Assembly: GCF_028609865.1 (NCBI RefSeq)
Contig: NZ_CP063194.1
Span: 1,364,001 to 1,428,000, forward strand
Direction: 5' to 3'
DNA from: Corynebacterium jeddahense
GTDB lineage: Bacteria; Actinomycetota; Actinomycetes; Mycobacteriales; Mycobacteriaceae
DNA: 64,000 nt
Part shown: positions 1-64,000 of the stretch, piece by piece
How positions within the stretch are numbered: the stretch's first letter is position 1
Layout of the letters: every line of letters starts with the position of its first letter
Made by a program: the position numbers and the translations under genes
The notes under the pieces: generated by a model
Told to the model about the DNA's origin: nothing
Databases searched by the model: none
The model's input: only the letters and a program-made list of their open reading frames with translations

Positions 1-23
1 CCCACTCTAAGATGTGGGGCACC

Positions 24-854
24 ATGACTCCCACCTCGCAACCGCGCCCCCTCGCCCTGTCGCCCTCCCGCGCGTCCGACTACAAGCGCTGCCCGCTGCA
101 GTACCGGCTGCGCACCATCGACCGCATCCCCGAACCCACGACGGAGGCGCAGGTGAAAGGCACCCTCGTCCACGCCGTGCTCGAGGAGATGTTCACCTGG
201 CCGCGCGAGGAGCGCACGTACCCGGCGGCCGTGAAGCGGCTCAAGCCGCATTGGGAGCGGATGCGTAGCGACGCCCCGGAGTGCGCCGCCCCCGTCCAAG
301 ACGAGTACCAGCTGCTCGTCGACGCCCGCACGCTCCTGCGCGGCTATTTCACCATGGAAAACCCGCTCGGCTTCGACGCACACGCCCAGGAGATGCCGGT
401 GGACTTCACGCTGCCGAACGGGGTGCCGGTGCGCGGGTTCATCGACCGCGTGGACATCGCGCCGACCGGCGAGGTGCGCGTGGTCGACTACAAGACGGGC
501 AAGAAGCCGCAGCTGCGCTACTCCCAGGACGCGCAGTTCCAGATGCGCTTCTACGCGCTCGTGTACTGGCGGCTCTTCGGGGTCATCCCCACCCAGCTCA
601 AGCTCATGTACCTCAAGGTGATGGACTCGATGATCCTTACCCCCTCGCGCGAGGAGCTCGAGTACTTCGAGCGCGACCTCGCCGAGCTGTGGTGGAAGAT
701 CGAGGCGGACGGCAAGGCGGGCACGTTCCGCCCGCAGGAGTCGAAGCTGTGCGGGTGGTGCGCCTTCCAGTCGCTGTGCCCGGTCTTCGGGGGCACGCCG
801 CCGGCCTACCCCGGGTGGCCGGGGTCGCGGGCGGACGCGGTCGAATCAGAATAG
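24..854 (+). CDS. RecB-family exonuclease with predicted Fe-S cluster (PD-(D/E)XK)
   Basis: A 276-residue stand-alone nuclease of the Cas4/AddB/RecB-C-terminal type, expected to act on DNA during repair or recombination. The nuclease core is visible as a GFIDRVD segment (about residues 139-145) followed by the VDYKTGK motif (about 154-160). One cysteine lies near the N terminus (Cys23) and three near the C terminus (Cys243, 246, 252), the arrangement that binds a 4Fe-4S cluster in AddB-like nucleases. An ATG also exists at position 12, but it sits inside a TAAGAT -10-like element, so the ATG at 24 is preferred. Its 3' end overlaps the converging fhs gene by 9 nt. The family is clear; the exact pathway is not. 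Confidence 0.85.
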   Translation: MTPTSQPRPLALSPSRASDYKRCPLQYRLRTIDRIPEPTTEAQVKGTLVHAVLEEMFTWPREERTYPAAVKRLKPHWERMRSDAPECAAPVQDEYQLLVDARTLLRGYFTMENPLGFDAHAQEMPVDFTLPNGVPVRGFIDRVDIAPTGEVRVVDYKTGKKPQLRYSQDAQFQMRFYALVYWRLFGVIPTQLKLMYLKVMDSMILTPSREELEYFERDLAELWWKIEADGKAGTFRPQESKLCGWCAFQSLCPVFGGTPPAYPGWPGSRADAVESE

Positions 855-2507
855 GCCGCTGATCACGCCGTTGTCGTCGACGTCGATGGTGTTGGCGGCG
901 GGCTGTTTCGGCAGGCCCGGCATCGTCATCACATCGCCGGTGAGCGCGAGAACGAATCCGGCGCCGGTGCGCGGGATGAGGTTGCGCACGTGGAGCGTGT
1001 GGCCGGTCGGTGCCCCGAGCCGCGCCGGGTCGTCGGAGAAGGAGTACTGCGTCTTGGAGATACAGACCGGCAGGGAATCGAAGCCGTTGTCCTTAAGCGT
1101 CTGCAGGTCCTTCAGCGCGGCCGCGGAGTACTGCACGTCGCCGGCGCGGTAGATCTCGCGCGCAATCGTCGCGATGGAGTGCTCGACGCCGTCCGCCGGG
1201 TCGTAGAGCGGGTGCGAACTGCCCTCGACGAGGTTGTCCAGCAGCGTCTGCGCGAGCTCGATGGCGCCGTCGCCGCCGGCGGACCACACGTCGGCCTCCG
1301 CGAGCGCGACGCCACGCTCTTGCGCCCACTGCTTGACGTAGGCGAGTTCGGCCTGGGTGTCCGTCGCAAAGCGGTTGAGCGCGACGACCGGGGTGACCCC
1401 GAACTTGCGCACGTTCTCGACGTGGCGCTCGAGGTTGGCGATGCCGGCCTCGAGCGCCGCGACGTTCTCCGCGGCGAGGTCCGCCTTGGCCACGCCGGCG
1501 TTGTGCTTGATCGAGCGGATCGTGGCGACGATGACGGCGCCCGCGACGTCGAGGCCGCCGTAGCGGGCCTTGATGTCGAAGAACTTCTCCGCGCCCAGGT
1601 CGGAGCCGAAGCCCGCTTCGGTGAGCACGATGTCCGCGTACTGCTGGGCGGTGCGGGTGGCGATGAGCGTGTTACAGCCGTGGGCGATGTTCGCGAACGG
1701 GCCGCCGTGGATAAACGCGGGCGTGCCGCCGAGGGTCTGCACGAGGTTCGGGTTCACCGCGTCCTTGAGCAGCGCTGCCATCGCGCCCTGCGCCCCGAGG
1801 TCGCCCGCGGTGACCGGCTTGTTGTCGTAGGTGAGCCCGACGGTGATGTTGGCCAGCCGGCGCTTGAGGTCGGCGAGGCCCGTGGCCAGGCCGAGGATCG
1901 CCATGATCTCGGAGGCGGCGGTGATGGTGAACCCGGTCTCCGCGGGCACGCCGTGGGCCGGGCCGCCGAGGCCGGTGACCACGTTGCGCAAGCTGCGGTC
2001 ATTGACATCGAGGCAGCGCTGCCACGTCACGCGACGCGGGTCGATGCCAAGCGCGTTGCCCTGGTGGATGTGGTTGTCGATGAGCGCGGCGAGCGTGTTG
2101 TTGGCGCTCGTGATCGCGTGGAAGTCGCCGGTGAAGTGGAGGTTGATCTGCTCCATCGGCACGACCTGCGAGTAGCCGCCGCCGGCCGCGCCGCCCTTGA
2201 TGCCCATCACCGGGCCGAGCGAGGGCTCGCGCAGCGCCACCATGGCGTTCTGGCCGAGCTTCGCCAGCGCGTCGGTGAGCCCGATGAGAACGGTGGACTT
2301 CCCCTCCCCCGCCGGCGTCGGCGAGACGCCCGTGACCAGGACGAGCTTGCCGGGCGAGCCCGCGGGCACCTGGGTGATATCTACCTTGGCCATGTGCTTG
2401 CCGTACGGGATCAGCGCGTCTTCTGCGACGCCGGCCTTCGCCGCGATCTCGGTGATGGGTTTGAGGGTGTGGGCTTGGGCGATTTCGACGTCGGAACGAG
2501 TGCTCAT
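846..2507 (-). CDS. fhs: Formate--tetrahydrofolate ligase
   Basis: Full-length 553-residue ligase that makes 10-formyl-tetrahydrofolate from formate, THF and ATP, feeding purine synthesis and one-carbon metabolism in the cytosol. The ATP-binding P-loop (SPTPAGEGKS) is at about residues 62-71, followed by the conserved SLGPVMGIKGGAAGGG block typical of the family. It starts only 4 nt after the dcu stop codon, so it is probably co-transcribed with dcu and possibly aspA. A link between formate assimilation and anaerobic aspartate/fumarate metabolism is inferred from position only. Confidence 0.95.
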   Translation of the reverse strand: MSTRSDVEIAQAHTLKPITEIAAKAGVAEDALIPYGKHMAKVDITQVPAGSPGKLVLVTGVSPTPAGEGKSTVLIGLTDALAKLGQNAMVALREPSLGPVMGIKGGAAGGGYSQVVPMEQINLHFTGDFHAITSANNTLAALIDNHIHQGNALGIDPRRVTWQRCLDVNDRSLRNVVTGLGGPAHGVPAETGFTITAASEIMAILGLATGLADLKRRLANITVGLTYDNKPVTAGDLGAQGAMAALLKDAVNPNLVQTLGGTPAFIHGGPFANIAHGCNTLIATRTAQQYADIVLTEAGFGSDLGAEKFFDIKARYGGLDVAGAVIVATIRSIKHNAGVAKADLAAENVAALEAGIANLERHVENVRKFGVTPVVALNRFATDTQAELAYVKQWAQERGVALAEADVWSAGGDGAIELAQTLLDNLVEGSSHPLYDPADGVEHSIATIAREIYRAGDVQYSAAALKDLQTLKDNGFDSLPVCISKTQYSFSDDPARLGAPTGHTLHVRNLIPRTGAGFVLALTGDVMTMPGLPKQPAANTIDVDDNGVISGLF

Positions 2508-2511
2508 GCCT

Positions 2512-3822
2512 TCACACTACAGCCGCGCCGATGGCGTATCCGAGGATCACGCTCACGGCGACGCACACCACCCCCGGCACGAGGAACGGGTGGTTGAACA
2601 CGTACTTGCCGATGCGGGTCGAGCCCGTGTCGTCCATCTCCACCGCGGCGAGCAGTGTCGGGTAGGTCGGCAGCACGAACAGCGCGGAAACGGCGGGGAA
2701 CGCCGCGAGCGCGGTGAGCGGGCTCACCCCGATGGAAAGCGCCGCGGGGATGAGCGCCTTCGCCGTCGCGGCCTGCGAGTACAGCAGCGACGCCGCGACG
2801 AAGAGCACGACCGCGAGCAGCCACGGCTGCGCGGTGAGCACGCCGCCGGCGATGCGCTTGATGTCGTCGAGGTAGTAGTCGATGAACGTGGTGCCCAGCC
2901 ACGCGACGCCGAGCACGCACACGCAGGCGGACATGCCGGAGCGGAACACCTGGGTGTTCAGGATCTCGGCCGCCGTCGTCTTCGCTACCAGCACGATCGC
3001 GGCGGCCGCGGCGAGCATGATCGCCATGATCGCCTCGTTGCGCGGCACCGTCGGGTTACTGATCAGCCCGATCTGGTCTGAGATGAGCGTCGCGTACACC
3101 ATCACGACAAGGATGGCGGCGGCAAAGATGCCCACCGACGCCTTCGCGCCGCGCGGAGCGGCGTAGTTGGAGCGTTCGCTTGGCGACGAGACGAGCCCGT
3201 CCGCAACGCGCTGCCGATAGACCGGGTCGTCCTCGAGCTCGGGGCCCATGCGGTTGGCCACCCACGCCATCGGGAAGATGGCGAAGAACGTCGCCGGGAC
3301 CATCACGGCGAGCAGCTGCAGGTAGCCGACGCCGTGCGGCTCGAGCGCCGAGGCCATAAACACCACCGCCGCGGAGATCGGCGACGCCACGATGGCCATC
3401 TGCGAAGCGATAACGGCCGCCGACAGCGGACGCGACGGGCGCACGCCGCCCTCCTTCGCCACCTCCACGATGACGGGCATGGTGGAAAAGGCGGTGTGCC
3501 CCGTGCCGGCGAGCACTGTCATGAGCCAGGTGACGATCGGCGCGTAGACGGTGACCCGCTCGGGGTTGCGGCGCAGGAAGCGCTCCGCGATGTCCACGAG
3601 GTAGTCCATGCCGCCAGCGAGCTGCATCGCCGAGATCGCGGCGATAACGCACATGATGATGCCGATGACGTCGAACGGGATCGCGTCGACAGACACGGGC
3701 ATCCCGGTGGCGCCGAGCAGGAGCACCCCGAGGCCACCGGCGAACCCGATGGCGATGGAGCCCATGCGGGCGCCGAGGATGATCGCACCGAACAGGATGA
3801 CGAGGTGGACCACGAGAAGCAT
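2512..3822 (-). CDS. Anaerobic C4-dicarboxylate transporter, Dcu family
   Basis: A 436-residue polytopic inner-membrane protein of the DcuA/DcuB family, which exchanges or takes up aspartate, fumarate, malate and succinate. It starts directly with a hydrophobic helix and shows alternating hydrophobic segments along its length, with family motifs such as GTGHTAFSTMPVI (about 105-117) and FPAVSALFVLPTYPT near the C terminus. It lies between aspA and fhs on the same strand; together with aspartase this fits aspartate/fumarate use, including fumarate as electron sink. A GATAAT element at 3829-3834 lies 6 nt before the ATG, so it may also have its own leaderless promoter. DcuA and DcuB cannot be told apart here. 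Confidence 0.9.
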   Translation of the reverse strand: MLLVVHLVILFGAIILGARMGSIAIGFAGGLGVLLLGATGMPVSVDAIPFDVIGIIMCVIAAISAMQLAGGMDYLVDIAERFLRRNPERVTVYAPIVTWLMTVLAGTGHTAFSTMPVIVEVAKEGGVRPSRPLSAAVIASQMAIVASPISAAVVFMASALEPHGVGYLQLLAVMVPATFFAIFPMAWVANRMGPELEDDPVYRQRVADGLVSSPSERSNYAAPRGAKASVGIFAAAILVVMVYATLISDQIGLISNPTVPRNEAIMAIMLAAAAAIVLVAKTTAAEILNTQVFRSGMSACVCVLGVAWLGTTFIDYYLDDIKRIAGGVLTAQPWLLAVVLFVAASLLYSQAATAKALIPAALSIGVSPLTALAAFPAVSALFVLPTYPTLLAAVEMDDTGSTRIGKYVFNHPFLVPGVVCVAVSVILGYAIGAAVV

Positions 3823-3875
3823 GCCCCAATTATCCTCTATTCGTCACACCAATCGGAAACGCGCCGGGTGCGGGG

Positions 3876-5405
3876 CTACTCGGCCTCCGGGTACGGCTCC
3901 TCGGCGGTGTCGCCGGCCGCGCTCGGCACGTGGGTCTCGCCGTGCTGCGCTTGCGACTCGCTCGACTCGCTCTGCTCGTGCTCCGAGTCGTCCACGTAGA
4001 GCTTGCCCCGGTACTCCGGGTGCATGAGGTTTTCCTTGCTCAGCAGCTTCTTCAGGTCGTCTTCCTCGATGAGGCCCTTCTCCAGCACGAGGTTGTAGAC
4101 GCTCTTGCCCGTGGCCGCCGCCTCACGCCCGATGACGTCGCCGTTGTGGTGGCCGATGACCGGGTTGAGGTAGGTAACGATGCCGATGGAGTTGGTCACG
4201 TACGCCTCGCACACCTCCTTGTTCGCCGTGATGCCGTCGACGCACTTCTCGCGCAGCGTCTGCGCGGCGTTGGTGAGCAGGCGGATGGACTCGAACAGCG
4301 ACTGCGCGATGACCGGCTCCATGACGTTGAGCTGCAGCTGGCCCGCCTCCGCGGCCATGGACACGGTGGCGTCGTTGCCGAAGACCTTAAAGCAGACCTG
4401 GTTGACCACCTCCGGGATCACCGGGTTCACCTTCGCCGGCATGATCGACGAGCCGGCCTGGCGCTCCGGGAGGTTGATCTCGTTGAGGCCGGCGCGCGGG
4501 CCGGAGGAGAGCAGGCGCAGGTCGTTGCAGATCTTGGAGAGCTTCATCGCCGCGCGCTTGATCGCGCCGTGCATCATGACGTAGCTGCCGGTGTCGGAGG
4601 TCGCCTCGATGAGGTCCGGCGACGCCTGGATGTTCAGCCCCGTCACCTCGCGCAGCGCGGCGACAACCTGGTCCTTGTAGCCGCTCGGGGTGTTGATGCC
4701 GGTGCCGATGGCGGTCGCGCCGAGGTTGACCTCGAGCAGCGACTCGGCCGCGTTCGAGATCGTGCGCTGCTCCTCGCTCAGGTTGGAGCCGAACGCCGTG
4801 AACTCCTGCCCCAGCGTCATCGGCACGGCGTCTTGCAGCTGGGTGCGGCCCATCTTGATGATGTCGGCGAACTCGTCGCCCTTCGCGCGGAACGCCTTCT
4901 GCAGCTTGTCCAGCTCCTCAAGGAGCTCCTGCACCGCGTAGTAGACGCCGAGGCGGAACCCGGTCGGGTACGCGTCGTTCGTGGACTGCGACATGTTGAC
5001 ATCGTCGTTCGGGTTGATGACGTCGTACTCACCCTTCTCCCTGCCGAGGTGCTCGAGCGCCAGGTTGGCCACGACCTCGTTGGTGTTCATGTTCACCGAG
5101 GTGCCGGCGCCACCCTGGAAGACGTCGGTCGGCCACTGATCCATGCAGCGGCCCTCGTCGAGGATCTGGTCGCAGGCCCACACGATCGCCTCGGCCTTGT
5201 CGCGCGGCAGGACGTGGAGGCGGCGGTTCGCCAGCGCGGTGGCCTTTTTCACCTGCACCATGCCGCGAATGAACGCCGGGAAGTCGTTGATGGTGCTCTG
5301 GGAGATCTGGAAGTTGTCCACCGCACGCAGTGCGTGGATGCCGTAGTAGACGTCGGCGGGGACCTCGGCGGTGCCGAGCAAATCTTCTTCAGTACGAGTT
5401 GTCAT
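3876..5405 (-). CDS. aspA: Aspartate ammonia-lyase (aspartase)
   Basis: A 509-residue member of the fumarase/aspartase superfamily that converts L-aspartate to fumarate and ammonia. The superfamily signature [11 protein letters not shown] is intact (about residues 317-327), as is [12 protein letters not shown] upstream (about 132-143). The last ~40 residues are acidic and rich in Glu/Ser/Gln, extending beyond the usual enzyme end. The ATG is preceded by a TATAGT element at 5413-5418 with a 7-nt gap, suggesting a leaderless transcript. It heads a same-strand cluster with dcu (53 nt downstream) and fhs. Confidence 0.95.
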
Positions 5406-5500
5406 GGCGCCAACTATACGCAGGTAGCGGCACTATTCCACGGGCCGCAAAGGTGTCATCTTCCGGCCGCGAACCGCCACGCACGCGACCTGCGCGTGCA

Positions 5501-5518
5501 CCTCTATCGAAATAGAGG
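5501..5518. repeat. Short perfect hairpin between the HAD gene and aspA
   Basis: CCTCTAT (5501-5507) and ATAGAGG (5512-5518) form a 7-bp stem with a 4-nt CGAA loop. It lies just beyond the 3' end of the HAD-hydrolase gene and upstream of the aspA promoter. There is no T-run, so it is not a classical intrinsic terminator; it may end or stabilise the upstream transcript. Confidence 0.4.
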
Positions 5519-5569
5519 AAGCCGAAGAGTCCCACGCAGAGGCGGCCCGGCGGTTCCCCCCGTTCGGGC

Positions 5570-6244
5570 CTAGCGGGCGGCGGAAAACCACATGTCCACG
5601 TCCGCGGCGGACGCGCCAACGAACACGCGGGGGTCGAACGGCGTCACACCCGCCGGCACCCGCTCCGCGAGCCCGAGCACGACGCACCCCGCATCCGCAG
5701 CGGCGGACATGCCGCTCCACGAATCCTCGAATACGAGGCAGTCCCGCGGCTCGGCGCCGACGCGCCGCGCGGCCTCGAGGTACATGTCGGCGGCGGGCTT
5801 CGGGTGCGCGACCTCGTCGCCGGTGATCGTGTCGGTAAAGTACTCCCGGCCGATCGCGTCGATGCACGGGTCGGCGAGCTCGCGCTCCGTGTTCGTGGTC
5901 ACGAGCATCGGCGTGCCGCGCTGCGCCAGCGAGGCCAGGATGTCGGCGACCCCGGGGTTGCACTCGATGCCCTCGGCGAATAGCTCACCCATGCGGGCAT
6001 ACATCCAGGTGCGGTAGTGCTCGAGGTCGCCGTCGACAAGCGAATAGCCCGCCCACTTGGCGACGATGCCGAGCGTGTTGGCGAAGCTGCCGCCGACCGT
6101 CTTCGCGCGCACCTCGGGCGTGAGCGGGCGGCCGAGCAGCTCGCCGAGCTCGTAGGTGGCGATGCCCCACAGCGGCTCGGTGTCGATGAGGGTGCCGTCC
6201 ATGTCCCAGAAGACGGCGGCCGGGGATGCTGCCGCGCTACTCAA
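5570..6244 (-). CDS. HAD-superfamily hydrolase (phosphatase/phosphoglucomutase-like)
   Basis: A 224-residue haloacid-dehalogenase-type hydrolase of the subfamily that includes beta-phosphoglucomutase and small phosphatases. Motif I WDMDGTLIDT is at about residues 13-22, motif II is the VTTNTERE segment, motif III the lysine in HPKPAADMYLEA and motif IV FEDSWSGMSAAADAG. The best start is a TTG at 6244 that overlaps the stop of the upstream gene by 8 nt, suggesting translational coupling; the first internal ATG would remove part of motif I. The substrate is unknown. Confidence 0.85.
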   Translation of the reverse strand: MSSAAASPAAVFWDMDGTLIDTEPLWGIATYELGELLGRPLTPEVRAKTVGGSFANTLGIVAKWAGYSLVDGDLEHYRTWMYARMGELFAEGIECNPGVADILASLAQRGTPMLVTTNTERELADPCIDAIGREYFTDTITGDEVAHPKPAADMYLEAARRVGAEPRDCLVFEDSWSGMSAAADAGCVVLGLAERVPAGVTPFDPRVFVGASAADVDMWFSAAR

Positions 6245-6644
6245 AATCGGGCAGCTCGTGCAGCGCCTCGTCGGTGGCGCCGGTAGCGGCGCAAGCGCGG
6301 AAGACGAGGGTCTCGATGTCGGCCTTCTCCTCCGGCTCGAGCACAGCGGAGGCGTGCTTCTCGTTGAACTCGTCGAGGTTCTCGTAGAAGGGGCCGACCA
6401 CCTTCACCAGCTGCTCGCCCTCCGGGTCGTCGCCAAGCTGGTCGAGCGCGTCGAGAAACATCTCGAGGATGTGCTTGAGGTCCGGCAGCACGGCAGGGTC
6501 GAACGGCTCCTCCCACAGGTCCCGGTCGTCATCTTGGAGGTAGGACCCGGTGGCGAACGTGGTCAGGTCGTCAATGAATTCGTCCACGTCGGGCTGGAAT
6601 TGGGCCCGGATTGAGGTATCGGCAGCGGCGCTCATGCCATCCAT
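6237..6644 (-). CDS. Conserved acidic hypothetical protein
   Basis: A 135-residue, strongly acidic, predicted cytosolic protein with many Asp/Glu residues and no signal peptide or membrane segment. I do not recognise a named domain. It begins 15 nt downstream of mshC and its stop overlaps the start of the HAD hydrolase, so mshC, this gene and the HAD gene probably form one transcription unit. An alternative ATG at 6635 would shorten it by three residues. Function is unknown; a role connected with mycothiol synthesis would be speculation from position only. Confidence 0.75.
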   Translation of the reverse strand: MDGMSAAADTSIRAQFQPDVDEFIDDLTTFATGSYLQDDDRDLWEEPFDPAVLPDLKHILEMFLDALDQLGDDPEGEQLVKVVGPFYENLDEFNEKHASAVLEPEEKADIETLVFRACAATGATDEALHELPDFE

Positions 6645-6659
6645 TGTGCTGGAGCGGGG

Positions 6660-7874
6660 TCAAATGCGCACGCCGAGCAGGCCGTCAACGGCGGTGGCGA
6701 CGATGCGGTCGTGGTCGCCGGAGGTGGCGTCGAGAAGCGAGAGCGCACGAGGGGTGTCCAGGTCGTCGGCGAGGGCTTCGCGCAGCGTCGCGACGGTCGC
6801 GAGCGCCTCGTCCTTGTCCACATCTTTGGCGAGGTTCTCGCGCCAGCGCGCCAGGCGGGCCTCCGCCTCGTCGAGGATGCGGTCGGAGAAGTCACGGTCC
6901 GTGCGGTAGTGCCCGGCGAAGACGGCGAGGCGGATCGCCGACGGGTCGTGGCCCGCCTCGGTGAGCTTGTGCACGAAAACGAGGTTGCCGAGGGACTTCG
7001 ACATCTTCACCCCGTCGAGGGCGATCATGCCCGCGTGGACGTAGTGGCCGGCCATACGGTCGATGCCGTGCGCGGCCTCGGCGTGCGCCGCGGAGAACTC
7101 GTGGTGCGGGAACGCGAGGTCGGACCCGCCGCCCTGGATGGCGAAGTGGGCGCCGAGGCGGTTGGTGGCGATGGCGGAGCACTCGACGTGCCAGCCCGGG
7201 CGCCCGGCCCCGAACGGCGAGTCCCACGCGGGCTCGCCGTCGCGGTGGCCGCGCCAGACAAGCGCGTCGAGCGGATCGCGCTTGCCCTCGCGCTGCGGGT
7301 CCCCGCCTCGCTCGGCGAAGTACTCCTCCATCGTCGCCCGGTCGAGGTTCGACTCGTAGCCGAACTGCTCAGTGGCTTCGATGGAGGCGTAGATGTCCCC
7401 GTGGTCGAGCTCGTAGGCCGCGCCGACCTCGAGGAGGCGCTGCACGAGCGCGATGACCTCGTCGACGGACTCCATCGCGCCGACGTAGTCGCGCGGCGGG
7501 ATGACGGCGAGAACCTCCATGTCGCTGCGGAACAGGTCGATCTGGCTCGTGCCCAGCTCGCGCCAGTCCACCCCGTCGCGCGCGGCCCGCTCGAACAGCG
7601 GGTCGTCAACGTCCGTGATGTTCTGCACGTAGTGCACCTTGTGCCCGTTGGCCAGCAACTGGCGCTGCGCGAGGTCGAACGTGAGGTACGTGGCGGCGTG
7701 GCCGAGGTGCGTCGAGTCGTACGGCGTGATGCCGCAGACGTACATGCCCACCTCGCCGTTGGCGTCGCCTGTGGTGTCCACCGCTTTCACCCGCTGATCC
7801 GCGGTGTCGTAGAGCTTTAGCGGCACCGGGGTGCCGGCGACGGCGGGGACGGACGGGGCGGGCCATGCATGCAT
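6660..7874 (-). CDS. mshC: Mycothiol ligase: cysteine--1-D-myo-inosityl 2-amino-2-deoxy-alpha-D-glucopyranoside ligase
   Basis: A 404-residue class I cysteinyl-tRNA-synthetase homologue that couples cysteine to GlcN-Ins, the ATP-dependent step of mycothiol synthesis. The HIGH-like motif is STHLGHA (about residues 50-56) and the KMSKS motif VKMSKSLGN (about 280-288). Cys in MYVCGIT and HVECSAIA are zinc-ligand candidates. The protein lacks the tRNA-binding extension of true CysRS. The start ATG at 7874 gives the usual N terminus (MHAWPAPSV) and lies 7 nt after a TAGGGT -10 element (7882-7887); a GTG nine bases upstream falls inside that element. Mycothiol is restricted to Actinobacteria. Confidence 0.95.
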
Positions 7875-7893
7875 GCGCACCACCCTACCGCGG

Positions 7894-8742
7894 TTACACG
7901 GGTGCCATGACGCCGGCGGCGAGCAGCACCATGACGATCACGCCGAGCGGGATGCGGTACGCGGCGAACCAGGCGAACGAGTGGTTGGAAACGAACTTCA
8001 GCAGCCACGCGATGGACACGTAACCGAGGGCGAACGCGACGGCCGAGCCGACGAGCAGCTGCGCGCCGCTCGCCGCCTGGCCGGCCTGCGGGTCGAACGC
8101 GTCCGGCAGCGAGAAGAGACCCGACGCGAGCACCGCCGGGATGGCGAGCAGGAAGGAAAAGCGCGTGGCCACCTCGCGGTCGACGTTGCGGAACAGCCCG
8201 CCGGAGATCGTGCCGCCGGAACGCGACACGCCCGGGATGAGCGCGAGGCACTGCCACAGGCCCATGATGATCGCGTCCGCCATCGTCAGGTCCTCGTAGC
8301 CGCGCGTCTTCTTGCCCATCCGCTCGGCGAGGATGAACACGAAGGAAAAGACGATGAGCACCGTCGCCGTGATCCACAGGTTGCGGAAGTTGTCGCGGAT
8401 GAGGTCCTTGAGCAGCACGCCGGCCAGGCCGACCGGGATCGTGCCGGCGATGACCATCCAGCCCATGCGGTAGTCGAACCCCCGCTTCGATGCGTCCGCC
8501 AGCCCCGCGAACCAGGCGGTGAGGATGCGCCAGATGTCTTTGGCGAAGTACACGAGCACCGCCAGCTCGGTGCCCAGCTGGATGACGGCCGTGAAGCTCG
8601 CGCCGGCGTCCTCCCCCCAGAACAGCTGCGAGACGATGCGCAGGTGCCCCGAGGAGGAGACGGGCAGGAACTCGGTGAGGCCCTGCACGATCGACAGGAC
8701 GATCACCTGGAGCCAGGACATAGTGTCGGCGGCGTTTGTCAT
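7894..8742 (-). CDS. uppP: Undecaprenyl-diphosphatase (BacA type)
   Basis: A 282-residue membrane enzyme that dephosphorylates undecaprenyl pyrophosphate to recycle the lipid carrier for peptidoglycan and arabinogalactan synthesis; the family also confers bacitracin tolerance. The signature [15 protein letters not shown] lies near the N terminus (about 19-33) and the second signature PGVSRSGGT in the middle. Several hydrophobic helices span the length. It ends 19 nt before mshC on the same strand. An internal ATG eight codons downstream is a possible alternative start. Confidence 0.95.
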
Positions 8743-8814
8743 GGCGTCAGAGACTACCCCGCGGGTGGCGCACGACCTATGAGCGCCTCGTGCGCGTTGC
8801 TAGAATTTTCGCCT

Positions 8815-9903
8815 GTGAAGTTCCACCGCCCGTTGCACTCCCCCTCCCGCACCCGCGTATCGACGACCTCCGGCACCGCCCGCGCTCTGCCCGCCCTCGC
8901 CGTGGTGCCCGTCCTAGCCGCGGCGGTGCTCGCGGGCTGCGGCGCCTCCCCCGAGGCGAAGATCGAGGAGGCCGGCGGCGAGGCGGCCGCGAACATGGGC
9001 AGCGCCGAGCCCGCGCACTCCCCGGCGGCGGCGCACCCGGCGGGCGAGGTCGTCGACTTCGAGGCCGTGCGCGACCTCGATGCCACCGACGGGGTTATCG
9101 GCGTGCGCACCGACTCCGCGCTCATCACCGGCACACTCGAAGACATCCGCGCGGGCAAGGGCGACCGCCACGAGCTCGACTCGTCCTGCGGCGAGGCCTC
9201 GGCGAACGCCGGGACGTTCGCGGTGGCCTGCGACGGCGAGATCCGCCTGTTCGGCGCGCAGGAGCAAACCATCCCCACCGACCGGCCGGTGACGGTGGCC
9301 ACCGTGGTGTCGTCAGGCGAGGTGCTCGCCGCGAGCGACTCGGAGCGCAAGGTGTGGGTCTTCCGCGACGGCGAGCTCGCGGACACGTTCGACGTCGCGC
9401 GCGAGACCGACCAGCTCCAGGCGGCCCGCGTCGACGGCCAGGCCGATTCGGTCGTGCGCACGAACCGCTTCGACACCACCATCCAGGACCTCGACTGGCA
9501 GGGCAAGCGCCAGGGCGGCACGCTGCGCGTCGGACTCGGCGTGGGCAAGATCGCCGCCGGCGACGGCGGACTCGTGCTCGCCGCGGACTCGACCGGCTCG
9601 CAGCTATGCGTCTACACCACCGACAGCATCGTCCGCCTCCAGCAGACCGCCCCGGTGCCCGACGGGCCGTGGGACGTCGCCTGGGATCCCGCGCAGCGCC
9701 TCGCCTGGGTGAGCTCCCTCGCCGTGAACACCGCCACCGGCTACGACATCTCGCAGGGCGTGCCGCTCAAGCGCGCGGAGTTCCCCACCGTCGCCGACGC
9801 GCAGAGCATCATCGCGCTTGACGACGGCACCGTGGTCGCCGCCTCCGCCACCGGCGGAGGCATCCAGATCGTCCCGCCCGCCGAGCAAACCCGCACTTCG
9901 TAA
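8815..9903 (+). CDS. Secreted lipoprotein of unknown function
   Basis: A 362-residue lipoprotein: an N-terminal hydrophobic stretch ends in the lipobox VLAGC, with lipidated Cys at residue 42. The following ~40 residues are an Ala/Glu/Pro-rich linker, then a region of short repeated beta-rich units ([48 protein letters not shown]) suggestive of a beta-propeller, which is an inference. The GTG start is chosen because a TAGAAT element (8801-8806) lies 8 nt upstream and the signal peptide begins directly after it. It is followed 25 nt later by pyrD. No enzyme motif is recognised. Confidence 0.8.
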
Positions 9904-9928
9904 CATGAGCAGCAACGAGGAGGACCCA

Positions 9929-11020
9929 ATGGCCGACAAGGTGACGCTCTACGACCGCGCGCTGCGCGCGATGTTTCTGCTCCCCCCGGAGCGCATCCAC
10001 GGCATCATCAGCGGCGCGCTGCACGTGTTGCACACCGTCACGCCCGCGAACCGCGTGATGGAGAAAGTCGTGCGCGTGCACGACCCGGTGCTGCGCCAGA
10101 CCGTGTTCGGGGTGGACTTCCCCGCCCCGCTGGGCCTCGCCGCCGGCTTTGACAAGAACGCCGAGGCGATCGACGCCTGGGGCGCCATCGGCTTCGGCTA
10201 CGCCGAGATGGGCACCGTGACCCCGAAGCCGCAGCCGGGCAACCCCGCACCCCGTCTGTTCCGCCTGCCCGAGGACAAGGCGATTTTGAACCGGATGGGC
10301 TTCAACAACAAGGGCGCGCTTACGGTTGCGGATAACCTTCGGGCGCGCCGCTCCCGTGATGTAGTGGGCATCAACATCGGCAAGAACAAGACGAGCGAGG
10401 ACGCCGTGGCCGATTACCGCGCCACCGCGACGCTGCTCGGCGGGCTGGCGGATTACCTCGTGGTCAACGTCTCCTCCCCCAACACGCCGGGCCTGCGTGA
10501 TCTCCAGGCTGTAGAGGAGCTGCGTCCGATCCTGGAGGTAGTAAAGAAGTCCACCACTACCCCGGTGCTGGTGAAGATCGCGCCAGACCTTTCCGACGAA
10601 GACATCGACGCCGTGGCAGACCTGGCCGTGGAGCTGGACCTGGCCGGCATTGTGGCCACGAACACGACCATTTCCCGCGATGGGCTGAAAACGGACGCAG
10701 CCAAGGTGGAAGCCATGGGGGCAGGCGGGGTGAGCGGAGCTCCCGTTGCCAAGCGCTCGCTCGAGGTGCTTAAGCGCCTCAACGAGCGCGTGGGCGACAA
10801 GCTGGTGCTGGTTAGCGTCGGCGGCATCTCTACGCCCGAGCAGGCGTGGGAGCGCATTGCCGCGGGCGCGAGCCTGCTGCAGGGCTACACCCCGTTCATT
10901 TACGGCGGGCTGGGCTGGATCCGCGGCATCCACCGCGGGATCGCCGCGCAGATTAAAGCCCACGGCCTGGACTCAATTGAGCAGGCCGTGGGCAGCGGGC
11001 TGGAGTGGAAAGCGCTCTAA
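9929..11020 (+). CDS. pyrD: Dihydroorotate dehydrogenase (quinone), class 2; possibly mosaic
   Basis: A 363-residue FMN enzyme of de novo pyrimidine synthesis that oxidises dihydroorotate at the membrane with quinone as acceptor. The FMN-site motif [13 protein letters not shown], the class-2 catalytic serine in [23 protein letters not shown] and SVGGIST are all present. The start ATG at 9929 has an AGGAGGA Shine-Dalgarno 4 nt upstream; the ATG at 9905 is less well placed. The 3' third is repeated in diverged form at 13327-13555. From about 10.3 kb onward the codon choice looks less GC-extreme than in the 5' half, so the 3' part may have been replaced by recombination (inference). Confidence 0.95.
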
Positions 11021-11057
11021 GCTTGACCGGCTGCGCTGCGGCGCAGCACCACCGCGC
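10706..11057 (+). repeat. Copy A of the pyrD 3'-end direct repeat
   Basis: This stretch holds the functional 3' end of pyrD and the first ~37 bases beyond its stop. It aligns without gaps to 13327-13494 (offset 2621) and, after an 86-nt gap in copy B, to 13495-13592 (offset 2535). By eye the coding part is about 85 % identical, so this is not a recent exact duplication. It contains the hairpin GCTGCGC-TGCG-GCGCAGC at 11030-11047, which recurs at 13565-13582. The two copies bracket the accessory insert. Confidence 0.9.
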
Positions 11058-11459
11058 CCACCTGGGTTCGGGAACCTCACCGATCAACTCCAGCGGCGGC
11101 CCGGGACGCGGACCACCTGTCGTGGCTGTCTTGGGCTGAGTGTGGCTTGGCTTTGGGCAGTGCGTTGTACGCATTGCCGTGGTGATGCGGTCGCGTGCTA
11201 GACGGCGTGGAGAACCCTAGAATGATCGTGCTTCTTAAAGGCCCGTTTGGGTGTGAAAGCTAGATTCGAAGTTAGCTGGTAGAAGCGCATCGCACGGAGG
11301 GTGACCGACCATTAACCAGACCCTATTTCAAAAATCGCTCACGTGGCAAGTCGGGTAGAGACTTGCAGCTGCGGTGGCAGCAATGCGCAAAGACGAAGTG
11401 TGCATTACTCTTACGAGCGCCAGCCGTGAGTTAAATATCGCTTCGGCGTCCGTACGCAT
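11058..11459. other. Non-coding left part of the accessory insert
   Basis: About 400 bases without a convincing gene. The first bases (CCACCTGGGT) match a later part of the flanking membrane gene near 13708, so a remnant of that gene's end is fused here with an internal deletion. The rest is lower in GC than the surroundings. A TAGAAT sequence at 11218-11223 could be a -10 element for the genes that follow, with no clear -35 partner. No tRNA, integrase or insertion sequence end was recognised. Confidence 0.55.
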
Positions 11460-11475
11460 TTGGAGGTATACAGTC

Positions 11476-12092
11476 GTGAAAAACACTACGCCTTACGTTC
11501 TTTCCTAAGTGCAGTGACCGTGATGAGCTTGACATTGAGCTTTTTGCCAACTGCGACAGCTCAACCACCGAAACCTAGTGTCTCACCGATGAAACCATCG
11601 GATCCCGCATCATTTACATCCGATCAAGAGCAGTTGTCAAACGGTATATCCAAGGGCTTCGAGACCTTCTTCACAGAAATCGTCTACGAAAAGTCCCCGG
11701 GTGACTGGGCTATTAACTACGACGACGCTAGCGAAATGGGCCTTTCCCGCGAAGACGCCGATATACTCGCCGCGTTCATGGGCTCCCCCGATTCATACAC
11801 AGATGGCACGGCGGTCACGACGTACGACCTCGGAACTTTCGGCCAATGTGTTGTATCTAATGCCCTCGGTATTCCCTTAACGTGGGCCGACGGTCAAGAA
11901 ATTGGTCGCTACCTGAAGAACAAGCAATGGAAACTCGCGGCTGACAAAATTGTCTCACTCGCCGCGGTATACGGCGCGACCGCTTCCCTCGAATACGGCA
12001 TCAAAGCCCTGGGCGGCCCGGCAGTGAGGGCGGGGCAGCTCGCTCTCTACGCGGGTTCATGCGCGGTTAGTGAGCAAATTCACATTGGTTAG
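11476..12092 (+). CDS. Secreted two-cysteine protein, bacteriocin-precursor-like, with apparent 5' frameshift
   Basis: A secreted protein of about 205 residues if a frameshift is corrected. A GGAGGT Shine-Dalgarno (11462-11467) precedes a GTG at 11476, but that frame stops after ten codons. Adding one A to the A5 run at 11479-11483 joins the GTG to the long frame and yields an ideal signal peptide (Lys-Lys n-region, hydrophobic core, cleavage near TATA-Q). As it stands, the long frame is open from a TTG at 11460 without its own ribosome site, or from ATG 11523. The mature part is Ser/Pro-rich, then has an Asp/Glu-rich middle and a hydrophobic C-terminal ~70 residues with two cysteines (FGQC, AGSC). 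No family is recognised with certainty. Size, secretion, paired Cys and the SdpI neighbour recall SDP-type toxins, but sequence similarity to SdpC is not evident. Confidence 0.55.
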
Positions 12093-12103
12093 GAACTTAT
12101 AGT

Positions 12104-12412
12104 ATGGGTTCTCGGTTTGAAATGGGATTCGGGGGTGCACTTGCCGCACGAGAGGAGAATGGGGCACCATGGGTTCCGCCATGGTGGCAGAGCTTCGTTA
12201 TCGTGCCTCTCGCAGTGATTGCCATGTATATTGTGTTTCCTGTCGGCACCGATTCCAACACGCGGTCCCCGAACCCAGGCGGCTCAATCTGGAACAATTT
12301 GAGCTTGGATCACTTAATCGCACCGGTGACCTTTACATTAGGCGTATATTACCTATTGATTTTGCCGATCTTCTATCTCCGCAGGTATCGCTGGAATAAG
12401 AAGAACCGCTAG
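12104..12412 (+). CDS. Small two-helix membrane protein of the accessory insert
   Basis: A 102-residue protein with two predicted transmembrane helices (about residues 30-47 and 75-91) and a basic C-terminal tail (RRYRWNKKNR), so both ends are probably cytoplasmic. The ATG is 11 nt after the stop of the secreted protein and an AGGAA sequence (12091-12095) is a fair ribosome site. No known domain is recognised. Its place between a secreted protein and an SdpI-family protein suggests export, processing or immunity, which is inference. GC content is lower than in flanking core genes. Confidence 0.65.
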   Translation: MGSRFEMGFGGALAAREENGAPWVPPWWQSFVIVPLAVIAMYIVFPVGTDSNTRSPNPGGSIWNNLSLDHLIAPVTFTLGVYYLLILPIFYLRRYRWNKKNR

Positions 12413-12638
12413 TAGTTTTGCAGCGCCTGCAAGCTCTCGTCGATGGATCTCGCTGAATTTTATTTGGACGCCACCGCAGGACTCCTGAGTCATGCGGGTT
12501 ACTTTGAGCGGTTCGGGTAAGCGCTGTTGGAGCGTGAACAGCTCGACGAATCCGTAGTTCAAACTTTTGAACGCACCTCACGTGCTTTTGACGATTAGAC
12601 CAGCACTCCGTCGTTTCGATTTTGAAGGTGATTTACAA
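12413..12638. other. Intergenic stretch within the accessory insert
   Basis: About 225 bases between the two membrane-protein genes. A short open frame exists on the minus strand (12353-12562), but it has no supporting ribosome site or recognised domain and overlaps the upstream gene. No clear terminator or promoter is seen. It may be remnant DNA of a lost gene. Confidence 0.4.
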
Positions 12639-13010
12639 GTGGGTTCCGCCCTTGCGATTTCTGCCTTGGCCCTCCTATTTTTCGGCGTGAATTCCCTGAT
12701 ACTGTGCAGAAGGACGGTAAACGGAACGAACTCGCGCAACGGTGGTTTTGGAATTCGAACTCAAGCGACCAGAACTAGCGACGCGGCATGGAACGCGGGG
12801 CACAGAGCAGCCGTCCCACTACTGCGGGCCTTTGGTGTTCTCGGCATTCTCTTCGCCCTACTCCTCGTCGTAATTGGCCTCCTTGCACCCAACATATGCG
12901 CGCGACTAGGAATAGCCATCCGGTTAATCGCCTACGCAGTTGCGGGCAGTGGATTTTTTATTGCGGTGAAGAAAGCTGATTCCGCTGCCAGGGGCGTTAG
13001 CGAGCAATGA
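12639..13010 (+). CDS. SdpI-family membrane protein (putative immunity protein)
   Basis: A 123-residue membrane protein with an N-terminal helix, then the SdpI/YhfL-family loop FGIRTQATRTSDAAW-x3-HR (about residues 37-56) and two further helices. In Bacillus subtilis SdpI gives immunity to the SDP toxin; many actinobacterial members are short single-domain versions like this. The GTG at 12639 is preferred because GAAGGTGAT lies about 8 nt upstream and the protein then begins with its first helix; an upstream TTG (12567) would add 24 polar residues. Being in the same small insert as a secreted two-cysteine protein makes an immunity role plausible but unproven. Confidence 0.75.
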   Translation: MGSALAISALALLFFGVNSLILCRRTVNGTNSRNGGFGIRTQATRTSDAAWNAGHRAAVPLLRAFGVLGILFALLLVVIGLLAPNICARLGIAIRLIAYAVAGSGFFIAVKKADSAARGVSEQ

Positions 13011-13315
13011 TAGACACCATCTAATACAGCGGTCTGAGTAAGCAACGTACGGCGGGCCGAAAATCACGATGACGATAGCGTAGCCGGCGGGCTCCGCCCC
13101 TCAAAATTGGGAGGATCCACGGTGTCGCGACTGCCACAACGACGAGCCCGCACGACGGCGTTTTTTGGGCAGCGCCGCCTGTTGCGGACCGTGCAGCCGC
13201 TATGTACCCGATGCAGAGCGCGCTAGCATAGAACCCCATGGCAGCACCTTCGGACCATGGGTCGCCAAGATTCCTGGAACTTTCAATGTAGCGGAAAGTA
13301 GAAACAAGCCGACAG
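13011..13315. other. Right part of the accessory insert, no convincing gene
   Basis: About 300 bases between the SdpI-family gene and the pyrD remnant. The composition rises back toward the genome average. A 72-codon minus-strand frame (13021-13239) has two hydrophobic stretches but no ribosome site or recognisable domain; it could be a decayed membrane gene. A TTTTTT run at 13161-13166 follows GC-rich bases but no clean terminator stem was found. Confidence 0.4.
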
Positions 13316-13555
13316 ACGATGCCGAGGTCGAGGCCATGGAGGTCGGCGGGGTAAGCGGAGCTCCCGTCTCTAAGCGTTCGCTCGAGGAGCTCAAGCGCCT
13401 CAACGAGCGAGTCGGATACAAGCTGGTGCTGGTCAGCGTCGGTGGCATTTCCACCCCGGAGCAGGCGTGGGAGCGCATCGCCGCGGGCGCGAGCCCACGG
13501 CCTGGACTCGATTAAGCATGCCGTGGGCAGCGGGCTGGAGTGGAAAGCGCTCTAA
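13316..13555 (+). pseudogene. pyrD 3'-end remnant (copy B)
   Basis: A truncated second copy of the C-terminal part of dihydroorotate dehydrogenase: [28 protein letters not shown] and [20 protein letters not shown] are recognisable. Relative to pyrD it lacks everything before about codon 255 and has an 86-nt internal deletion at 13494/13495 (microhomology AGC), which shifts the frame to a stop at 13513-13515. The last ~40 bases again match the real pyrD end, including the TAA at 13553-13555. It directly abuts the converging membrane-protein gene, as an intact pyrD end would in an uninterrupted locus. Confidence 0.9.
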
Positions 13556-13908
13556 GCGTGTCCGGCTGCGCTGCGGCGCAGCACCACCGCGCAAAGTCCG
13601 GCGGCGAGCGCCCAGCCGATCAGCCAGAACGGCGTGGTGGCCATGAGTTCGGTGTCGGGCGCGATGAACCCGAGCCCGATGAGCACCACGGCCGCGAGCA
13701 GCGCGCCCACCTGGGTGCGCGAGCCTTCTTGTTTCGTGTTGTAGGTGGCGAAGGCACCGACGATAGCCACCGCCGCGATGACGGAGAGCACCTGCGGGGT
13801 GACGGGGAACGCGGCGTCGCCGCGGAGCAGCGCCAGCACGGCGTAGAGCACGAGCACGAGTGCGATGCCCATGAACGCGCCGCCGGCGCGGAGTTGCACT
13901 GGAACCAT
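13552..13908 (-). CDS. Small four-helix membrane protein
   Basis: A 118-residue protein with about four hydrophobic helices and a basic/alanine C-terminal tail; no enzyme motif. Its stop codon overlaps the TAA of the pyrD remnant in a 4-nt CTAA convergent overlap, so in the ancestral locus it was the gene facing pyrD tail to tail. A deleted fragment of its 3' end is also present just after the functional pyrD (11021-11067). It reads toward pyrD and starts 10 nt before the YbhB-like gene's stop. Function is unknown. Confidence 0.75.
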   Translation of the reverse strand: MVPVQLRAGGAFMGIALVLVLYAVLALLRGDAAFPVTPQVLSVIAAVAIVGAFATYNTKQEGSRTQVGALLAAVVLIGLGFIAPDTELMATTPFWLIGWALAAGLCAVVLRRSAAGHA

Positions 13909-13918
13909 TCGGCGAATC

Positions 13919-14452
13919 TTACTGGTTCTCGTACCAGCCCCAGATGATTGCTCGGCCGAGCGAGTGGAAGTTCAGGTTGAAGCCGAGCTGCGTGGGGTTG
14001 GCAATCTCGTCTGCGGGCAGCTCCGTGTCCACCGCGTGGACGGCAAACAGGTAGCGGTGCGGGCCGTGGCCGGCCGGCGGGTTCGCGCCGTAGAAGCCCT
14101 GCACGCCGCTGTCGCCGGTGAGCACCACCGCGCCGATGCCGAGGCCATCCTTCGCGCCCGCGCCGGCGGGCAGCTCGGTGACGTCAGCCGGGATGTTGAA
14201 CGCGGACCAGTGCCAGAAACCGGAGGCGGTCGGCGCGTCCGGGTCGAAGCAGGTCACAGCGTACGTCTTGGTGCCCTCCGGGGCGCCGGACCAGGACAGC
14301 TGCGGGCTGGTGGCGTTATCGCCGGCAAGCGTGTCGGCGAGGCGCTCGCCATCGACGATGTCCTCGGAGGCGATGTCGAAGGACGGCACGTCCGCGAGCG
14401 GGGCGTACGGGTCGGGGCCGGGGAAACGGTCGGAATCGTAGGAAGTAGTCAT
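13919..14452 (-). CDS. YbhB/YbcL-family (PEBP-like, Raf-kinase-inhibitor-like) protein
   Basis: A 177-residue cytosolic protein of the phosphatidylethanolamine-binding-protein superfamily. The ligand-site segments SPQLSWSGAPEGTKTYAVTCFDPDAP (read in two parts) and GFWHWSAFNIPADVTELP, and the later GYYGANPPAGHGPHRYLF-like segment (here GFYGANPPAGHGPHRY) are characteristic. Bacterial members have no firmly known role. It lies 10 nt upstream of the four-helix membrane protein on the same strand, and may be co-transcribed with it. Confidence 0.9.
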   Translation of the reverse strand: MTTSYDSDRFPGPDPYAPLADVPSFDIASEDIVDGERLADTLAGDNATSPQLSWSGAPEGTKTYAVTCFDPDAPTASGFWHWSAFNIPADVTELPAGAGAKDGLGIGAVVLTGDSGVQGFYGANPPAGHGPHRYLFAVHAVDTELPADEIANPTQLGFNLNFHSLGRAIIWGWYENQ

Positions 14453-14485
14453 GCCCCCATTCCTACCCGAGCGCCCCCGGGCGCG

Positions 14486-16291
14486 CTAGTAACCAGCGCC
14501 ACTCCACGCGGTGAAGAGTTGCGCGTATCTCCCGCCCGCGGCGAGCAGCTCGGCGTGGGTGCCGTCCTCGATGATGCGCCCGGCGTCCATGACGAGGATC
14601 CGATCCGCGGCCGCGGCCTGGTCCAGGCGGTGGGCGACGACAAGCGCGGTCGTGCCACGGGTGATCTCCGCCGCCGCCTGCTCGAGGGCGTTGGTCGCGT
14701 CGCTGCCCGCCTCCGCGGTCGCCTCGTCCAAGACGAGCACCTTCGGCCCCGCGAGCGCGACGCGGGCGAGCGCGACCTGCTGCGCCACCTCGGGCGGCAG
14801 TTCCTCCGCCCCCGCCCCAACCCGGGTATCCAGGCCGTGCGGGAACGCGCGGTGGAACTGGGGCGTCGTTTGGCCGAGCCCCACCGTCTCCAGTGCTGCG
14901 AGGAGTGCCGCGTCCCCCGCACCGGGCGCGGCCATCGCGAGGTCCTCGCGGAGGGTGCCCGCGAAGATGTGCACGTCCTGCGTCATGAGGGTGACGTTCT
15001 TCGCGGTCCACCGGTCGCTCACGGTGCCCGTGTCCACGTCCCCGACGAGGATGCGCCCGCCCGTGGGCTCGACGAGCCCGGCGATGAGCGCCGCGAGCGT
15101 CGACTTGCCCGCCCCCGACGTGCCCACGAGCGCCGTCGTCGTGCCGGCGGCGAGGGTGACGGTGAGGCCGTCGAGCACGTTCGCACCGCCCGGGTAGGCG
15201 AAGGTGACGTGGTCCACCACCACGTCCACCGGCGCGGCGAGGTCCGGTGGCAGCGCCGCACCGTCCCTGCCGTCCGCGAGCTTGGCCAGGGCCACCGCGC
15301 GCCCGATCGACGTCGCCGCGCTTTGCATCTCGCCGATGAAGAAGAGCGCGTTGAACACCATCACCTCGGCGCGGATGACCAGGAACACGGCGGCGCTCGC
15401 CTGCCCCGGCGTGATCGCCCCGCCGGAGGCGAGCCACACGCCGAGGCCCAGCGTGAGCAGGACCCAAGCGGCGAAGATGACCTGCCCGATGCCCATGAGG
15501 CGGATGAACCACGGCGCGCGGTCCATGTCCGCCTCGACGGCGCCCCACGACGTGCGCCGCATCCGCGCGAGCGCCCACCGCTCGAGCCCGAACGCGCGCA
15601 ATGTGGGCAGGCCGCGGACCGTATCCAACAGCACGGTGTTGCGGCGCGCCTCCGCCACGCTCACCGCGTTCGACGCGGCCGGGATGCTGCGCACGACGTC
15701 GCGGGCGAACGGGTAGGCGGCCGCCATGAGGAGAATGAGGATGAGCGCGAAGCGGACGTCGATAAGCAAGAGCCCAATCGCGGTGATCGGGAACACGAAC
15801 GCGGTGGTGAGTACGCGCGAGCCGATCGAGGTGATGGTTTGGACGACGTCGTCGATGTCCTTGGTCATGCGGGTGATGACGTTGCCGGTGCCGAGCTCCA
15901 TCACCCGCGGCACGGGTGCGCGCAGGATCGCGTCGAGGCAGCGTCGGCGCAGGTCGATGGACGCACGGGCGACCTTGAGGCCCACTACGTAATTGCCGAG
16001 GGCACGCAAGAACATCTCGACGAGCATGCAGGCCAGCGCTAGGCCGATGGTCATAACGAAGGCGCGGGTGCCGGTTCCCAGCAGTGGCACTGATCCGCCG
16101 GTGAGCGGGTCGACGCTGCGGCCGAACAGGTTCGACTGCGTGGTGTAGACGGCGACGATCAGCGCCTGGATGATCAGCAAACCCGCCCACCAGCGCTTGT
16201 CCAGAGCGTTGGGTAGCGCAGACAGGTACGCGAAGGTCTCCCTCACGCTCGCGGGGGCGACCGCGTCAGTGCGTTCGTACTCGCGCCGCAT
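14486..16291 (-). CDS. ABC exporter half-transporter with active Walker A/B but degenerate signature
   Basis: A 601-residue fused membrane/ATPase subunit of an ABC exporter: six-helix domain (about residues 30-320) followed by an ATP-binding domain (about 355-600). Walker A GTSGAGKS (390-397), Q-loop (MTQD, ~437), Walker B VLVLDE with catalytic Glu523 and H-loop His554 are intact. The ABC signature, normally LSGGQ, is replaced by LPPEV (about 499-503). It starts immediately after the stop of the partner half-transporter, so the two certainly form an operon and probably a heterodimer. The substrate is not deducible. Confidence 0.9.
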   Translation of the reverse strand: MRREYERTDAVAPASVRETFAYLSALPNALDKRWWAGLLIIQALIVAVYTTQSNLFGRSVDPLTGGSVPLLGTGTRAFVMTIGLALACMLVEMFLRALGNYVVGLKVARASIDLRRRCLDAILRAPVPRVMELGTGNVITRMTKDIDDVVQTITSIGSRVLTTAFVFPITAIGLLLIDVRFALILILLMAAAYPFARDVVRSIPAASNAVSVAEARRNTVLLDTVRGLPTLRAFGLERWALARMRRTSWGAVEADMDRAPWFIRLMGIGQVIFAAWVLLTLGLGVWLASGGAITPGQASAAVFLVIRAEVMVFNALFFIGEMQSAATSIGRAVALAKLADGRDGAALPPDLAAPVDVVVDHVTFAYPGGANVLDGLTVTLAAGTTTALVGTSGAGKSTLAALIAGLVEPTGGRILVGDVDTGTVSDRWTAKNVTLMTQDVHIFAGTLREDLAMAAPGAGDAALLAALETVGLGQTTPQFHRAFPHGLDTRVGAGAEELPPEVAQQVALARVALAGPKVLVLDEATAEAGSDATNALEQAAAEITRGTTALVVAHRLDQAAAADRILVMDAGRIIEDGTHAELLAAGGRYAQLFTAWSGAGY

Positions 16292-17830
16292 CTACGCCAC
16301 CTCCAATTCGGTTCCAGCGTGCTGCCACGCGGCGTTTCCGGTGATGACCACGGTGGTTTTGTCCGCTCTGAGCGCGGCGACGGCCTCCACGACGTCCGCT
16401 TGGGTCACGGAGTCGAGCCCCGTGGTCGGGTCGTCCAGGATGAGCACGTCCGGGTCGGCGGCGAGTGCCCTGGCAAGGGCGACGCGCTGACGCTGCCCGC
16501 CGGAGAGGTTCAAGCCGGCCTCCCCCAGCGGCGCGTCCGGCAACTCGCCGTTGGCGCCGATACCGCCGAGCCTGCGGAGGATGTCCTGGCAGTGGGCGGT
16601 GGCGAGCGCTTGCTTGACCGCCTCCTCCGGCACATCCCCGCGCGGATTCACGTTGTCTGCGATGGTGCCCTCAAACACGTTGACGGTGTGCGGCGGGAAC
16701 AGTACGTCGTCGCGCTGCGCCCACGCGGCGGCTGTGGCGTAGGAGCGCTCCGCCGGCGCGAGGATCCACAGCCCCGCGCCTGGGACCGGTGTGTCTGTTA
16801 GCTCGGGCCCCGCGGTGTCGTCGCCCGCGTGGTGCAGCTGCTCGATGCGCTGGCCACTCGCGACGGCCCTGCCCCACCCGCTGGCCAGATCGCCGAACGC
16901 GAAGCCCGCCATGTTCAATGCCGGAGGAACCAAAAGCGCCACCGACGTCAACTGCCCCGGAGTGATCTCGCCGCTCAGCGTCATCCACGCGCTCAAGCCC
17001 ACAATCGCCAGGTTGCACAGCCACGCCACGCAGAACCTGGCAAAACCCAACCACACCTCCACACGCAGGTGGGTGAGCATCAACCGCTTCGCCTCGGCTG
17101 TCTCAGTATGAAAACGCCCGGCCACGGTTGCGCCCGCCCCGAGGCCTTTGACAGTGCGTATGCCTTGCGACGCATCCGTGGCCAAGCCAGCAACATCCGC
17201 CTCCGCGGCGCGGCGCTTCAGCGACACCCGCGTCACCGGCCCCGCGGTCCACGCGGCGAACAGGGCGATGATCAGCGCACTCACTGGGATAGCCAACGAA
17301 ATCCACGGTGAGACCGACCACATCGCCACCATTGCGCCGACCGCGTAGCCGATGGCCATGAGCGGAAACGACAGCAGCTCGCGGTAGCGGCCGACGGTGT
17401 TCGCGTCCGCGTCGATGGTGTTGAGCACCGTGCCCGGGCTCATCGCGCCCGCGCCGCGGCGCAGCACGCCGGAGGTGAGGTGCAGCTGGGCGTTGTGGGT
17501 GACGCGGCGCACGGATGCCGTCGATAAGCCATCGCCCGTCGCTTCCCCGATAAACTGCACGACGAAGATGGCCACGAGCGCGGCGAAGAGCCACCAGGCG
17601 TCGAACGGCGACTCGCCGAGGAGCCCGTCCACGATCTTGCCCACGATGACCGGCACGAACGCGGAGATGCCGGAGCCGATGAGGTAGCTGAGCACGTGGA
17701 GCACGAGCACGCCCGGGTACGCCGCGACCATATCGCGGACCACGCGGTTGCCGCTCGTCCACCGCCCGGGGTGCAGCTGGGCGGGGTCGTTCACGGGCGG
17801 GGCCGCGGGGACGAACCAGCGGTACGTCAT
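16292..17830 (-). CDS. ABC exporter half-transporter lacking Walker A, with canonical LSGGQ
   Basis: A 512-residue partner subunit. Six hydrophobic helices occupy about residues 35-320, then a shortened ATPase domain follows. Where Walker A should be, the sequence reads [13 protein letters not shown]: all three glycines and the lysine are lost, and about 35 residues that normally separate Walker A from the Q-loop are missing. The signature [15 protein letters not shown] (442-456) is perfect, while Walker B is VLILDD, with Asp in place of the catalytic Glu, and no H-loop His is seen before the protein ends. The ATG at 17830 is chosen; the frame stays open upstream to 17962, running to the tRNA edge. 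Confidence 0.88.
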
Positions 17831-17963
17831 CAATCGTCGGGGCGGGGTAAACACCCGGAAGAACCTAGCAAATCTTGCGGGCTGGGCTGGGGATTTGGAG
17901 CATGTGTGGGCCAGCCCTATAGTTATGCGAGTGCCCAGCCGAGAGGCTGAAACAACACCCAAA

Positions 17964-18049
17964 GCCCGGGTGGCGGAATGGCAGACGCGCTAGCTTGAGG
18001 TGCTAGTGTCCTATTAACGGACGTGGGGGTTCAAGTCCCCCCTCGGGCA
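17964..18049 (+). tRNA. tRNA-Leu (anticodon GAG)
   Basis: A complete class II tRNA: acceptor arm GCCCGGG / CTCGGGC, D-arm with GGCAGA, anticodon stem CTAGC/GCTAG around the loop TTGAGGT (anticodon GAG, reading CTC and CTT leucine codons), a long variable arm (TGTCC...GGACG) and a T-arm with GGTTCAAGTCC. The 3' CCA is not encoded. A TATAGT-like sequence about 45 nt upstream may be the promoter -10, and an intrinsic terminator follows at 18058-18090. Confidence 0.97.
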
Positions 18050-18057
18050 CAGATATC

Positions 18058-18090
18058 CACCCCGTCGCACACGTTGCGGCGGGGTGTTTT
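18058..18090 (+). terminator. Intrinsic terminator after tRNA-Leu
   Basis: An 11-bp stem (CACCCCGTCGC with GCGGCGGGGTG, one T-G pair) and a 7-nt loop, followed by TTTT, starting 8 nt after the tRNA. Confidence 0.85.
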
Positions 18091-18140
18091 CGCTGGCGTA
18101 CCCAGTGAATCGGGACCAGGGAATCGGGAGAGGAGGCGCG

Positions 18141-18860
18141 ATGGCGGCGAGCGAGCCGAAGCGCAGGCGGACCCCCTCCCCGCGCCATGTCGCGTTGCTC
18201 GGTGCCGCCGCCGTCGTCTTCGTCGTCGCATGGATGCTTCTCGACGTCCCGCCGCTGGCCACCCTCCGCACCTGGGCGCAGCGCACCGGCCCCTGGTTCC
18301 CGCTCTTGTTTTGGCTGCTCTACGTCCTGCTCACCCAGTTCCCCATCCCGCGCACCCTGCTCACGGTGTCCGCGGGCATCCTCTTCGGCTCCGTGCGCGG
18401 GATCCTCATCGCGCTCACCGCCACCACCGTGAGCGCGGTCATCTCGCTGCTCGTCGTGCGCTCGCTGCTGCGCGACTGGGTGGAGCCGCGGCTCACGCAC
18501 CCGGCGGTGGGCAGGATCAACGCCCGCCTCGAGCAGCGCGGCTGGCTCGCGGTGCTGAGCCTGCGCATGATCGCCGCGGTGCCGTTCTCGGTCCTCAACT
18601 ACACCGCCGCGCTCACGCGCGTGCCCGTGGTGCCGTTCGCGGTAGCGACGCTGCTCGGCTCCGCGCCGGGGACCATCCTCGTCGTGCTCTTCGGCGACAC
18701 GCTCACCGGGCAGGCGGACCCTCGGTTCGTCGCCGTCATGGCGGTGCTCGCGGCCGTCGGCGTCGCTGGGCTCGTGCTCGACGCGCGCTTGCCCACGCGA
18801 CCCGCGCGGCCGGCGCAACCAACTGCCGCCGCCGACTCCCGCGCGGGAGTGTCGGAGTAA
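18141..18860 (+). CDS. TVP38/TMEM64 (DedA-like, SNARE-associated) family membrane protein
   Basis: A 239-residue inner-membrane protein with about five to six hydrophobic segments. The family core is visible: PIPRTLLTVSAGILFGSVRGILIAL, then VRSLLRDWVEPRL and the loop SLRMIAAVPFSVLNYTAALTRVPVVPFAVATLLGSAPG, cited here only as landmarks. Members are thought to take part in membrane lipid transport or homeostasis. The ATG at 18141 has AGGAGG five bases upstream. The C-terminal ~25 residues are Ala/Pro/Arg-rich and probably cytoplasmic and disordered. Confidence 0.85.
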   Translation: MAASEPKRRRTPSPRHVALLGAAAVVFVVAWMLLDVPPLATLRTWAQRTGPWFPLLFWLLYVLLTQFPIPRTLLTVSAGILFGSVRGILIALTATTVSAVISLLVVRSLLRDWVEPRLTHPAVGRINARLEQRGWLAVLSLRMIAAVPFSVLNYTAALTRVPVVPFAVATLLGSAPGTILVVLFGDTLTGQADPRFVAVMAVLAAVGVAGLVLDARLPTRPARPAQPTAAADSRAGVSE

Positions 18861-18894
18861 AGGCTCACGGGTAGACCGGGGTACGCTACGGCGC

Positions 18895-19470
18895 ATGATT
18901 GCCGTGCACGCGAAATACCGGGGCCGCGAGAAGCGGCGCGCCGACGTCGTCGAGCGCTCCGCGCGTGCCCTCGAGGCGCTGCCCGGGGTCGGCGAGTTCG
19001 AGATCCTCGGCGTGGAGGACATCCGCACCCAGGTGGCGGACGCCGAGGCGGCGCTCACCCTCGTGATGGCGCTGCTCTCGGACGGCGGCTGGGCGATCGG
19101 GCTCGGCATTGCTGACGTTACCGAGGACATCTCCGACGGCGACGCGGCGACCCAGGCGGCCACGAACGCGGTGGGCACGCGCCCGGGGCAGGTGCGGGTC
19201 GCCGTCGAGACGCCTGGTGCGTCCACCGACGCGGCCGACATCGCCGCGGCGTTCGCGCTGCTGGCGCACGTGCTGCACAAGCGCACCTACGAGGGCCGCG
19301 AGGCGACCTCGCTCGTGCGCCGCGGCATGAACCAAAACGAGGCCGCCGCAGCCCTGGGCATCTCCAAGCAGGCGATGAGCCAGCGGCTGCAGGCGGCCGG
19401 GTGGCCCGCGGAGCAGGCCGGGTGGCAGCTCGCGCTGCACCTCATTACTCGGGCTGAGGCTGCCCGCTAG
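18895..19470 (+). CDS. SatD-like protein with C-terminal helix-turn-helix
   Basis: A 191-residue predicted cytosolic protein. The N-terminal ~110 residues resemble the SatD family weakly (a stretch ending GGWAIGLGIADV). Near the C terminus NQNEAAAALGISKQAMSQRL (about residues 144-163) is a convincing helix-turn-helix, so DNA binding is likely. The ATG lies 7 nt after a TACGCT -10 element (18882-18887), implying a leaderless mRNA. Its 3' end overlaps the converging SPFH gene by 26 nt. It could regulate the adjacent SPFH-NfeD genes, but nothing in the sequence proves it. Confidence 0.75.
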   Translation: MIAVHAKYRGREKRRADVVERSARALEALPGVGEFEILGVEDIRTQVADAEAALTLVMALLSDGGWAIGLGIADVTEDISDGDAATQAATNAVGTRPGQVRVAVETPGASTDAADIAAAFALLAHVLHKRTYEGREATSLVRRGMNQNEAAAALGISKQAMSQRLQAAGWPAEQAGWQLALHLITRAEAAR

Positions 19471-20701
19471 CGGGGTCGGCGACGACCCGGGTCGTGCCGG
19501 CGCCCCCAAACTCGGGGCGCAGCTCCGGGGCCGGCTGCGCGGGGCGCGAGGCGATCTCGCGCCGTGCAGCCGGTGCGCCCGGCCCCGGCGCCGCGGTCGG
19601 GTCTGGGTCGTCAACGTGCTTGTTCGCCACCGCGCGCGCCTCCGCGAGGGCGCGGGCCAGCTCCGGGTCGGTGGAGGTGTCGAACCAGTTTTCCGGGTCG
19701 TCCGTCTCGGCGATCTCTCGGTCGCGCTCGTCGGCCTGCTCCGCCTCGTAGCGGAAGACGCCGTCGTCGTCCTTCTTCGCAAACGCACGCGCGAACTCTT
19801 GGAGCGAATCCCCGAACTGGGACGGGATCATCCACATCGTCGCCGCCTCGTTGCCCGCGATCTTCGGCAGCTGGTCGAGGTACTGATACGCGAGCAGCTC
19901 CGGGGTGACGCCGGAGGACTTGATCGCGGCGTTGACCTTCTGGATCGCTCGGGCCTCGCCCTGGGCGGCGAGGTACTTCGCGGCGCGCTCACCCTCGGCG
20001 CGCAGCATCATCGCCTGGCGCTCCGCCTCTGCGGCGAGGATCGCGGCGTGCTTCTCGCCCTCTGCGGCGAGGATGCGGGCCTGCTTCTCGCCCTCGGCGG
20101 TCTTGATGTCGGACTCGCGCTTGCCCTCCGCGGTGAGGATCATGGCGCGCTTCTCGCGGTCCGCCTTCATCTGCATCTCCATGGACTGCTGGATGGACGG
20201 CGGCGGGTCGATCGCCTTGAGCTCGACGCGGCTGATGCGCAGACCCCACTTCGCCGTCGCGGCGTCGAGCTCGCCGCGCAGGCGGCGGTTGATGGTCTCG
20301 CGCGAGGTGAGGGTCTCCTCAAGCGTCATGCCGCCGACGACGTCGCGCAGCGTCGCGGTCGAGATCTGCTCCACGCCAACGAGATAGTTGTCCACGCCGT
20401 AGATCGCCTTCGCCGGGTCATTGATCTGGAACGTCACCACCGTGTCGATGGCCACGGTGAGGTTGTCCTGGGTAATCACGGCCTGCGGCGGGAAGGACAC
20501 GACGCGCTCGCGGGTGTCCACCCGGGCGCGAACCCGGTCGATGTAGGGCACGAGGAACGTCAGCCCGCCGGAGGCGGTGCGCGTGTAGCGGCCGAGGCGC
20601 TCGATGACCGCGGCTTCCCCCTGCGGGATGAGCTTGATCGACGCCGAGAGCAGCGCGATGAGGAGGACAAGTATGACGATGAAGGTGACTAACCCACCCA
20701 T
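19445..20701 (-). CDS. SPFH/Band 7 (stomatin-like) membrane protein
   Basis: A 418-residue stomatin/QmcA-type protein: one N-terminal membrane helix (about residues 3-25), the SPFH domain (PQGEAAVIERLGRYTRTASGGLTF... to about residue 210), then a long alanine/glutamate-rich coiled coil with repeated KxxAxxLxAEGE-type units (about 205-275), and a disordered Pro/Ala tail. Such proteins form scaffolds in membrane microdomains and often partner with NfeD proteins; here NfeD is encoded directly upstream with no gap. Cytoplasmic face of the membrane. Confidence 0.92.
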   Translation of the reverse strand: MGGLVTFIVILVLLIALLSASIKLIPQGEAAVIERLGRYTRTASGGLTFLVPYIDRVRARVDTRERVVSFPPQAVITQDNLTVAIDTVVTFQINDPAKAIYGVDNYLVGVEQISTATLRDVVGGMTLEETLTSRETINRRLRGELDAATAKWGLRISRVELKAIDPPPSIQQSMEMQMKADREKRAMILTAEGKRESDIKTAEGEKQARILAAEGEKHAAILAAEAERQAMMLRAEGERAAKYLAAQGEARAIQKVNAAIKSSGVTPELLAYQYLDQLPKIAGNEAATMWMIPSQFGDSLQEFARAFAKKDDDGVFRYEAEQADERDREIAETDDPENWFDTSTDPELARALAEARAVANKHVDDPDPTAAPGPGAPAARREIASRPAQPAPELRPEFGGAGTTRVVADPASGQPQPE

Positions 20702-21130
20702 TTAGGACTCCTTCCACACGACGGCGACGGGGCCGTCGATATCGTAAACGGTCACGTGGTCGCCCGCCGGGATCGTGCGCGCTGGATCGAGGGCGCGGGC
20801 GGACCAGAGGGAGCCGTCGAAACGCACCTGTCCCCCGTCGGCGTCGATGTCCTCGACGACCTCCGCCCGGCTGCCCACGAGGGCGCGCGGCGTCTCGTCG
20901 AGGACGAGCGGCGACTCCATCCGCTTGCGCAGGGGCGGGCGGAGGAACAGCCAGAACAGCACCGACGAGACGGCAAAGACCGCGATCTCCGCCGCGACCG
21001 GCACGCCGAACAGCGCGACAGCCGCGGTGAGCAGCGCGCCCGAGGCGAGCATGAGCAGCGTCATCTCCCCCACGGCGAGCTCGAGCAGCGCCAGCACCGC
21101 CGCGATCACGAACCATACAAGAGCTCCCAC
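20702..21130 (-). CDS. NfeD-family membrane protein
   Basis: A 142-residue short NfeD protein: two to three hydrophobic segments in the first 70 residues, then an OB-fold-like beta domain (VGSRAEVVEDIDADGGQVRFDGSLWSAR...), which is the typical NfeD C-terminal domain. It abuts the SPFH gene (stop at 20702, start at 20701), the common NfeD-stomatin operon. The lone short form lacks the ClpP-like protease domain of long NfeD proteins, so a structural partner role is most likely. Confidence 0.9.
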   Translation of the reverse strand: MGALVWFVIAAVLALLELAVGEMTLLMLASGALLTAAVALFGVPVAAEIAVFAVSSVLFWLFLRPPLRKRMESPLVLDETPRALVGSRAEVVEDIDADGGQVRFDGSLWSARALDPARTIPAGDHVTVYDIDGPVAVVWKES

Positions 21131-21140
21131 GGCAGCTACA

Positions 21141-21992
21141 TTACATCTGTGAGCAATCCGATTTGGACAACTCCGGGTTCGTCACAAAGTCGACGAGGCG
21201 CTCCACCGCGCCGATGAGCGTCGAGTCCAGGTCCCGGAACGTGTGCACCGACGAGGACACGCGGCGCCACCCCTCCTTCGGGTCCGACCAGCCGAGCCGG
21301 CGACACACCCCGGCCTTCCAGTCCTCGCCGTAGGGCACGTCGGGCCACGCCGGGATGCCCACGCTCGCGGGCTTCACCGCCGCCCAGATGTCGATGAAGG
21401 GGTGACCGGTGACCAGCACGTCTGGCCCCACGTCCGCCACGAGCCGGGACTCCTTCGTGCCCTCGATGAGGTGGTCGGCGAGCACGCCGATGCGTCGCCC
21501 CGGGCCCGGCCGGAAGGCGTCGAGACGCTGCTGCAAATTGTCCAACCCCTCGAGGTACTCGACCACGACCCCCTCGACGCGCAGGTCGTGGCCCCACACC
21601 TGCTCGACGATGGCGGCGTCGTGGATGCCCTCGACCCAGATGCGCGAGGGCATCGCGACCTTGGCCTGCACGTTGCCCACCTTGCGCGAGCCCGAGTTCG
21701 AGCGCTTCGGCGAGGTGTCGCGCGGCGCGACGTAGCGGGTCAGGCTCACCCGCTGGCCCTCCACCATGAACGCGCCGGGGAGCATCTTGAACAGTCGCTG
21801 GGTGCCGTAGCGGTCCTCGAGCCGCACGAAATCCCCGTCGTACGTCCGCTCGAACCCGACGACGGCACCGACGAAGTCGTTGCCCACGATCTCCACGATG
21901 ATCCCGGGCTCCGCCGGCATCTCGGGGTACGTCGGGCGCTGCGTGCGCGCGTGGCCTTTGAATATATCTCCGCTATACCGGCTGTCTCCCAT
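21141..21992 (-). CDS. DUF3097-family protein
   Basis: A 283-residue actinobacterial conserved protein. A small N-terminal beta domain (GIIVEIVGNDFVGAVVGFE) is followed by a region with IWVEGIHDAAIVEQVWGHDLR and later GVLADHLIEGTKE and VLVTGHPFIDIWAAV, an order of acidic motifs reminiscent of a Toprim fold; that relation is an inference. The start ATG at 21992 follows a TATAAAAT element (22004-22011) by 11 nt, so the 5' leader is very short. It is divergently transcribed from the gene at 22033. Biochemical role unknown. Confidence 0.8.
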   Translation of the reverse strand: MGDSRYSGDIFKGHARTQRPTYPEMPAEPGIIVEIVGNDFVGAVVGFERTYDGDFVRLEDRYGTQRLFKMLPGAFMVEGQRVSLTRYVAPRDTSPKRSNSGSRKVGNVQAKVAMPSRIWVEGIHDAAIVEQVWGHDLRVEGVVVEYLEGLDNLQQRLDAFRPGPGRRIGVLADHLIEGTKESRLVADVGPDVLVTGHPFIDIWAAVKPASVGIPAWPDVPYGEDWKAGVCRRLGWSDPKEGWRRVSSSVHTFRDLDSTLIGAVERLVDFVTNPELSKSDCSQM

Positions 21993-22019
21993 AGTGCGTC
22001 CGTATTTTATAGGCCCGGT

Positions 22020-22025
22020 TACACT
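22020..22025 (+). promoter_or_regulatory. -10 element for the 22033 gene (leaderless)
   Basis: TACACT, 7 nt before the ATG at 22033. The divergent gene's own -10 (22004-22009) is only 10 bp away, so the two promoters must share upstream DNA. Confidence 0.6.
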
Positions 22026-22032
22026 GGCCCGG

Positions 22033-22791
22033 ATGCACACGCGCGCCGAAGTCTATTCACCCCTGCAAAACACCGCCGTCTGGCTCGCGGCGTGGCTCTA
22101 CAACGTCGAGTCCGCCGACGAGACGGTCGCGGCGCTCACGGACCTCGGCGGGCCGCACACGTACGGCAGCCTCCCCCTTTCGCAGCTGCTTTACGACGTC
22201 CGTTCCGCCGCCGACCTCGAATCCCCCGAGCCGGTGATGCGCCTCGTGCTGTGGGGCCCCGGGCAGGCGGCCCGGCTGCGCGCCGGCTCGCCCGCGATGG
22301 AGGCGCTCACCCAGGCCGGCGCGCTCGTGCTCCGCGGGGGGCGCGGCCTCAACCACATCCTCGTGCCCGAGTACTCCGGCGGCGGCGTGGACTGGCGCTG
22401 GTTCGAGGACCCGGAACCGCTGCCGGAGCCCGAGTGGCTCACCCCCGGCGAGGCCGACCGGCTCCTGTCGCAGGCGACCGACCAGGCGGCGATGCTCATC
22501 GAGGCCGCCGGCGGCACCTCCCGCGACCTGCCGAACCCGCGGCTCGCCGTGGGCACGCTCGCGGACTTCTACGACACCCCGGGGCTGCCCGCCGGGGTGA
22601 CCCCGCGCGCCGCGAAGCTGTTCGCCCGCGCGGACCGGGTCGCCGCGACGATTGAGACGGTCACCGACCGGCTCGACGATCACTCCTTCGACCCGCACCT
22701 GTTCGCCCTCTGGCGCCACGTCCGCTCGGCGCGGATGGCGGGCGTGGCCGACGCCGTGGTGGACTACCGGCGCGAGTACATGCGCGGCTAG
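22033..22791 (+). CDS. Conserved actinobacterial hypothetical protein
   Basis: A 252-residue predicted cytosolic protein with no signal peptide or membrane helix. Recognisable stretches include HTRAEVYSPLQNTAVWLAAWL at the N terminus and a C-terminal FALWRHVRSARMAGVADAVVDYRREYM. I know such proteins from corynebacterial genomes near hemH but cannot assign a domain or reaction. The start ATG is 7 nt after a TACACT element. It ends in a 4-nt CTAG overlap with the converging hemH gene. Confidence 0.75.
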   Translation: MHTRAEVYSPLQNTAVWLAAWLYNVESADETVAALTDLGGPHTYGSLPLSQLLYDVRSAADLESPEPVMRLVLWGPGQAARLRAGSPAMEALTQAGALVLRGGRGLNHILVPEYSGGGVDWRWFEDPEPLPEPEWLTPGEADRLLSQATDQAAMLIEAAGGTSRDLPNPRLAVGTLADFYDTPGLPAGVTPRAAKLFARADRVAATIETVTDRLDDHSFDPHLFALWRHVRSARMAGVADAVVDYRREYMRG

Positions 22792-23837
22792 CGCTGGGGG
22801 CGCCGCACCGGGGCACAGCACCCGTCCTTGCACGGTTCGCCGTTGACCGTGCAGCCCTGCACCGTCACCTCAGACAAGGTGTCCGGCTTGACTCCGGCGG
22901 CCACCGCCTCGGCGAGGTCGACGACGAGCGAGGCGAACTCCGGCTCGAGGCCGATCGTGGGCACGCGCTCGAGCTCGACGCCCACCTCGTCGCACGCCTG
23001 CTGGAGCTCCGTATCCAGGTCCCAGACCACCTCCATGTGGTCGGTGATGAAGCCGATGGGGACGCAGACGAGGCGCTCGATCCCTCCCTCCTCGTGCAAC
23101 TCGCGGGTGCGGTCCACCACGTCCGGTTCAAGCCACGGCGTCGCCGGGTTGCCCGAGCGCGACTGCCACACCACCTCGTAGGCGTCGACGCCGGCGCGCT
23201 CGGCGACGAGGCGCGCGGCCTCTGCCACTTGGCGCGCGTAGAGGTGGGGGTCGTCCGGCCCGCCCGAGGCGGCGTCCGCCACGCTGGGCACGCTGTGGGC
23301 GGTGAATAGCACGGTCGCGGTGCGTCCGGCGCGCTCCAGCGCCTCGCGGAGCTTCGCCGCTTGGAGGTCCACGAACGTCGGGTGGCCGTAGAACTGCCAG
23401 AGCTTTGTGAACGTGAGCTCCGGGTTCACCTCGCGCAGGCGCTGGATGTCCTCGTCGTACTGGCGGCACGCGGAGTAGCCGCCCCAGGCGCTCGTGGGGA
23501 AGACGAGGATGTTCCTGTGGCCGTCGTCAAGCATCTGCTTCGCGGTGTCCGCGGCGAACGGGTGCCAGTTGCGGTTGCCGAAGTAGACGGGCAGCTCGTG
23601 GCCGCGCGTGGACAGCTCCGCCTCGATGTTCGCGATGAGCTGCCGATTCTGCCCGTTGATCGGGCTCACGCCGCCGAAGTGGAAGTAGTGCTGGCCGACC
23701 TCGGCGAGGCGCTCGCGCGGGATGCCGCGCCCGCGGGTGACGTTCTCGAGAAATGGAATAACCTCGTCCTCCCCTTCGGGGCCGCCAAAGGAAAGGACGA
23801 GGAGTGCGTCGTAGTCGGTGAGGTCGCTCAGGGTCAT
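22788..23837 (-). CDS. hemH: Coproporphyrin III ferrochelatase
   Basis: A 349-residue ferrochelatase that inserts ferrous iron into the porphyrin ring; in Actinobacteria the substrate is coproporphyrin III (the gene is also called cpfC). Family motifs: LVLSFGGPEGEDEV at the N terminus, the catalytic-His segment LFTAHSVPSVA (about residues 184-194), and SRSGNPATPWLEPDV. The C terminus carries four cysteines (GCTVNGEPCKDGCC), which may bind a 2Fe-2S cluster as in other actinobacterial enzymes (inference). It reads away from the RipA-like gene's direction of origin, 33 nt after that gene's stop. Confidence 0.93.
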   Translation of the reverse strand: MTLSDLTDYDALLVLSFGGPEGEDEVIPFLENVTRGRGIPRERLAEVGQHYFHFGGVSPINGQNRQLIANIEAELSTRGHELPVYFGNRNWHPFAADTAKQMLDDGHRNILVFPTSAWGGYSACRQYDEDIQRLREVNPELTFTKLWQFYGHPTFVDLQAAKLREALERAGRTATVLFTAHSVPSVADAASGGPDDPHLYARQVAEAARLVAERAGVDAYEVVWQSRSGNPATPWLEPDVVDRTRELHEEGGIERLVCVPIGFITDHMEVVWDLDTELQQACDEVGVELERVPTIGLEPEFASLVVDLAEAVAAGVKPDTLSEVTVQGCTVNGEPCKDGCCAPVRRPQR

Positions 23838-23870
23838 GTCCCCGAGTCTAGCCCCCGCGGGGGGCGGCGC

Positions 23871-25595
23871 TTAGAGCAGACGGACGGCGTACGGGGTCAT
23901 GCCCGACCACCGAACCGGGGAGATCTGGACGTTCATGCCGGACTGCGGCGCCTCGATCATCGTGCCGTCGCCAAGGTAGATGGCCACGTGCTGGCTGCCG
24001 TTCGGGCCCCAGAAGAGGAGGTCGCCGCGCTTCGCCTCGCTCGCGGGCACCTGGGTGCCGCGCTGGTACTGGTAGCCGGTGTAGTGCGGCAGCGCGATGC
24101 CGGCCGCGGCGTAGGCGTAGAGCACGAGGCCGGAGCAGTCGAAGCCGGCGACGCTGCCGCCGTCGACGCCGGTGGTCGGGCCGTTCGCGTCGCCACCACC
24201 CCAGACGTACGGGGTGCCGATCGCCGATTGCGCCCGGGCGATGACCGCCTCGACCTGGGACGAGTCCGAGATCTTCGCGACGGTCTTCTGCGCCTTCGCA
24301 GACACATCCTCCGCGGTCTTGGACTCCGGCAGCACCGCCGAGACGGTGTCGGCCGTGGAGTCGACCTTGCCGAGCGCGCCCGTAAGGCCGTCCGCGAAAG
24401 CGGTAACAATCTCGGCGGCGTCCACGTTCGAGTTGTCGAAGGACCCGTGCTTGGCGGCGACGTTGCCGACGAGCGCCACGCCCGCCGCGATCGCGCCCGC
24501 TTTCGCGATGGTGTCCGAGTCGATGTTCGCGATCGTCCCGCCCGCCGAAGACAGCGCGGCGAGGTCGCCGTCCGACGACGTCTGCGCCACGGTCTTCACC
24601 GCGTCGACGATGGCGTCGCGGCTCGGCTCCGGGGACTCCGGCGCGGTGTCGGCGACGCGCTTGCGCACGAGGTCGACGACCTCTTCGGGCACCTCGTAGG
24701 TGGTTTCCCCATTGGAGATCGTGAGCGTCGCGGCGTACGGCGTCGCGGCGACGCCGCTTTGAGCCGGCTGCTCGGGCTCGGGTTGCTGCGCCGGCTCGGG
24801 CTGCTTGTCCGCGGTGGGTTTCGCCTCGCCCGCGGTGGGTTTCGCCTCGCCCGCGGCCACCGGCGCCGCCTCCGCCTTCGCCGGGTGCTCCTTGTCGAGC
24901 GCGGCCTTCGCCTCGTCGAGCTTCTGCTGCGCGGCGTCGCGCTCGGCGGTGCTGGCGTTGAGCGCGGCGCGGTTGTCGTCGAGAAGCTGGCGCGCCTTCG
25001 CCTCCGCCGACTTGGCCTCCTCCGCGGTCTGGTCAGCGAGCTCGCTCGCCTGGCGCAGCGTCGACTCCTCGTTCGCGGCCTCGGCGCGCGCCCGCTCGGC
25101 CTCGTCGAGCTTCGCCCGCTTCTCCTCGGCGCGCTGGCGGAGGAAGGTCGAGCGGTCGAGGACATCGTCCTGCGAGCGCTTTCCGCTCATCGCCAGCAGC
25201 GCGTCGCTCGCGGCGGCGCCGCGGTACTGGGCGCGGCTTAAGTCGTCGAGCTCGGCGCGTAGCTTCTCGACGTTCGCCTGCGCCTCGGCGAGCCTGCGCT
25301 TCGCCTCCTCCTCGCCTCGGCGGGCCTGCTCGGCCTTCGCTTGGGCGTCGTGGAGGTCGACGAGCGACTGGTTGACCGACTCCTGGAGCGAGCCCAGGTC
25401 GAGGTTGCGGGCGTCGACGTCGGCCTGGGCCCGCGAGACTGCGGTGACAAGCTCGCCGACGGCGGAGGTGGAACTCTGGCCTGATGCGGCCGGGCTGACG
25501 ACGCCCGACACGAGGGAAACGGTTGTGACACACGCGGCCACGCCGAGCACGCTTCGCGCACGGCTGAACCGGGTGCCCCTTAGTGGATGTGCCAC
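23871..25595 (-). CDS. Secreted NlpC/P60 peptidoglycan endopeptidase, RipA-like
   Basis: A 574-residue secreted cell-wall hydrolase that cuts peptide stems to separate daughter cells. A signal peptide (hydrophobic VLGVAACVTTVSLVSGVV, cleavage near ASGQ) is followed by a long N-terminal coiled coil (about residues 45-230) rich in Ala/Glu/Lys/Arg, a Pro/Glu/Lys linker with a short duplicated AGEAKPT unit, a middle helical region, and a C-terminal NlpC/P60 domain with catalytic Cys in GFDCSGL and His in GSQHVAIYLG. The start GTG at 25595 has GAGGAG 8 nt upstream. Gene order with hemH on one side and the Rv1476-like gene and acn on the other matches mycobacterial ripA. Confidence 0.93.
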   Translation of the reverse strand: MAHPLRGTRFSRARSVLGVAACVTTVSLVSGVVSPAASGQSSTSAVGELVTAVSRAQADVDARNLDLGSLQESVNQSLVDLHDAQAKAEQARRGEEEAKRRLAEAQANVEKLRAELDDLSRAQYRGAAASDALLAMSGKRSQDDVLDRSTFLRQRAEEKRAKLDEAERARAEAANEESTLRQASELADQTAEEAKSAEAKARQLLDDNRAALNASTAERDAAQQKLDEAKAALDKEHPAKAEAAPVAAGEAKPTAGEAKPTADKQPEPAQQPEPEQPAQSGVAATPYAATLTISNGETTYEVPEEVVDLVRKRVADTAPESPEPSRDAIVDAVKTVAQTSSDGDLAALSSAGGTIANIDSDTIAKAGAIAAGVALVGNVAAKHGSFDNSNVDAAEIVTAFADGLTGALGKVDSTADTVSAVLPESKTAEDVSAKAQKTVAKISDSSQVEAVIARAQSAIGTPYVWGGGDANGPTTGVDGGSVAGFDCSGLVLYAYAAAGIALPHYTGYQYQRGTQVPASEAKRGDLLFWGPNGSQHVAIYLGDGTMIEAPQSGMNVQISPVRWSGMTPYAVRLL

Positions 25596-26209
25596 GAAGG
25601 TGCTCCTCACACCGCACTCCGCGCGTGCTTGCGCTGCGCCGGGGGCGATCAAGAAAACCCGCAGGCGCCAGGCAAAGGCACGCGCGGCCGAGCCGTGACT
25701 AGCGGCTGGACGTGCGGTCCTAGATGTTGACTACTGACGCGGCTGCGCGGGCTGGCGCCTCCGCCCGCCCCACGGCGAGTTCTCTGTGCCCGGTACTCGG
25801 CGTGCTTCCCCACATGCCCGAACCTCACAGCAAGGCGTGGCGCTTGACTAGAGCGCCCCGCGAAACTCACGTGAAACGTGTGATGACGATCGGCCCGCGA
25901 GCCGATACGGGAACCTTACGTCAAGGCAATTGACTTGTATCCCTTTCGTTACATTTGACCGCGTTAGCCAAGTCCATTCACATGATTCACATGCGTCTCA
26001 CCTGGGAAAAGCGTGCCGAAATTGTCCTATGTGGCGTTCGTCACGGCAACAGGCCTGGGAACGGGCACGGCCGAGGACCCATGTGTAAAAATCCACATCG
26101 GTCGGCGCGGGGTGGGCGTGCGACCTGGGCAAATGGCGCCGCCGGGCGGGGGTGTGGATTTTTACAAACGGGCGACCGGACCCGGTGGCAGGTCAAGGAT
26201 GGAACCTTG
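25596..26209. other. Long non-coding region upstream of the RipA-like gene
   Basis: A 614-base gap. On the minus strand it is the 5' region of the hydrolase gene. It contains an inverted repeat CACGT-GAA-ACGTG (25869-25881), a hairpin ATCGGC/GCCGAT (25889-25906), and a GTAAC/GATAC-rich stretch near 25935-25955 that resembles, but does not prove, an MtrA-type box. A much longer perfect inverted repeat at 26084-26166 is listed separately. No convincing small gene was found, and no riboswitch class could be matched. Confidence 0.5.
26084..26166. repeat. 14-bp perfect inverted repeat enclosing a GC-rich 55-nt segment
   Basis: TGTAAAAATCCACA (26084-26097) and TGTGGATTTTTACA (26153-26166) are exact reverse complements. 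The 55 nt between are very GC-rich and themselves contain GGTCG/CGACC arms (26100-26104, 26121-26125). The element lies between the Rv1476-like gene and the RipA-like gene, both on the minus strand. Read in that direction the second arm carries five T residues, so a terminator or structured RNA is possible; a protein-binding or mobile-element origin cannot be excluded. Confidence 0.75.
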
Positions 26210-26680
26210 TCAGCGCCGGGCAGTCATCGCCGCCGCGACGGCGATGCCGGCGAGCACGAGGAGCGCGACGGCGACGGCGAGCGGCCAGTGCACCGTGACG
26301 CCGTCGGCGGCGCGGGCGAAGGCGTGCAGGCCGTCCGCGTAATCGGGTTCGGCGACCATGGCGCGCTCGCCCCGCTCGATCTGCGCGCGGTTGAGGTGGT
26401 CGCTCACCCCGATGGCTACCTGCGGCGTGCGGACGATGACGGTGCCGTAGTCGGTGCTGTTGGCGAGGTCTTGGGCGAGGTCGCGCAGGTCGGCGACGTG
26501 GGCCGGCGTCTGCTCGAGGACGACGACGCCCGCCGGGTCAAGGTTCTCGACGTCAGCGGCGTGCAGCGCGCCTTCCAGGTCGGCGCGCAGGGCGGGGTTG
26601 ACCGGATTGTCGGTGCCGAACGCGATCGGTGAGGTCGCGAGCTGGGCAAGCAGCGAGTCCAGCGACACTTCCGGCTCCAC
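26210..26680 (-). CDS. Rv1476-family membrane protein
   Basis: A 156-residue protein with a cytoplasmic or extracytoplasmic N-terminal domain (about 1-125) and one C-terminal membrane helix (VHWPLAVAVALLVLAGIAVAAAM), ending in basic residues. The gene sits between acn (divergent) and the RipA-like hydrolase, exactly the place of Rv1476 in Mycobacterium tuberculosis. The GTG start has AAAGGAT 6-8 nt upstream. The function of the family is unknown; its constant place beside ripA hints at a cell-envelope role. Confidence 0.85.
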   Translation of the reverse strand: MEPEVSLDSLLAQLATSPIAFGTDNPVNPALRADLEGALHAADVENLDPAGVVVLEQTPAHVADLRDLAQDLANSTDYGTVIVRTPQVAIGVSDHLNRAQIERGERAMVAEPDYADGLHAFARAADGVTVHWPLAVAVALLVLAGIAVAAAMTARR

Positions 26681-26768
26681 GTTCTCATCCTTTCGTTGCG
26701 CGCACCTGTGCAGGGGTTTGAGTGTAGCGGTGGGGGCCGGAGGGGCGTCGATAAGCGAAATGCGAAAA

Positions 26769-26784
26769 CATAACGCGCGTACTG
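26769..26784 (+). promoter_or_regulatory. AcnR-type operator upstream of acn
   Basis: CATAACGCGCGTACTG matches the Corynebacterium glutamicum AcnR motif CAGnACnnncGTACTG at all fixed positions but one. It directly precedes TAGTAT (26786-26791), a good -10, so bound repressor would block the acn promoter. The transcript would have a leader of about 85-90 nt. Confidence 0.75.
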
Positions 26785-26885
26785 TTAGTATGGAAACGGA
26801 ACTATGGCAGGTCGCATATCATGGGGCCTTGACCATAGGGTCGCTAAATCCCTGATACTGATACGACGAGGAAACGGAGCTCACC

Positions 26886-29663
<2,778 letters not shown>

Positions 29664-29680
29664 ACGCTCGCACCGCCGGT

Positions 29681-29704
29681 GGCGCGGCGCCGAGGCGCCG
29701 CGCC
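29681..29704. repeat. GC-rich perfect hairpin after acn
   Basis: GGCGCGGCGCC (29681-29691) and GGCGCCGCGCC (29694-29704) are perfect complements separated by GA. There is no T-run. It begins 17 nt after the acn stop, so it may stabilise the acn message or set its level relative to acnR. Confidence 0.65.
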
Positions 29705-29712
29705 CGGAACCG

Positions 29713-29750
29713 TTATGGGCTAGTGGAACAGCGATTTCACTAGCCCATAA
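29713..29750. repeat. 13-bp perfect inverted repeat between acn and acnR
   Basis: TTATGGGCTAGTG (29713-29725) and CACTAGCCCATAA (29738-29750) pair perfectly around a 12-nt loop. It lies 54 nt before the acnR start and 8 nt after another hairpin. It could be an mRNA stem-loop limiting read-through into acnR or a protein-binding dyad; its sequence does not match the AcnR operator. Confidence 0.7.
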
Positions 29751-29804
29751 TGCTGCCAAGATCCCCCGCCCCGCGCTCCCCCCATCACACGAAAGGCCCC
29801 ACGC

Positions 29805-30356
29805 ATGCCCATCGTCAGCGACGAAGAACTCCAGCGCCGCCGCAGCGAGATCATCGACGCCGCGCGCACGTGCTTTGCCCGCTACGGCTACGAGGGCGCG
29901 ACGGTAGCCCGGCTCGAGGAGGCGACCGGCAAGACCCGCGGGGCGATCTTCCACCACTTCGGCGACAAGGAGACGCTCTTTCTCGCCATCGCCGAGGCGG
30001 ACGCGCAGCGGCAGGCGGAGGTGGTCAGCGAGCGCGGCCTCGTCGAGGTGATGCGCGGCATGCTCAGCGACACCGGCGCGAACGACTGGTTCACCACCCG
30101 CGCCGAGATCTTGCGCAAGCTGCGCACCGACCCCGAGTTCGAGGCCCGGTGGCGCGAGCAGCAGGAGGTGCTCGACCGGGCGGTGCGCGAGCGCCTGGAG
30201 TCGAACCAGCAGATGCGCAGCGACGTCCCCGTCGACGTCCTGCAGACCTACCTGGAGACGGTGCTCGAGGGCTTTATCACGAAGCTCGCCACCGGCGAGT
30301 CACCGGAGCGCCTCGAGGCGATGCTGGACGTGGTGGAGCAGTCGGTCCGCGGCTGA
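29805..30356 (+). CDS. acnR: TetR-family repressor of aconitase
   Basis: A 183-residue TetR regulator. The N-terminal DNA-binding domain includes EGATVARLEEATGKTRGAIFHHF (read as two helices, about residues 27-49) followed by the usual GDKETLF. The C-terminal ligand domain is helical. Its place directly downstream of acn is conserved in corynebacteria, where AcnR represses acn in response to citrate and metal. Two strong hairpins separate the two genes. Confidence 0.93.
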   Translation: MPIVSDEELQRRRSEIIDAARTCFARYGYEGATVARLEEATGKTRGAIFHHFGDKETLFLAIAEADAQRQAEVVSERGLVEVMRGMLSDTGANDWFTTRAEILRKLRTDPEFEARWREQQEVLDRAVRERLESNQQMRSDVPVDVLQTYLETVLEGFITKLATGESPERLEAMLDVVEQSVRG

Positions 30357-30393
30357 TTCCTCGAACTAGACCAAGCGGTATAGAATGACCGCC

Positions 30394-31116
30394 ATGCCCA
30401 AGCTCCTCTTCCTCTCGCTGCGCACGGGCGGCATCGGCCCCGCCGTCGCACACGCCGAGTACCACGACGTCCTGCGCGCCACCGGCCTCGACGAGGTGGA
30501 CGTGGAGCTGCGCATCATAGACTCCCCCGGCGCCGAACTCGGGCCCCTCGACCCGATCTGCGGCATCATCGTCGGCGGCTGCTCGCTCAACGTCTCCAGC
30601 CCGGAGCGCTCCGCGTGGCACATGCGTATCGACGACATCCTGTCCGCCGCCGTGGCGTCCGGCAAGCCGGTGTTCTTCGTCTGCTTCGGCATCTCCTGGC
30701 TCGTCGACCACCTCGGCGGCGAGGTCGGGCGGACCCACCCCGAGCCGTCCGGTCCCACGACCGTAGAAGTTGTCGAGGACGACGTCCTCGCCGGCGCCAG
30801 CGGCACGTTCACCGCGCTGACCGGCCACACCGAAAACCCAGTGGCCGTGCCTGATTCGCTCGCCGTGGTCGCGTCTGGGCCGGACGGGCTGGTGCAGGTG
30901 GTGCGCTACGGCGACCGGGTGTGGGCGGCCCAGTTCCACGCCGAGATGGACGCCGCCGCGATGCGCACCCGCATGGACTTCTTCCACGACTACGGCTACT
31001 TCCCGGCCGACGAGTACGCCCGCATCGTCGCGGACCTGCCCAACCACGACGTGAGCCGGGCGAACGCGTTGCTGCGCGACTTCGCCCGGCTCTGCCTCGA
31101 CGGGTACTTCGACTAA
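30394..31116 (+). CDS. Class I glutamine amidotransferase-like protein
   Basis: A 240-residue GATase-1 domain protein. The nucleophile is the cysteine in FVCFGISWL (about residue 92), and His/Glu of the triad are in AAQFHAEMD (about 180). It is a free-standing domain without a synthase partner, so it may hydrolyse gamma-glutamyl compounds or act on an unknown acceptor. The ATG at 30394 is preferred because a TAGAAT element (30381-30386) ends 7 nt before it; the ATG at 30385 lies within that element. A paralogue is at 34541-35275. It ends in a 4-nt overlap with the converging gene. Confidence 0.88.
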   Translation: MPKLLFLSLRTGGIGPAVAHAEYHDVLRATGLDEVDVELRIIDSPGAELGPLDPICGIIVGGCSLNVSSPERSAWHMRIDDILSAAVASGKPVFFVCFGISWLVDHLGGEVGRTHPEPSGPTTVEVVEDDVLAGASGTFTALTGHTENPVAVPDSLAVVASGPDGLVQVVRYGDRVWAAQFHAEMDAAAMRTRMDFFHDYGYFPADEYARIVADLPNHDVSRANALLRDFARLCLDGYFD

Positions 31117-31769
31117 ATCTCGGTCACGGGGTCGCTGCCGCCCTCAAACTCGAGCGGGTTGCGGCGGAACGGCTCGCCGCGGCCCACCGACTCCACGATG
31201 ACATCCGCCACGAGTTCGCGCGGGGTTTCGGAGTCTTTCGCCATCGGGCCGTCGAGAAGCGAGATGCCTTGCGACGGCCCGTCGGTGAGCCGTGTCGGGC
31301 CGAGGATCTGGTGCGGCAGTTCGGAGGCGAGCAGTCGCTTGTCAACGGCCTTCTTACTCTCGACGTAAGCGTACCACGATGCGTTGTCTTCGCTGGTTGT
31401 CGCCTCGGTCGCGCCGGCGTAGGAGACCATGACGAGGAACGGCGCGAACTCGCCGAGCTCCTCGAGTGCGCCGATCATGGCCAGCGCCGCGTCCCGGTCG
31501 ACGGCCCAGGTGGCCTCCGCGCTGCTGCCGCCGGCGCCAGCGGACCAGACTACGGCGTCGAACGGGGTGAGCAAGCGGGCCCAGTCCTCCTCGTCGAGCG
31601 TGGTGAGGTCGCGGACGATGGCGGTCGCGCCGTCGTCGACAAGCTGCTGCACATGGTCGGGGTTGCGCACGAGGGCGCTCACGCTGTGGCCCTGCGCGAC
31701 GAGCTTGGGGATGGTGTGGCGCGAGACGTTGCCGCCGGCGCCGAGGACGAGGACGTGTTTCGTTTTCAT
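31113..31769 (-). CDS. NAD(P)-binding Rossmann-fold protein (SDR/NmrA-like)
   Basis: A 218-residue atypical short-chain dehydrogenase-like protein. The nucleotide-binding motif VLVLGAGGNVSRHTIPKL is at residues 5-22, and the fold continues with VVWSAGAGG and a YAYVESKKAVDKRL stretch that carries a Tyr-x3-Lys-like pair. The ATG at 31769 follows a TAGAGT element (31777-31782) by 7 nt, giving a leaderless transcript, and removes 17 residues with two cysteines that an upstream start would add. Substrate unknown. Confidence 0.85.
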   Translation of the reverse strand: MKTKHVLVLGAGGNVSRHTIPKLVAQGHSVSALVRNPDHVQQLVDDGATAIVRDLTTLDEEDWARLLTPFDAVVWSAGAGGSSAEATWAVDRDAALAMIGALEELGEFAPFLVMVSYAGATEATTSEDNASWYAYVESKKAVDKRLLASELPHQILGPTRLTDGPSQGISLLDGPMAKDSETPRELVADVIVESVGRGEPFRRNPLEFEGGSDPVTEI

Positions 31770-31776
31770 ATCCCCG

Positions 31777-31804
31777 ACTCTAACGCGCCACGAAAGGTTA
31801 CACT
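31777..31804. promoter_or_regulatory. Compact divergent promoter pair
   Basis: The minus-strand -10 TAGAGT (31777-31782) and plus-strand -10 TACACT (31799-31804) are 16 bp apart, and each lies 6-7 nt before a start codon (31769 and 31811). Each -10 occupies about where the -35 of the other should be. Confidence 0.6.
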
Positions 31805-31810
31805 TTGCGC

Positions 31811-32080
31811 ATGTACGCAATTATTACAACGACCGGGAAGGATCGGCCCGGCGTCATCGCCGCCGTGGCCGGTGAAGCTGCAGAGCAAGAGCTGAACATC
31901 GTCGACGTCTCGCAGACCATCATGGACGACTTCTTCACCATGATCATGCGCGTCGAGCTCCCCGAGGGCGACGTGGACATGGGCGCGCTGCAGGAAGCAT
32001 TCGACGCGGCCGGGAAGCCGCTCGGGATGGTCGTGCGCATCCAGTCTGAGGCCCTGTTCAGCGCCATCAACGACATCTAG
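31811..32080 (+). CDS. ACT-domain protein
   Basis: An 89-residue single ACT domain, beginning MYAIITTTGKDRPGVIAAVAG, the amino-acid-binding regulatory fold. Members of this size are always found next to a UPF0210 gene, as here (9-nt gap). The ATG lies 6 nt after a TACACT -10 element. A TTG two codons earlier would fall between the element and the ATG and is less likely. The ligand and the partner's activity are unknown. Confidence 0.9.
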   Translation: MYAIITTTGKDRPGVIAAVAGEAAEQELNIVDVSQTIMDDFFTMIMRVELPEGDVDMGALQEAFDAAGKPLGMVVRIQSEALFSAINDI

Positions 32081-32089
32081 GGGCAGGCC

Positions 32090-33454
32090 ATGAACTTCGA
32101 GTATTCCGACGCCCGGTTCCTCGACGTCATCCGCATGATCGAGGACTACCGCCTGGACATCCGCACCGTGACCATGGGCATCTCGCTGATCGGCTGCACG
32201 CGCGAGTCGATGGTGGCCACCGCGCAGGCGGTCTACGACCGCGTCATGGAGCGCGCCCGCGACCTCGTGCCCGTGTGCGAGTCCATCGAGCGCGAGCTGG
32301 GCATCCCGATCGTGAACAAGCGCATCTCGGTCTCCCCCGTCGCGCTCGTCGCCGCCGGTGTGGAGGGCAACCCCGTCGACATCGCCCGCGCGTTGGACCG
32401 CGCAGCGGCAGAGCTGGGCGTGAACTTCGTCGGCGGCTACTCCGCGCTCGTCGAAAAGGGCGGAACGCGGTCCGACAAGCGTTTGATTTACTCCATCCCG
32501 GAGGCGCTCGCCGAGACAGACAACGTGTGCAGCTCAGTGAACGTGGCGTCCTCGCGCGCCGGCATCAACATGAACGCCGTGGCCAAGATGGGCGAGATCG
32601 TGAAGGAGGCGGCCGAGCTCACCGCGGACCGCTCCTCCATCGCGTGCGCGAAGCTCGTCGTGTTCGCGAACGCGGTCGGCGACAACCCGTTTATGGCGGG
32701 CGCCTTCCACGGCATCGAGGAGCCGGACACCGTGATCTCGGTGGGCGTGTCGGGCCCTGGGGTCGTCGATAATGCGATTGCTCCGTTGACGGGCGCGTCA
32801 CTCAACGATCTCGCCGAAGAAATCAAGAAAGCGGCGTTTAAGATCACGCGCGCGGGCCAGCTCGTGGGCACGATGGCGGCGCAGCGCCTTGGCGTGCCGT
32901 TCGGCATCGTGGACCTGTCGCTGGCGCCGACGGCGGAAATGGGCGATTCGGTGGCGCACGTGCTCGAGCGCATGGGCCTCGACCAGGTGGGCACGCACGG
33001 CACGACCGCGGCTCTCGCACTGCTCAACGACGCCGTGAAGAAGGGCGGCATGATGGCCTGCTCGCGCATCGGCGGCCTGTCCGGATCGTTCATCCCCGTC
33101 TCCGAGGACAAGGGCATGATCGACGCGGTGCATTCCGGCGCCATTTCGATGGACAAGCTCGAGGCGATGACCTCGATCTGCTCCGTCGGCTTCGACATGA
33201 TCGCCATCCCCGGCGATACCTCCGCCGAGCTCATCGCGGGCATGATCGCGGACGAGGCGGCGATCGGTGTGATGAACCACAAGACCACCGCGTCGCGCCT
33301 CATCCCGGTGCCTGGCACGAAGCCCGGCGACGAGGTGAACTTCGGCGGGCTGCTCGGCTACGCGCCGGTGATCCCGGTGAACACGGTGGGCAACGACGCG
33401 TTTATCCACCGCGGCGGGTTCATCCCCGCGCCGGTACACGGGTTTAGGAACTAG
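32090..33454 (+). CDS. UPF0210 / PFL-like family protein
   Basis: A 454-residue conserved protein of the UPF0210 (DUF711) family, structurally related to the glycyl-radical/pyruvate-formate-lyase barrel but without a glycyl-radical motif that I can see. Conserved stretches include [24 protein letters not shown] and [15 protein letters not shown]. It follows the ACT-domain gene by 9 nt and is almost certainly translated with it. The reaction is unknown; regulation by an amino acid through the ACT partner is inferred. Confidence 0.9.
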
Positions 33455-33458
33455 GGGC

Positions 33459-33489
33459 TTGACCCTCACACGGTGTCATGGTTGATACT
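33459..33489 (+). promoter_or_regulatory. MerR-type promoter with 19-bp spacer
   Basis: TTGACC (33459-33464) and GATACT (33484-33489) are separated by 19 bp, the overlong spacer that MerR regulators untwist. The spacer contains the dyad ACCCTCACACGGTGTCATGGT. The pseudogene start GTG is 6 nt downstream. Confidence 0.75.
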
Positions 33490-33495
33490 GCGGGT

Positions 33496-33705
33496 GTGAG
33501 AATATCGGATGTCGCCGAGCCGCCGGATGTTCCGTGCGGTCCATCCGGCACCTGCATGAGTCAGGTGCCGTGCCAGAGCCTGCGCGGACCAGCGGAAACT
33601 AGCGCGACTATGCAGTCTCTGACCTCGCCGCGGTCATGCGGGCTCGCGCACTAATCGACGCAGGCGTGCCCGTTTCGAACCTCAATATACTTCCCGCCGG
33701 TGAGC
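33496..33705 (+). pseudogene. MerR-family regulator pseudogene
   Basis: Remnant of a MerR transcription regulator. The first codons after GTG 33496 read VRISDVAE, the usual start of a MerR HTH. The frame then shifts (by +2, near 33520-33528) to CSVRSIRHLHESGAVPEPAR, hits an in-frame TAG at 33600-33602 where a tyrosine codon is expected (GN-stop-RDY), and continues with DYAVSDLAAVMRARALIDAG and VSNLNILPAG before losing similarity. At least two lesions plus a missing C-terminal effector domain show it is dead. The promoter in front remains intact. The toxin-antitoxin genes lie directly downstream on the opposite strand. Confidence 0.8.
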
Positions 33706-33942
33706 CACGCGGATTACGAAAACCACCAGTACGCCGTGCTCAACCCGGTAAATCACCCGGTAGTCTCCCACCCGAATGCGTCGCTGCCCGTCGCCTCCGA
33801 CCAGTTGAGTAGATCCAGGAGGCTCCGGATTGGTGGCCAGATTGTCGATTGCCCTATAGATCCGTTGCGCTTCTGTACGGTCAATCTTGCTCAGTGACTT
33901 GGCCGCTGACCTGGCGAATTCAACTTTGTAGGCTCGTGTCAC
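33682..33942 (-). CDS. RelE/ParE-family toxin
   Basis: An 86-residue toxin of a type II toxin-antitoxin pair; RelE-like members cleave mRNA in the ribosome. The core DGQRRIRVGDYRVIYRV and the C-terminal HRREVY with basic residues are typical. The gene starts with GTG, 8 nt after the antitoxin's stop. Its 3' end overlaps the decayed MerR remnant on the other strand. The toxin appears intact. Confidence 0.92.
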   Translation of the reverse strand: MTRAYKVEFARSAAKSLSKIDRTEAQRIYRAIDNLATNPEPPGSTQLVGGDGQRRIRVGDYRVIYRVEHGVLVVFVIRVAHRREVY

Positions 33943-33950
33943 GGGTTCGT

Positions 33951-34199
33951 CTACTCTGAAATGCTGATCATCTCACGCACTTCTTCCATACTCACCCGTT
34001 CTTCGCTTTCCGCTTCCCGCGCTGCTGCAAGATCGATTTGATCCTCCAGGGCCTGCATAGCCTGATCGAACAGCTCAGGAGAAACGAGTACGGCGCGACG
34101 TTCAGCTCCCCTTGACAGGATTGCCACAGGCTCGCGTTGCGCCGCCGCAATATATCGGCTCTGATTCGCCCGAAATTCGGAGAGGGATGCGGTAGTCAT
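33951..34199 (-). CDS. Phd/YefM-family antitoxin
   Basis: An 82-residue antitoxin. The N-terminal Phd/YefM DNA-binding fold (TASLSEFRANQSRYIAAAQREPVAILSRG, landmarks only) is followed by an acidic C-terminal helix (EAESEERVSMEEVREM) that would wrap the toxin. It precedes the toxin gene in the usual order. A perfect 15-bp dyad lies 10-24 nt before its ATG and fits autorepression. Confidence 0.92.
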   Translation of the reverse strand: MTTASLSEFRANQSRYIAAAQREPVAILSRGAERRAVLVSPELFDQAMQALEDQIDLAAAREAESEERVSMEEVREMISISE

Positions 34200-34208
34200 G
34201 TGGATAAT

Positions 34209-34223
34209 TGTACAAGTTGTACA
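34209..34223. promoter_or_regulatory. Autoregulatory dyad of the Phd/RelE module
   Basis: TGTACAA-G-TTGTACA, a perfect inverted repeat with 7-bp arms, immediately upstream of the antitoxin start (34199). Confidence 0.7.
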
Positions 34224-34248
34224 GTTAGGTGTCTATGCCATCCGGTTT

Positions 34249-34497
34249 TTAGCGCTTCTTGCCGATGACGAAGTACGCCAGCCAGCCGAACGTGTTCACC
34301 GCGCCGATAATAGGAGTCCAGATCAGCTTGGGGCCGCGGAGCTTCTTACTGTCGGTGCGGGCGAGGTCCCACAGCGCGATTGCCTTACCGGCGGTGTCCA
34401 GCGCGCCGAGCACACCGACCGCGGTGCGCTGATCAGACGACATTGCGTTCCAGGAGTCCTTGAGGGAACCGAGCAGATCGAGGTTTGAATTAGCCAT
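34249..34497 (-). CDS. Small membrane protein with PLDc_N-like domain
   Basis: An 82-residue protein. The N-terminal half is soluble and the C-terminal half holds hydrophobic segments with GPKLIWTPIIGAVNTFGWLAYFVIGKK, similar to the phospholipase-D N-terminal (PLDc_N) membrane domain. The ATG at 34497 lies 7 nt after a TACGAT element (34505-34510). It is transcribed away from the amidotransferase at 34541, with only 43 nt between start codons. Function unknown. Confidence 0.75.
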   Translation of the reverse strand: MANSNLDLLGSLKDSWNAMSSDQRTAVGVLGALDTAGKAIALWDLARTDSKKLRGPKLIWTPIIGAVNTFGWLAYFVIGKKR

Positions 34498-34504
34498 GCC
34501 GAAT

Positions 34505-34533
34505 ATCGTACCGGCAGGTCGCTCCGATACATT
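34505..34533. promoter_or_regulatory. Compact divergent leaderless promoter pair
   Basis: Minus-strand -10 TACGAT (34505-34510) and plus-strand -10 TACATT (34528-34533) are 17 bp apart, each 7 nt from its start codon (34497 and 34541). Confidence 0.6.
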
Positions 34534-34540
34534 TGAGCAG

Positions 34541-35275
34541 GTGACATTGAACCGCCCATTCCTCCTCCTCAGCACCCGCCCCGAGGACGAAGCCGCCGCG
34601 GAAGAGCTCGCGAGCTTCACCGCGGGCATGCAGCTTGACGACGGCGCAATTGAGCAACGCCGAGTCGAGTCAGCACCTCTCGGAGAGGTCGACCTGGACT
34701 CCTACTCCGGTGTCCTATTGGGCGGCAGCCCTTTCAACAACTCCGACGCGGTAAAGTCACAGAATCAGCTGCGGGTCGAGCGTGAGATCGGCACCCTCGT
34801 CCGTGAAATTATCGACCGCGACTACCCGCTCATGGGTGCCTGCTACGGCATCGGCACGGTTGGCACGCTTATCGGCGCCACGCTTGGCGACGAATACGCC
34901 GAGGAGGCCGGCCTCATCACCGTCACCGTCACCCCAGAGGGTGCCTCGGATCCCCTGCTCGACGGGCTCGCCGAGAGTTTTCACACGCTGGTGGGGCACA
35001 AAGAGGCGGTGTCGTCGGTGCCCGCTTCTGCGACGGTGCTCGTCTCAGGTGAGGCCTGCCCGATCCAAATGTTCCGGGTGAAGTCCAACGTGTACGCCAC
35101 GCAGTTCCACCCCGAGCTCACCGCGCCGGCGCTCGAGGCGCGGCTCCGCTTGTACGCCCACCTCGGCTACGTTCGCGCCGATGTCATGGAATCCAACATC
35201 GCCGAGGCTTACACCGGCGATTTCACGTGGAACAACCAGATCCTGGCGAATTTTGCTGAGCGTTACGGCCGATAG
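34541..35275 (+). CDS. Class I glutamine amidotransferase-like protein (paralogue)
   Basis: A 244-residue GATase-1 protein. The nucleophile Cys is in LMGACYGIGTVG (about residue 101) and the His-x-Glu of the triad is in ATQFHPELT (about 189). It shares with the 30394 protein the same overall architecture and C-terminal pattern (YVRADVMESNIAE compared with YFPADEYARIVAD). The GTG start is 7 nt after a TACATT element. Like its paralogue it has no obvious synthase partner. Confidence 0.88.
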   Translation: MTLNRPFLLLSTRPEDEAAAEELASFTAGMQLDDGAIEQRRVESAPLGEVDLDSYSGVLLGGSPFNNSDAVKSQNQLRVEREIGTLVREIIDRDYPLMGACYGIGTVGTLIGATLGDEYAEEAGLITVTVTPEGASDPLLDGLAESFHTLVGHKEAVSSVPASATVLVSGEACPIQMFRVKSNVYATQFHPELTAPALEARLRLYAHLGYVRADVMESNIAEAYTGDFTWNNQILANFAERYGR

Positions 35276-35297
35276 GTCGTCGTGAAGCGAAGTGCGA

Positions 35298-35320
35298 TGT
35301 GATTTAGATCACTCTTTTTT
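35298..35320 (+). promoter_or_regulatory. CRP/GlxR-like site or weak intrinsic terminator
   Basis: TGTGATTTAGATCACT (35298-35313) fits the GlxR consensus TGTGAnnTAnnTCACA except for the last base. It is followed by CTTTTTT, so the same dyad could also act as a short terminator for the amidotransferase gene. It is 105-120 nt upstream of the HNH gene start. Confidence 0.5.
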
Positions 35321-35417
35321 ACCTTATGTTTGCCGTATTGCACATACTTGCGGTTTATGTCGGCAGCGTTCGTAGAGTGACACCCAACGTTCGAACTTAG
35401 GTCCGGAAGGAGGGGTC

Positions 35418-36995
35418 GTGAGCACGGAACTCGCACGTCATGTCGACACAATTGCGCACGCCTTATTCGCAATGCGGGACCTTTGCGACGACCCCTCCAA
35501 CGTCACATTCGAAGATGTACGCGAGCCGTTTGAGAAGCTAGAGGCGGCACTGCGCACGAAACCGTTGTTGGACGCGTTCTTCGCGTTCGTGGCGGAGCGT
35601 GACGACGCCGGTCGGCTTATGGGGTCGAAGTGGGCGAAGACGTATCTGGAGAAGAGGCTGGGGATCGAACCCGGCGACGCCTATGACCGCCTCGCCCGCG
35701 GCCGCGCGTTCTACGGCGAACCCGACGTTGAAGGGCCCGCCCAGCAAGACGCGCCCGAGGAGGGATCCGACGGCGGATTCGAGTTCTTCGGTTTTGGGGA
35801 GGAAGATGAGGACCGCCGGCGGGAGGAGGACCGCCGGCGGGAGGAGGACCGCCGGCGGGAGGAGGCGCGGGTACGCCAGGCTCGGGCGCGAAAGGCTGCG
35901 GCGCAGGTGTCCGAGCAGAAGCAGCGAGTCATCCGTCTCGAACTTGACCGGCTCGTCGACGCGGCAAAAGGAGCGCACGCCCGCCTCATGGCGAGGGCGA
36001 TGGACGAGGCCCCGGATCGCAGCGTAAAGGATCTTCGAGCCCTAGTCCGACGCTGGGTGGAGGCGGAAAACCGCAAGCATGCGGACCCAACCAATCCGAA
36101 TGCGGGCATGCGCAAGCGCAAACTGGTGATTGGTAACCAGAACGCTGACGGAACGGTTGACGCGGACATCACCTTCACCGCGGGGCATGCCGCATTGTTC
36201 AAGACGCTGACGGACAAGGGCCTGGTTCCGAACTCCAACCTCCCGGAGGGCGAGGAGGATTACCGTACCCCGGCGCAGCGCCGCTACGACCAGTTCATCG
36301 CCATCCTGGAGCACTTTGAGCATTGCCAGAAACCTGCAGGCGGCGGGTGCGCATCCGTCTTGGTCTCGTGCACGCTGGACCAGCTCGCGGACGCAGGCGC
36401 CACGACCAAGTTCGCCACCAACACCGGCATTGATGTCACCGCGTTCGATCTTGTCCGACTCGGGATGGACGGGACGGCCGAATTCGTCCTCGCCGTCGAT
36501 GACGCCGAACATCTGTCATTGGACCTTTACCGCACCAGACGAACGGCATCCATTGCTCAGCGCGTCACGTTGCTGGCACTCCAAGGCGTGTGCGCGTGGG
36601 CGGGGTGCACTGCCCCGCTCAGCGAATGCGAGGCCCACCACGTCGTTTCGTGGCTCAAGGGCGGCAACACCGACATCGGCAACTTGGCGGCGCTGTGCAG
36701 GCAGCACCACCGGATGAACAACGACAACATGGACCACCGTGGCAACAGCAGCCACGTCGATATCTGCCCGACTTCACGGAGGGTTGGGCTCAAGGAACCG
36801 GGGTCACCTCACCTGAAGTTCAATACCGCTGATGCCGCGGAGCATGCTGCGGTGAATCTGATCCGCACCCGCGAGTCACATAGGCATCACACAACCCACC
36901 TGCCCCCGGAGCGGCCGCCCGATCCTCCCCCGCCGCGGGAACCCGTTCAAGCGCCGCCCTGGGCGAAGGGCCAGGATCCGTACCCGCCGTTCTAG
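35418..36995 (+). CDS. DUF222 / 13E12-repeat protein with C-terminal HNH nuclease domain
   Basis: A 525-residue protein. The N-terminal DUF222-like region is interrupted by a charged linker with three exact copies of DRRREE (nucleotides 35811-35864), then a helical domain, and an HNH nuclease motif near the C terminus: CAWAGC...CEAHHVVSW...LAALCRQHHRMNND (about residues 394-435), with paired cysteines for zinc. The tail is proline-rich. Such proteins are abundant and variable in Actinobacteria and often near mobile DNA; no proven function. GTG start with GGAAGGAGG 6-8 nt upstream. Confidence 0.88.
   Translation: MSTELARHVDTIAHALFAMRDLCDDPSNVTFEDVREPFEKLEAALRTKPLLDAFFAFVAERDDAGRLMGSKWAKTYLEKRLGIEPGDAYDRLARGRAFYGEPDVEGPAQQDAPEEGSDGGFEFFGFGEEDEDRRREEDRRREEDRRREEARVRQARARKAAAQVSEQKQRVIRLELDRLVDAAKGAHARLMARAMDEAPDRSVKDLRALVRRWVEAENRKHADPTNPNAGMRKRKLVIGNQNADGTVDADITFTAGHAALFKTLTDKGLVPNSNLPEGEEDYRTPAQRRYDQFIAILEHFEHCQKPAGGGCASVLVSCTLDQLADAGATTKFATNTGIDVTAFDLVRLGMDGTAEFVLAVDDAEHLSLDLYRTRRTASIAQRVTLLALQGVCAWAGCTAPLSECEAHHVVSWLKGGNTDIGNLAALCRQHHRMNNDNMDHRGNSSHVDICPTSRRVGLKEPGSPHLKFNTADAAEHAAVNLIRTRESHRHHTTHLPPERPPDPPPPREPVQAPPWAKGQDPYPPF
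35811..35864 (+). repeat. Triple 18-bp tandem repeat in the HNH gene
   Basis: Three perfect copies of an 18-bp unit (35811-35828, 35829-35846, 35847-35864) encode Asp-Arg-Arg-Arg-Glu-Glu. Copy number changes would keep the reading frame. Confidence 0.9.
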
Positions 36996-37023
36996 CTTGC
37001 TGCTCCAGCCTGCCGTCCCAGCG

Positions 37024-38652
<1,629 letters not shown>

Positions 38653-38677
38653 GACGCCACAGTTTAGAAAGCGCGGG

Positions 38678-39055
38678 CTAAACCGCGAAACCGAGGGCGC
38701 GCAGCTGCTCGCGGCCCTCCTCGGTGATGAACTGCGGGCCCCACGGCGGCATCCAGACCCAGTTGATCTCGAGGTCGTCGACCGCGGTGTTCGGCACGAC
38801 GGCCTGAAGCGCCTGCTCCTCGATGACGTCGGTGAGCGGGCACGCCGGCGAGGTGAGCGTCATGTTGACCACCGCCGTCGTCGCCTCGGCGCGCTCCTCG
38901 ATCCAGATGTCGTAGACGAGGCCCAGGTCGACGACGTTGATCCCCAGCTCCGGGTCGATCACATCGCGCAAGTACTCCTCCACCTCGCCGACGAGCTTGA
39001 GCTGCTCCTCGGTCTGCTGCGGGCGGGTGTTCTCCTGCGAATTCGGCTCGGTCAT
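38678..39055 (-). CDS. sufT: Metal-sulfur cluster assembly factor (DUF59/SufT-like)
   Basis: A 125-residue MIP18/DUF59 protein. The conserved block DPELGINVVDLGLVYDI is at about residues 36-52 and a cysteine occurs in SPACPLTDVIEEQ. It is the last gene of the suf cluster, 3 nt after sufU, and assists maturation of Fe-S proteins. The N-terminal ~20 residues are polar and variable. Confidence 0.92.
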   Translation of the reverse strand: MTEPNSQENTRPQQTEEQLKLVGEVEEYLRDVIDPELGINVVDLGLVYDIWIEERAEATTAVVNMTLTSPACPLTDVIEEQALQAVVPNTAVDDLEINWVWMPPWGPQFITEEGREQLRALGFAV

Positions 39056-39058
39056 CTC

Positions 39059-41492
<2,434 letters not shown>

Positions 41493-41502
41493 GAATGCTC
41501 CT

Positions 41503-42684
41503 TTAGTTTTCGTTGCGCTCGAGCTCGCCGGCGACGCGGGCGATGAGCTCGTCGCGGACCGACTCGACGGGGATCTGGTTGAGGACCTCGTTGAAGAAGC
41601 CGCGGATGATCAGGCGGGTGGCGTCTTCCTCGCGGATGCCGCGGGAGCGCAGGTAGAACAACTGCTCGTCGTCGAAGCGGCCGACGGTGGCGGCGTGGCC
41701 TGCGCCGGCGATCTCGCCCGTCTCGATCTCCAGGTTCGGGATCGCGTCGGCGCGCGCGCCGTCGGTGAGCACGAGGTTGCGGTTCGTCTCGTAGGTGTCG
41801 GTGCCGGTCGCCTCGGCGCGGATGAGCACGTCGCCCACCCAGCAGGTGCGCGCCTCCGGCAGCGGGGAGGACTTGTCGCCCTGCAGCGCGCCCTTGTACA
41901 GCACGTTGGAGCGGCAGTTTGGCACCTTGTGGTCGACGAGCAGGCGGTTCTCGATGTACTGGCCGGCGTCGGCGAAGTACACGCCGGTCAGCTCGACGTC
42001 GCCGCCCGGCGCCTCGAACGCGACGCGCGGGGTGATGCGCACGACCTCGCCGCCGAACGTGGCCACGTGGTGGCGCAGGGTCGCATCGCGCTTCACGACG
42101 ATCGACTGCTGCCCCACGTGCACCGCGTCGGTGTTCCAGTCGGCGTCGACGACGGCGTTGACGCGGGATCCCTCGCCGATGACCCAGTTGATGTTGTCGG
42201 CGTGGGTGCCGGAGCCCGCGTAGCGCACCACGACGGTCGCCGTCGAGTTCGCGCCCGTCTGGATCATGACGGTGCCGAACGTGGTCGCGTCGAGCCCGGC
42301 GCCGGTGACGGTGACGGTCACCGGCTCAGTCAGCTCCGCGCGGTCGGGCACCGTGATGAGGGTCGCCGATTCGGACGATGTCCAAGCCTGGGCCGCGATG
42401 CGGTCGACGGGGGCACCGGCGGCGGTGACGCGATCGTCGTCAAGCGAGACCTGCTCGACGGTCACCTCGGACGGGCCCTCGACCGCGATCTGGGCGGGAG
42501 CCTGCGCGGCGAACGTGCCGTTGTGCAGGCCACGCAGGCGGCGCAGGGAGACGAAGCGCCACACCTCGTCGCGGCCGCCCGGGACCTCGAAGTCCTCCAC
42601 GTCGAAGGAGGTGAACAGGTCGCCCTTGTTGTTGTGCGTCGTGGCGTTGCGAACTACGTTCGCAACGGTTTGCTGGTCGGACAT
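41503..42684 (-). CDS. sufD: Fe-S assembly protein SufD
   Basis: A 393-residue SufB/SufD-fold beta-helix protein of the scaffold complex. The C-terminal segment AGHAATVGRFDDEQLFYLRSRGI is characteristic and parallels the same region in SufB. It starts directly after the sufB stop codon (no gap). Confidence 0.95.
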   Translation of the reverse strand: MSDQQTVANVVRNATTHNNKGDLFTSFDVEDFEVPGGRDEVWRFVSLRRLRGLHNGTFAAQAPAQIAVEGPSEVTVEQVSLDDDRVTAAGAPVDRIAAQAWTSSESATLITVPDRAELTEPVTVTVTGAGLDATTFGTVMIQTGANSTATVVVRYAGSGTHADNINWVIGEGSRVNAVVDADWNTDAVHVGQQSIVVKRDATLRHHVATFGGEVVRITPRVAFEAPGGDVELTGVYFADAGQYIENRLLVDHKVPNCRSNVLYKGALQGDKSSPLPEARTCWVGDVLIRAEATGTDTYETNRNLVLTDGARADAIPNLEIETGEIAGAGHAATVGRFDDEQLFYLRSRGIREEDATRLIIRGFFNEVLNQIPVESVRDELIARVAGELERNEN

Positions 42685-44130
42685 TTAGCCCACCGATCCT
42701 TCCATTTGCAGCTCGATGAGGCGGTTGAGTTCGAGGGCGTACTCCATCGGCAGCTCCTTGGCGATCGGCTCGACGAAGCCGCGCACGATCATCGCCATGG
42801 CCTCCTCCTCGGGGATGCCGCGGGACATGAGGTAGAACAGCTGGTCCTCGGAGACCTTGGACACCTTCGCCTCGTGGCCGAGCGTGACCCGGTCGTTGCG
42901 GATGTCGTTGTAGGGGTACGTGTCGGAGCGCGAGATGTCGTCGACGAGCAGCGCGTCGCACTCGACGTTGGAGACGGAGTGGTGCGCGTTAGCGTTGACC
43001 TGCACCAGTCCGCGGTAGGCGGCGCGGCCGCCGCCGCGAGCCACCGACTTGGACACGATGGACGAGGAGGTGTGCGGCGCCATGTGCGTCATCTTCGCGC
43101 CGGTGTCCTGGAACTGGCCCTCGCCAGCGAACGCGACCGAGAGCACCTCGCCGCGGGCGTGCTCGCCGGTCATCCACACGGCCGGGTACTTCATGGTCAC
43201 CTTCGAGCCGATGTTGCCGTCGACCCACTCCATGGTCGCGCCCTCCTCGGCCTTGGCGCGCTTGGTCACCAGGTTGTAGACGTTGCCCGACCAGTTCTGG
43301 ATGGTGGTGTAGCGGCAGCGCCCGCCCTTCTTCACGATGATCTCCACCACCGCGGAGTGCAGCGAGTCCGACTTGTAGATCGGGGCGGTGCAGCCCTCGA
43401 CGTAGTGCACGTACGCGTCCTCGTCCACGATGATGAGGGTGCGCTCGAACTGGCCCATGTTCTCCGTGTTGATGCGGAAGTACGCCTGCAGCGGGATGTC
43501 CACGTGGACCCCCGGCGGGACGTAGATGAAGGACCCACCCGACCACACGGCGGTGTTGAGCGCCGAGAACTTGTTGTCGCCGGCCGGGATCACTGAGCCG
43601 AAGTACTCCTTGAACAGGTCCTCGTGCTCGCGCAGGGCGGTGTCGGTGTCGACGAAGATGACGCCCTTTTCCTCGAGGTCCTCGCGAATCTGGTGGTAGA
43701 CCACCTCGGACTCGTACTGCGCCGCGACGCCGGCGACGAGGCGCTGCTTCTCCGCCTCGGGGATGCCCAGCTTGTCGTAGGTGTTCTTGATGTCCTCCGG
43801 CAGGTCGTCCCAGCTCGCCGCCTGCTGCTCGGTGGAGCGCACGTAGTACTTGATGTTGTCGAAGTCGATGTCGGAGAGATCCGCACCCCACGTCGGCATG
43901 GGCTTCTTGTCGAAGATCTCGAGGGCCTTGAGACGCTGGTGGAGCATCCACTCCGGCTCCCCCTTGATGCGGGAGATGTCGCGCACCACGTCCTCGTTCA
44001 GGCCGCGGCGCGCGGAGGCGCCGGCGACGTCGGAGTCGTGCCAGCCGTAGTTGTAGGCGCCGATGGACTCGATGATTTCGTCGTCGTTCATCGGCTTTTC
44101 AAGGCCTGGCGTGGGCTTCACTTCAGTCAT
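42685..44130 (-). CDS. sufB: Fe-S cluster scaffold SufB
   Basis: A 481-residue scaffold subunit on which clusters are built. Typical blocks: [42 protein letters not shown] (cysteine ligand), and [21 protein letters not shown] near the C terminus. The ATG at 44130 overlaps the stop of sufR by 8 nt (ATGACTGA), so translation is probably coupled to the regulator. The reading frame is open further upstream but that part is the wrong frame of sufR. Confidence 0.96.
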
Positions 44131-44866
44131 TGTCAGCCGCTCCTTTCGTGTGAGTTCTCGCCGCAGCGGCGAGTGGGATGTTGGTTGTGCAGACGCCGTG
44201 CCCGTCCGAGATGAGGGCGAGCGGTTGCACATGCGTATCGACGAGCTTCGCCAGCACCTCGTGCTCCGCCTCGCAGAACTCGGGGTAGGCTGCCGCGACC
44301 GCGGAGACCGGGCAGTGGTGCTGGCAGATCTGGATGCCGGCGGCCGTGCGCCTGAGGCTGGGCACGTACCCGTGCGCCTCGAGCGCGGCGGCGACGCGGC
44401 GCACCGCAGCCTCGGATGGGCCGGTGGCCTCGGAAGGCACCGTCGCCTCGTCCCGGGAAACGGGCTCGACCCCGGCGAAGATCCGCTCCGCCCGGGCCTG
44501 CGCGAAGCGGCGCACCGCGTCCTCGCCCCCGAGCTCGGCGATGAGGTCGACGGCCTCGACCGCGAGCGCGTCGTAGTCCGACCCGAACTGCGCCCGCCCC
44601 GCGGCGGTGAGCCGGAAGTGCTTCGCCGGCCGGCCCCGGCCCTGCTCCTCCCCGGCGACCGCGCGGGGCGCGCAGGTCTCGGCGAGGCCGTCCTCGACGA
44701 GCCTGTCCAGGTGGCGGCGCACCCCCGCGGTGGAGAGGCCGAGCTCGTCCGCCACGTCGGCCGCCGCGACCGGGGCACGTTTCAGCAGCACCGACATCAC
44801 CTGCGAGCGGGTCTCCCCGCCGCCGCGGGAGGGAGACGCCGCCGGCTGCGTTGGTGTGAGCACCAC
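44123..44866 (-). CDS. sufR: Fe-S-sensing repressor SufR
   Basis: A 247-residue winged-helix regulator that represses the suf operon when its Fe-S cluster is present. [32 protein letters not shown] (about residues 33-61, landmarks only). Cluster ligands: cysteines in [10 protein letters not shown] and EFCEAEHEV, with a further Cys in HGVCTTNIP. The GTG at 44866 has AAAGGGG 6-8 nt upstream; longer starts would add 27 residues running through the operator region. First gene of a sufR-B-D-C-S-U-T operon, with an SufR-type operator about 45-60 nt upstream. Confidence 0.93.
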
Positions 44867-44910
44867 GGTGACACCCCTTTCGCTTCGTTCGTGCTTGGGC
44901 AGCTGCCTTT

Positions 44911-44925
44911 TCACAACACTAGTGT
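44911..44925 (-). promoter_or_regulatory. SufR operator (ACACT-N5-TGTGA)
   Basis: On the minus strand the sequence is ACACT-AGTGT-TGTGA, an exact match to the inverted repeat reported for Mycobacterium tuberculosis SufR. Its first ten bases are also a perfect palindrome (ACACTAGTGT). Confidence 0.75.
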
Positions 44926-44926
44926 G

Positions 44927-44941
44927 CCGAAAATATTTCGG
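44927..44941. promoter_or_regulatory. Second dyad in the sufR promoter region
   Basis: CCGAAA-ATA-TTTCGG, a perfect inverted repeat with 6-bp arms, one base beyond the SufR operator. The regulator that would bind it is unknown. Confidence 0.55.
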
Positions 44942-44991
44942 CAGCACCGGGGCGCGCGTTCGCCGGCGCCGGCCCCTTAGAATGTCGAGCC

Positions 44992-46647
44992 GTGACCACC
45001 CCGCCCGCCAGCCGCCGCCCGCGCACCTCCGTCGCCGGGGAGCTGCCCCGCATGGGCCACCCCGGCTCGCGCTCGGCGCAGCTGCACGTCAGCGGCCGCA
45101 CCGCCACGCTCGCGGGCCCGCCGCGGGAGCGGGCGCGCTTCCAGGCGCTGCGGCTCCTCGGGCTCGTCGGCACGATGCTCATCGCCCTCGGCGCGGTCGG
45201 GGGCGGGGCGCTGCCGGTCGTGGAAAACCCATGGTTCCGCGGCCCGCTCGGCGCGCTCATGAGCCCGATGATGCTCGCCTCGAGCTCGCTCGTCCTCGTC
45301 GGCACCGGTTGCCTCGTCGCCGCGTGGCTGTGCATGGCTCCCTTCGTCGGGGCGTCCGCGGGGCCGCCGCGTATCGACGCCCCAGTGGTCCTGCGCACCT
45401 TCATCGCCTGGGTCCTGCCGCTCATGGCCACCGCTCCCCTGTTCACCCAGGACATCTACTCGTACCTCGCGAACGGCTCGATCGTGCGCCAGGGGCTCGA
45501 CCCCTATTCGGCGGGCCCCGTCGAGCTGCTCGGCGTCGACCACCACCTCGCCCGCTCCGTGCCCTTCATCTGGGCGCACTCGCCGAGCCCGTACGGCCCG
45601 GTGGCGCTCGGGATCGCCGGCGCGATCTCCTCGCTCACCGGCGACTCCATCTTCTGGGGCGTGCTCGACCACCGCGTGGTCTCTGTCGCCGGGATCCTCG
45701 CGGCGGCCTGGGGCATCGCGGCGCTGGCGCGACGCTGTGGCGTGGCGGTGCCGGCGGCGCTGTGGCTCGGGGTGCTCAACCCGCTCACCGTTCTCCACCT
45801 CGTCGGCGGCATCCACAACGAGGCCGTCATGATGGGCTTCGTCCTCGTCGGTTTCGAGGTGGGGCTGCGCGGCATCGACGCCCTCCCCCGCACTCGCGGG
45901 TGGGTGCTCGTGGCGGCCTCGGGCGTCCTGCTCAGCTGCGCGGGGCTAGTGAAGGTGAGTGGGTTCGTCGGGCTCGGGTTCACCGGCATGGCGCTCGCGC
46001 GGGCGCTGCGCATCGACGGCCGGCTGCGCGGCCCCGCCGCGCTCGGCGCCGCGGCGGCGGTGCAGGCCGCGGCGCTGCTTGCCACCTCGGTGGCGGTCTC
46101 GCTCGGGACCGGCATCGGCTTCGGGTGGGTCACGGGGCAGGGCGGAGCTGCGTCGATACGCAGCTGGCTCTCGCTCACCACCGACATCGGCGTGGCCAGC
46201 GGCGCGCTCGGCATGCTGCTCGGGCTCGGCGACCACACCGGCGCGATGCTCACCGTGACGCGCTCGGCGGGGCTCGCCGTGGCGGCCGCGTTCATGGCGC
46301 GCATGCTGTGGGCGACGTACCGGGGCGCGATCCACCCGGTCGGCGGGCTCGGGGTGGCCACGCTCGTGCTCGTCGTCCTCTTCCCCGTCGTGCACCCGTG
46401 GTACCCGCTCTGGGCGATCCTGCCGATGGCGGCGTGGGCGAACCGGCTCTTCTTCCGCGCCTCGGTCGCCGGCTACAGCGCCCTGGTAAGCTTCCTCGTC
46501 CTGCCGCGCGGGCTGCGGCTGCAGCCGCCTGCGATCGCGACGATCTACGGCTGCGCCATCGTCGGGTTCGCGCTGCTCGTCGCGTGTGTCTGGCTCGTCT
46601 TTCGGGTCCGCGGCCGGGCCAGGTCTACACTCAAGGTCCATGAGTGA
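44992..46647 (+). CDS. mptB: Alpha-1,6-mannopyranosyltransferase (MptB-type)
   Basis: A 551-residue polytopic membrane glycosyltransferase (GT-C fold) that uses polyprenyl-phospho-mannose to elongate the mannan core of lipomannan/lipoarabinomannan. A cytoplasmic basic N terminus precedes about twelve hydrophobic helices. The first periplasmic loop holds QDIYSYLANGSIVRQGLDPY (with the conserved Asp) and later VPFIWAHSPSPYGPV, typical of this family. The GTG is 8 nt after a TAGAAT element. The stop overlaps the ABC ATPase start (ATGAGTGA). Named by family resemblance and corynebacterial context near suf and ctaA. Confidence 0.85.
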   Translation: MTTPPASRRPRTSVAGELPRMGHPGSRSAQLHVSGRTATLAGPPRERARFQALRLLGLVGTMLIALGAVGGGALPVVENPWFRGPLGALMSPMMLASSSLVLVGTGCLVAAWLCMAPFVGASAGPPRIDAPVVLRTFIAWVLPLMATAPLFTQDIYSYLANGSIVRQGLDPYSAGPVELLGVDHHLARSVPFIWAHSPSPYGPVALGIAGAISSLTGDSIFWGVLDHRVVSVAGILAAAWGIAALARRCGVAVPAALWLGVLNPLTVLHLVGGIHNEAVMMGFVLVGFEVGLRGIDALPRTRGWVLVAASGVLLSCAGLVKVSGFVGLGFTGMALARALRIDGRLRGPAALGAAAAVQAAALLATSVAVSLGTGIGFGWVTGQGGAASIRSWLSLTTDIGVASGALGMLLGLGDHTGAMLTVTRSAGLAVAAAFMARMLWATYRGAIHPVGGLGVATLVLVVLFPVVHPWYPLWAILPMAAWANRLFFRASVAGYSALVSFLVLPRGLRLQPPAIATIYGCAIVGFALLVACVWLVFRVRGRARSTLKVHE

Positions 46648-47566
46648 CAGCGCCCTCGTCGTCGACAACGTGGTGAAGCGTTTCGGCGACAAAACGGCGG
46701 TCGACGGGCTCTCCTTCAGCGCGCGGCGCGGGCAGCTGCTCGCGTTGCTGGGCCCGAACGGCGCCGGCAAGACCACCACCATCGAGATGTGCGAGGGCTT
46801 CACGCAGCCCACCTCGGGGCGCATCGAGGTGCTCGGCATCGACCCCGTGGCCCACCCGCAGCAGGTGCGCGACCGCATCGGCATCATGCTGCAGGGCGGC
46901 GGCTCCTACGCCGGCCTCTCGGTCAGGGAGATGCTCAAGCTCGCGGCGAGCTACAACCGCAACCCCCACGACCCAGCGTGGCTCATGCGGCTGCTCGGGC
47001 TCGAGGGTGTCGCGGGCACGACGTACCGCCGGCTCTCCGGCGGCCAGCAGCAGCGCCTCTCACTCGCGCTCGCGATGATCGGCCGGCCCGAGCTCATCTT
47101 TCTCGACGAGCCGACGGCCGGCATGGACGCCCAGTCCCGCCTCGCGGTGTGGGACATTATCTCGGCGATGAAGCGCGACGGGGTGACCGTCGTGCTCACC
47201 ACGCACCTCATGGACGAGGCGGAGACCCTCGCCGACGACGTGGTCATCATCGACCACGGCAGCGTCGTCGCCCACGGCACACCCGCGGATCTGACGAGCC
47301 ACGAGGAGTTTCCCGTCATCGCGGTGGAGACCGCGGAAGAGCTCGACCTGCGCCCGCTCAACGCGGAGCTTTCGCCCCTCGGGCTCACCGCGGAGACCGT
47401 CCGCCCGCACAGCTACCGGGTGCGCGGCAACGGGTCGCCGGAGGTCGTCGAGAAGCTGGCGAGCGTGGCGGCGCGGCAGGGCGTGCTCATCCGGGAGCTG
47501 TCGGTGTCGCACCGCAACCTCGAGGACGTGTTCCTCGACATCACGGGAAAGGAGCTGAGGAGCTAA
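46640..47566 (+). CDS. ABC transporter ATP-binding protein (DRA/ABC-2 type)
   Basis: A 308-residue ATPase of an ABC-2 exporter: Walker A GPNGAGKTT (about residues 37-45), signature LSGGQQQRLSLALAM, Walker B LIFLDEPTAGMD and a C-terminal extension (about 215-308) common in drug-resistance-type ATPases. The ATG overlaps the end of mptB by 8 nt, and its stop overlaps the permease start by 1 nt, so three genes are coupled. Substrate unknown; the position may hint at a cell-envelope glycolipid or drug. Confidence 0.93.
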   Translation: MSDSALVVDNVVKRFGDKTAVDGLSFSARRGQLLALLGPNGAGKTTTIEMCEGFTQPTSGRIEVLGIDPVAHPQQVRDRIGIMLQGGGSYAGLSVREMLKLAASYNRNPHDPAWLMRLLGLEGVAGTTYRRLSGGQQQRLSLALAMIGRPELIFLDEPTAGMDAQSRLAVWDIISAMKRDGVTVVLTTHLMDEAETLADDVVIIDHGSVVAHGTPADLTSHEEFPVIAVETAEELDLRPLNAELSPLGLTAETVRPHSYRVRGNGSPEVVEKLASVAARQGVLIRELSVSHRNLEDVFLDITGKELRS

Positions 47567-48339
47567 TGGAAACTAAGGACGTGTTGCAGCCCGGCGTGTT
47601 CGCCCCCGCCCCGCAGCGGGCCTCGTTCGCCGCGATGGCGACGGCGCAGGGCCGCGTCGAGGCGAAGCTCATCCTCAGCCACGGCGAGCAGCTGCTGGTC
47701 AACCTGGTCATCCCCGCGGCGATCCTGTTCGCCGCGCACTTCGCGCCGATCCTCGGCGACAACACCGACTTCAACCTGCTCGTGCCCATGGTCTTCGCCA
47801 TCGCCGCGACCGGCGCCGGCTTCACCGGCCAGGCGATCGCGGTCGCGTTCGACCGCCGCTACGGGGCCCTTAAGCGCACCGGCGCCTCCGGCGTGCCGGC
47901 GTGGACGATCATCGTGGGCAAAATCCTCGGCGTGCTCGCGATGGTGGTGGTGCAGATCGTCGTCCTCGGCGCCATCGCGCTCGCGCTCGGGTGGCACGTC
48001 TCCGTGGGCGGGGCACTGTTCGGCCTGGTCACCCTCCTCTTCGGCGTGTCCGCGTTCACCGCGATGGGCCTGCTCATGGGCGGGACGCTGAGCTCGGAGA
48101 TGGTCCTCGCGCTCGCGAACCTCATCTGGCTCGTGCTCATGGGCATCCTCGGCTGGGTGGGCTACGCCGGCGACATCGCCGACGCCGGGTGGTGGAACGC
48201 GGTGCCCACCGTCGCGCTCGCCGGGGCCCTCGACCAGGCGCTGCAGCTGCACGTGAACTGGCCGGCGTGGGCCTCGCTCGCGGCGTGGGCCGTGGTCTCC
48301 ATCACCGCAGCCGTGCGCCTGTTCCGGTTCGACGGCTAG
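47566..48339 (+). CDS. ABC-2 type transporter permease
   Basis: A 257-residue integral membrane protein with six predicted helices. It pairs with the preceding ATPase, sharing a TAATG stop/start. Before the first helix there is an amphipathic stretch (FAAMATAQGRVEAKLILSHGEQ), typical of ABC-2 permeases. The next gene (ctaA) begins 45 nt downstream. Confidence 0.9.
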   Translation: METKDVLQPGVFAPAPQRASFAAMATAQGRVEAKLILSHGEQLLVNLVIPAAILFAAHFAPILGDNTDFNLLVPMVFAIAATGAGFTGQAIAVAFDRRYGALKRTGASGVPAWTIIVGKILGVLAMVVVQIVVLGAIALALGWHVSVGGALFGLVTLLFGVSAFTAMGLLMGGTLSSEMVLALANLIWLVLMGILGWVGYAGDIADAGWWNAVPTVALAGALDQALQLHVNWPAWASLAAWAVVSITAAVRLFRFDG

Positions 48340-48384
48340 GGGCGATACACTGCACCAGAACATCGTCCGAAAGTTGGAGACATT

Positions 48385-49347
48385 GTGAGCACCACCACCG
48401 CCGACCACCCCGCAACCGGCCGCGGCGCCGCCTGGAAAGAGGCGTGGCGCGACCCGTCGCTGCACATGCAGCGCACCCTCGCCATGGTGCTACTGCTGTG
48501 CCAGGGCGGGATCACCGTGACCGGCTCGCTCGTGCGCGTCACCGGCTCCGGGCTCGGCTGCAACACGTGGCCGCTGTGCCACGAGGGCTCCCTCGTCCCG
48601 GTGGAGGGCGCCGCGCCGTGGGTCCACCAGACCATCGAGTTCGGCAACCGGCTGCTCACCTTCGTCGTCGGCGTCGCCGCAATTCTCGTGCTCGTCGCCG
48701 TGTACCGCGCCGGGCGCCGCCGCGACATCAAGGCGCTCGCCTGGATCTCGCTCGGCGGCGTCGTGCTGCAGGCCGTCCTCGGCGGCATCTCGGTGCTCCT
48801 CGACCTGCGCTGGTGGTCCGTCGCCGTGCACTTCCTGCCCTCGATGGTCCTTGTCTGGGTCGCCGCGATGCTCTACATGCGCCTCGCCGAGCCCGACGGC
48901 GCCGCGCCGACGCGCCGCTACCCCGCCCGCGCCCAGCACTGGACCGTCATCGCCGCCGTCGCGCTGTGCTGCGTGCTCGTCACCGGCACGATGGTCACCG
49001 GCTCCGGCCCGCACTCGGGCGACTCGGGCGTCGGTATGGACGGCCGCCTCAACCTGGACACGAAGGTGCTCGCCTACGTCCACGCGGTGTGCATGTACCT
49101 CTACCTCATCTCCACGCTCATCACCGCGGTGCTCCTCCACCGCACCGGCGCGCCCGAGGACGCGCGGCGCACGTCCTGGATCCTCGTCGGCCTCATCCTC
49201 GTGCAGTGGGCCATCGGCGTGACGCAGTTCCGCCTCGGCGTGCCCCGCTGGACCATCCCGGCGCACATCGCGATGTCGTCCACGGTCGTCGCCTTCTCCG
49301 CCTTCCTCTTCTCGCACGCGAAGCGCAGGTTGCCTACGCTCGTGTGA
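48385..49347 (+). CDS. ctaA: Heme A synthase
   Basis: A 320-residue membrane enzyme with eight predicted helices that oxidises heme O to heme A for cytochrome aa3 oxidase. Conserved heme-ligand histidines occur in the QTIEFGNRLLT region (here HQTIEFGNRL), in VHFLPSM and in the C-terminal half (VHAVCMYLYL, IPAHIAM). A pair CNTWPLCHEG may form the loop disulfide. GTG start with TTGGAGA upstream; a TACACT sequence at 48346-48351 could be the -10. Confidence 0.94.
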   Translation: MSTTTADHPATGRGAAWKEAWRDPSLHMQRTLAMVLLLCQGGITVTGSLVRVTGSGLGCNTWPLCHEGSLVPVEGAAPWVHQTIEFGNRLLTFVVGVAAILVLVAVYRAGRRRDIKALAWISLGGVVLQAVLGGISVLLDLRWWSVAVHFLPSMVLVWVAAMLYMRLAEPDGAAPTRRYPARAQHWTVIAAVALCCVLVTGTMVTGSGPHSGDSGVGMDGRLNLDTKVLAYVHAVCMYLYLISTLITAVLLHRTGAPEDARRTSWILVGLILVQWAIGVTQFRLGVPRWTIPAHIAMSSTVVAFSAFLFSHAKRRLPTLV

Positions 49348-49348
49348 C

Positions 49349-50308
49349 ATGAAAGCGATCCTCGTTTCCCGCCACGGCGGCCCCGAAGTCCTCGAGTACA
49401 CCGACGTCGACGCCCCGGTGCCGGGCGAGGGGCAGTTGCTTGTCGACGTCAGCTTCGCCGGCGTCAACTTCATCGACACCTACTTCCGCTCCGGGACCTA
49501 CCCGTCCGAACCGCCCTACATCCCCGGCACGGAGGGGTGCGGCCGAGTCGTCGACGACCCGCGCGGCGAGATCGCGCCCGGCACCCTCGTCGCGTGGCAC
49601 GACGCCCCCGGCTCTTACGCGGAGCAGGTGGCGGTGGACCGCAACCGGCTCGTCGCGGTGCCGGAGGGCGTCGCGCCCGAGGTGGCGGCCTCGATGCTGC
49701 TGCAGGGCATGACGTCGCACTACCTCCTCCACGGCGTGCGCGAGACGGCCCCCGGGGACACGATGGTGGTCACCGCGGGCGCCGGCGGCGTCGGCCTCAT
49801 CCTCACCCAAATGGCCGCCGCGGAGGAGGCGACGGTCTACTCGGTCGTCTCCACCGACGAGAAGGAGCGGCTCGCCTACGAGGCGGGCGCGGCGAAGGTG
49901 TTCCGCTACGGCCCGTCCCTCGCCGAGGAGATCAAGGCGGAAAACGGCGGGCGCGGCGTCGACGTGGTCTACGACGGCGTGGGCAAGGACACGTTCGAGA
50001 TGTGCCTCGACGTCGCCCGCCCGCGCGGGCTCGTCTGCTCGTTCGGCTCGGCCTCGGGCGACGTGGAGCCGTTCAAGATCCAGGAGCTCAAGTCCCACGG
50101 CGCGCTCTTTCTCACGCGCCCCTCGCTCGCCCACTACGTGGCCACCGATGACGAGTTCCTCATGCGCGCCCAGGCCGTCACCCGCGCCGTCGAGGACGGC
50201 ACGGTGAAGATCCGGGTCAACCCGCCCTACGAGCTAAAAAACGCCCGCCAGGCCCACGAGGACCTGCAGGCGCGTAGAACCACCGGCTCGGTGGTGCTGG
50301 CAGTTTAG
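49349..50308 (+). CDS. NADPH:quinone oxidoreductase (QOR, zinc-free MDR family)
   Basis: A 319-residue medium-chain dehydrogenase/reductase without zinc ligands. Nucleotide-binding [13 protein letters not shown] (about residues 148-160) and the quinone-reductase signature around [15 protein letters not shown] are present. It starts one base after the ctaA stop, so it is co-transcribed; its stop overlaps ctaB's by 4 nt. A role in quinone or aldehyde detoxification is assumed from the family. Confidence 0.92.
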
Positions 50309-51222
50309 AAGAGCAGCTCGCCGACCGTCTGCCAGCCGAGCACGGCGTCGAAGGAGAGGCCGAGGAAGAGCGCCGCGAGGTAGTTGTTCGAGAGGATGAA
50401 CAGCTTGAGCGGCTTGACGTTCTCGCCGCGAACGATGCCTTGGTGCAGGCGGGTGGCCATGACGAGGAACCAGATGCCCGAGGCGAGGGCGACCACGGGG
50501 TAGATCCAGGACGCCGCCGGCACGAGCAGCAGCGAGACGGCCACGGTGAGCCAGGAGTAGATGACGATCTGGCGGCTCGTCTCCTGCGCCGAGGCCACGA
50601 CCGGCAGCATCGGCACCTCGGCGCGCGCGTAGTCGTCCTTGTACTTCATGGCCAGCGCCCAGGTGTGCGGCGGCGTCCAGAAGAAGATGATCATGAACAT
50701 CACGACGGCCTGCCACCAGTTGTCCGGCGAGCCGTCGTGGACGTTGTCCCTGATCACGGCCCAGCCGACGAGCACCGGCATGCAGCCCGCGGCGCCGCCC
50801 CAGATGACGTTTTGCCAGGTGCGGCGCTTCAGCCACTTCGTGTACACGAAGATGTAGAAGAAGTTCGTGAGCACGATGAAAAACGCCGCGAGCCAGGAGT
50901 GGCACAGCAGCCCGAGCCACAGCACGCTGAGCACGAGCATGACCCACGCGAACACCGCCGCCTTCTCCTTGGTCACGGTGTGGCGCACGAGGGGGCGGGC
51001 GCGGGTGCGGCCCATCTTCTGGTCGATGTCGTAGTCGGCGACCATGTTGAAGGTGTTCGCCGCCGCGGCGCCCATCCAGCCGCCGAGCAGCGTGCCCAGC
51101 ACGAGCCAGGGGTGTACCTCGCCGCGATCCGCCTGCAGCATCGCGGGGATCGCGGCGACCAAGAGAAGTTCAATGACCCTCGGCTTCGTCAACGCGAAAT
51201 ATGCCTTGATGGTCTCCAACAA
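50305..51222 (-). CDS. ctaB: Protoheme IX farnesyltransferase (heme O synthase)
   Basis: A 305-residue UbiA-family prenyltransferase that adds farnesyl to heme B; product heme O goes to CtaA. The Asp-rich motif [20 protein letters not shown] (about residues 63-82) is typical, and about nine helices follow. The start is uncertain: TTG at 51222 or 51219 has AAAGGAG 4-7 nt upstream; an ATG at 51261 would add 13 polar residues and no ribosome site. It is divergent from tkt. Confidence 0.93.
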
Positions 51223-51378
51223 CTTTCTCCTTTGCGGTCCGCACGTAGCGCGGGCAATCATACCTTCGGACGATGGTAGACCCTCGCGGCGCAACGCCAC
51301 GAATCGTGGGCGCGCAGTGTCCCGGAGGCGTCGATACGCACTATGCTCTTCTCCGACCACAACGAAAGCGAGGACCCC

Positions 51379-53550
51379 ATGACGCTGCCCCCCGAATTGC
51401 AGGCGATGACGAAGCGGAACTACCCCGCGGACTGGACGGAGACTGACACGAGGGCGGTGGATACGGCCAGGGTGCTCGCTGCCGACGCCGTTGAGCACTG
51501 CGGCTCCGGCCACCCGGGCACCGCGATGTCGCTCGCGCCGCTCGCCTACACGCTGTTCCAGCGCGTCATGGACGTCGACCCGGCGGACAAGGACTGGATT
51601 GGGCGCGACCGCTTCGTGCTCTCGAACGGCCACTCCTCGCTCACGCAGTACGTGCAGCTCTACCTCGGCGGCTTCGGCCTCGAGCTCGAGGACCTCAAGT
51701 CCCTGCGCACCTGGGCGTCGAAGACCCCGGGCCACCCGGAGTACAACCACACCGACCACATCGAGATCACCACCGGCCCGCTCGGCCAGGGGCTCGCCTC
51801 CGCGGTGGGCATGGCCATGGCAGCGCGGCGCGAGCGCGGCCTCTTTGACCCGGACGCCCCGGCCGGCGAGAGCCCGTTCGACCACTTCATTTACGTCGTC
51901 GCCGGCGACGGCTGCCTGCAGGAGGGCGTGACCTCCGAGGCGTCCTCGCTCGCCGGCACCCAGCAGCTGGGCAACCTCATCCTCTTCTGGGACGACAACC
52001 GCATCTCCATCGAGGACGACACCCAGATCGCGTTCACGGAGGACGTGCTCAAGCGTTACGACGCCTACGGCTGGCAGACGCTCACCGTCGAGTCCGGCGA
52101 GGACGTTGCCGCGATCGAGGCCGCCGTGGCCGAGGCGCAGGCGGAGACGACGAAGCCGACGATCATCCGGGTAAAGACCGTGATCGGCTACCCCGCCCCG
52201 AACCTCATGAACACCGGCGCGGCGCACGGCGCGGCCCTCGGCGCCGACGAAATCCGCGCCGTCAAGGAGGAGCTCGGCTTCGACCCAGCCGTCGACTTCC
52301 CCGAGGAGGCCGAGGTCATCGCCCACACCCGCGCACTGCGCGAGCGCGCCGCCGCGAAGCACGCCGCGTGGAACGAGAAGTTCGACGCGTGGGCCGCGGC
52401 GAACCCGGAGCGCAAGGCGCTGCTCGACCGCGTGAGCGCCCGCGAGCTCCCGGAGGACTGGGCGAAGGACTTCCCGACCTGGGAGCCGGACGCGAAGGGC
52501 CTGGCCACCCGTAAGGCGTCCGAGGCCGCGATCCAGGCCGCCGCGGCCGCGCTGCCCGAGCTGTGGGGCGGCTCCGCCGACCTCGCCGGCTCGAACAACA
52601 CCCTGATCAAGGGCGCGCCGTCGTTCGGCCCGGAGGCGATCTCCACCGGCAAGTTCCAGGCGGAGCCGTACGGGCGCAACCTCCACTTCGGCATCCGCGA
52701 GCACGCGATGGGCGCGGTGATGAACGGCATCGCCCTCCACGGCGGAACCCGCGTCTACGGCGGCACGTTCCTCATCTTCTCTGAATACCTCTACCCCGCC
52801 ATCCGCGTCGCGGCGCTTTCCGGCATCGACGGCTACTACGTGTTCACCCACGACTCGATCGGTCTCGGCGAGGACGGGCCGACCCACCAGCCGGTGGAGA
52901 CCCTCGCCGCGCTGCGCGCCATCCCGGACCTCGCGGTGATCCGCCCGGCCGACGCGAACGAGACCTCCGCCGCCTGGATCGCGGCGCTCGAGGCGAAGCC
53001 GCAGCCGAAGGCGCTCGCCCTGTCGCGCCAGAACCTCCCGGTGCTCGTGGGCACGAAAGAGAAGGCGTTCGAGGGCGTCGCCCGCGGCGCGTACGTCCTA
53101 GTCGAGGAGTCTGCGGACACGCCCGACCTCATCATCATGGCCACCGGCTCCGAGGTGCAGTACGCCGTCGAGGCCGCGAAGATTCTCGAGGCGGAGGGCA
53201 CCGCGACCCGCGTCGTGTCCATGCCGTCCATGGACTGGTTCATGGAGCAGGACGACGCGTACATCGACGAGATCCTGCCGCGCGACGTCAAGGCCCGCGT
53301 CTCGGTCGAGGCCGCGACGTCCATGCCGTGGTTCCGCTTCCTCGGCGAGCACGGCCGGGCGGTCTCGCTCGAGCACTTCGGCGCCTCCGCCCCGGGGGCG
53401 GAGCTGTTCGAACGCTTCGGCTTTACGACGGACAACGTTGTGCGCACCGCCCGCGACACCCTCGCGTGCGTGCGGGAGAACCGGAGCGTGGCCACAAGCG
53501 TGCGTGTCGGCGACACCGAGTCCGAGCCGACCCGCGGAGACGGAAAGTAG
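51379..53550 (+). CDS. tkt: Transketolase
   Basis: A 723-residue thiamine-diphosphate enzyme of the pentose phosphate pathway. TPP motif GDGCLQEG (about residues 176-183) to [10 protein letters not shown]-terminal [13 protein letters not shown], and the C-terminal Pyr domain [15 protein letters not shown] and [16 protein letters not shown]. First gene of tkt-tal-zwf-opcA-pgl. Start ATG 51379 has AGGA 6-8 nt upstream. A TATGCT at 51338-51343 could be the promoter -10. Confidence 0.97.
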
Positions 53551-53556
53551 GAGCAC

Positions 53557-54648
53557 ATGACTGCAATTGACGACCTGTACGAGGTGGGCACCTCCACCTG
53601 GCTCGACGACCTGTCGCGCGAGCGCATCGCCACCGGCAACCTCGGCGAGGTGAAGAAGGACAAGTCCATCGTCGGCGTCACCACCAACCCGGCGATCTTC
53701 GCCGCCGCGATGAGCAGCGGCACCCACTACGACGACCAGCTCGCCGAACTGAAGCTCGCCGGCACGACCGCCGACACCGCGGTGTACGCGATGAGCGTGA
53801 AAGATGTCCAGGACGCCTGCGACCTCTTCCGGGACACCTACGAGGAGACCGGCGGCAAGGACGGGCGCGTCTCCATCGAGGTGGACCCGCGCTTCGCGGC
53901 CGACGAGGCGCAGACCATCGCCCAGGCCCGCGAGCTGTGGCAGCTCGTGGACCGCGAGAACCTCATGATCAAGATCCCGGCCACCGACGAGTCGCTGCCG
54001 GCCGTCACGGCGGCGCTCGCGGAGGGGATCTCCGTCAACGTCACCCTCATCTTCTCCGTCGAGCGCTACGCCCAGGTCGTCGAGGCCTACAAGGAGGGCG
54101 TCCGCCAGGCAGCGGCGAACGGCAACGACGTCGCGGCGATCCACTCGGTCGCGTCCTTCTTCGTCTCCCGCATGGACACCGAGGTGGACAAGCGCCTCGA
54201 GGCGATCGGGACCGACGAGGCCCTCGCGCTGCGTGGCAAGGCCGGCATCGCGAACGCCCGGCTGGCGTACGCGCTGTTCCAGCGCGAGTTCGGGCCCCTG
54301 GACGTCGATACGCTGCCTGCCGGCGCGAACGTGCAGCGCCCCCTGTGGGCGTCGACGGGCGTGAAGAACCCGGCGTACCCGGCGACGATGTACGTCACCG
54401 AGCTCGCCGGCCCGGACACCGTGAACACGATGCCGGAGAAGACGATCGACGCGGTGCTGCGCGACGGCGGCATCCACGGCGACACCCTCACCGGCACCGA
54501 GACCGCCGCCCGCGAGACGTTCGCGGCGCTCGAGGCCGTGGGCATCGACATGGACGACGTCGTGGCCGTGCTCGAGCGCGAGGGCGTGGAGAAGTTCGTG
54601 GACGCGTGGCAGGAACTGCTCGATTCCATGACTGCTAGGCTCGCCTAA
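53557..54648 (+). CDS. tal: Transaldolase
   Basis: A 363-residue transaldolase (type 2) exchanging three-carbon units between sedoheptulose-7-P and glyceraldehyde-3-P. The Schiff-base lysine is in NLMIKIPATDESLPAV (about residue 139), and GVTTNPAIF lies near the N terminus. It is 6 nt after tkt with a TAGGAG ribosome site. Confidence 0.97.
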   Translation: MTAIDDLYEVGTSTWLDDLSRERIATGNLGEVKKDKSIVGVTTNPAIFAAAMSSGTHYDDQLAELKLAGTTADTAVYAMSVKDVQDACDLFRDTYEETGGKDGRVSIEVDPRFAADEAQTIAQARELWQLVDRENLMIKIPATDESLPAVTAALAEGISVNVTLIFSVERYAQVVEAYKEGVRQAAANGNDVAAIHSVASFFVSRMDTEVDKRLEAIGTDEALALRGKAGIANARLAYALFQREFGPLDVDTLPAGANVQRPLWASTGVKNPAYPATMYVTELAGPDTVNTMPEKTIDAVLRDGGIHGDTLTGTETAARETFAALEAVGIDMDDVVAVLEREGVEKFVDAWQELLDSMTARLA

Positions 54649-54649
54649 C

Positions 54650-56188
54650 GTGACGCAACCGCCCCGCCCCTGGTCGAACCCACTGCGCTCAGACGCCGAC
54701 AAGCGCTTGCCCCAGATCGCCGGCCCCTCGGGGCTGGTGATCTTCGGGGTGACCGGCGACCTCGCCCGGAAGAAGCTGCTGCCGGCGGTGTACGACCTCG
54801 CCAACCGAGGGCTGTTGCCCGGCGGGTTCACGCTCGTGGGTTACGGGCGCCGCGACTGGAGCAAGCAGGACTTCGAGGCCTACGTGCGCGAGGCGGTGGA
54901 CAACGGGGCGCGCACCCCGTTCCACGAGAACGTCTGGCGCCGCCTCGCGGAGGGGCTCGAGTTCGTGCAGGGCAACTTCGACGACGACGCCGCCTTCGAC
55001 CGCCTCGCCGCCACGCTCGCACGCAGCGACGCGGAGCGCGGCACGGCGGGCAACTGGGCCTACTACCTGTCGGTGCCGCCCGAGTTCTTCGCGGAGGTCG
55101 TCCACCAGCTCGACCGCAGCGGCATGGCCCGCGGGAGCGAGGGGCAGTGGCGGCGCGTGATCATCGAGAAGCCGTTCGGCCACGACCTCGCTTCGGCGAA
55201 GCAGCTCAACGAGGTCGTTGGCGCCGTCTTCGACGAGCGTTCCGTGTTCCGCATCGACCACTACCTGGGCAAGGAGACGGTGCAGAACATCCTCGCCCTG
55301 CGCTTTTCCAACCAGCTGTTCGAGCCGGTGTGGAACTCGCACTACATCGACCACGTGCAGATCACCATGGCCGAGGACATCGGGCTCGGCGGGCGCGCGA
55401 GCTACTACGACGGCATCGGCGCCGCCCGCGACGTGATCCAGAACCACCTCATCCAGCTCCTCGCGCTCGTGGCCATGGAGGAACCGACCTCGTTTTCCCC
55501 CGCCCAGCTGCGCGCCGAGAAGCTCAAGGTGCTGCGCGCTACCTCGGCGGTCGGCCCGTTCGGCAAGACCACCGCCCGCGGCCAGTACACCGCGGGCTGG
55601 CAGGGCTCGCAGCGCGTCGTCGGGCTGCGCGAGGAGGAGGGGTTCGACCCCGCCTCGACCACCGAGACCTACGCCGCCTGCACCCTCCAGATCGAGTCGC
55701 GCCGCTGGGCAGGCGTGCCGTTCTACCTGCGCACCGGCAAGCGCCTCGGCCGGCGCGTCACCGAAATCGCGCTCGTGTTCAAAGAGCCCCCGTACCAGCC
55801 GTTCACGGCCGGGCAGACGGACCTGCTCACGAACAACGCCGTGGTCATCCGCGTCCAGCCCGACGAGGGCGTGCTCATGCGCTTCGGCTCGAAGGTGCCG
55901 GGGCCCGGCATGGAGCTGCGGGACGTGAACATGGACTTCCACTACTCAGAAGCGTTCACCGAGCAGTCCCCCGAGGCCTACGAGCGCCTCATCCTCGACG
56001 CCCTGCTCGACGAGTCGAGCCTCTTCCCCACGAACTCGGAGGTGGAGCGCAGCTGGGAGATCCTCGACCCGGTGCTCGAGTACTGGGCCGAGCAGGGCAC
56101 CCCCGACGAGTACGAGGCGGGCACCTGGGGCCCGGCCTCGGCCGACCGCATGCTGGCCAAGGACGGCCGGACGTGGCGCCGCCCGTAA
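54650..56188 (+). CDS. zwf: Glucose-6-phosphate 1-dehydrogenase
   Basis: A 512-residue NADP-dependent enzyme, first step of the oxidative pentose phosphate pathway. Nucleotide motif GVTGDLARKKLLPA (about residues 28-41) and catalytic RIDHYLGKE (about 199-207). It starts with GTG one base after the tal stop. In corynebacteria its activity depends on OpcA, encoded next. Confidence 0.97.
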   Translation: MTQPPRPWSNPLRSDADKRLPQIAGPSGLVIFGVTGDLARKKLLPAVYDLANRGLLPGGFTLVGYGRRDWSKQDFEAYVREAVDNGARTPFHENVWRRLAEGLEFVQGNFDDDAAFDRLAATLARSDAERGTAGNWAYYLSVPPEFFAEVVHQLDRSGMARGSEGQWRRVIIEKPFGHDLASAKQLNEVVGAVFDERSVFRIDHYLGKETVQNILALRFSNQLFEPVWNSHYIDHVQITMAEDIGLGGRASYYDGIGAARDVIQNHLIQLLALVAMEEPTSFSPAQLRAEKLKVLRATSAVGPFGKTTARGQYTAGWQGSQRVVGLREEEGFDPASTTETYAACTLQIESRRWAGVPFYLRTGKRLGRRVTEIALVFKEPPYQPFTAGQTDLLTNNAVVIRVQPDEGVLMRFGSKVPGPGMELRDVNMDFHYSEAFTEQSPEAYERLILDALLDESSLFPTNSEVERSWEILDPVLEYWAEQGTPDEYEAGTWGPASADRMLAKDGRTWRRP

Positions 56189-56207
56189 GCCAGAGAAAGG
56201 TTCCGGC

Positions 56208-57137
56208 ATGATCATCGAACTCCCCAACACGTCGACGAAGGCGATCGCCGCCGAGCTCGCGAACGCGCGCGAGAGCCACTCGCTAGCCACGGGCCGCGTG
56301 CTCACCCTCCTCGTCGCCATCGACGACGAGGGGCAGTCGCGTATCGACGACACCCTGGCCACCCTCCGCGACGCCTCCTTCGAGCACCCCGCCAGGGTCC
56401 TCGTGCTTATCTCCGGCGACCCGGAGGCCCCGCCGCGCCTCGACGCCGAGGTCCGCATCGCCGCCGACGCCGGCGCCTCGGAGGTGGTGGTCATGTGGCT
56501 GCGCGGGGAGCTCACGGCGAACCTTGGGGCCGTCGTCACGCCGCTGCTCCTGCCGGACACCCCGGTGGTGGCGTGCTGGCCCGAGAAGGCCCCGGCGCAC
56601 CCGGGCCAGACCCAGCTCGGGCGCATCGCGCAGCGCCGCATCACGAACCTGCGGCGCGACACGCGCGGGATGACGCTCGAGCGCCTCGCCGCCGGCTACG
56701 AGCCGGGCGATTCCGACATGATGTGGTCGCGCATCACCCCGTGGCGCGGCACGGTCGCCTCCGCCCTCGACCGATACCCTGGCCGCGCGGTCCGCGGCGC
56801 CGAGATCGCGGGCGCCGCGGGCGATCCGAGCGTCGACCTCGCCGCCGGCTGGCTCGCCTCGAGCCTCGGCGTCGAGGTCGCCCGCCACGAGGCTCGTGGC
56901 GCCACCGACTTCCCCATCGCCCACCTCGCGCTGCACTGCGAGGGCGGCGACGTCGAGGTGGCGGTGCAGGACGCCCACACCGTGCGCATCTCCGCGCCGG
57001 AGCTGGCGGACTCGTTCGTCGCCGTCGGCGAGCGCACCGACGCGGAGTGCCTCGCCGAGGAGCTGCGCCACCTCGGCCCCGACGCGACCTTCGAGCGCGC
57101 GCTGCGCGGGCTGTCGGGGGTGCGCCGTGGGCTATAG
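56208..57137 (+). CDS. opcA: Glucose-6-phosphate dehydrogenase assembly protein OpcA
   Basis: A 309-residue protein required for assembly/activity of Zwf. Its family pattern includes PDTPVVACWPEKAP and the C-terminal block with a conserved ELRHLGPDATFERALRGL. AAAGGTTC lies 6-10 nt before the ATG. The 3' end overlaps pgl by 11 nt. Confidence 0.95.
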   Translation: MIIELPNTSTKAIAAELANARESHSLATGRVLTLLVAIDDEGQSRIDDTLATLRDASFEHPARVLVLISGDPEAPPRLDAEVRIAADAGASEVVVMWLRGELTANLGAVVTPLLLPDTPVVACWPEKAPAHPGQTQLGRIAQRRITNLRRDTRGMTLERLAAGYEPGDSDMMWSRITPWRGTVASALDRYPGRAVRGAEIAGAAGDPSVDLAAGWLASSLGVEVARHEARGATDFPIAHLALHCEGGDVEVAVQDAHTVRISAPELADSFVAVGERTDAECLAEELRHLGPDATFERALRGLSGVRRGL

Positions 57138-57819
57138 GGATCTTGCATCGCTGCTAGACGACGCCACCTCGCGGTTCACCACCCTCACCGCCGGCATCCA
57201 CGCCGAGGGCCGCGCCGCGCGCGTCGTGCTCACCGGCGGCACGGCCGGCATCGCGCTGCTCGAGCGCCTCGCCGACGCGCCGGTCGACTGGTCGCGCGTC
57301 GAGGTCTTCTTCGGCGACGAGCGCAACGTGCCTGTCTCCCACCCCGATTCGAACGAGGGGCAGGCCCGCGCGGCCCTCCTGTCGAAGGTGGGCATCCCGG
57401 AGGGCAACATCCACGGCTACGGCCTCGACGGCGGCCCGATGGACGGCGCCGTCGCCCGCTACCGCGACGTGCTGCAGCGCCACGCCACGGGCGGGTTCGA
57501 CCTCCACCTGCTCGGCATGGGCGGCGAGGGGCACATCAACTCGCTCTTCCCCCACTCCGCGGCCGTCCGCGAGCGCCGCGAGCTCGTCGTCGCCGTGACC
57601 GACTCGCCGAAGCCCCCGGCCGAGCGCGCGACGCTCACCCTGCCCGCCGTGCAGTCCGCGGATCACGTGTGGCTGCTCGTCTCGGGCGCGGGGAAAGCGG
57701 AGGCCGCCGCGCACGTGTCCGACGGCGCCGCCGCCGCGGAGGCGTGGCCCGTCGCCGGCGCCATCGGGCGAAAAGAAACGGTCCTGTTCGCCACCGAGGA
57801 CGTCACAGGACCGCGCTAA
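57127..57819 (+). CDS. pgl: 6-phosphogluconolactonase
   Basis: A 230-residue lactonase (DevB/SOL family) for the second oxidative pentose phosphate step. Motifs VLTGGTAGIALLERL, FFGDERNVP and LLGMGGEGHINSLFP are present. The GTG start overlaps opcA. An in-frame extension exists upstream but lies within opcA. Confidence 0.95.
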   Translation: MGYRDLASLLDDATSRFTTLTAGIHAEGRAARVVLTGGTAGIALLERLADAPVDWSRVEVFFGDERNVPVSHPDSNEGQARAALLSKVGIPEGNIHGYGLDGGPMDGAVARYRDVLQRHATGGFDLHLLGMGGEGHINSLFPHSAAVRERRELVVAVTDSPKPPAERATLTLPAVQSADHVWLLVSGAGKAEAAAHVSDGAAAAEAWPVAGAIGRKETVLFATEDVTGPR

Positions 57820-57832
57820 ACGGGCCGGCGGG

Positions 57833-58069
57833 TTACACCGCGTAGGTCTGGATGAGGTTCAGGCCGATGATGCAGGCGATCCAGATGATCGCCATGAGGA
57901 TCGTGATGCGGTCGAGGTTGCGCTCCACCGTCGTCGAACCCGACAGGTTGGCCTGCACGCCGCCGCCGAAGAGGCTGGACAGGCCGCCACCCTTACCCTT
58001 GTGCAGCAGGACGAAGATGGTCATCAAAATCGCGGCGATCACCAGCACGATCTCAAGCGCAAGCGCCAT
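57833..58069 (-). CDS. secG: Preprotein translocase subunit SecG
   Basis: A 78-residue SecG with two membrane helices around a glycine-rich loop (KGKGGGLSSLFGGG). It is a partner of SecYE. It sits between pgl (converging) and tpiA; in C. glutamicum ppc lies in this neighbourhood but is absent here. Confidence 0.93.
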   Translation of the reverse strand: MALALEIVLVIAAILMTIFVLLHKGKGGGLSSLFGGGVQANLSGSTTVERNLDRITILMAIIWIACIIGLNLIQTYAV

Positions 58070-58142
58070 GTGGGCGTCTCCCCTCGCAATAGGAAATGGT
58101 GCAAACTCTTGAAGAGCTTACACCATTAGAAGCCGAATCCCT

Positions 58143-58916
58143 TTACCGCGTCGCGTTCGCGGCGGCCGCGGCGAGCTTGGCAAAGTCCTGCCCGTCGAGC
58201 GACGCGCCGCCGACGAGCCCGCCGTCGACGTCGGGCTGGGTGATGATCTCGGCGACGGTGTCCGCCTTCACCGACCCGCCGTAGAGGATGCGGATCGCGT
58301 CCGCCGCCTCGTCGCCCGCGAGTTCGCGCACGAGCTCCCGGATGCCGTGGCAGACCTCCTGCGCGTCCTCGGCGGAGGCGACCTTGCCGGTGCCGATCGC
58401 CCAGACCGGCTCGTACGCGATGACCGCGTTGGTGAGGTCCACCCCGGCGAGCGACTCGCGCGCCTGCGTCACGACGTACGAGACGTGCTCCCCCGCCTCG
58501 CGCACCTCGAGCGGCTCGCCCACGCAGACGATCGGGGTGATCCCGTGCTCCTGCGCCTTCTTCGCCTTCGCGGCGACCTGCTCGTTCGTCTCGCCGTGGT
58601 ACTCGCGGCGCTCCGAGTGGCCAACGACCACCCAGCTGCACCCGAGGCGCTCGAGCATCGACGCCGAAATGTCGCCGGTGTACGCGCCGTTGTCGTGCTC
58701 GGAAACGTCCTGCGCGCCGTAGGTGATCTTCAGCTTGTCGCCCTCGACGAGCGTCTGAATCGAGCGCAGGTCGGTGAACGGGACGGTGAGCGCGATGTCG
58801 ACGGCCTCGTAGCCGTCCTTCGGGAACGCGAAGACGAGCTTCTGGGCGCTCTGGATCGCCTCGAGGTGGTCGTGGTTCATCTTCCAGTTGCCCGCGATGA
58901 GCGGTGTGCGTGCCAT
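58143..58916 (-). CDS. tpiA: Triosephosphate isomerase
   Basis: A 257-residue TIM-barrel enzyme. Catalytic His in VVVGHSERR (about residue 99), catalytic Glu in [12 protein letters not shown] (about 169), phosphate loop ILYGGSVKA. Third gene of gap-pgk-tpiA, 13 nt after pgk. Confidence 0.97.
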
Positions 58917-58929
58917 GTGTGATGCCTCC

Positions 58930-60141
58930 TTACTGCAGCACGGAAACGCCGGGGAGCTCCTTGCCCTCGATGAGCTCGAGGGAGGCGCCGCCGCCGGTGG
59001 AGATGTGGGAGAAGCCGTCCTCGTCGAGGCCGAGCGTGCGTACCGACGCCGCCGAGTCGCCGCCGCCGACCACGGTGAAGGAGCCGTTGTCCTTCGTCGC
59101 CGCGATCATCGCCTCGGCGACGGCCTTCGTGCCGTCGGCGAAGTTCGGGAACTCGAACACGCCCATCGGCCCGTTCCAGAACACGGTCTTCGAGTCCTTG
59201 ATGGCCGCGGCGTACTTCTCCGCGGTCTCCGGGCCGATGTCGAGGCCCATCCAACCCTCCGGGATCTCGTCGAGGCCGACGACCTTCTTCTCGGTGTCCT
59301 TGTCGAACTCGGCGCCCGCCGCGACGTCGACCGGAAGGAGCAGCTTGTCGCCGTACTTCTCGATGAGCCCCTTGCAGGTGTCCACCATGTCCTCCTGGAG
59401 CAGGGACTTCTGCACGTTGTGGCCCTGCGCGGCGAGGAACGTGTAGCACATGCCGCCGCCGATGATGACGGTGTCGGCCTTCTCCGCCAGCGCCTCGATG
59501 ACGCCGAGCTTGTCGGAGACCTTCGAGCCGCCGAGGACGACGACGTACGGGTGCTGCGGGTTGTCCTTCACGCTCGAGAGGGTCTCCACCTCCTTCTCCA
59601 CGAGGAAGCCGGCGTAGGCCGGGAGCTTCTTTGCCACGTCGTAGACGGACGCCTGCGCGCGGTGCACCACGCCGAAGCCGTCGGAGACGAAGGCGCCATT
59701 GTCAGCGGCAAGCGCCGCAAGCTCTTCGGCGAACGCGGAGCGCTCCGCCTCGTCCTTCGAGGTCTCGCGCGGGTCGAAGCGGACGTTTTCGAGGAGGAGG
59801 ATCTCACCCTCCGTCAGCCCGTTCGCGCGCTCGTGGGCGTCCTCGCCCGAGACGTCGCCCGCGAGCGGGACGAACTGGCCGAGACGCTCGGACAGGGCCT
59901 CGGCGACCGGGGCGAGGGAGTACTTCGGGTTGACCTCGCCCTTCGGGCGGCCGAGGTGCGCCATGACGATCACCTTGGCGCCCCCGTCGAGGAGGGCCTT
60001 GAGGGTCGGGATCGAGGCGTCGATGCGGCCCGCGTCCGTGATGTTGCCGTCGTCGTCGAGCGGGACGTTGAAGTCGGAGCGGACGAGGATGTGGCGGCCG
60101 TCCACGCCTTCGTCGAGAAGCTGCTGCAGTGTCTTGGTCAT
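58930..60141 (-). CDS. pgk: Phosphoglycerate kinase
   Basis: A 403-residue glycolytic kinase; N-terminal [13 protein letters not shown], the AHLGRPKG loop and C-terminal GGGDSAA nucleotide site. The ATG at 60141 has AAAGGAGA upstream; a start 11 codons earlier lacks one. It lies 88 nt downstream of gap with a terminator between. Confidence 0.97.
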
Positions 60142-60180
60142 GGTTGTCTCCTTTGCTTCGTGAACATGGTCCATCGTATG

Positions 60181-60220
60181 AAAAACGGGCCCGCCGCGCC
60201 GTGAAGCGCCGCGGGCCCGC
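60181..60220 (-). terminator. Intrinsic terminator between gap and pgk
   Basis: On the minus strand a long GC-rich stem (CGGGCCCG arms with a GGCGC extension, loop about TTCAC) is followed by TTTTT. It would reduce read-through from gap into pgk, allowing gap to exceed pgk-tpiA. Confidence 0.8.
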
Positions 60221-60229
60221 AGGTTGAGC

Positions 60230-61399
<1,170 letters not shown>

Positions 61400-61480
61400 T
61401 CATGGGGGCGAATCCCGCCAAAACCACCCCCGGAGCCGAACGCCGCGGCCCCAGTGTGATGTCTGTCTCAGCAGGCGGTG

Positions 61481-62449
61481 CTACGTGGCCGGGGACCCGT
61501 GCGTGTCGTCGACCCCGAGCTCCTTCGCCCGCTTGTCGGCGAGCGAGAGCAGCCGCCGGATGCGCCCGGCGATCGCGTCCTTCGTCATCTGCGGGTCCGC
61601 GAGCCGGCCCAGCTCCTCGAGCGACGCGTGGCGGTGCTCGACGCGCAGGTACCCCGCCTCGGCGAGGTGCTCGGGCACGTCGTCGCCAAGAATCTCCATC
61701 GCCCGCTCCACACGCGCCGCAGCGGCCGCGGCCGCCTGCGCCGAGCGGCGGGTGTTCGCGTCGTCGAACGTCGCCAGCCGGTTGCCCGACTTCGACGTGT
61801 CCGCGCGCTGCTCCCGCTTGCGGTCCCACTCCAGGCGCGTCACCGGCGCGCCGATCCGGCTGAGCAGGATCCCGATCGTCTCCCCGTCGCGGATGCACAC
61901 CCGCTCCACGCCGCGGGTCTCGCGGGTCTTCGCCGTGACCCCCATCCGGCGCGCCAGCCCGACGAGCGCGAGCGCGGCCTCCTGACCCGGGCAGGCGACC
62001 TCGAGCGTCGCCGTGCGGCCCGGCTCGGTGAGCCGCCCGCGGGCGAGGAACGCGCCCCGCCACGCGGCCTCGACCGCGGCCATCGAACCAGAAATCACCT
62101 GCCGCGGCATGCCCACCACCGGGTGCCCCGACGCGGTGACCAGCTTGAGGCGGCGGATCACGTCGGCGGCCCCGTCCGCGACGCGCACCTCGTGGCGCGT
62201 CTCCCGGTTGTTCGGCCCCGGCGGGACCGTCTCGACGGCCGGCCGGACCGCGCACAGCTCACCGAGGGACTCGGCGAGCCGGGCGGCCACCGCCTCCTCC
62301 TCGAAGTCGGCGACGATCTCGACGCCCTCGGGCGCGGCGGCGATCCCGCCCGCAAAGCGGATGAGCGCGGTCGCCTCCGCGGCGCGCGCCTCGAGGCCGC
62401 CGCTCGGCGCCGCGAGCAGCTCGTCCTTGACCTTGGCCGTGAGCGCCAC
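61481..62449 (-). CDS. whiA: Sporulation/cell-division regulator WhiA
   Basis: A 322-residue WhiA protein: N-terminal homing-endonuclease-like domain and a C-terminal helix-turn-helix (AEAGYLRVEHRHASLEELGRLADPQ region). It regulates cell division genes in Actinobacteria. GTG start with GGGGAGG upstream. It follows yvcK on the same strand; the yvcK-whiA-rapZ order is conserved. Confidence 0.95.
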   Translation of the reverse strand: MALTAKVKDELLAAPSGGLEARAAEATALIRFAGGIAAAPEGVEIVADFEEEAVAARLAESLGELCAVRPAVETVPPGPNNRETRHEVRVADGAADVIRRLKLVTASGHPVVGMPRQVISGSMAAVEAAWRGAFLARGRLTEPGRTATLEVACPGQEAALALVGLARRMGVTAKTRETRGVERVCIRDGETIGILLSRIGAPVTRLEWDRKREQRADTSKSGNRLATFDDANTRRSAQAAAAAAARVERAMEILGDDVPEHLAEAGYLRVEHRHASLEELGRLADPQMTKDAIAGRIRRLLSLADKRAKELGVDDTHGSPAT

Positions 62450-62486
62450 CGGCGCCTCCCCTCATGTCTATTCGCTGGAGTGCAGT

Positions 62487-63467
62487 TTAGCGCGCCGCAT
62501 GCACGGCTTTGAGGGCAGCTGCCAACTTCTCCGGGTCGTGCCTCGTGGAGGCGCTGCCGTCCTCCGTCTGCTCCCCCAGCGGCATGAACGTCACCGCAGC
62601 GTCGAGCCCCGCCGCGGCGCGGGCGATGTTCTCGCGCTCGCCGGCGGTGGTGGCCGCGCGGTCGTCCGCGAGGAAAGCGTCGACACGAAGTTCGGGCGCG
62701 TGCTGCGAGAAGACGTGGATGTGGCGCTCGGTAGTGAACCCGTGGGTCTCGCCGGCCTCGGGCGTGAGGTTGAGGATGACCACGACCTTCGCGTCGGTGT
62801 CGTTGAGCGCCTGCGCGATCTCGGGGACGAGGATGTGCGGGATCACCGAGGAGAACCACGACCCCGGGCCGATGGTGACCACGTCCGCGCCGAGGATCGC
62901 CTCGACCGCGTCCGGGCTTGCGGCCGGCTTGTCCGGGGTGAGCCGGACCCGGCGAACCGTCCCGGGCGTCGTGGCGACGGCCACCTGGCCGCGCACCGAG
63001 CGCAGCACCCGCGGGTCGTCGTCGAGCCCGGCGACGTCCGCCTCGATGTCGAGCGGCCGCGGGCACACCGGGATAACGCGCCCGGCCGAGCCCGTCCACG
63101 CGGCGACCTGGTCGAGGGCGGCCTGCGTGTCCCCGAGCTGCTCCGCAAGGCCGGTGATGAGGAGGTTGCCCAGCGCGTGCCCCGCCATCGCGCCGTGGCC
63201 GCCGAAGCGGTGCTGCAGCGTACCTCGCCACCGCTCGCCGTCCTCACCCTCGCCGCTCAGCGCCGCGAGCGCCATGCGCAGGTCGCCGGGCGGGACGACG
63301 TCCATCTCGCGGCGCAGCCGGCCCGACGAGCCGCCGTCGTCCGCGACGGTGACCACCGCGTTGATGTCGCTCGCCCCCGCAAAGCGCGCCGCGGTAAGCG
63401 TCTGGTAGAGCCCGTGGCCGCCGCCGAGGCAGGTGAACGACGCCGGTTGTTCACTGGTGTGGTGCAT
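62487..63467 (-). CDS. YvcK/CofD-like gluconeogenesis factor
   Basis: A 326-residue protein of the CofD/YvcK fold. N-terminal nucleotide-sugar motif GGGHGLYQTLTAARF (about residues 15-29) and DDGGSSGRLRRE. In Bacillus YvcK binds UDP-GlcNAc and influences cell wall and carbon use. ATG at 63467; 22 nt after rapZ. Confidence 0.93.
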   Translation of the reverse strand: MHHTSEQPASFTCLGGGHGLYQTLTAARFAGASDINAVVTVADDGGSSGRLRREMDVVPPGDLRMALAALSGEGEDGERWRGTLQHRFGGHGAMAGHALGNLLITGLAEQLGDTQAALDQVAAWTGSAGRVIPVCPRPLDIEADVAGLDDDPRVLRSVRGQVAVATTPGTVRRVRLTPDKPAASPDAVEAILGADVVTIGPGSWFSSVIPHILVPEIAQALNDTDAKVVVILNLTPEAGETHGFTTERHIHVFSQHAPELRVDAFLADDRAATTAGERENIARAAAGLDAAVTFMPLGEQTEDGSASTRHDPEKLAAALKAVHAAR

Positions 63468-63489
63468 GCATTCCTTCCCAGGTCGCGCG

Positions 63490-64000
63490 CTAGTGGCGCT
63501 CGAGGTCGCGGTGGATGACGCTCACGTCGACCTGTCCCTGCTGGCGCAGGCGCTTGCCGATCGCCTCGGCGACGGCGACGGAGCGGTGGTGGCCGCCCGT
63601 GCAGCCCACGCCGACGGTGATGAAGTCCTTGCCCTCGTGGTGGTACCCGCCGAGGGTGCTGGTGAGCAGGTCGACGAACCCGTCGACGTACTCGCGCGCT
63701 CCCGGCTGCGAGAGCACGTAGTCCGCCACCGCGGCATCGACGCCGCGGAATTCGCGCAGCTCCTCGATCCAGTACGGGTTGGGCAGGAAACGCACGTCGA
63801 GGACGATGTCCGCGTCGCGGGGCGAGCCGTGCTTGAAACCGAACGACTCGATGGTGACGTGCTGGCGTCCCGCGGGCAGCTCGCCCACGGACGCCTCCAC
63901 CGCGCGGCGCAGGTCGTGGACGGACAGGTTCGAGGTGTCGATGATGATGTCCGCCGCCGCCCGCAGCTCCTCCAGCTCCGCCCGCTCGCGCTCGATGCCG
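63490..64000 (-). CDS. rapZ: RNase adapter RapZ (partial, N terminus outside the window)
   Basis: Only the C-terminal ~170 residues are present, the frame running off the window at 64000 (reads [20 protein letters not shown] at the edge). The C-terminal RapZ domain is clear: [40 protein letters not shown]. The N-terminal P-loop kinase-like domain is not in the window. RapZ binds small RNAs/UDP-GlcNAc pathway signals in other bacteria; actinobacterial role unclear. Confidence 0.93.

Follow-up and report, generated by a model that had tools for sequence, protein, structure and literature searches.

A probable, partly decayed EntV-like bacteriocin locus at pyrD of Corynebacterium jeddahense and its candidate immunity protein

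EntV of Enterococcus faecalis (EF1097, enterocin O16, enterococcin V583; NCBIfam NF058576, PDB 7roa) has attracted study for its antifungal and anti-biofilm activity. In the SDP system (SdpABC, SdpI) of Bacillus subtilis, immunity is known to be conferred by SdpI. The EntV precursor is described as being cut near residues 90-104, which are disordered in the crystal structure and precede the first cysteine, C106 (PMC9562342). Self-protection of E. faecalis from the EntV bacteriocin is listed as a matter needing study in a 2017 review (PMC5454873). Corynicin JK (YpkK) of Corynebacterium jeikeium and EF1097 are named as one new bacteriocin family in the title of Swe 2007, as cited in two papers (PMC9562342, PMC10683109). 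Dysgalacticin is reported to be Sec-exported and to perturb the membrane potential, and its adjacent gene encodes a membrane-associated immunity factor, DysI (PMC8308785). The locus described here is most like EntV; it is likened to corynicin JK, from the same genus and of the EntV kind, by family naming, and to streptococcin A-M57 and to dysgalacticin with DysI, as large bacteriocins, by description only.

The window is the whole stretch of DNA analysed, 64,000 nucleotides of the Corynebacterium jeddahense genome (NZ_CP063194.1, positions 1,364,001 to 1,428,000). Within it, three same-strand genes of low GC content (11460-13010, + strand) form an insertion flanked by direct repeats at the pyrD 3' end. 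The features are as follows.

10957..11057, + strand: left direct repeat, the pyrD 3' end and the bases after it, 95% identical to 13492-13592
11460..12092, + strand: ORF1, putative EntV-like secreted bacteriocin precursor, 210 aa from TTG, with NF058576 and 7roa matches
12104..12412, + strand: ORF2, two-helix membrane protein of 102 aa, candidate immunity protein, neighbour of EntV-like genes at 15 of 28 loci
12639..13010, + strand: ORF3, accessory SdpI/YfhL-family protein (PF13630), a cassette-specific paralog, 123 aa from GTG
13312..13495, + strand: diverged internal pyrD piece, 85% identical to 10691-10874
13492..13592, + strand: right direct repeat, 95% identical to 10957-11057

A first-pass annotation of this DNA had described three same-strand genes in a lower-GC block between two diverged pyrD 3' ends. 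The reading frames were confirmed at that position, as was the composition, with a sliding-window GC of 0.50-0.59 (window starts 11000-12750) against 0.684 across the whole window. A diverged pyrD copy was also present, but it consists of two joined pieces (13312-13495 and 13492-13592) with the intervening part missing; the first of these is a leftover of the insertion or of recombination. Comparison of the locus in related strains, as the annotation had proposed, revealed that the closest sampled relative lacks the cassette and that genome G002 has an empty site, with both flanks joining at the left repeat. We consider it probable that a bacteriocin locus of the EntV/corynicin JK kind was acquired here by horizontal transfer, that it is now partly decayed, and that ORF2 protects the producer.

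ORF1 has the layout of a secreted-type precursor like that of EntV, comprising a hydrophobic signal-like segment (residues 11-29, followed by ATA), an N-domain, a low-confidence linker and a C-terminal domain with C130 and C201. The profile search that the annotation had recommended matched residues 42-202 to positions 28-162 of the 162 in NF058576 EntV_fam (E 1.1e-5). At 25.5 bits the score is below the curated equivalog cut-off of 130, so the match is weak yet nearly full-length; three plasmid relatives that we fetched also fell under this cut-off (65.6-73.8 bits). Among 11 aligned sequences, 10 matched EntV_fam at E up to 1 (best 9.7e-9), and both cysteines were invariant in 11/11. The profile of these sequences, A1, matched PDB 7roa, the EntV structure, with E 5.7e-8. 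A1 comprises 11 of the corynebacterial sequences known by then, ORF1 included. Three of them (L025, L026 and L029) begin downstream of the signal part, four have partners of other types (L035, L036, L037 and L039), and the remaining broken or partial copies (L027, L031, L032, L033, L034 and L038) were left out. The predicted model of ORF1 has low confidence at residues 112-121, ahead of C130, resembling the EntV cut region before C106. Unlike EntV, ORF1 scores very low on the curated model, spaces its cysteines by 71 rather than 61 residues and has a dedicated partner, ORF2. A fold search gave no decisive match of ORF1 to the seven-helix fold of EntV136, and the lack of a better 7roa match is not evidence against the fold. 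By sequence comparison, ORF1 is distantly related to the bacteriocins of the EntV/corynicin JK family, and is therefore not the new actinobacterial antimicrobial-peptide type that had been suggested.

The annotation had placed a secreted two-cysteine product of ~205 aa at 11476-12092. The signal-like segment and the cysteines are borne out, but this interval is 617 nt long and is not an ORF. GTG 11476 has a good ribosome site but lies in a different frame from the 210-aa product, which is open from TTG 11460 and has its next in-frame start at GTG 11514; by eye, neither is preceded by a Shine-Dalgarno sequence. Since the sole ribosome site in a good position belongs to a start in the wrong frame, the window copy probably either has no activity or is started poorly, and its start codon is in doubt.

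ORF2 contains two hydrophobic segments, in line with the two-helix membrane protein first described. ORF2 itself belongs to no Pfam or NCBIfam family; two of ten relatives gave sub-threshold NdhL matches (19.0-19.6 bits against 25), and the ORF2 profile, A2, matched only a photosystem subunit in the PDB (E 0.2). Whole or broken, ORF2 lies downstream of the toxin in 15 of the 28 toxin loci. It is accessory, since its 36 loci are limited to 34 of 242 Corynebacterium genomes and A2 found it in 0/295 other genomes of the phylum sample. Toxin and ORF2 shared a genome in 16 cases against 3.5 expected (hypergeometric P 5.5e-10, a statistic that ignores kinship).

The two genes differ in their preservation: 10 of the 15 ORF2-type toxins are broken or without the signal part, whereas ORF2 is open in 28/36 copies. 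In G070, the toxin has lost its N-half, and ORF2 and ORF3 are kept. At 21 of the 36 loci ORF2 is an orphan, with no toxin profile match at that place. Toxin C-terminal traces were found just upstream of seven orphans, with E 1.6e-7 in G194, 1.7e-5 in G130 and weaker values in five more. Matches of comparable E arise by chance at other places in other loci, and the traces are individually weak save those in G194 and G130; their position directly ahead of ORF2 speaks for real traces rather than chance. Our main dN/dS set, six of the 21 orphan loci, gave values of 0.08-0.24 (15 pairs), indicating purifying selection. Three short orphans, taken as a side set from which L093 was left out as missed by the motif search, gave 0.14-0.20, and the window, G070 and G130 copies gave 0.08-0.25. 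Five toxin-associated copies were mostly saturated, with a sole usable pair at 0.59. Being kept without the toxin and under purifying selection, ORF2 fits the behaviour expected of an immunity gene. The missing self-protection gene may well be ORF2, which is a better immunity candidate than ORF3.

For ORF3, the most likely start is GTG 12639, which aligns with the start of the G167 relative; a longer ORF is possible from TTG 12567. It has three hydrophobic segments and was correctly assigned to the SdpI family by the annotation, matching PF13630 with E about 4.6e-10 to 4.9e-10 and 39.9 bits against a Pfam gathering score of 28.2. Identity to the G167 cassette copy is 55%, and core SdpI paralogs match shorter and weaker. 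SdpI-family genes occur in 240/242 Corynebacterium genomes, and a divergent extra copy lies beside ORF2 in four cassettes (G000, G070, G130 and G167). An SdpI gene adjoins an EntV-like gene at 3/28 loci (G000, G070 and G167), plus the toxin-remnant locus of G130. A wider SdpI profile, which recovered 8/8 held-out SdpI genes, added none within the ~0.3-5 kb flanks of all fetched toxin and ORF2 loci. The link between SdpI and EntV-like toxins is real but minor. The co-occurrence that the annotation had wanted tabulated therefore exists, but the family is near-universal in the genus and it is ORF2 that tracks the toxin (15/28), so we rejected SdpI as the defining partner. The annotation had also held that its toxin idea would fail if homologues of the secreted protein never occurred near SdpI genes or belonged to an enzyme or adhesin family; neither was found.

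ORF3 might nevertheless be the main immunity protein, with ORF2 a helper in, for example, export or processing. The role of SdpI in SDP, the open ORF3 frames in G000, G070 and G167 (dN/dS 0.29 for window-G070 and 0.19 for window-G167) and the tight order toxin-ORF2-SdpI in G167 would agree with this. However, besides the rarity of SdpI at toxin loci, the G130 ORF3 match spans only residues 1-80 while ORF2 is whole there, close ORF3 relatives (G167:C90 and G206) have no toxin or ORF2 within ~4 kb, and an export helper is not expected to outlive its cargo; we regard this explanation as improbable. The annotation likened the layout to the toxin/immunity layout of SDP. A secreted two-cysteine protein near an SdpI-family gene is indeed common to both, and the toxin/immunity idea holds. 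The annotation had noted that the secreted protein was not visibly SdpC and that SdpB was absent, and both observations were confirmed: no SdpC model matched ORF1 or its 10 aligned relatives, and SdpC (TIGR04032) and SdpB (TIGR04033) are absent from the whole genome, with a positive B. subtilis control. B. subtilis SdpI is described as having six helices, against the three hydrophobic segments of ORF3, and the same source describes two three-helix SdpI members (TrpP and Cg0900) in C. glutamicum and no SdpC or SdpR (PMC11995493). On the SdpC and SdpB searches and this helix count, an SDP-like cannibalism system was rejected as very improbable.

Somewhat less improbable, though still unlikely, is that ORF2 has a housekeeping role of its own and stands beside the toxin through inherited position only. 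Six orphan copies share one chromosomal neighbourhood, and 12 of the 21 orphan loci have no toxin trace, as this would predict. In contrast, its accessory distribution, its co-occurrence with the toxin and the differing contexts of toxin-bearing copies (at pyrD in G000 and G070, not in G167) argue against this reading. It is more doubtful than either of these roles for ORF2 or ORF3 that ORF1 retains EntV ancestry alone and acts as an adhesin, signalling protein or enzyme. Its score under the curated cut-off and the indecisive fold comparison are compatible with such a function. The nearly full-length match with both cysteines conserved, and the frequent inactivation of the toxin with its neighbour kept, speak against it. 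So do better-scoring relatives, which are carried by small mobilizable plasmids alongside a small hydrophobic partner, a usual setting for bacteriocins.

On the preferred reading of a bacteriocin locus with ORF2 as producer protection, ORF1 would be a Sec-exported preproprotein. By analogy with EntV, its signal peptide would be removed, a C130-C201 disulfide would form and a protease would cut the flexible linker near residues 112-121. The freed C-terminal peptide of ~85-95 residues would be directed against competing bacteria, with the membrane as its most likely site of attack. ORF2, with a short loop that probably faces outward, would shield the producer; the likeliest mechanism is that it blocks, at the membrane, either the peptide or the receptor for it. 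ORF3 may be an accessory found in one subgroup, where it might add a further layer of protection or of signalling. Since the toxin start is out of register with the ribosome site, protection is probably the main reason why the window strain keeps the locus.

EntV-like relatives were found at 28 loci in 25 of the 242 Corynebacterium genomes, with intact examples in C. pseudodiphtheriticum DSM 44287 and C. glucuronolyticum, and A1 matched 0/199 other genomes of the order sample and 0/295 of the phylum sample, two samples that overlap in part. A contig scan with ORF1 alone, a search of viral contigs and plasmid searches with the ORF1, ORF2, L026, L039 and L053 proteins gave no match; a second contig scan, with A4, gave six loci, and plasmid searches with the L036 and L066 proteins led to Glutamicibacter and Bacillus pumilus. 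As Glutamicibacter plasmids carry members, the family is not confined to Corynebacterium. Corynicin JK was sought on NC_003080, presumably plasmid pKW4, and set aside: no ORF in bases 1-14000 of 14323 matched A1 with E under 1, and one translated hypothetical protein looks unrelated. Other EntV-like genes, including those on the Glutamicibacter and B. pumilus plasmids, have different small downstream genes. The partner types (two-helix, ~140-aa membrane-type, ~89-aa hydrophobic and soluble) look unrelated.

We lean towards a broader proposal, in which ORF2 would found a new dedicated immunity family against EntV/corynicin-type bacteriocins, EntV-like toxins would generally be two-gene modules with varied partners, and an immune-only state of the ORF2 type, in which the partner gene is open and the toxin is lost or broken, would be commoner in Corynebacterium than the intact pair. 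In the corynebacterial loci, specific immunity candidates can be named that accompany divergent EntV-like genes, and the loss of the toxin with retention of its neighbour amounts to a natural experiment. If the proposal is true, ORF2 would be of help in tracing the target of EntV-like peptides, and the immune-only pattern would suggest long exposure of Corynebacterium, a common skin and mucosal genus, to EntV-like weapons. The reverse arrangement was seen in G066, where the toxin is open and ORF2 is a remnant only.

The cassette at pyrD comprises three genes on the same strand, lying between the end of pyrD (11020) on one side and a broken second piece of pyrD on the other. Both this arrangement and the lower GC content noted by the first-pass annotation were borne out, with values of 0.520-0.561 for the genes against 0.684 for the whole window.

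11460-12092, + strand: ORF1, EntV-like secreted bacteriocin candidate (the toxin), between pyrD and the broken pyrD piece; GC 0.537
12104-12412, + strand: ORF2, 102-aa two-helix membrane protein, same cassette; GC 0.520
12639-13010, + strand: ORF3, SdpI/YfhL-family protein, same cassette; GC 0.561
10957-11057 and 13492-13592: 101-bp direct repeat, 95% identity, flanking the cassette
13312-13495: diverged pyrD piece, 85% identity, within the right end of the cassette

The proposed comparison of related strains revealed both presence and absence. In genome G002, the closest relative among a set of 21 (91% across the end of pyrD), the site is empty, window positions 9508-11057 and 13492-14600 aligning to one unbroken stretch. 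G070 carries the cassette at the same site minus window bases 11140-11764, the first half of ORF1 being absent.

The cassette is probably an EntV-like bacteriocin locus, partly decayed. Among the candidate ORF1 starts, a well-placed Shine-Dalgarno sequence precedes GTG 11476 alone, which lies in a different frame from the ORF1 protein; none was seen by eye at the in-frame starts TTG 11460 and GTG 11514. Because the sole good ribosome site serves the out-of-frame start, the window copy probably has a disrupted start or is poorly expressed. N-terminal breaks are common among ORF1 relatives: G232 and G193 have a stop, G073 has a signal-like stretch in a different frame, and in G139 a transposase-like piece replaces the 5' end (the latter two by eye). 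Among the 15 toxins of the ORF2 type, four retain an open frame and, by eye, a signal-like start (G167, G183, G066 and G220), the window copy keeps an open frame with its start in doubt, and the other ten are interrupted or have no signal part.

A profile of ORF1 and its corynebacterial relatives (A1, 11 sequences) detected 28 toxin loci, spread over 25 of the 242 Corynebacterium genomes, and none in the other 199 genomes of the order sample or the other 295 of the phylum sample. ORF2 relatives, detected with their own profile (A2), occupy 36 loci in 34 of the 242 genomes and were absent from the same 295. ORF2 directly follows the toxin in 15 of the 28 toxin loci, counting whole, broken (G139) and remnant (G066) copies, at gaps of 11 nt (window), 12 (G167), 17 (G073), 83 (G193) and 402 (G183). 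Both genes occur in 16 genomes, compared to 3.5 expected, although in one of these, G223, they lie at separate places.

ORF2 itself is open at 28 of its 36 loci, truncated by a contig end at one (G194), and broken or partial at seven (G139, G066, G190, G051, G143 and the second copies in G167 and G183). The open count includes G167 and G184, where the apparent stop is the gene's own end, and G220 with six others that are shorter (88-95 aa) or matched partly at the N-end. The A1 profile found no toxin at 21 of the 36 loci. Searching these orphans by tblastn with toxins gave traces in G194 (E 1.6e-7) and G130 (1.7e-5), short C-terminal matches ending right before ORF2 in G217, G223, G105, G153 and G006 (E 0.095-0.47), and doubtful traces in G187 (E 0.23) and G208 (by eye in printed frames only). 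The remaining 12 showed no trace before ORF2; six of them gave chance matches elsewhere (E 0.24-0.98). Six orphan copies (L071, L073, L076, L079, L081 and L086) sit at a single chromosomal site, following a conserved DUF3093 gene of 166-169 aa, named from Pfam in L071, the one scanned (E 1.3e-44), and dN/dS is 0.08-0.24 in all 15 pairs. With the toxin decayed or absent, ORF2 open and orphan dN/dS low, ORF2 therefore persists after toxin loss, and selection maintains it. A shorter subtype (89-91 aa) with a window-like start was also seen in loci L093, L094, L095 and L096, which have no visible toxin trace.

Such retention is the behaviour expected of an immunity gene exposed to the toxin of others, and ORF2 is the likely immunity gene of the cassette. 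Against this reading, an open toxin of the ORF2 type stands in G066 beside an ORF2 reduced to its C-terminal end; either another protector is present, the toxin is not made, or ORF2 is dispensable. The toxin-associated ORF2 pair G073/G232, with a dN/dS of 0.59 on only 15 changes, also counts against it. The EntV/corynicin family was reportedly presented by Swe and colleagues in 2007. Published work states that the antifungal activity of EntV requires a disulfide and that it matures by protease cleavage (PMC6606811), that self-protection of E. faecalis was in need of study as of a 2017 review (PMC5454873), and that an immune-only bacteriocin pairing occurs in pneumococci (PMC11155488). Titles and abstract openings on EntV immunity, corynicin JK and Corynebacterium bacteriocins, mostly non-subscription, describe no such immunity gene among the matches listed. 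The EntV-like kind of bacteriocin is already known; what is new is the family of the ORF2 partner, together with how widespread the immune-only state is.

The first-pass annotation had likened the layout to the SDP system of Bacillus. This comparison fails, as SdpC and SdpB were not found in the window's genome by a search that was positive in the B. subtilis control. Its proposed SdpI-family partner survives in part. Because PF13630, the Pfam SdpI family, is present in 240 of 242 Corynebacterium genomes, with at least two copies in each of the four cassette genomes, the family label by itself says little. ORF3 belongs to a small divergent group of six places (E <1e-20), four of them in these cassettes (window genome G000, G070, G130 and G167); the other two (G206 and a second copy in G167) have no toxin or ORF2 within ~4 kb. 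A broader SdpI profile that recovers 8/8 held-out SdpI genes added none across the fetched toxin and ORF2 loci, within flanks of about 0.3-5 kb. A study of C. glutamicum (PMC11995493) dealt with the tryptophan and Fe-S effects of the SdpI-family protein TrpP, and states that SdpC and SdpR homologs are absent.

The remaining 13 toxin loci were sorted by the gene directly downstream. In G094, G129, G218 and G204 (the last with a remnant toxin), that gene encodes a protein of 138-159 aa with a motif common to the group by eye, and two of the three measured have a hydrophobic segment. An 89-aa hydrophobic protein follows in the second locus of G094 and in G223 (126 aa there with the longest start), a protein of 86-102 aa lacking a hydrophobic segment in G004, G229, G239 and the second locus of G046, and a 75-aa hydrophobic protein, by eye, in G118. 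The second locus of G229 and G157 have no clear partner directly downstream, and five of these non-ORF2 partners when scanned gave no match up to the Pfam cut-off. Small mobilizable plasmids carry further EntV-like genes in Glutamicibacter (2 records) and Bacillus pumilus (4 records). Three that were fetched match EntV_fam (NF058576) at E 5.2e-18 to 1.5e-20 and share this layout, their partners of 121, 121 and 59 aa lying 26-27 nt downstream. Thus, EntV-like genes look like toxin/partner modules with exchangeable partners.

B. pumilus pPDSLzg-1 (L146:1-751 and 5890-6650) carries two EntV-like genes under one shared protein accession; the same 59-aa hydrophobic protein comes after each. The C. 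jeikeium pKW4 record has an annotated aureocin A53 family bacteriocin (L099:8753-8911), and the A1 profile picked up no EntV-like ORF in bases 1-14000 of its 14323. In C. pseudodiphtheriticum DSM 44287 the EntV-like gene has as its neighbour, on the opposite strand, a membrane protein of 679 aa (L142:1550-3589) with a sub-threshold match (E 0.0033) to DUF1430, a domain connected with bacteriocin-associated membrane proteins. The cassettes of G130 and G004 are neighboured by transposase genes that look IS3-like by eye (L080:2237-3151, - strand, and L119:3928-5161, respectively).
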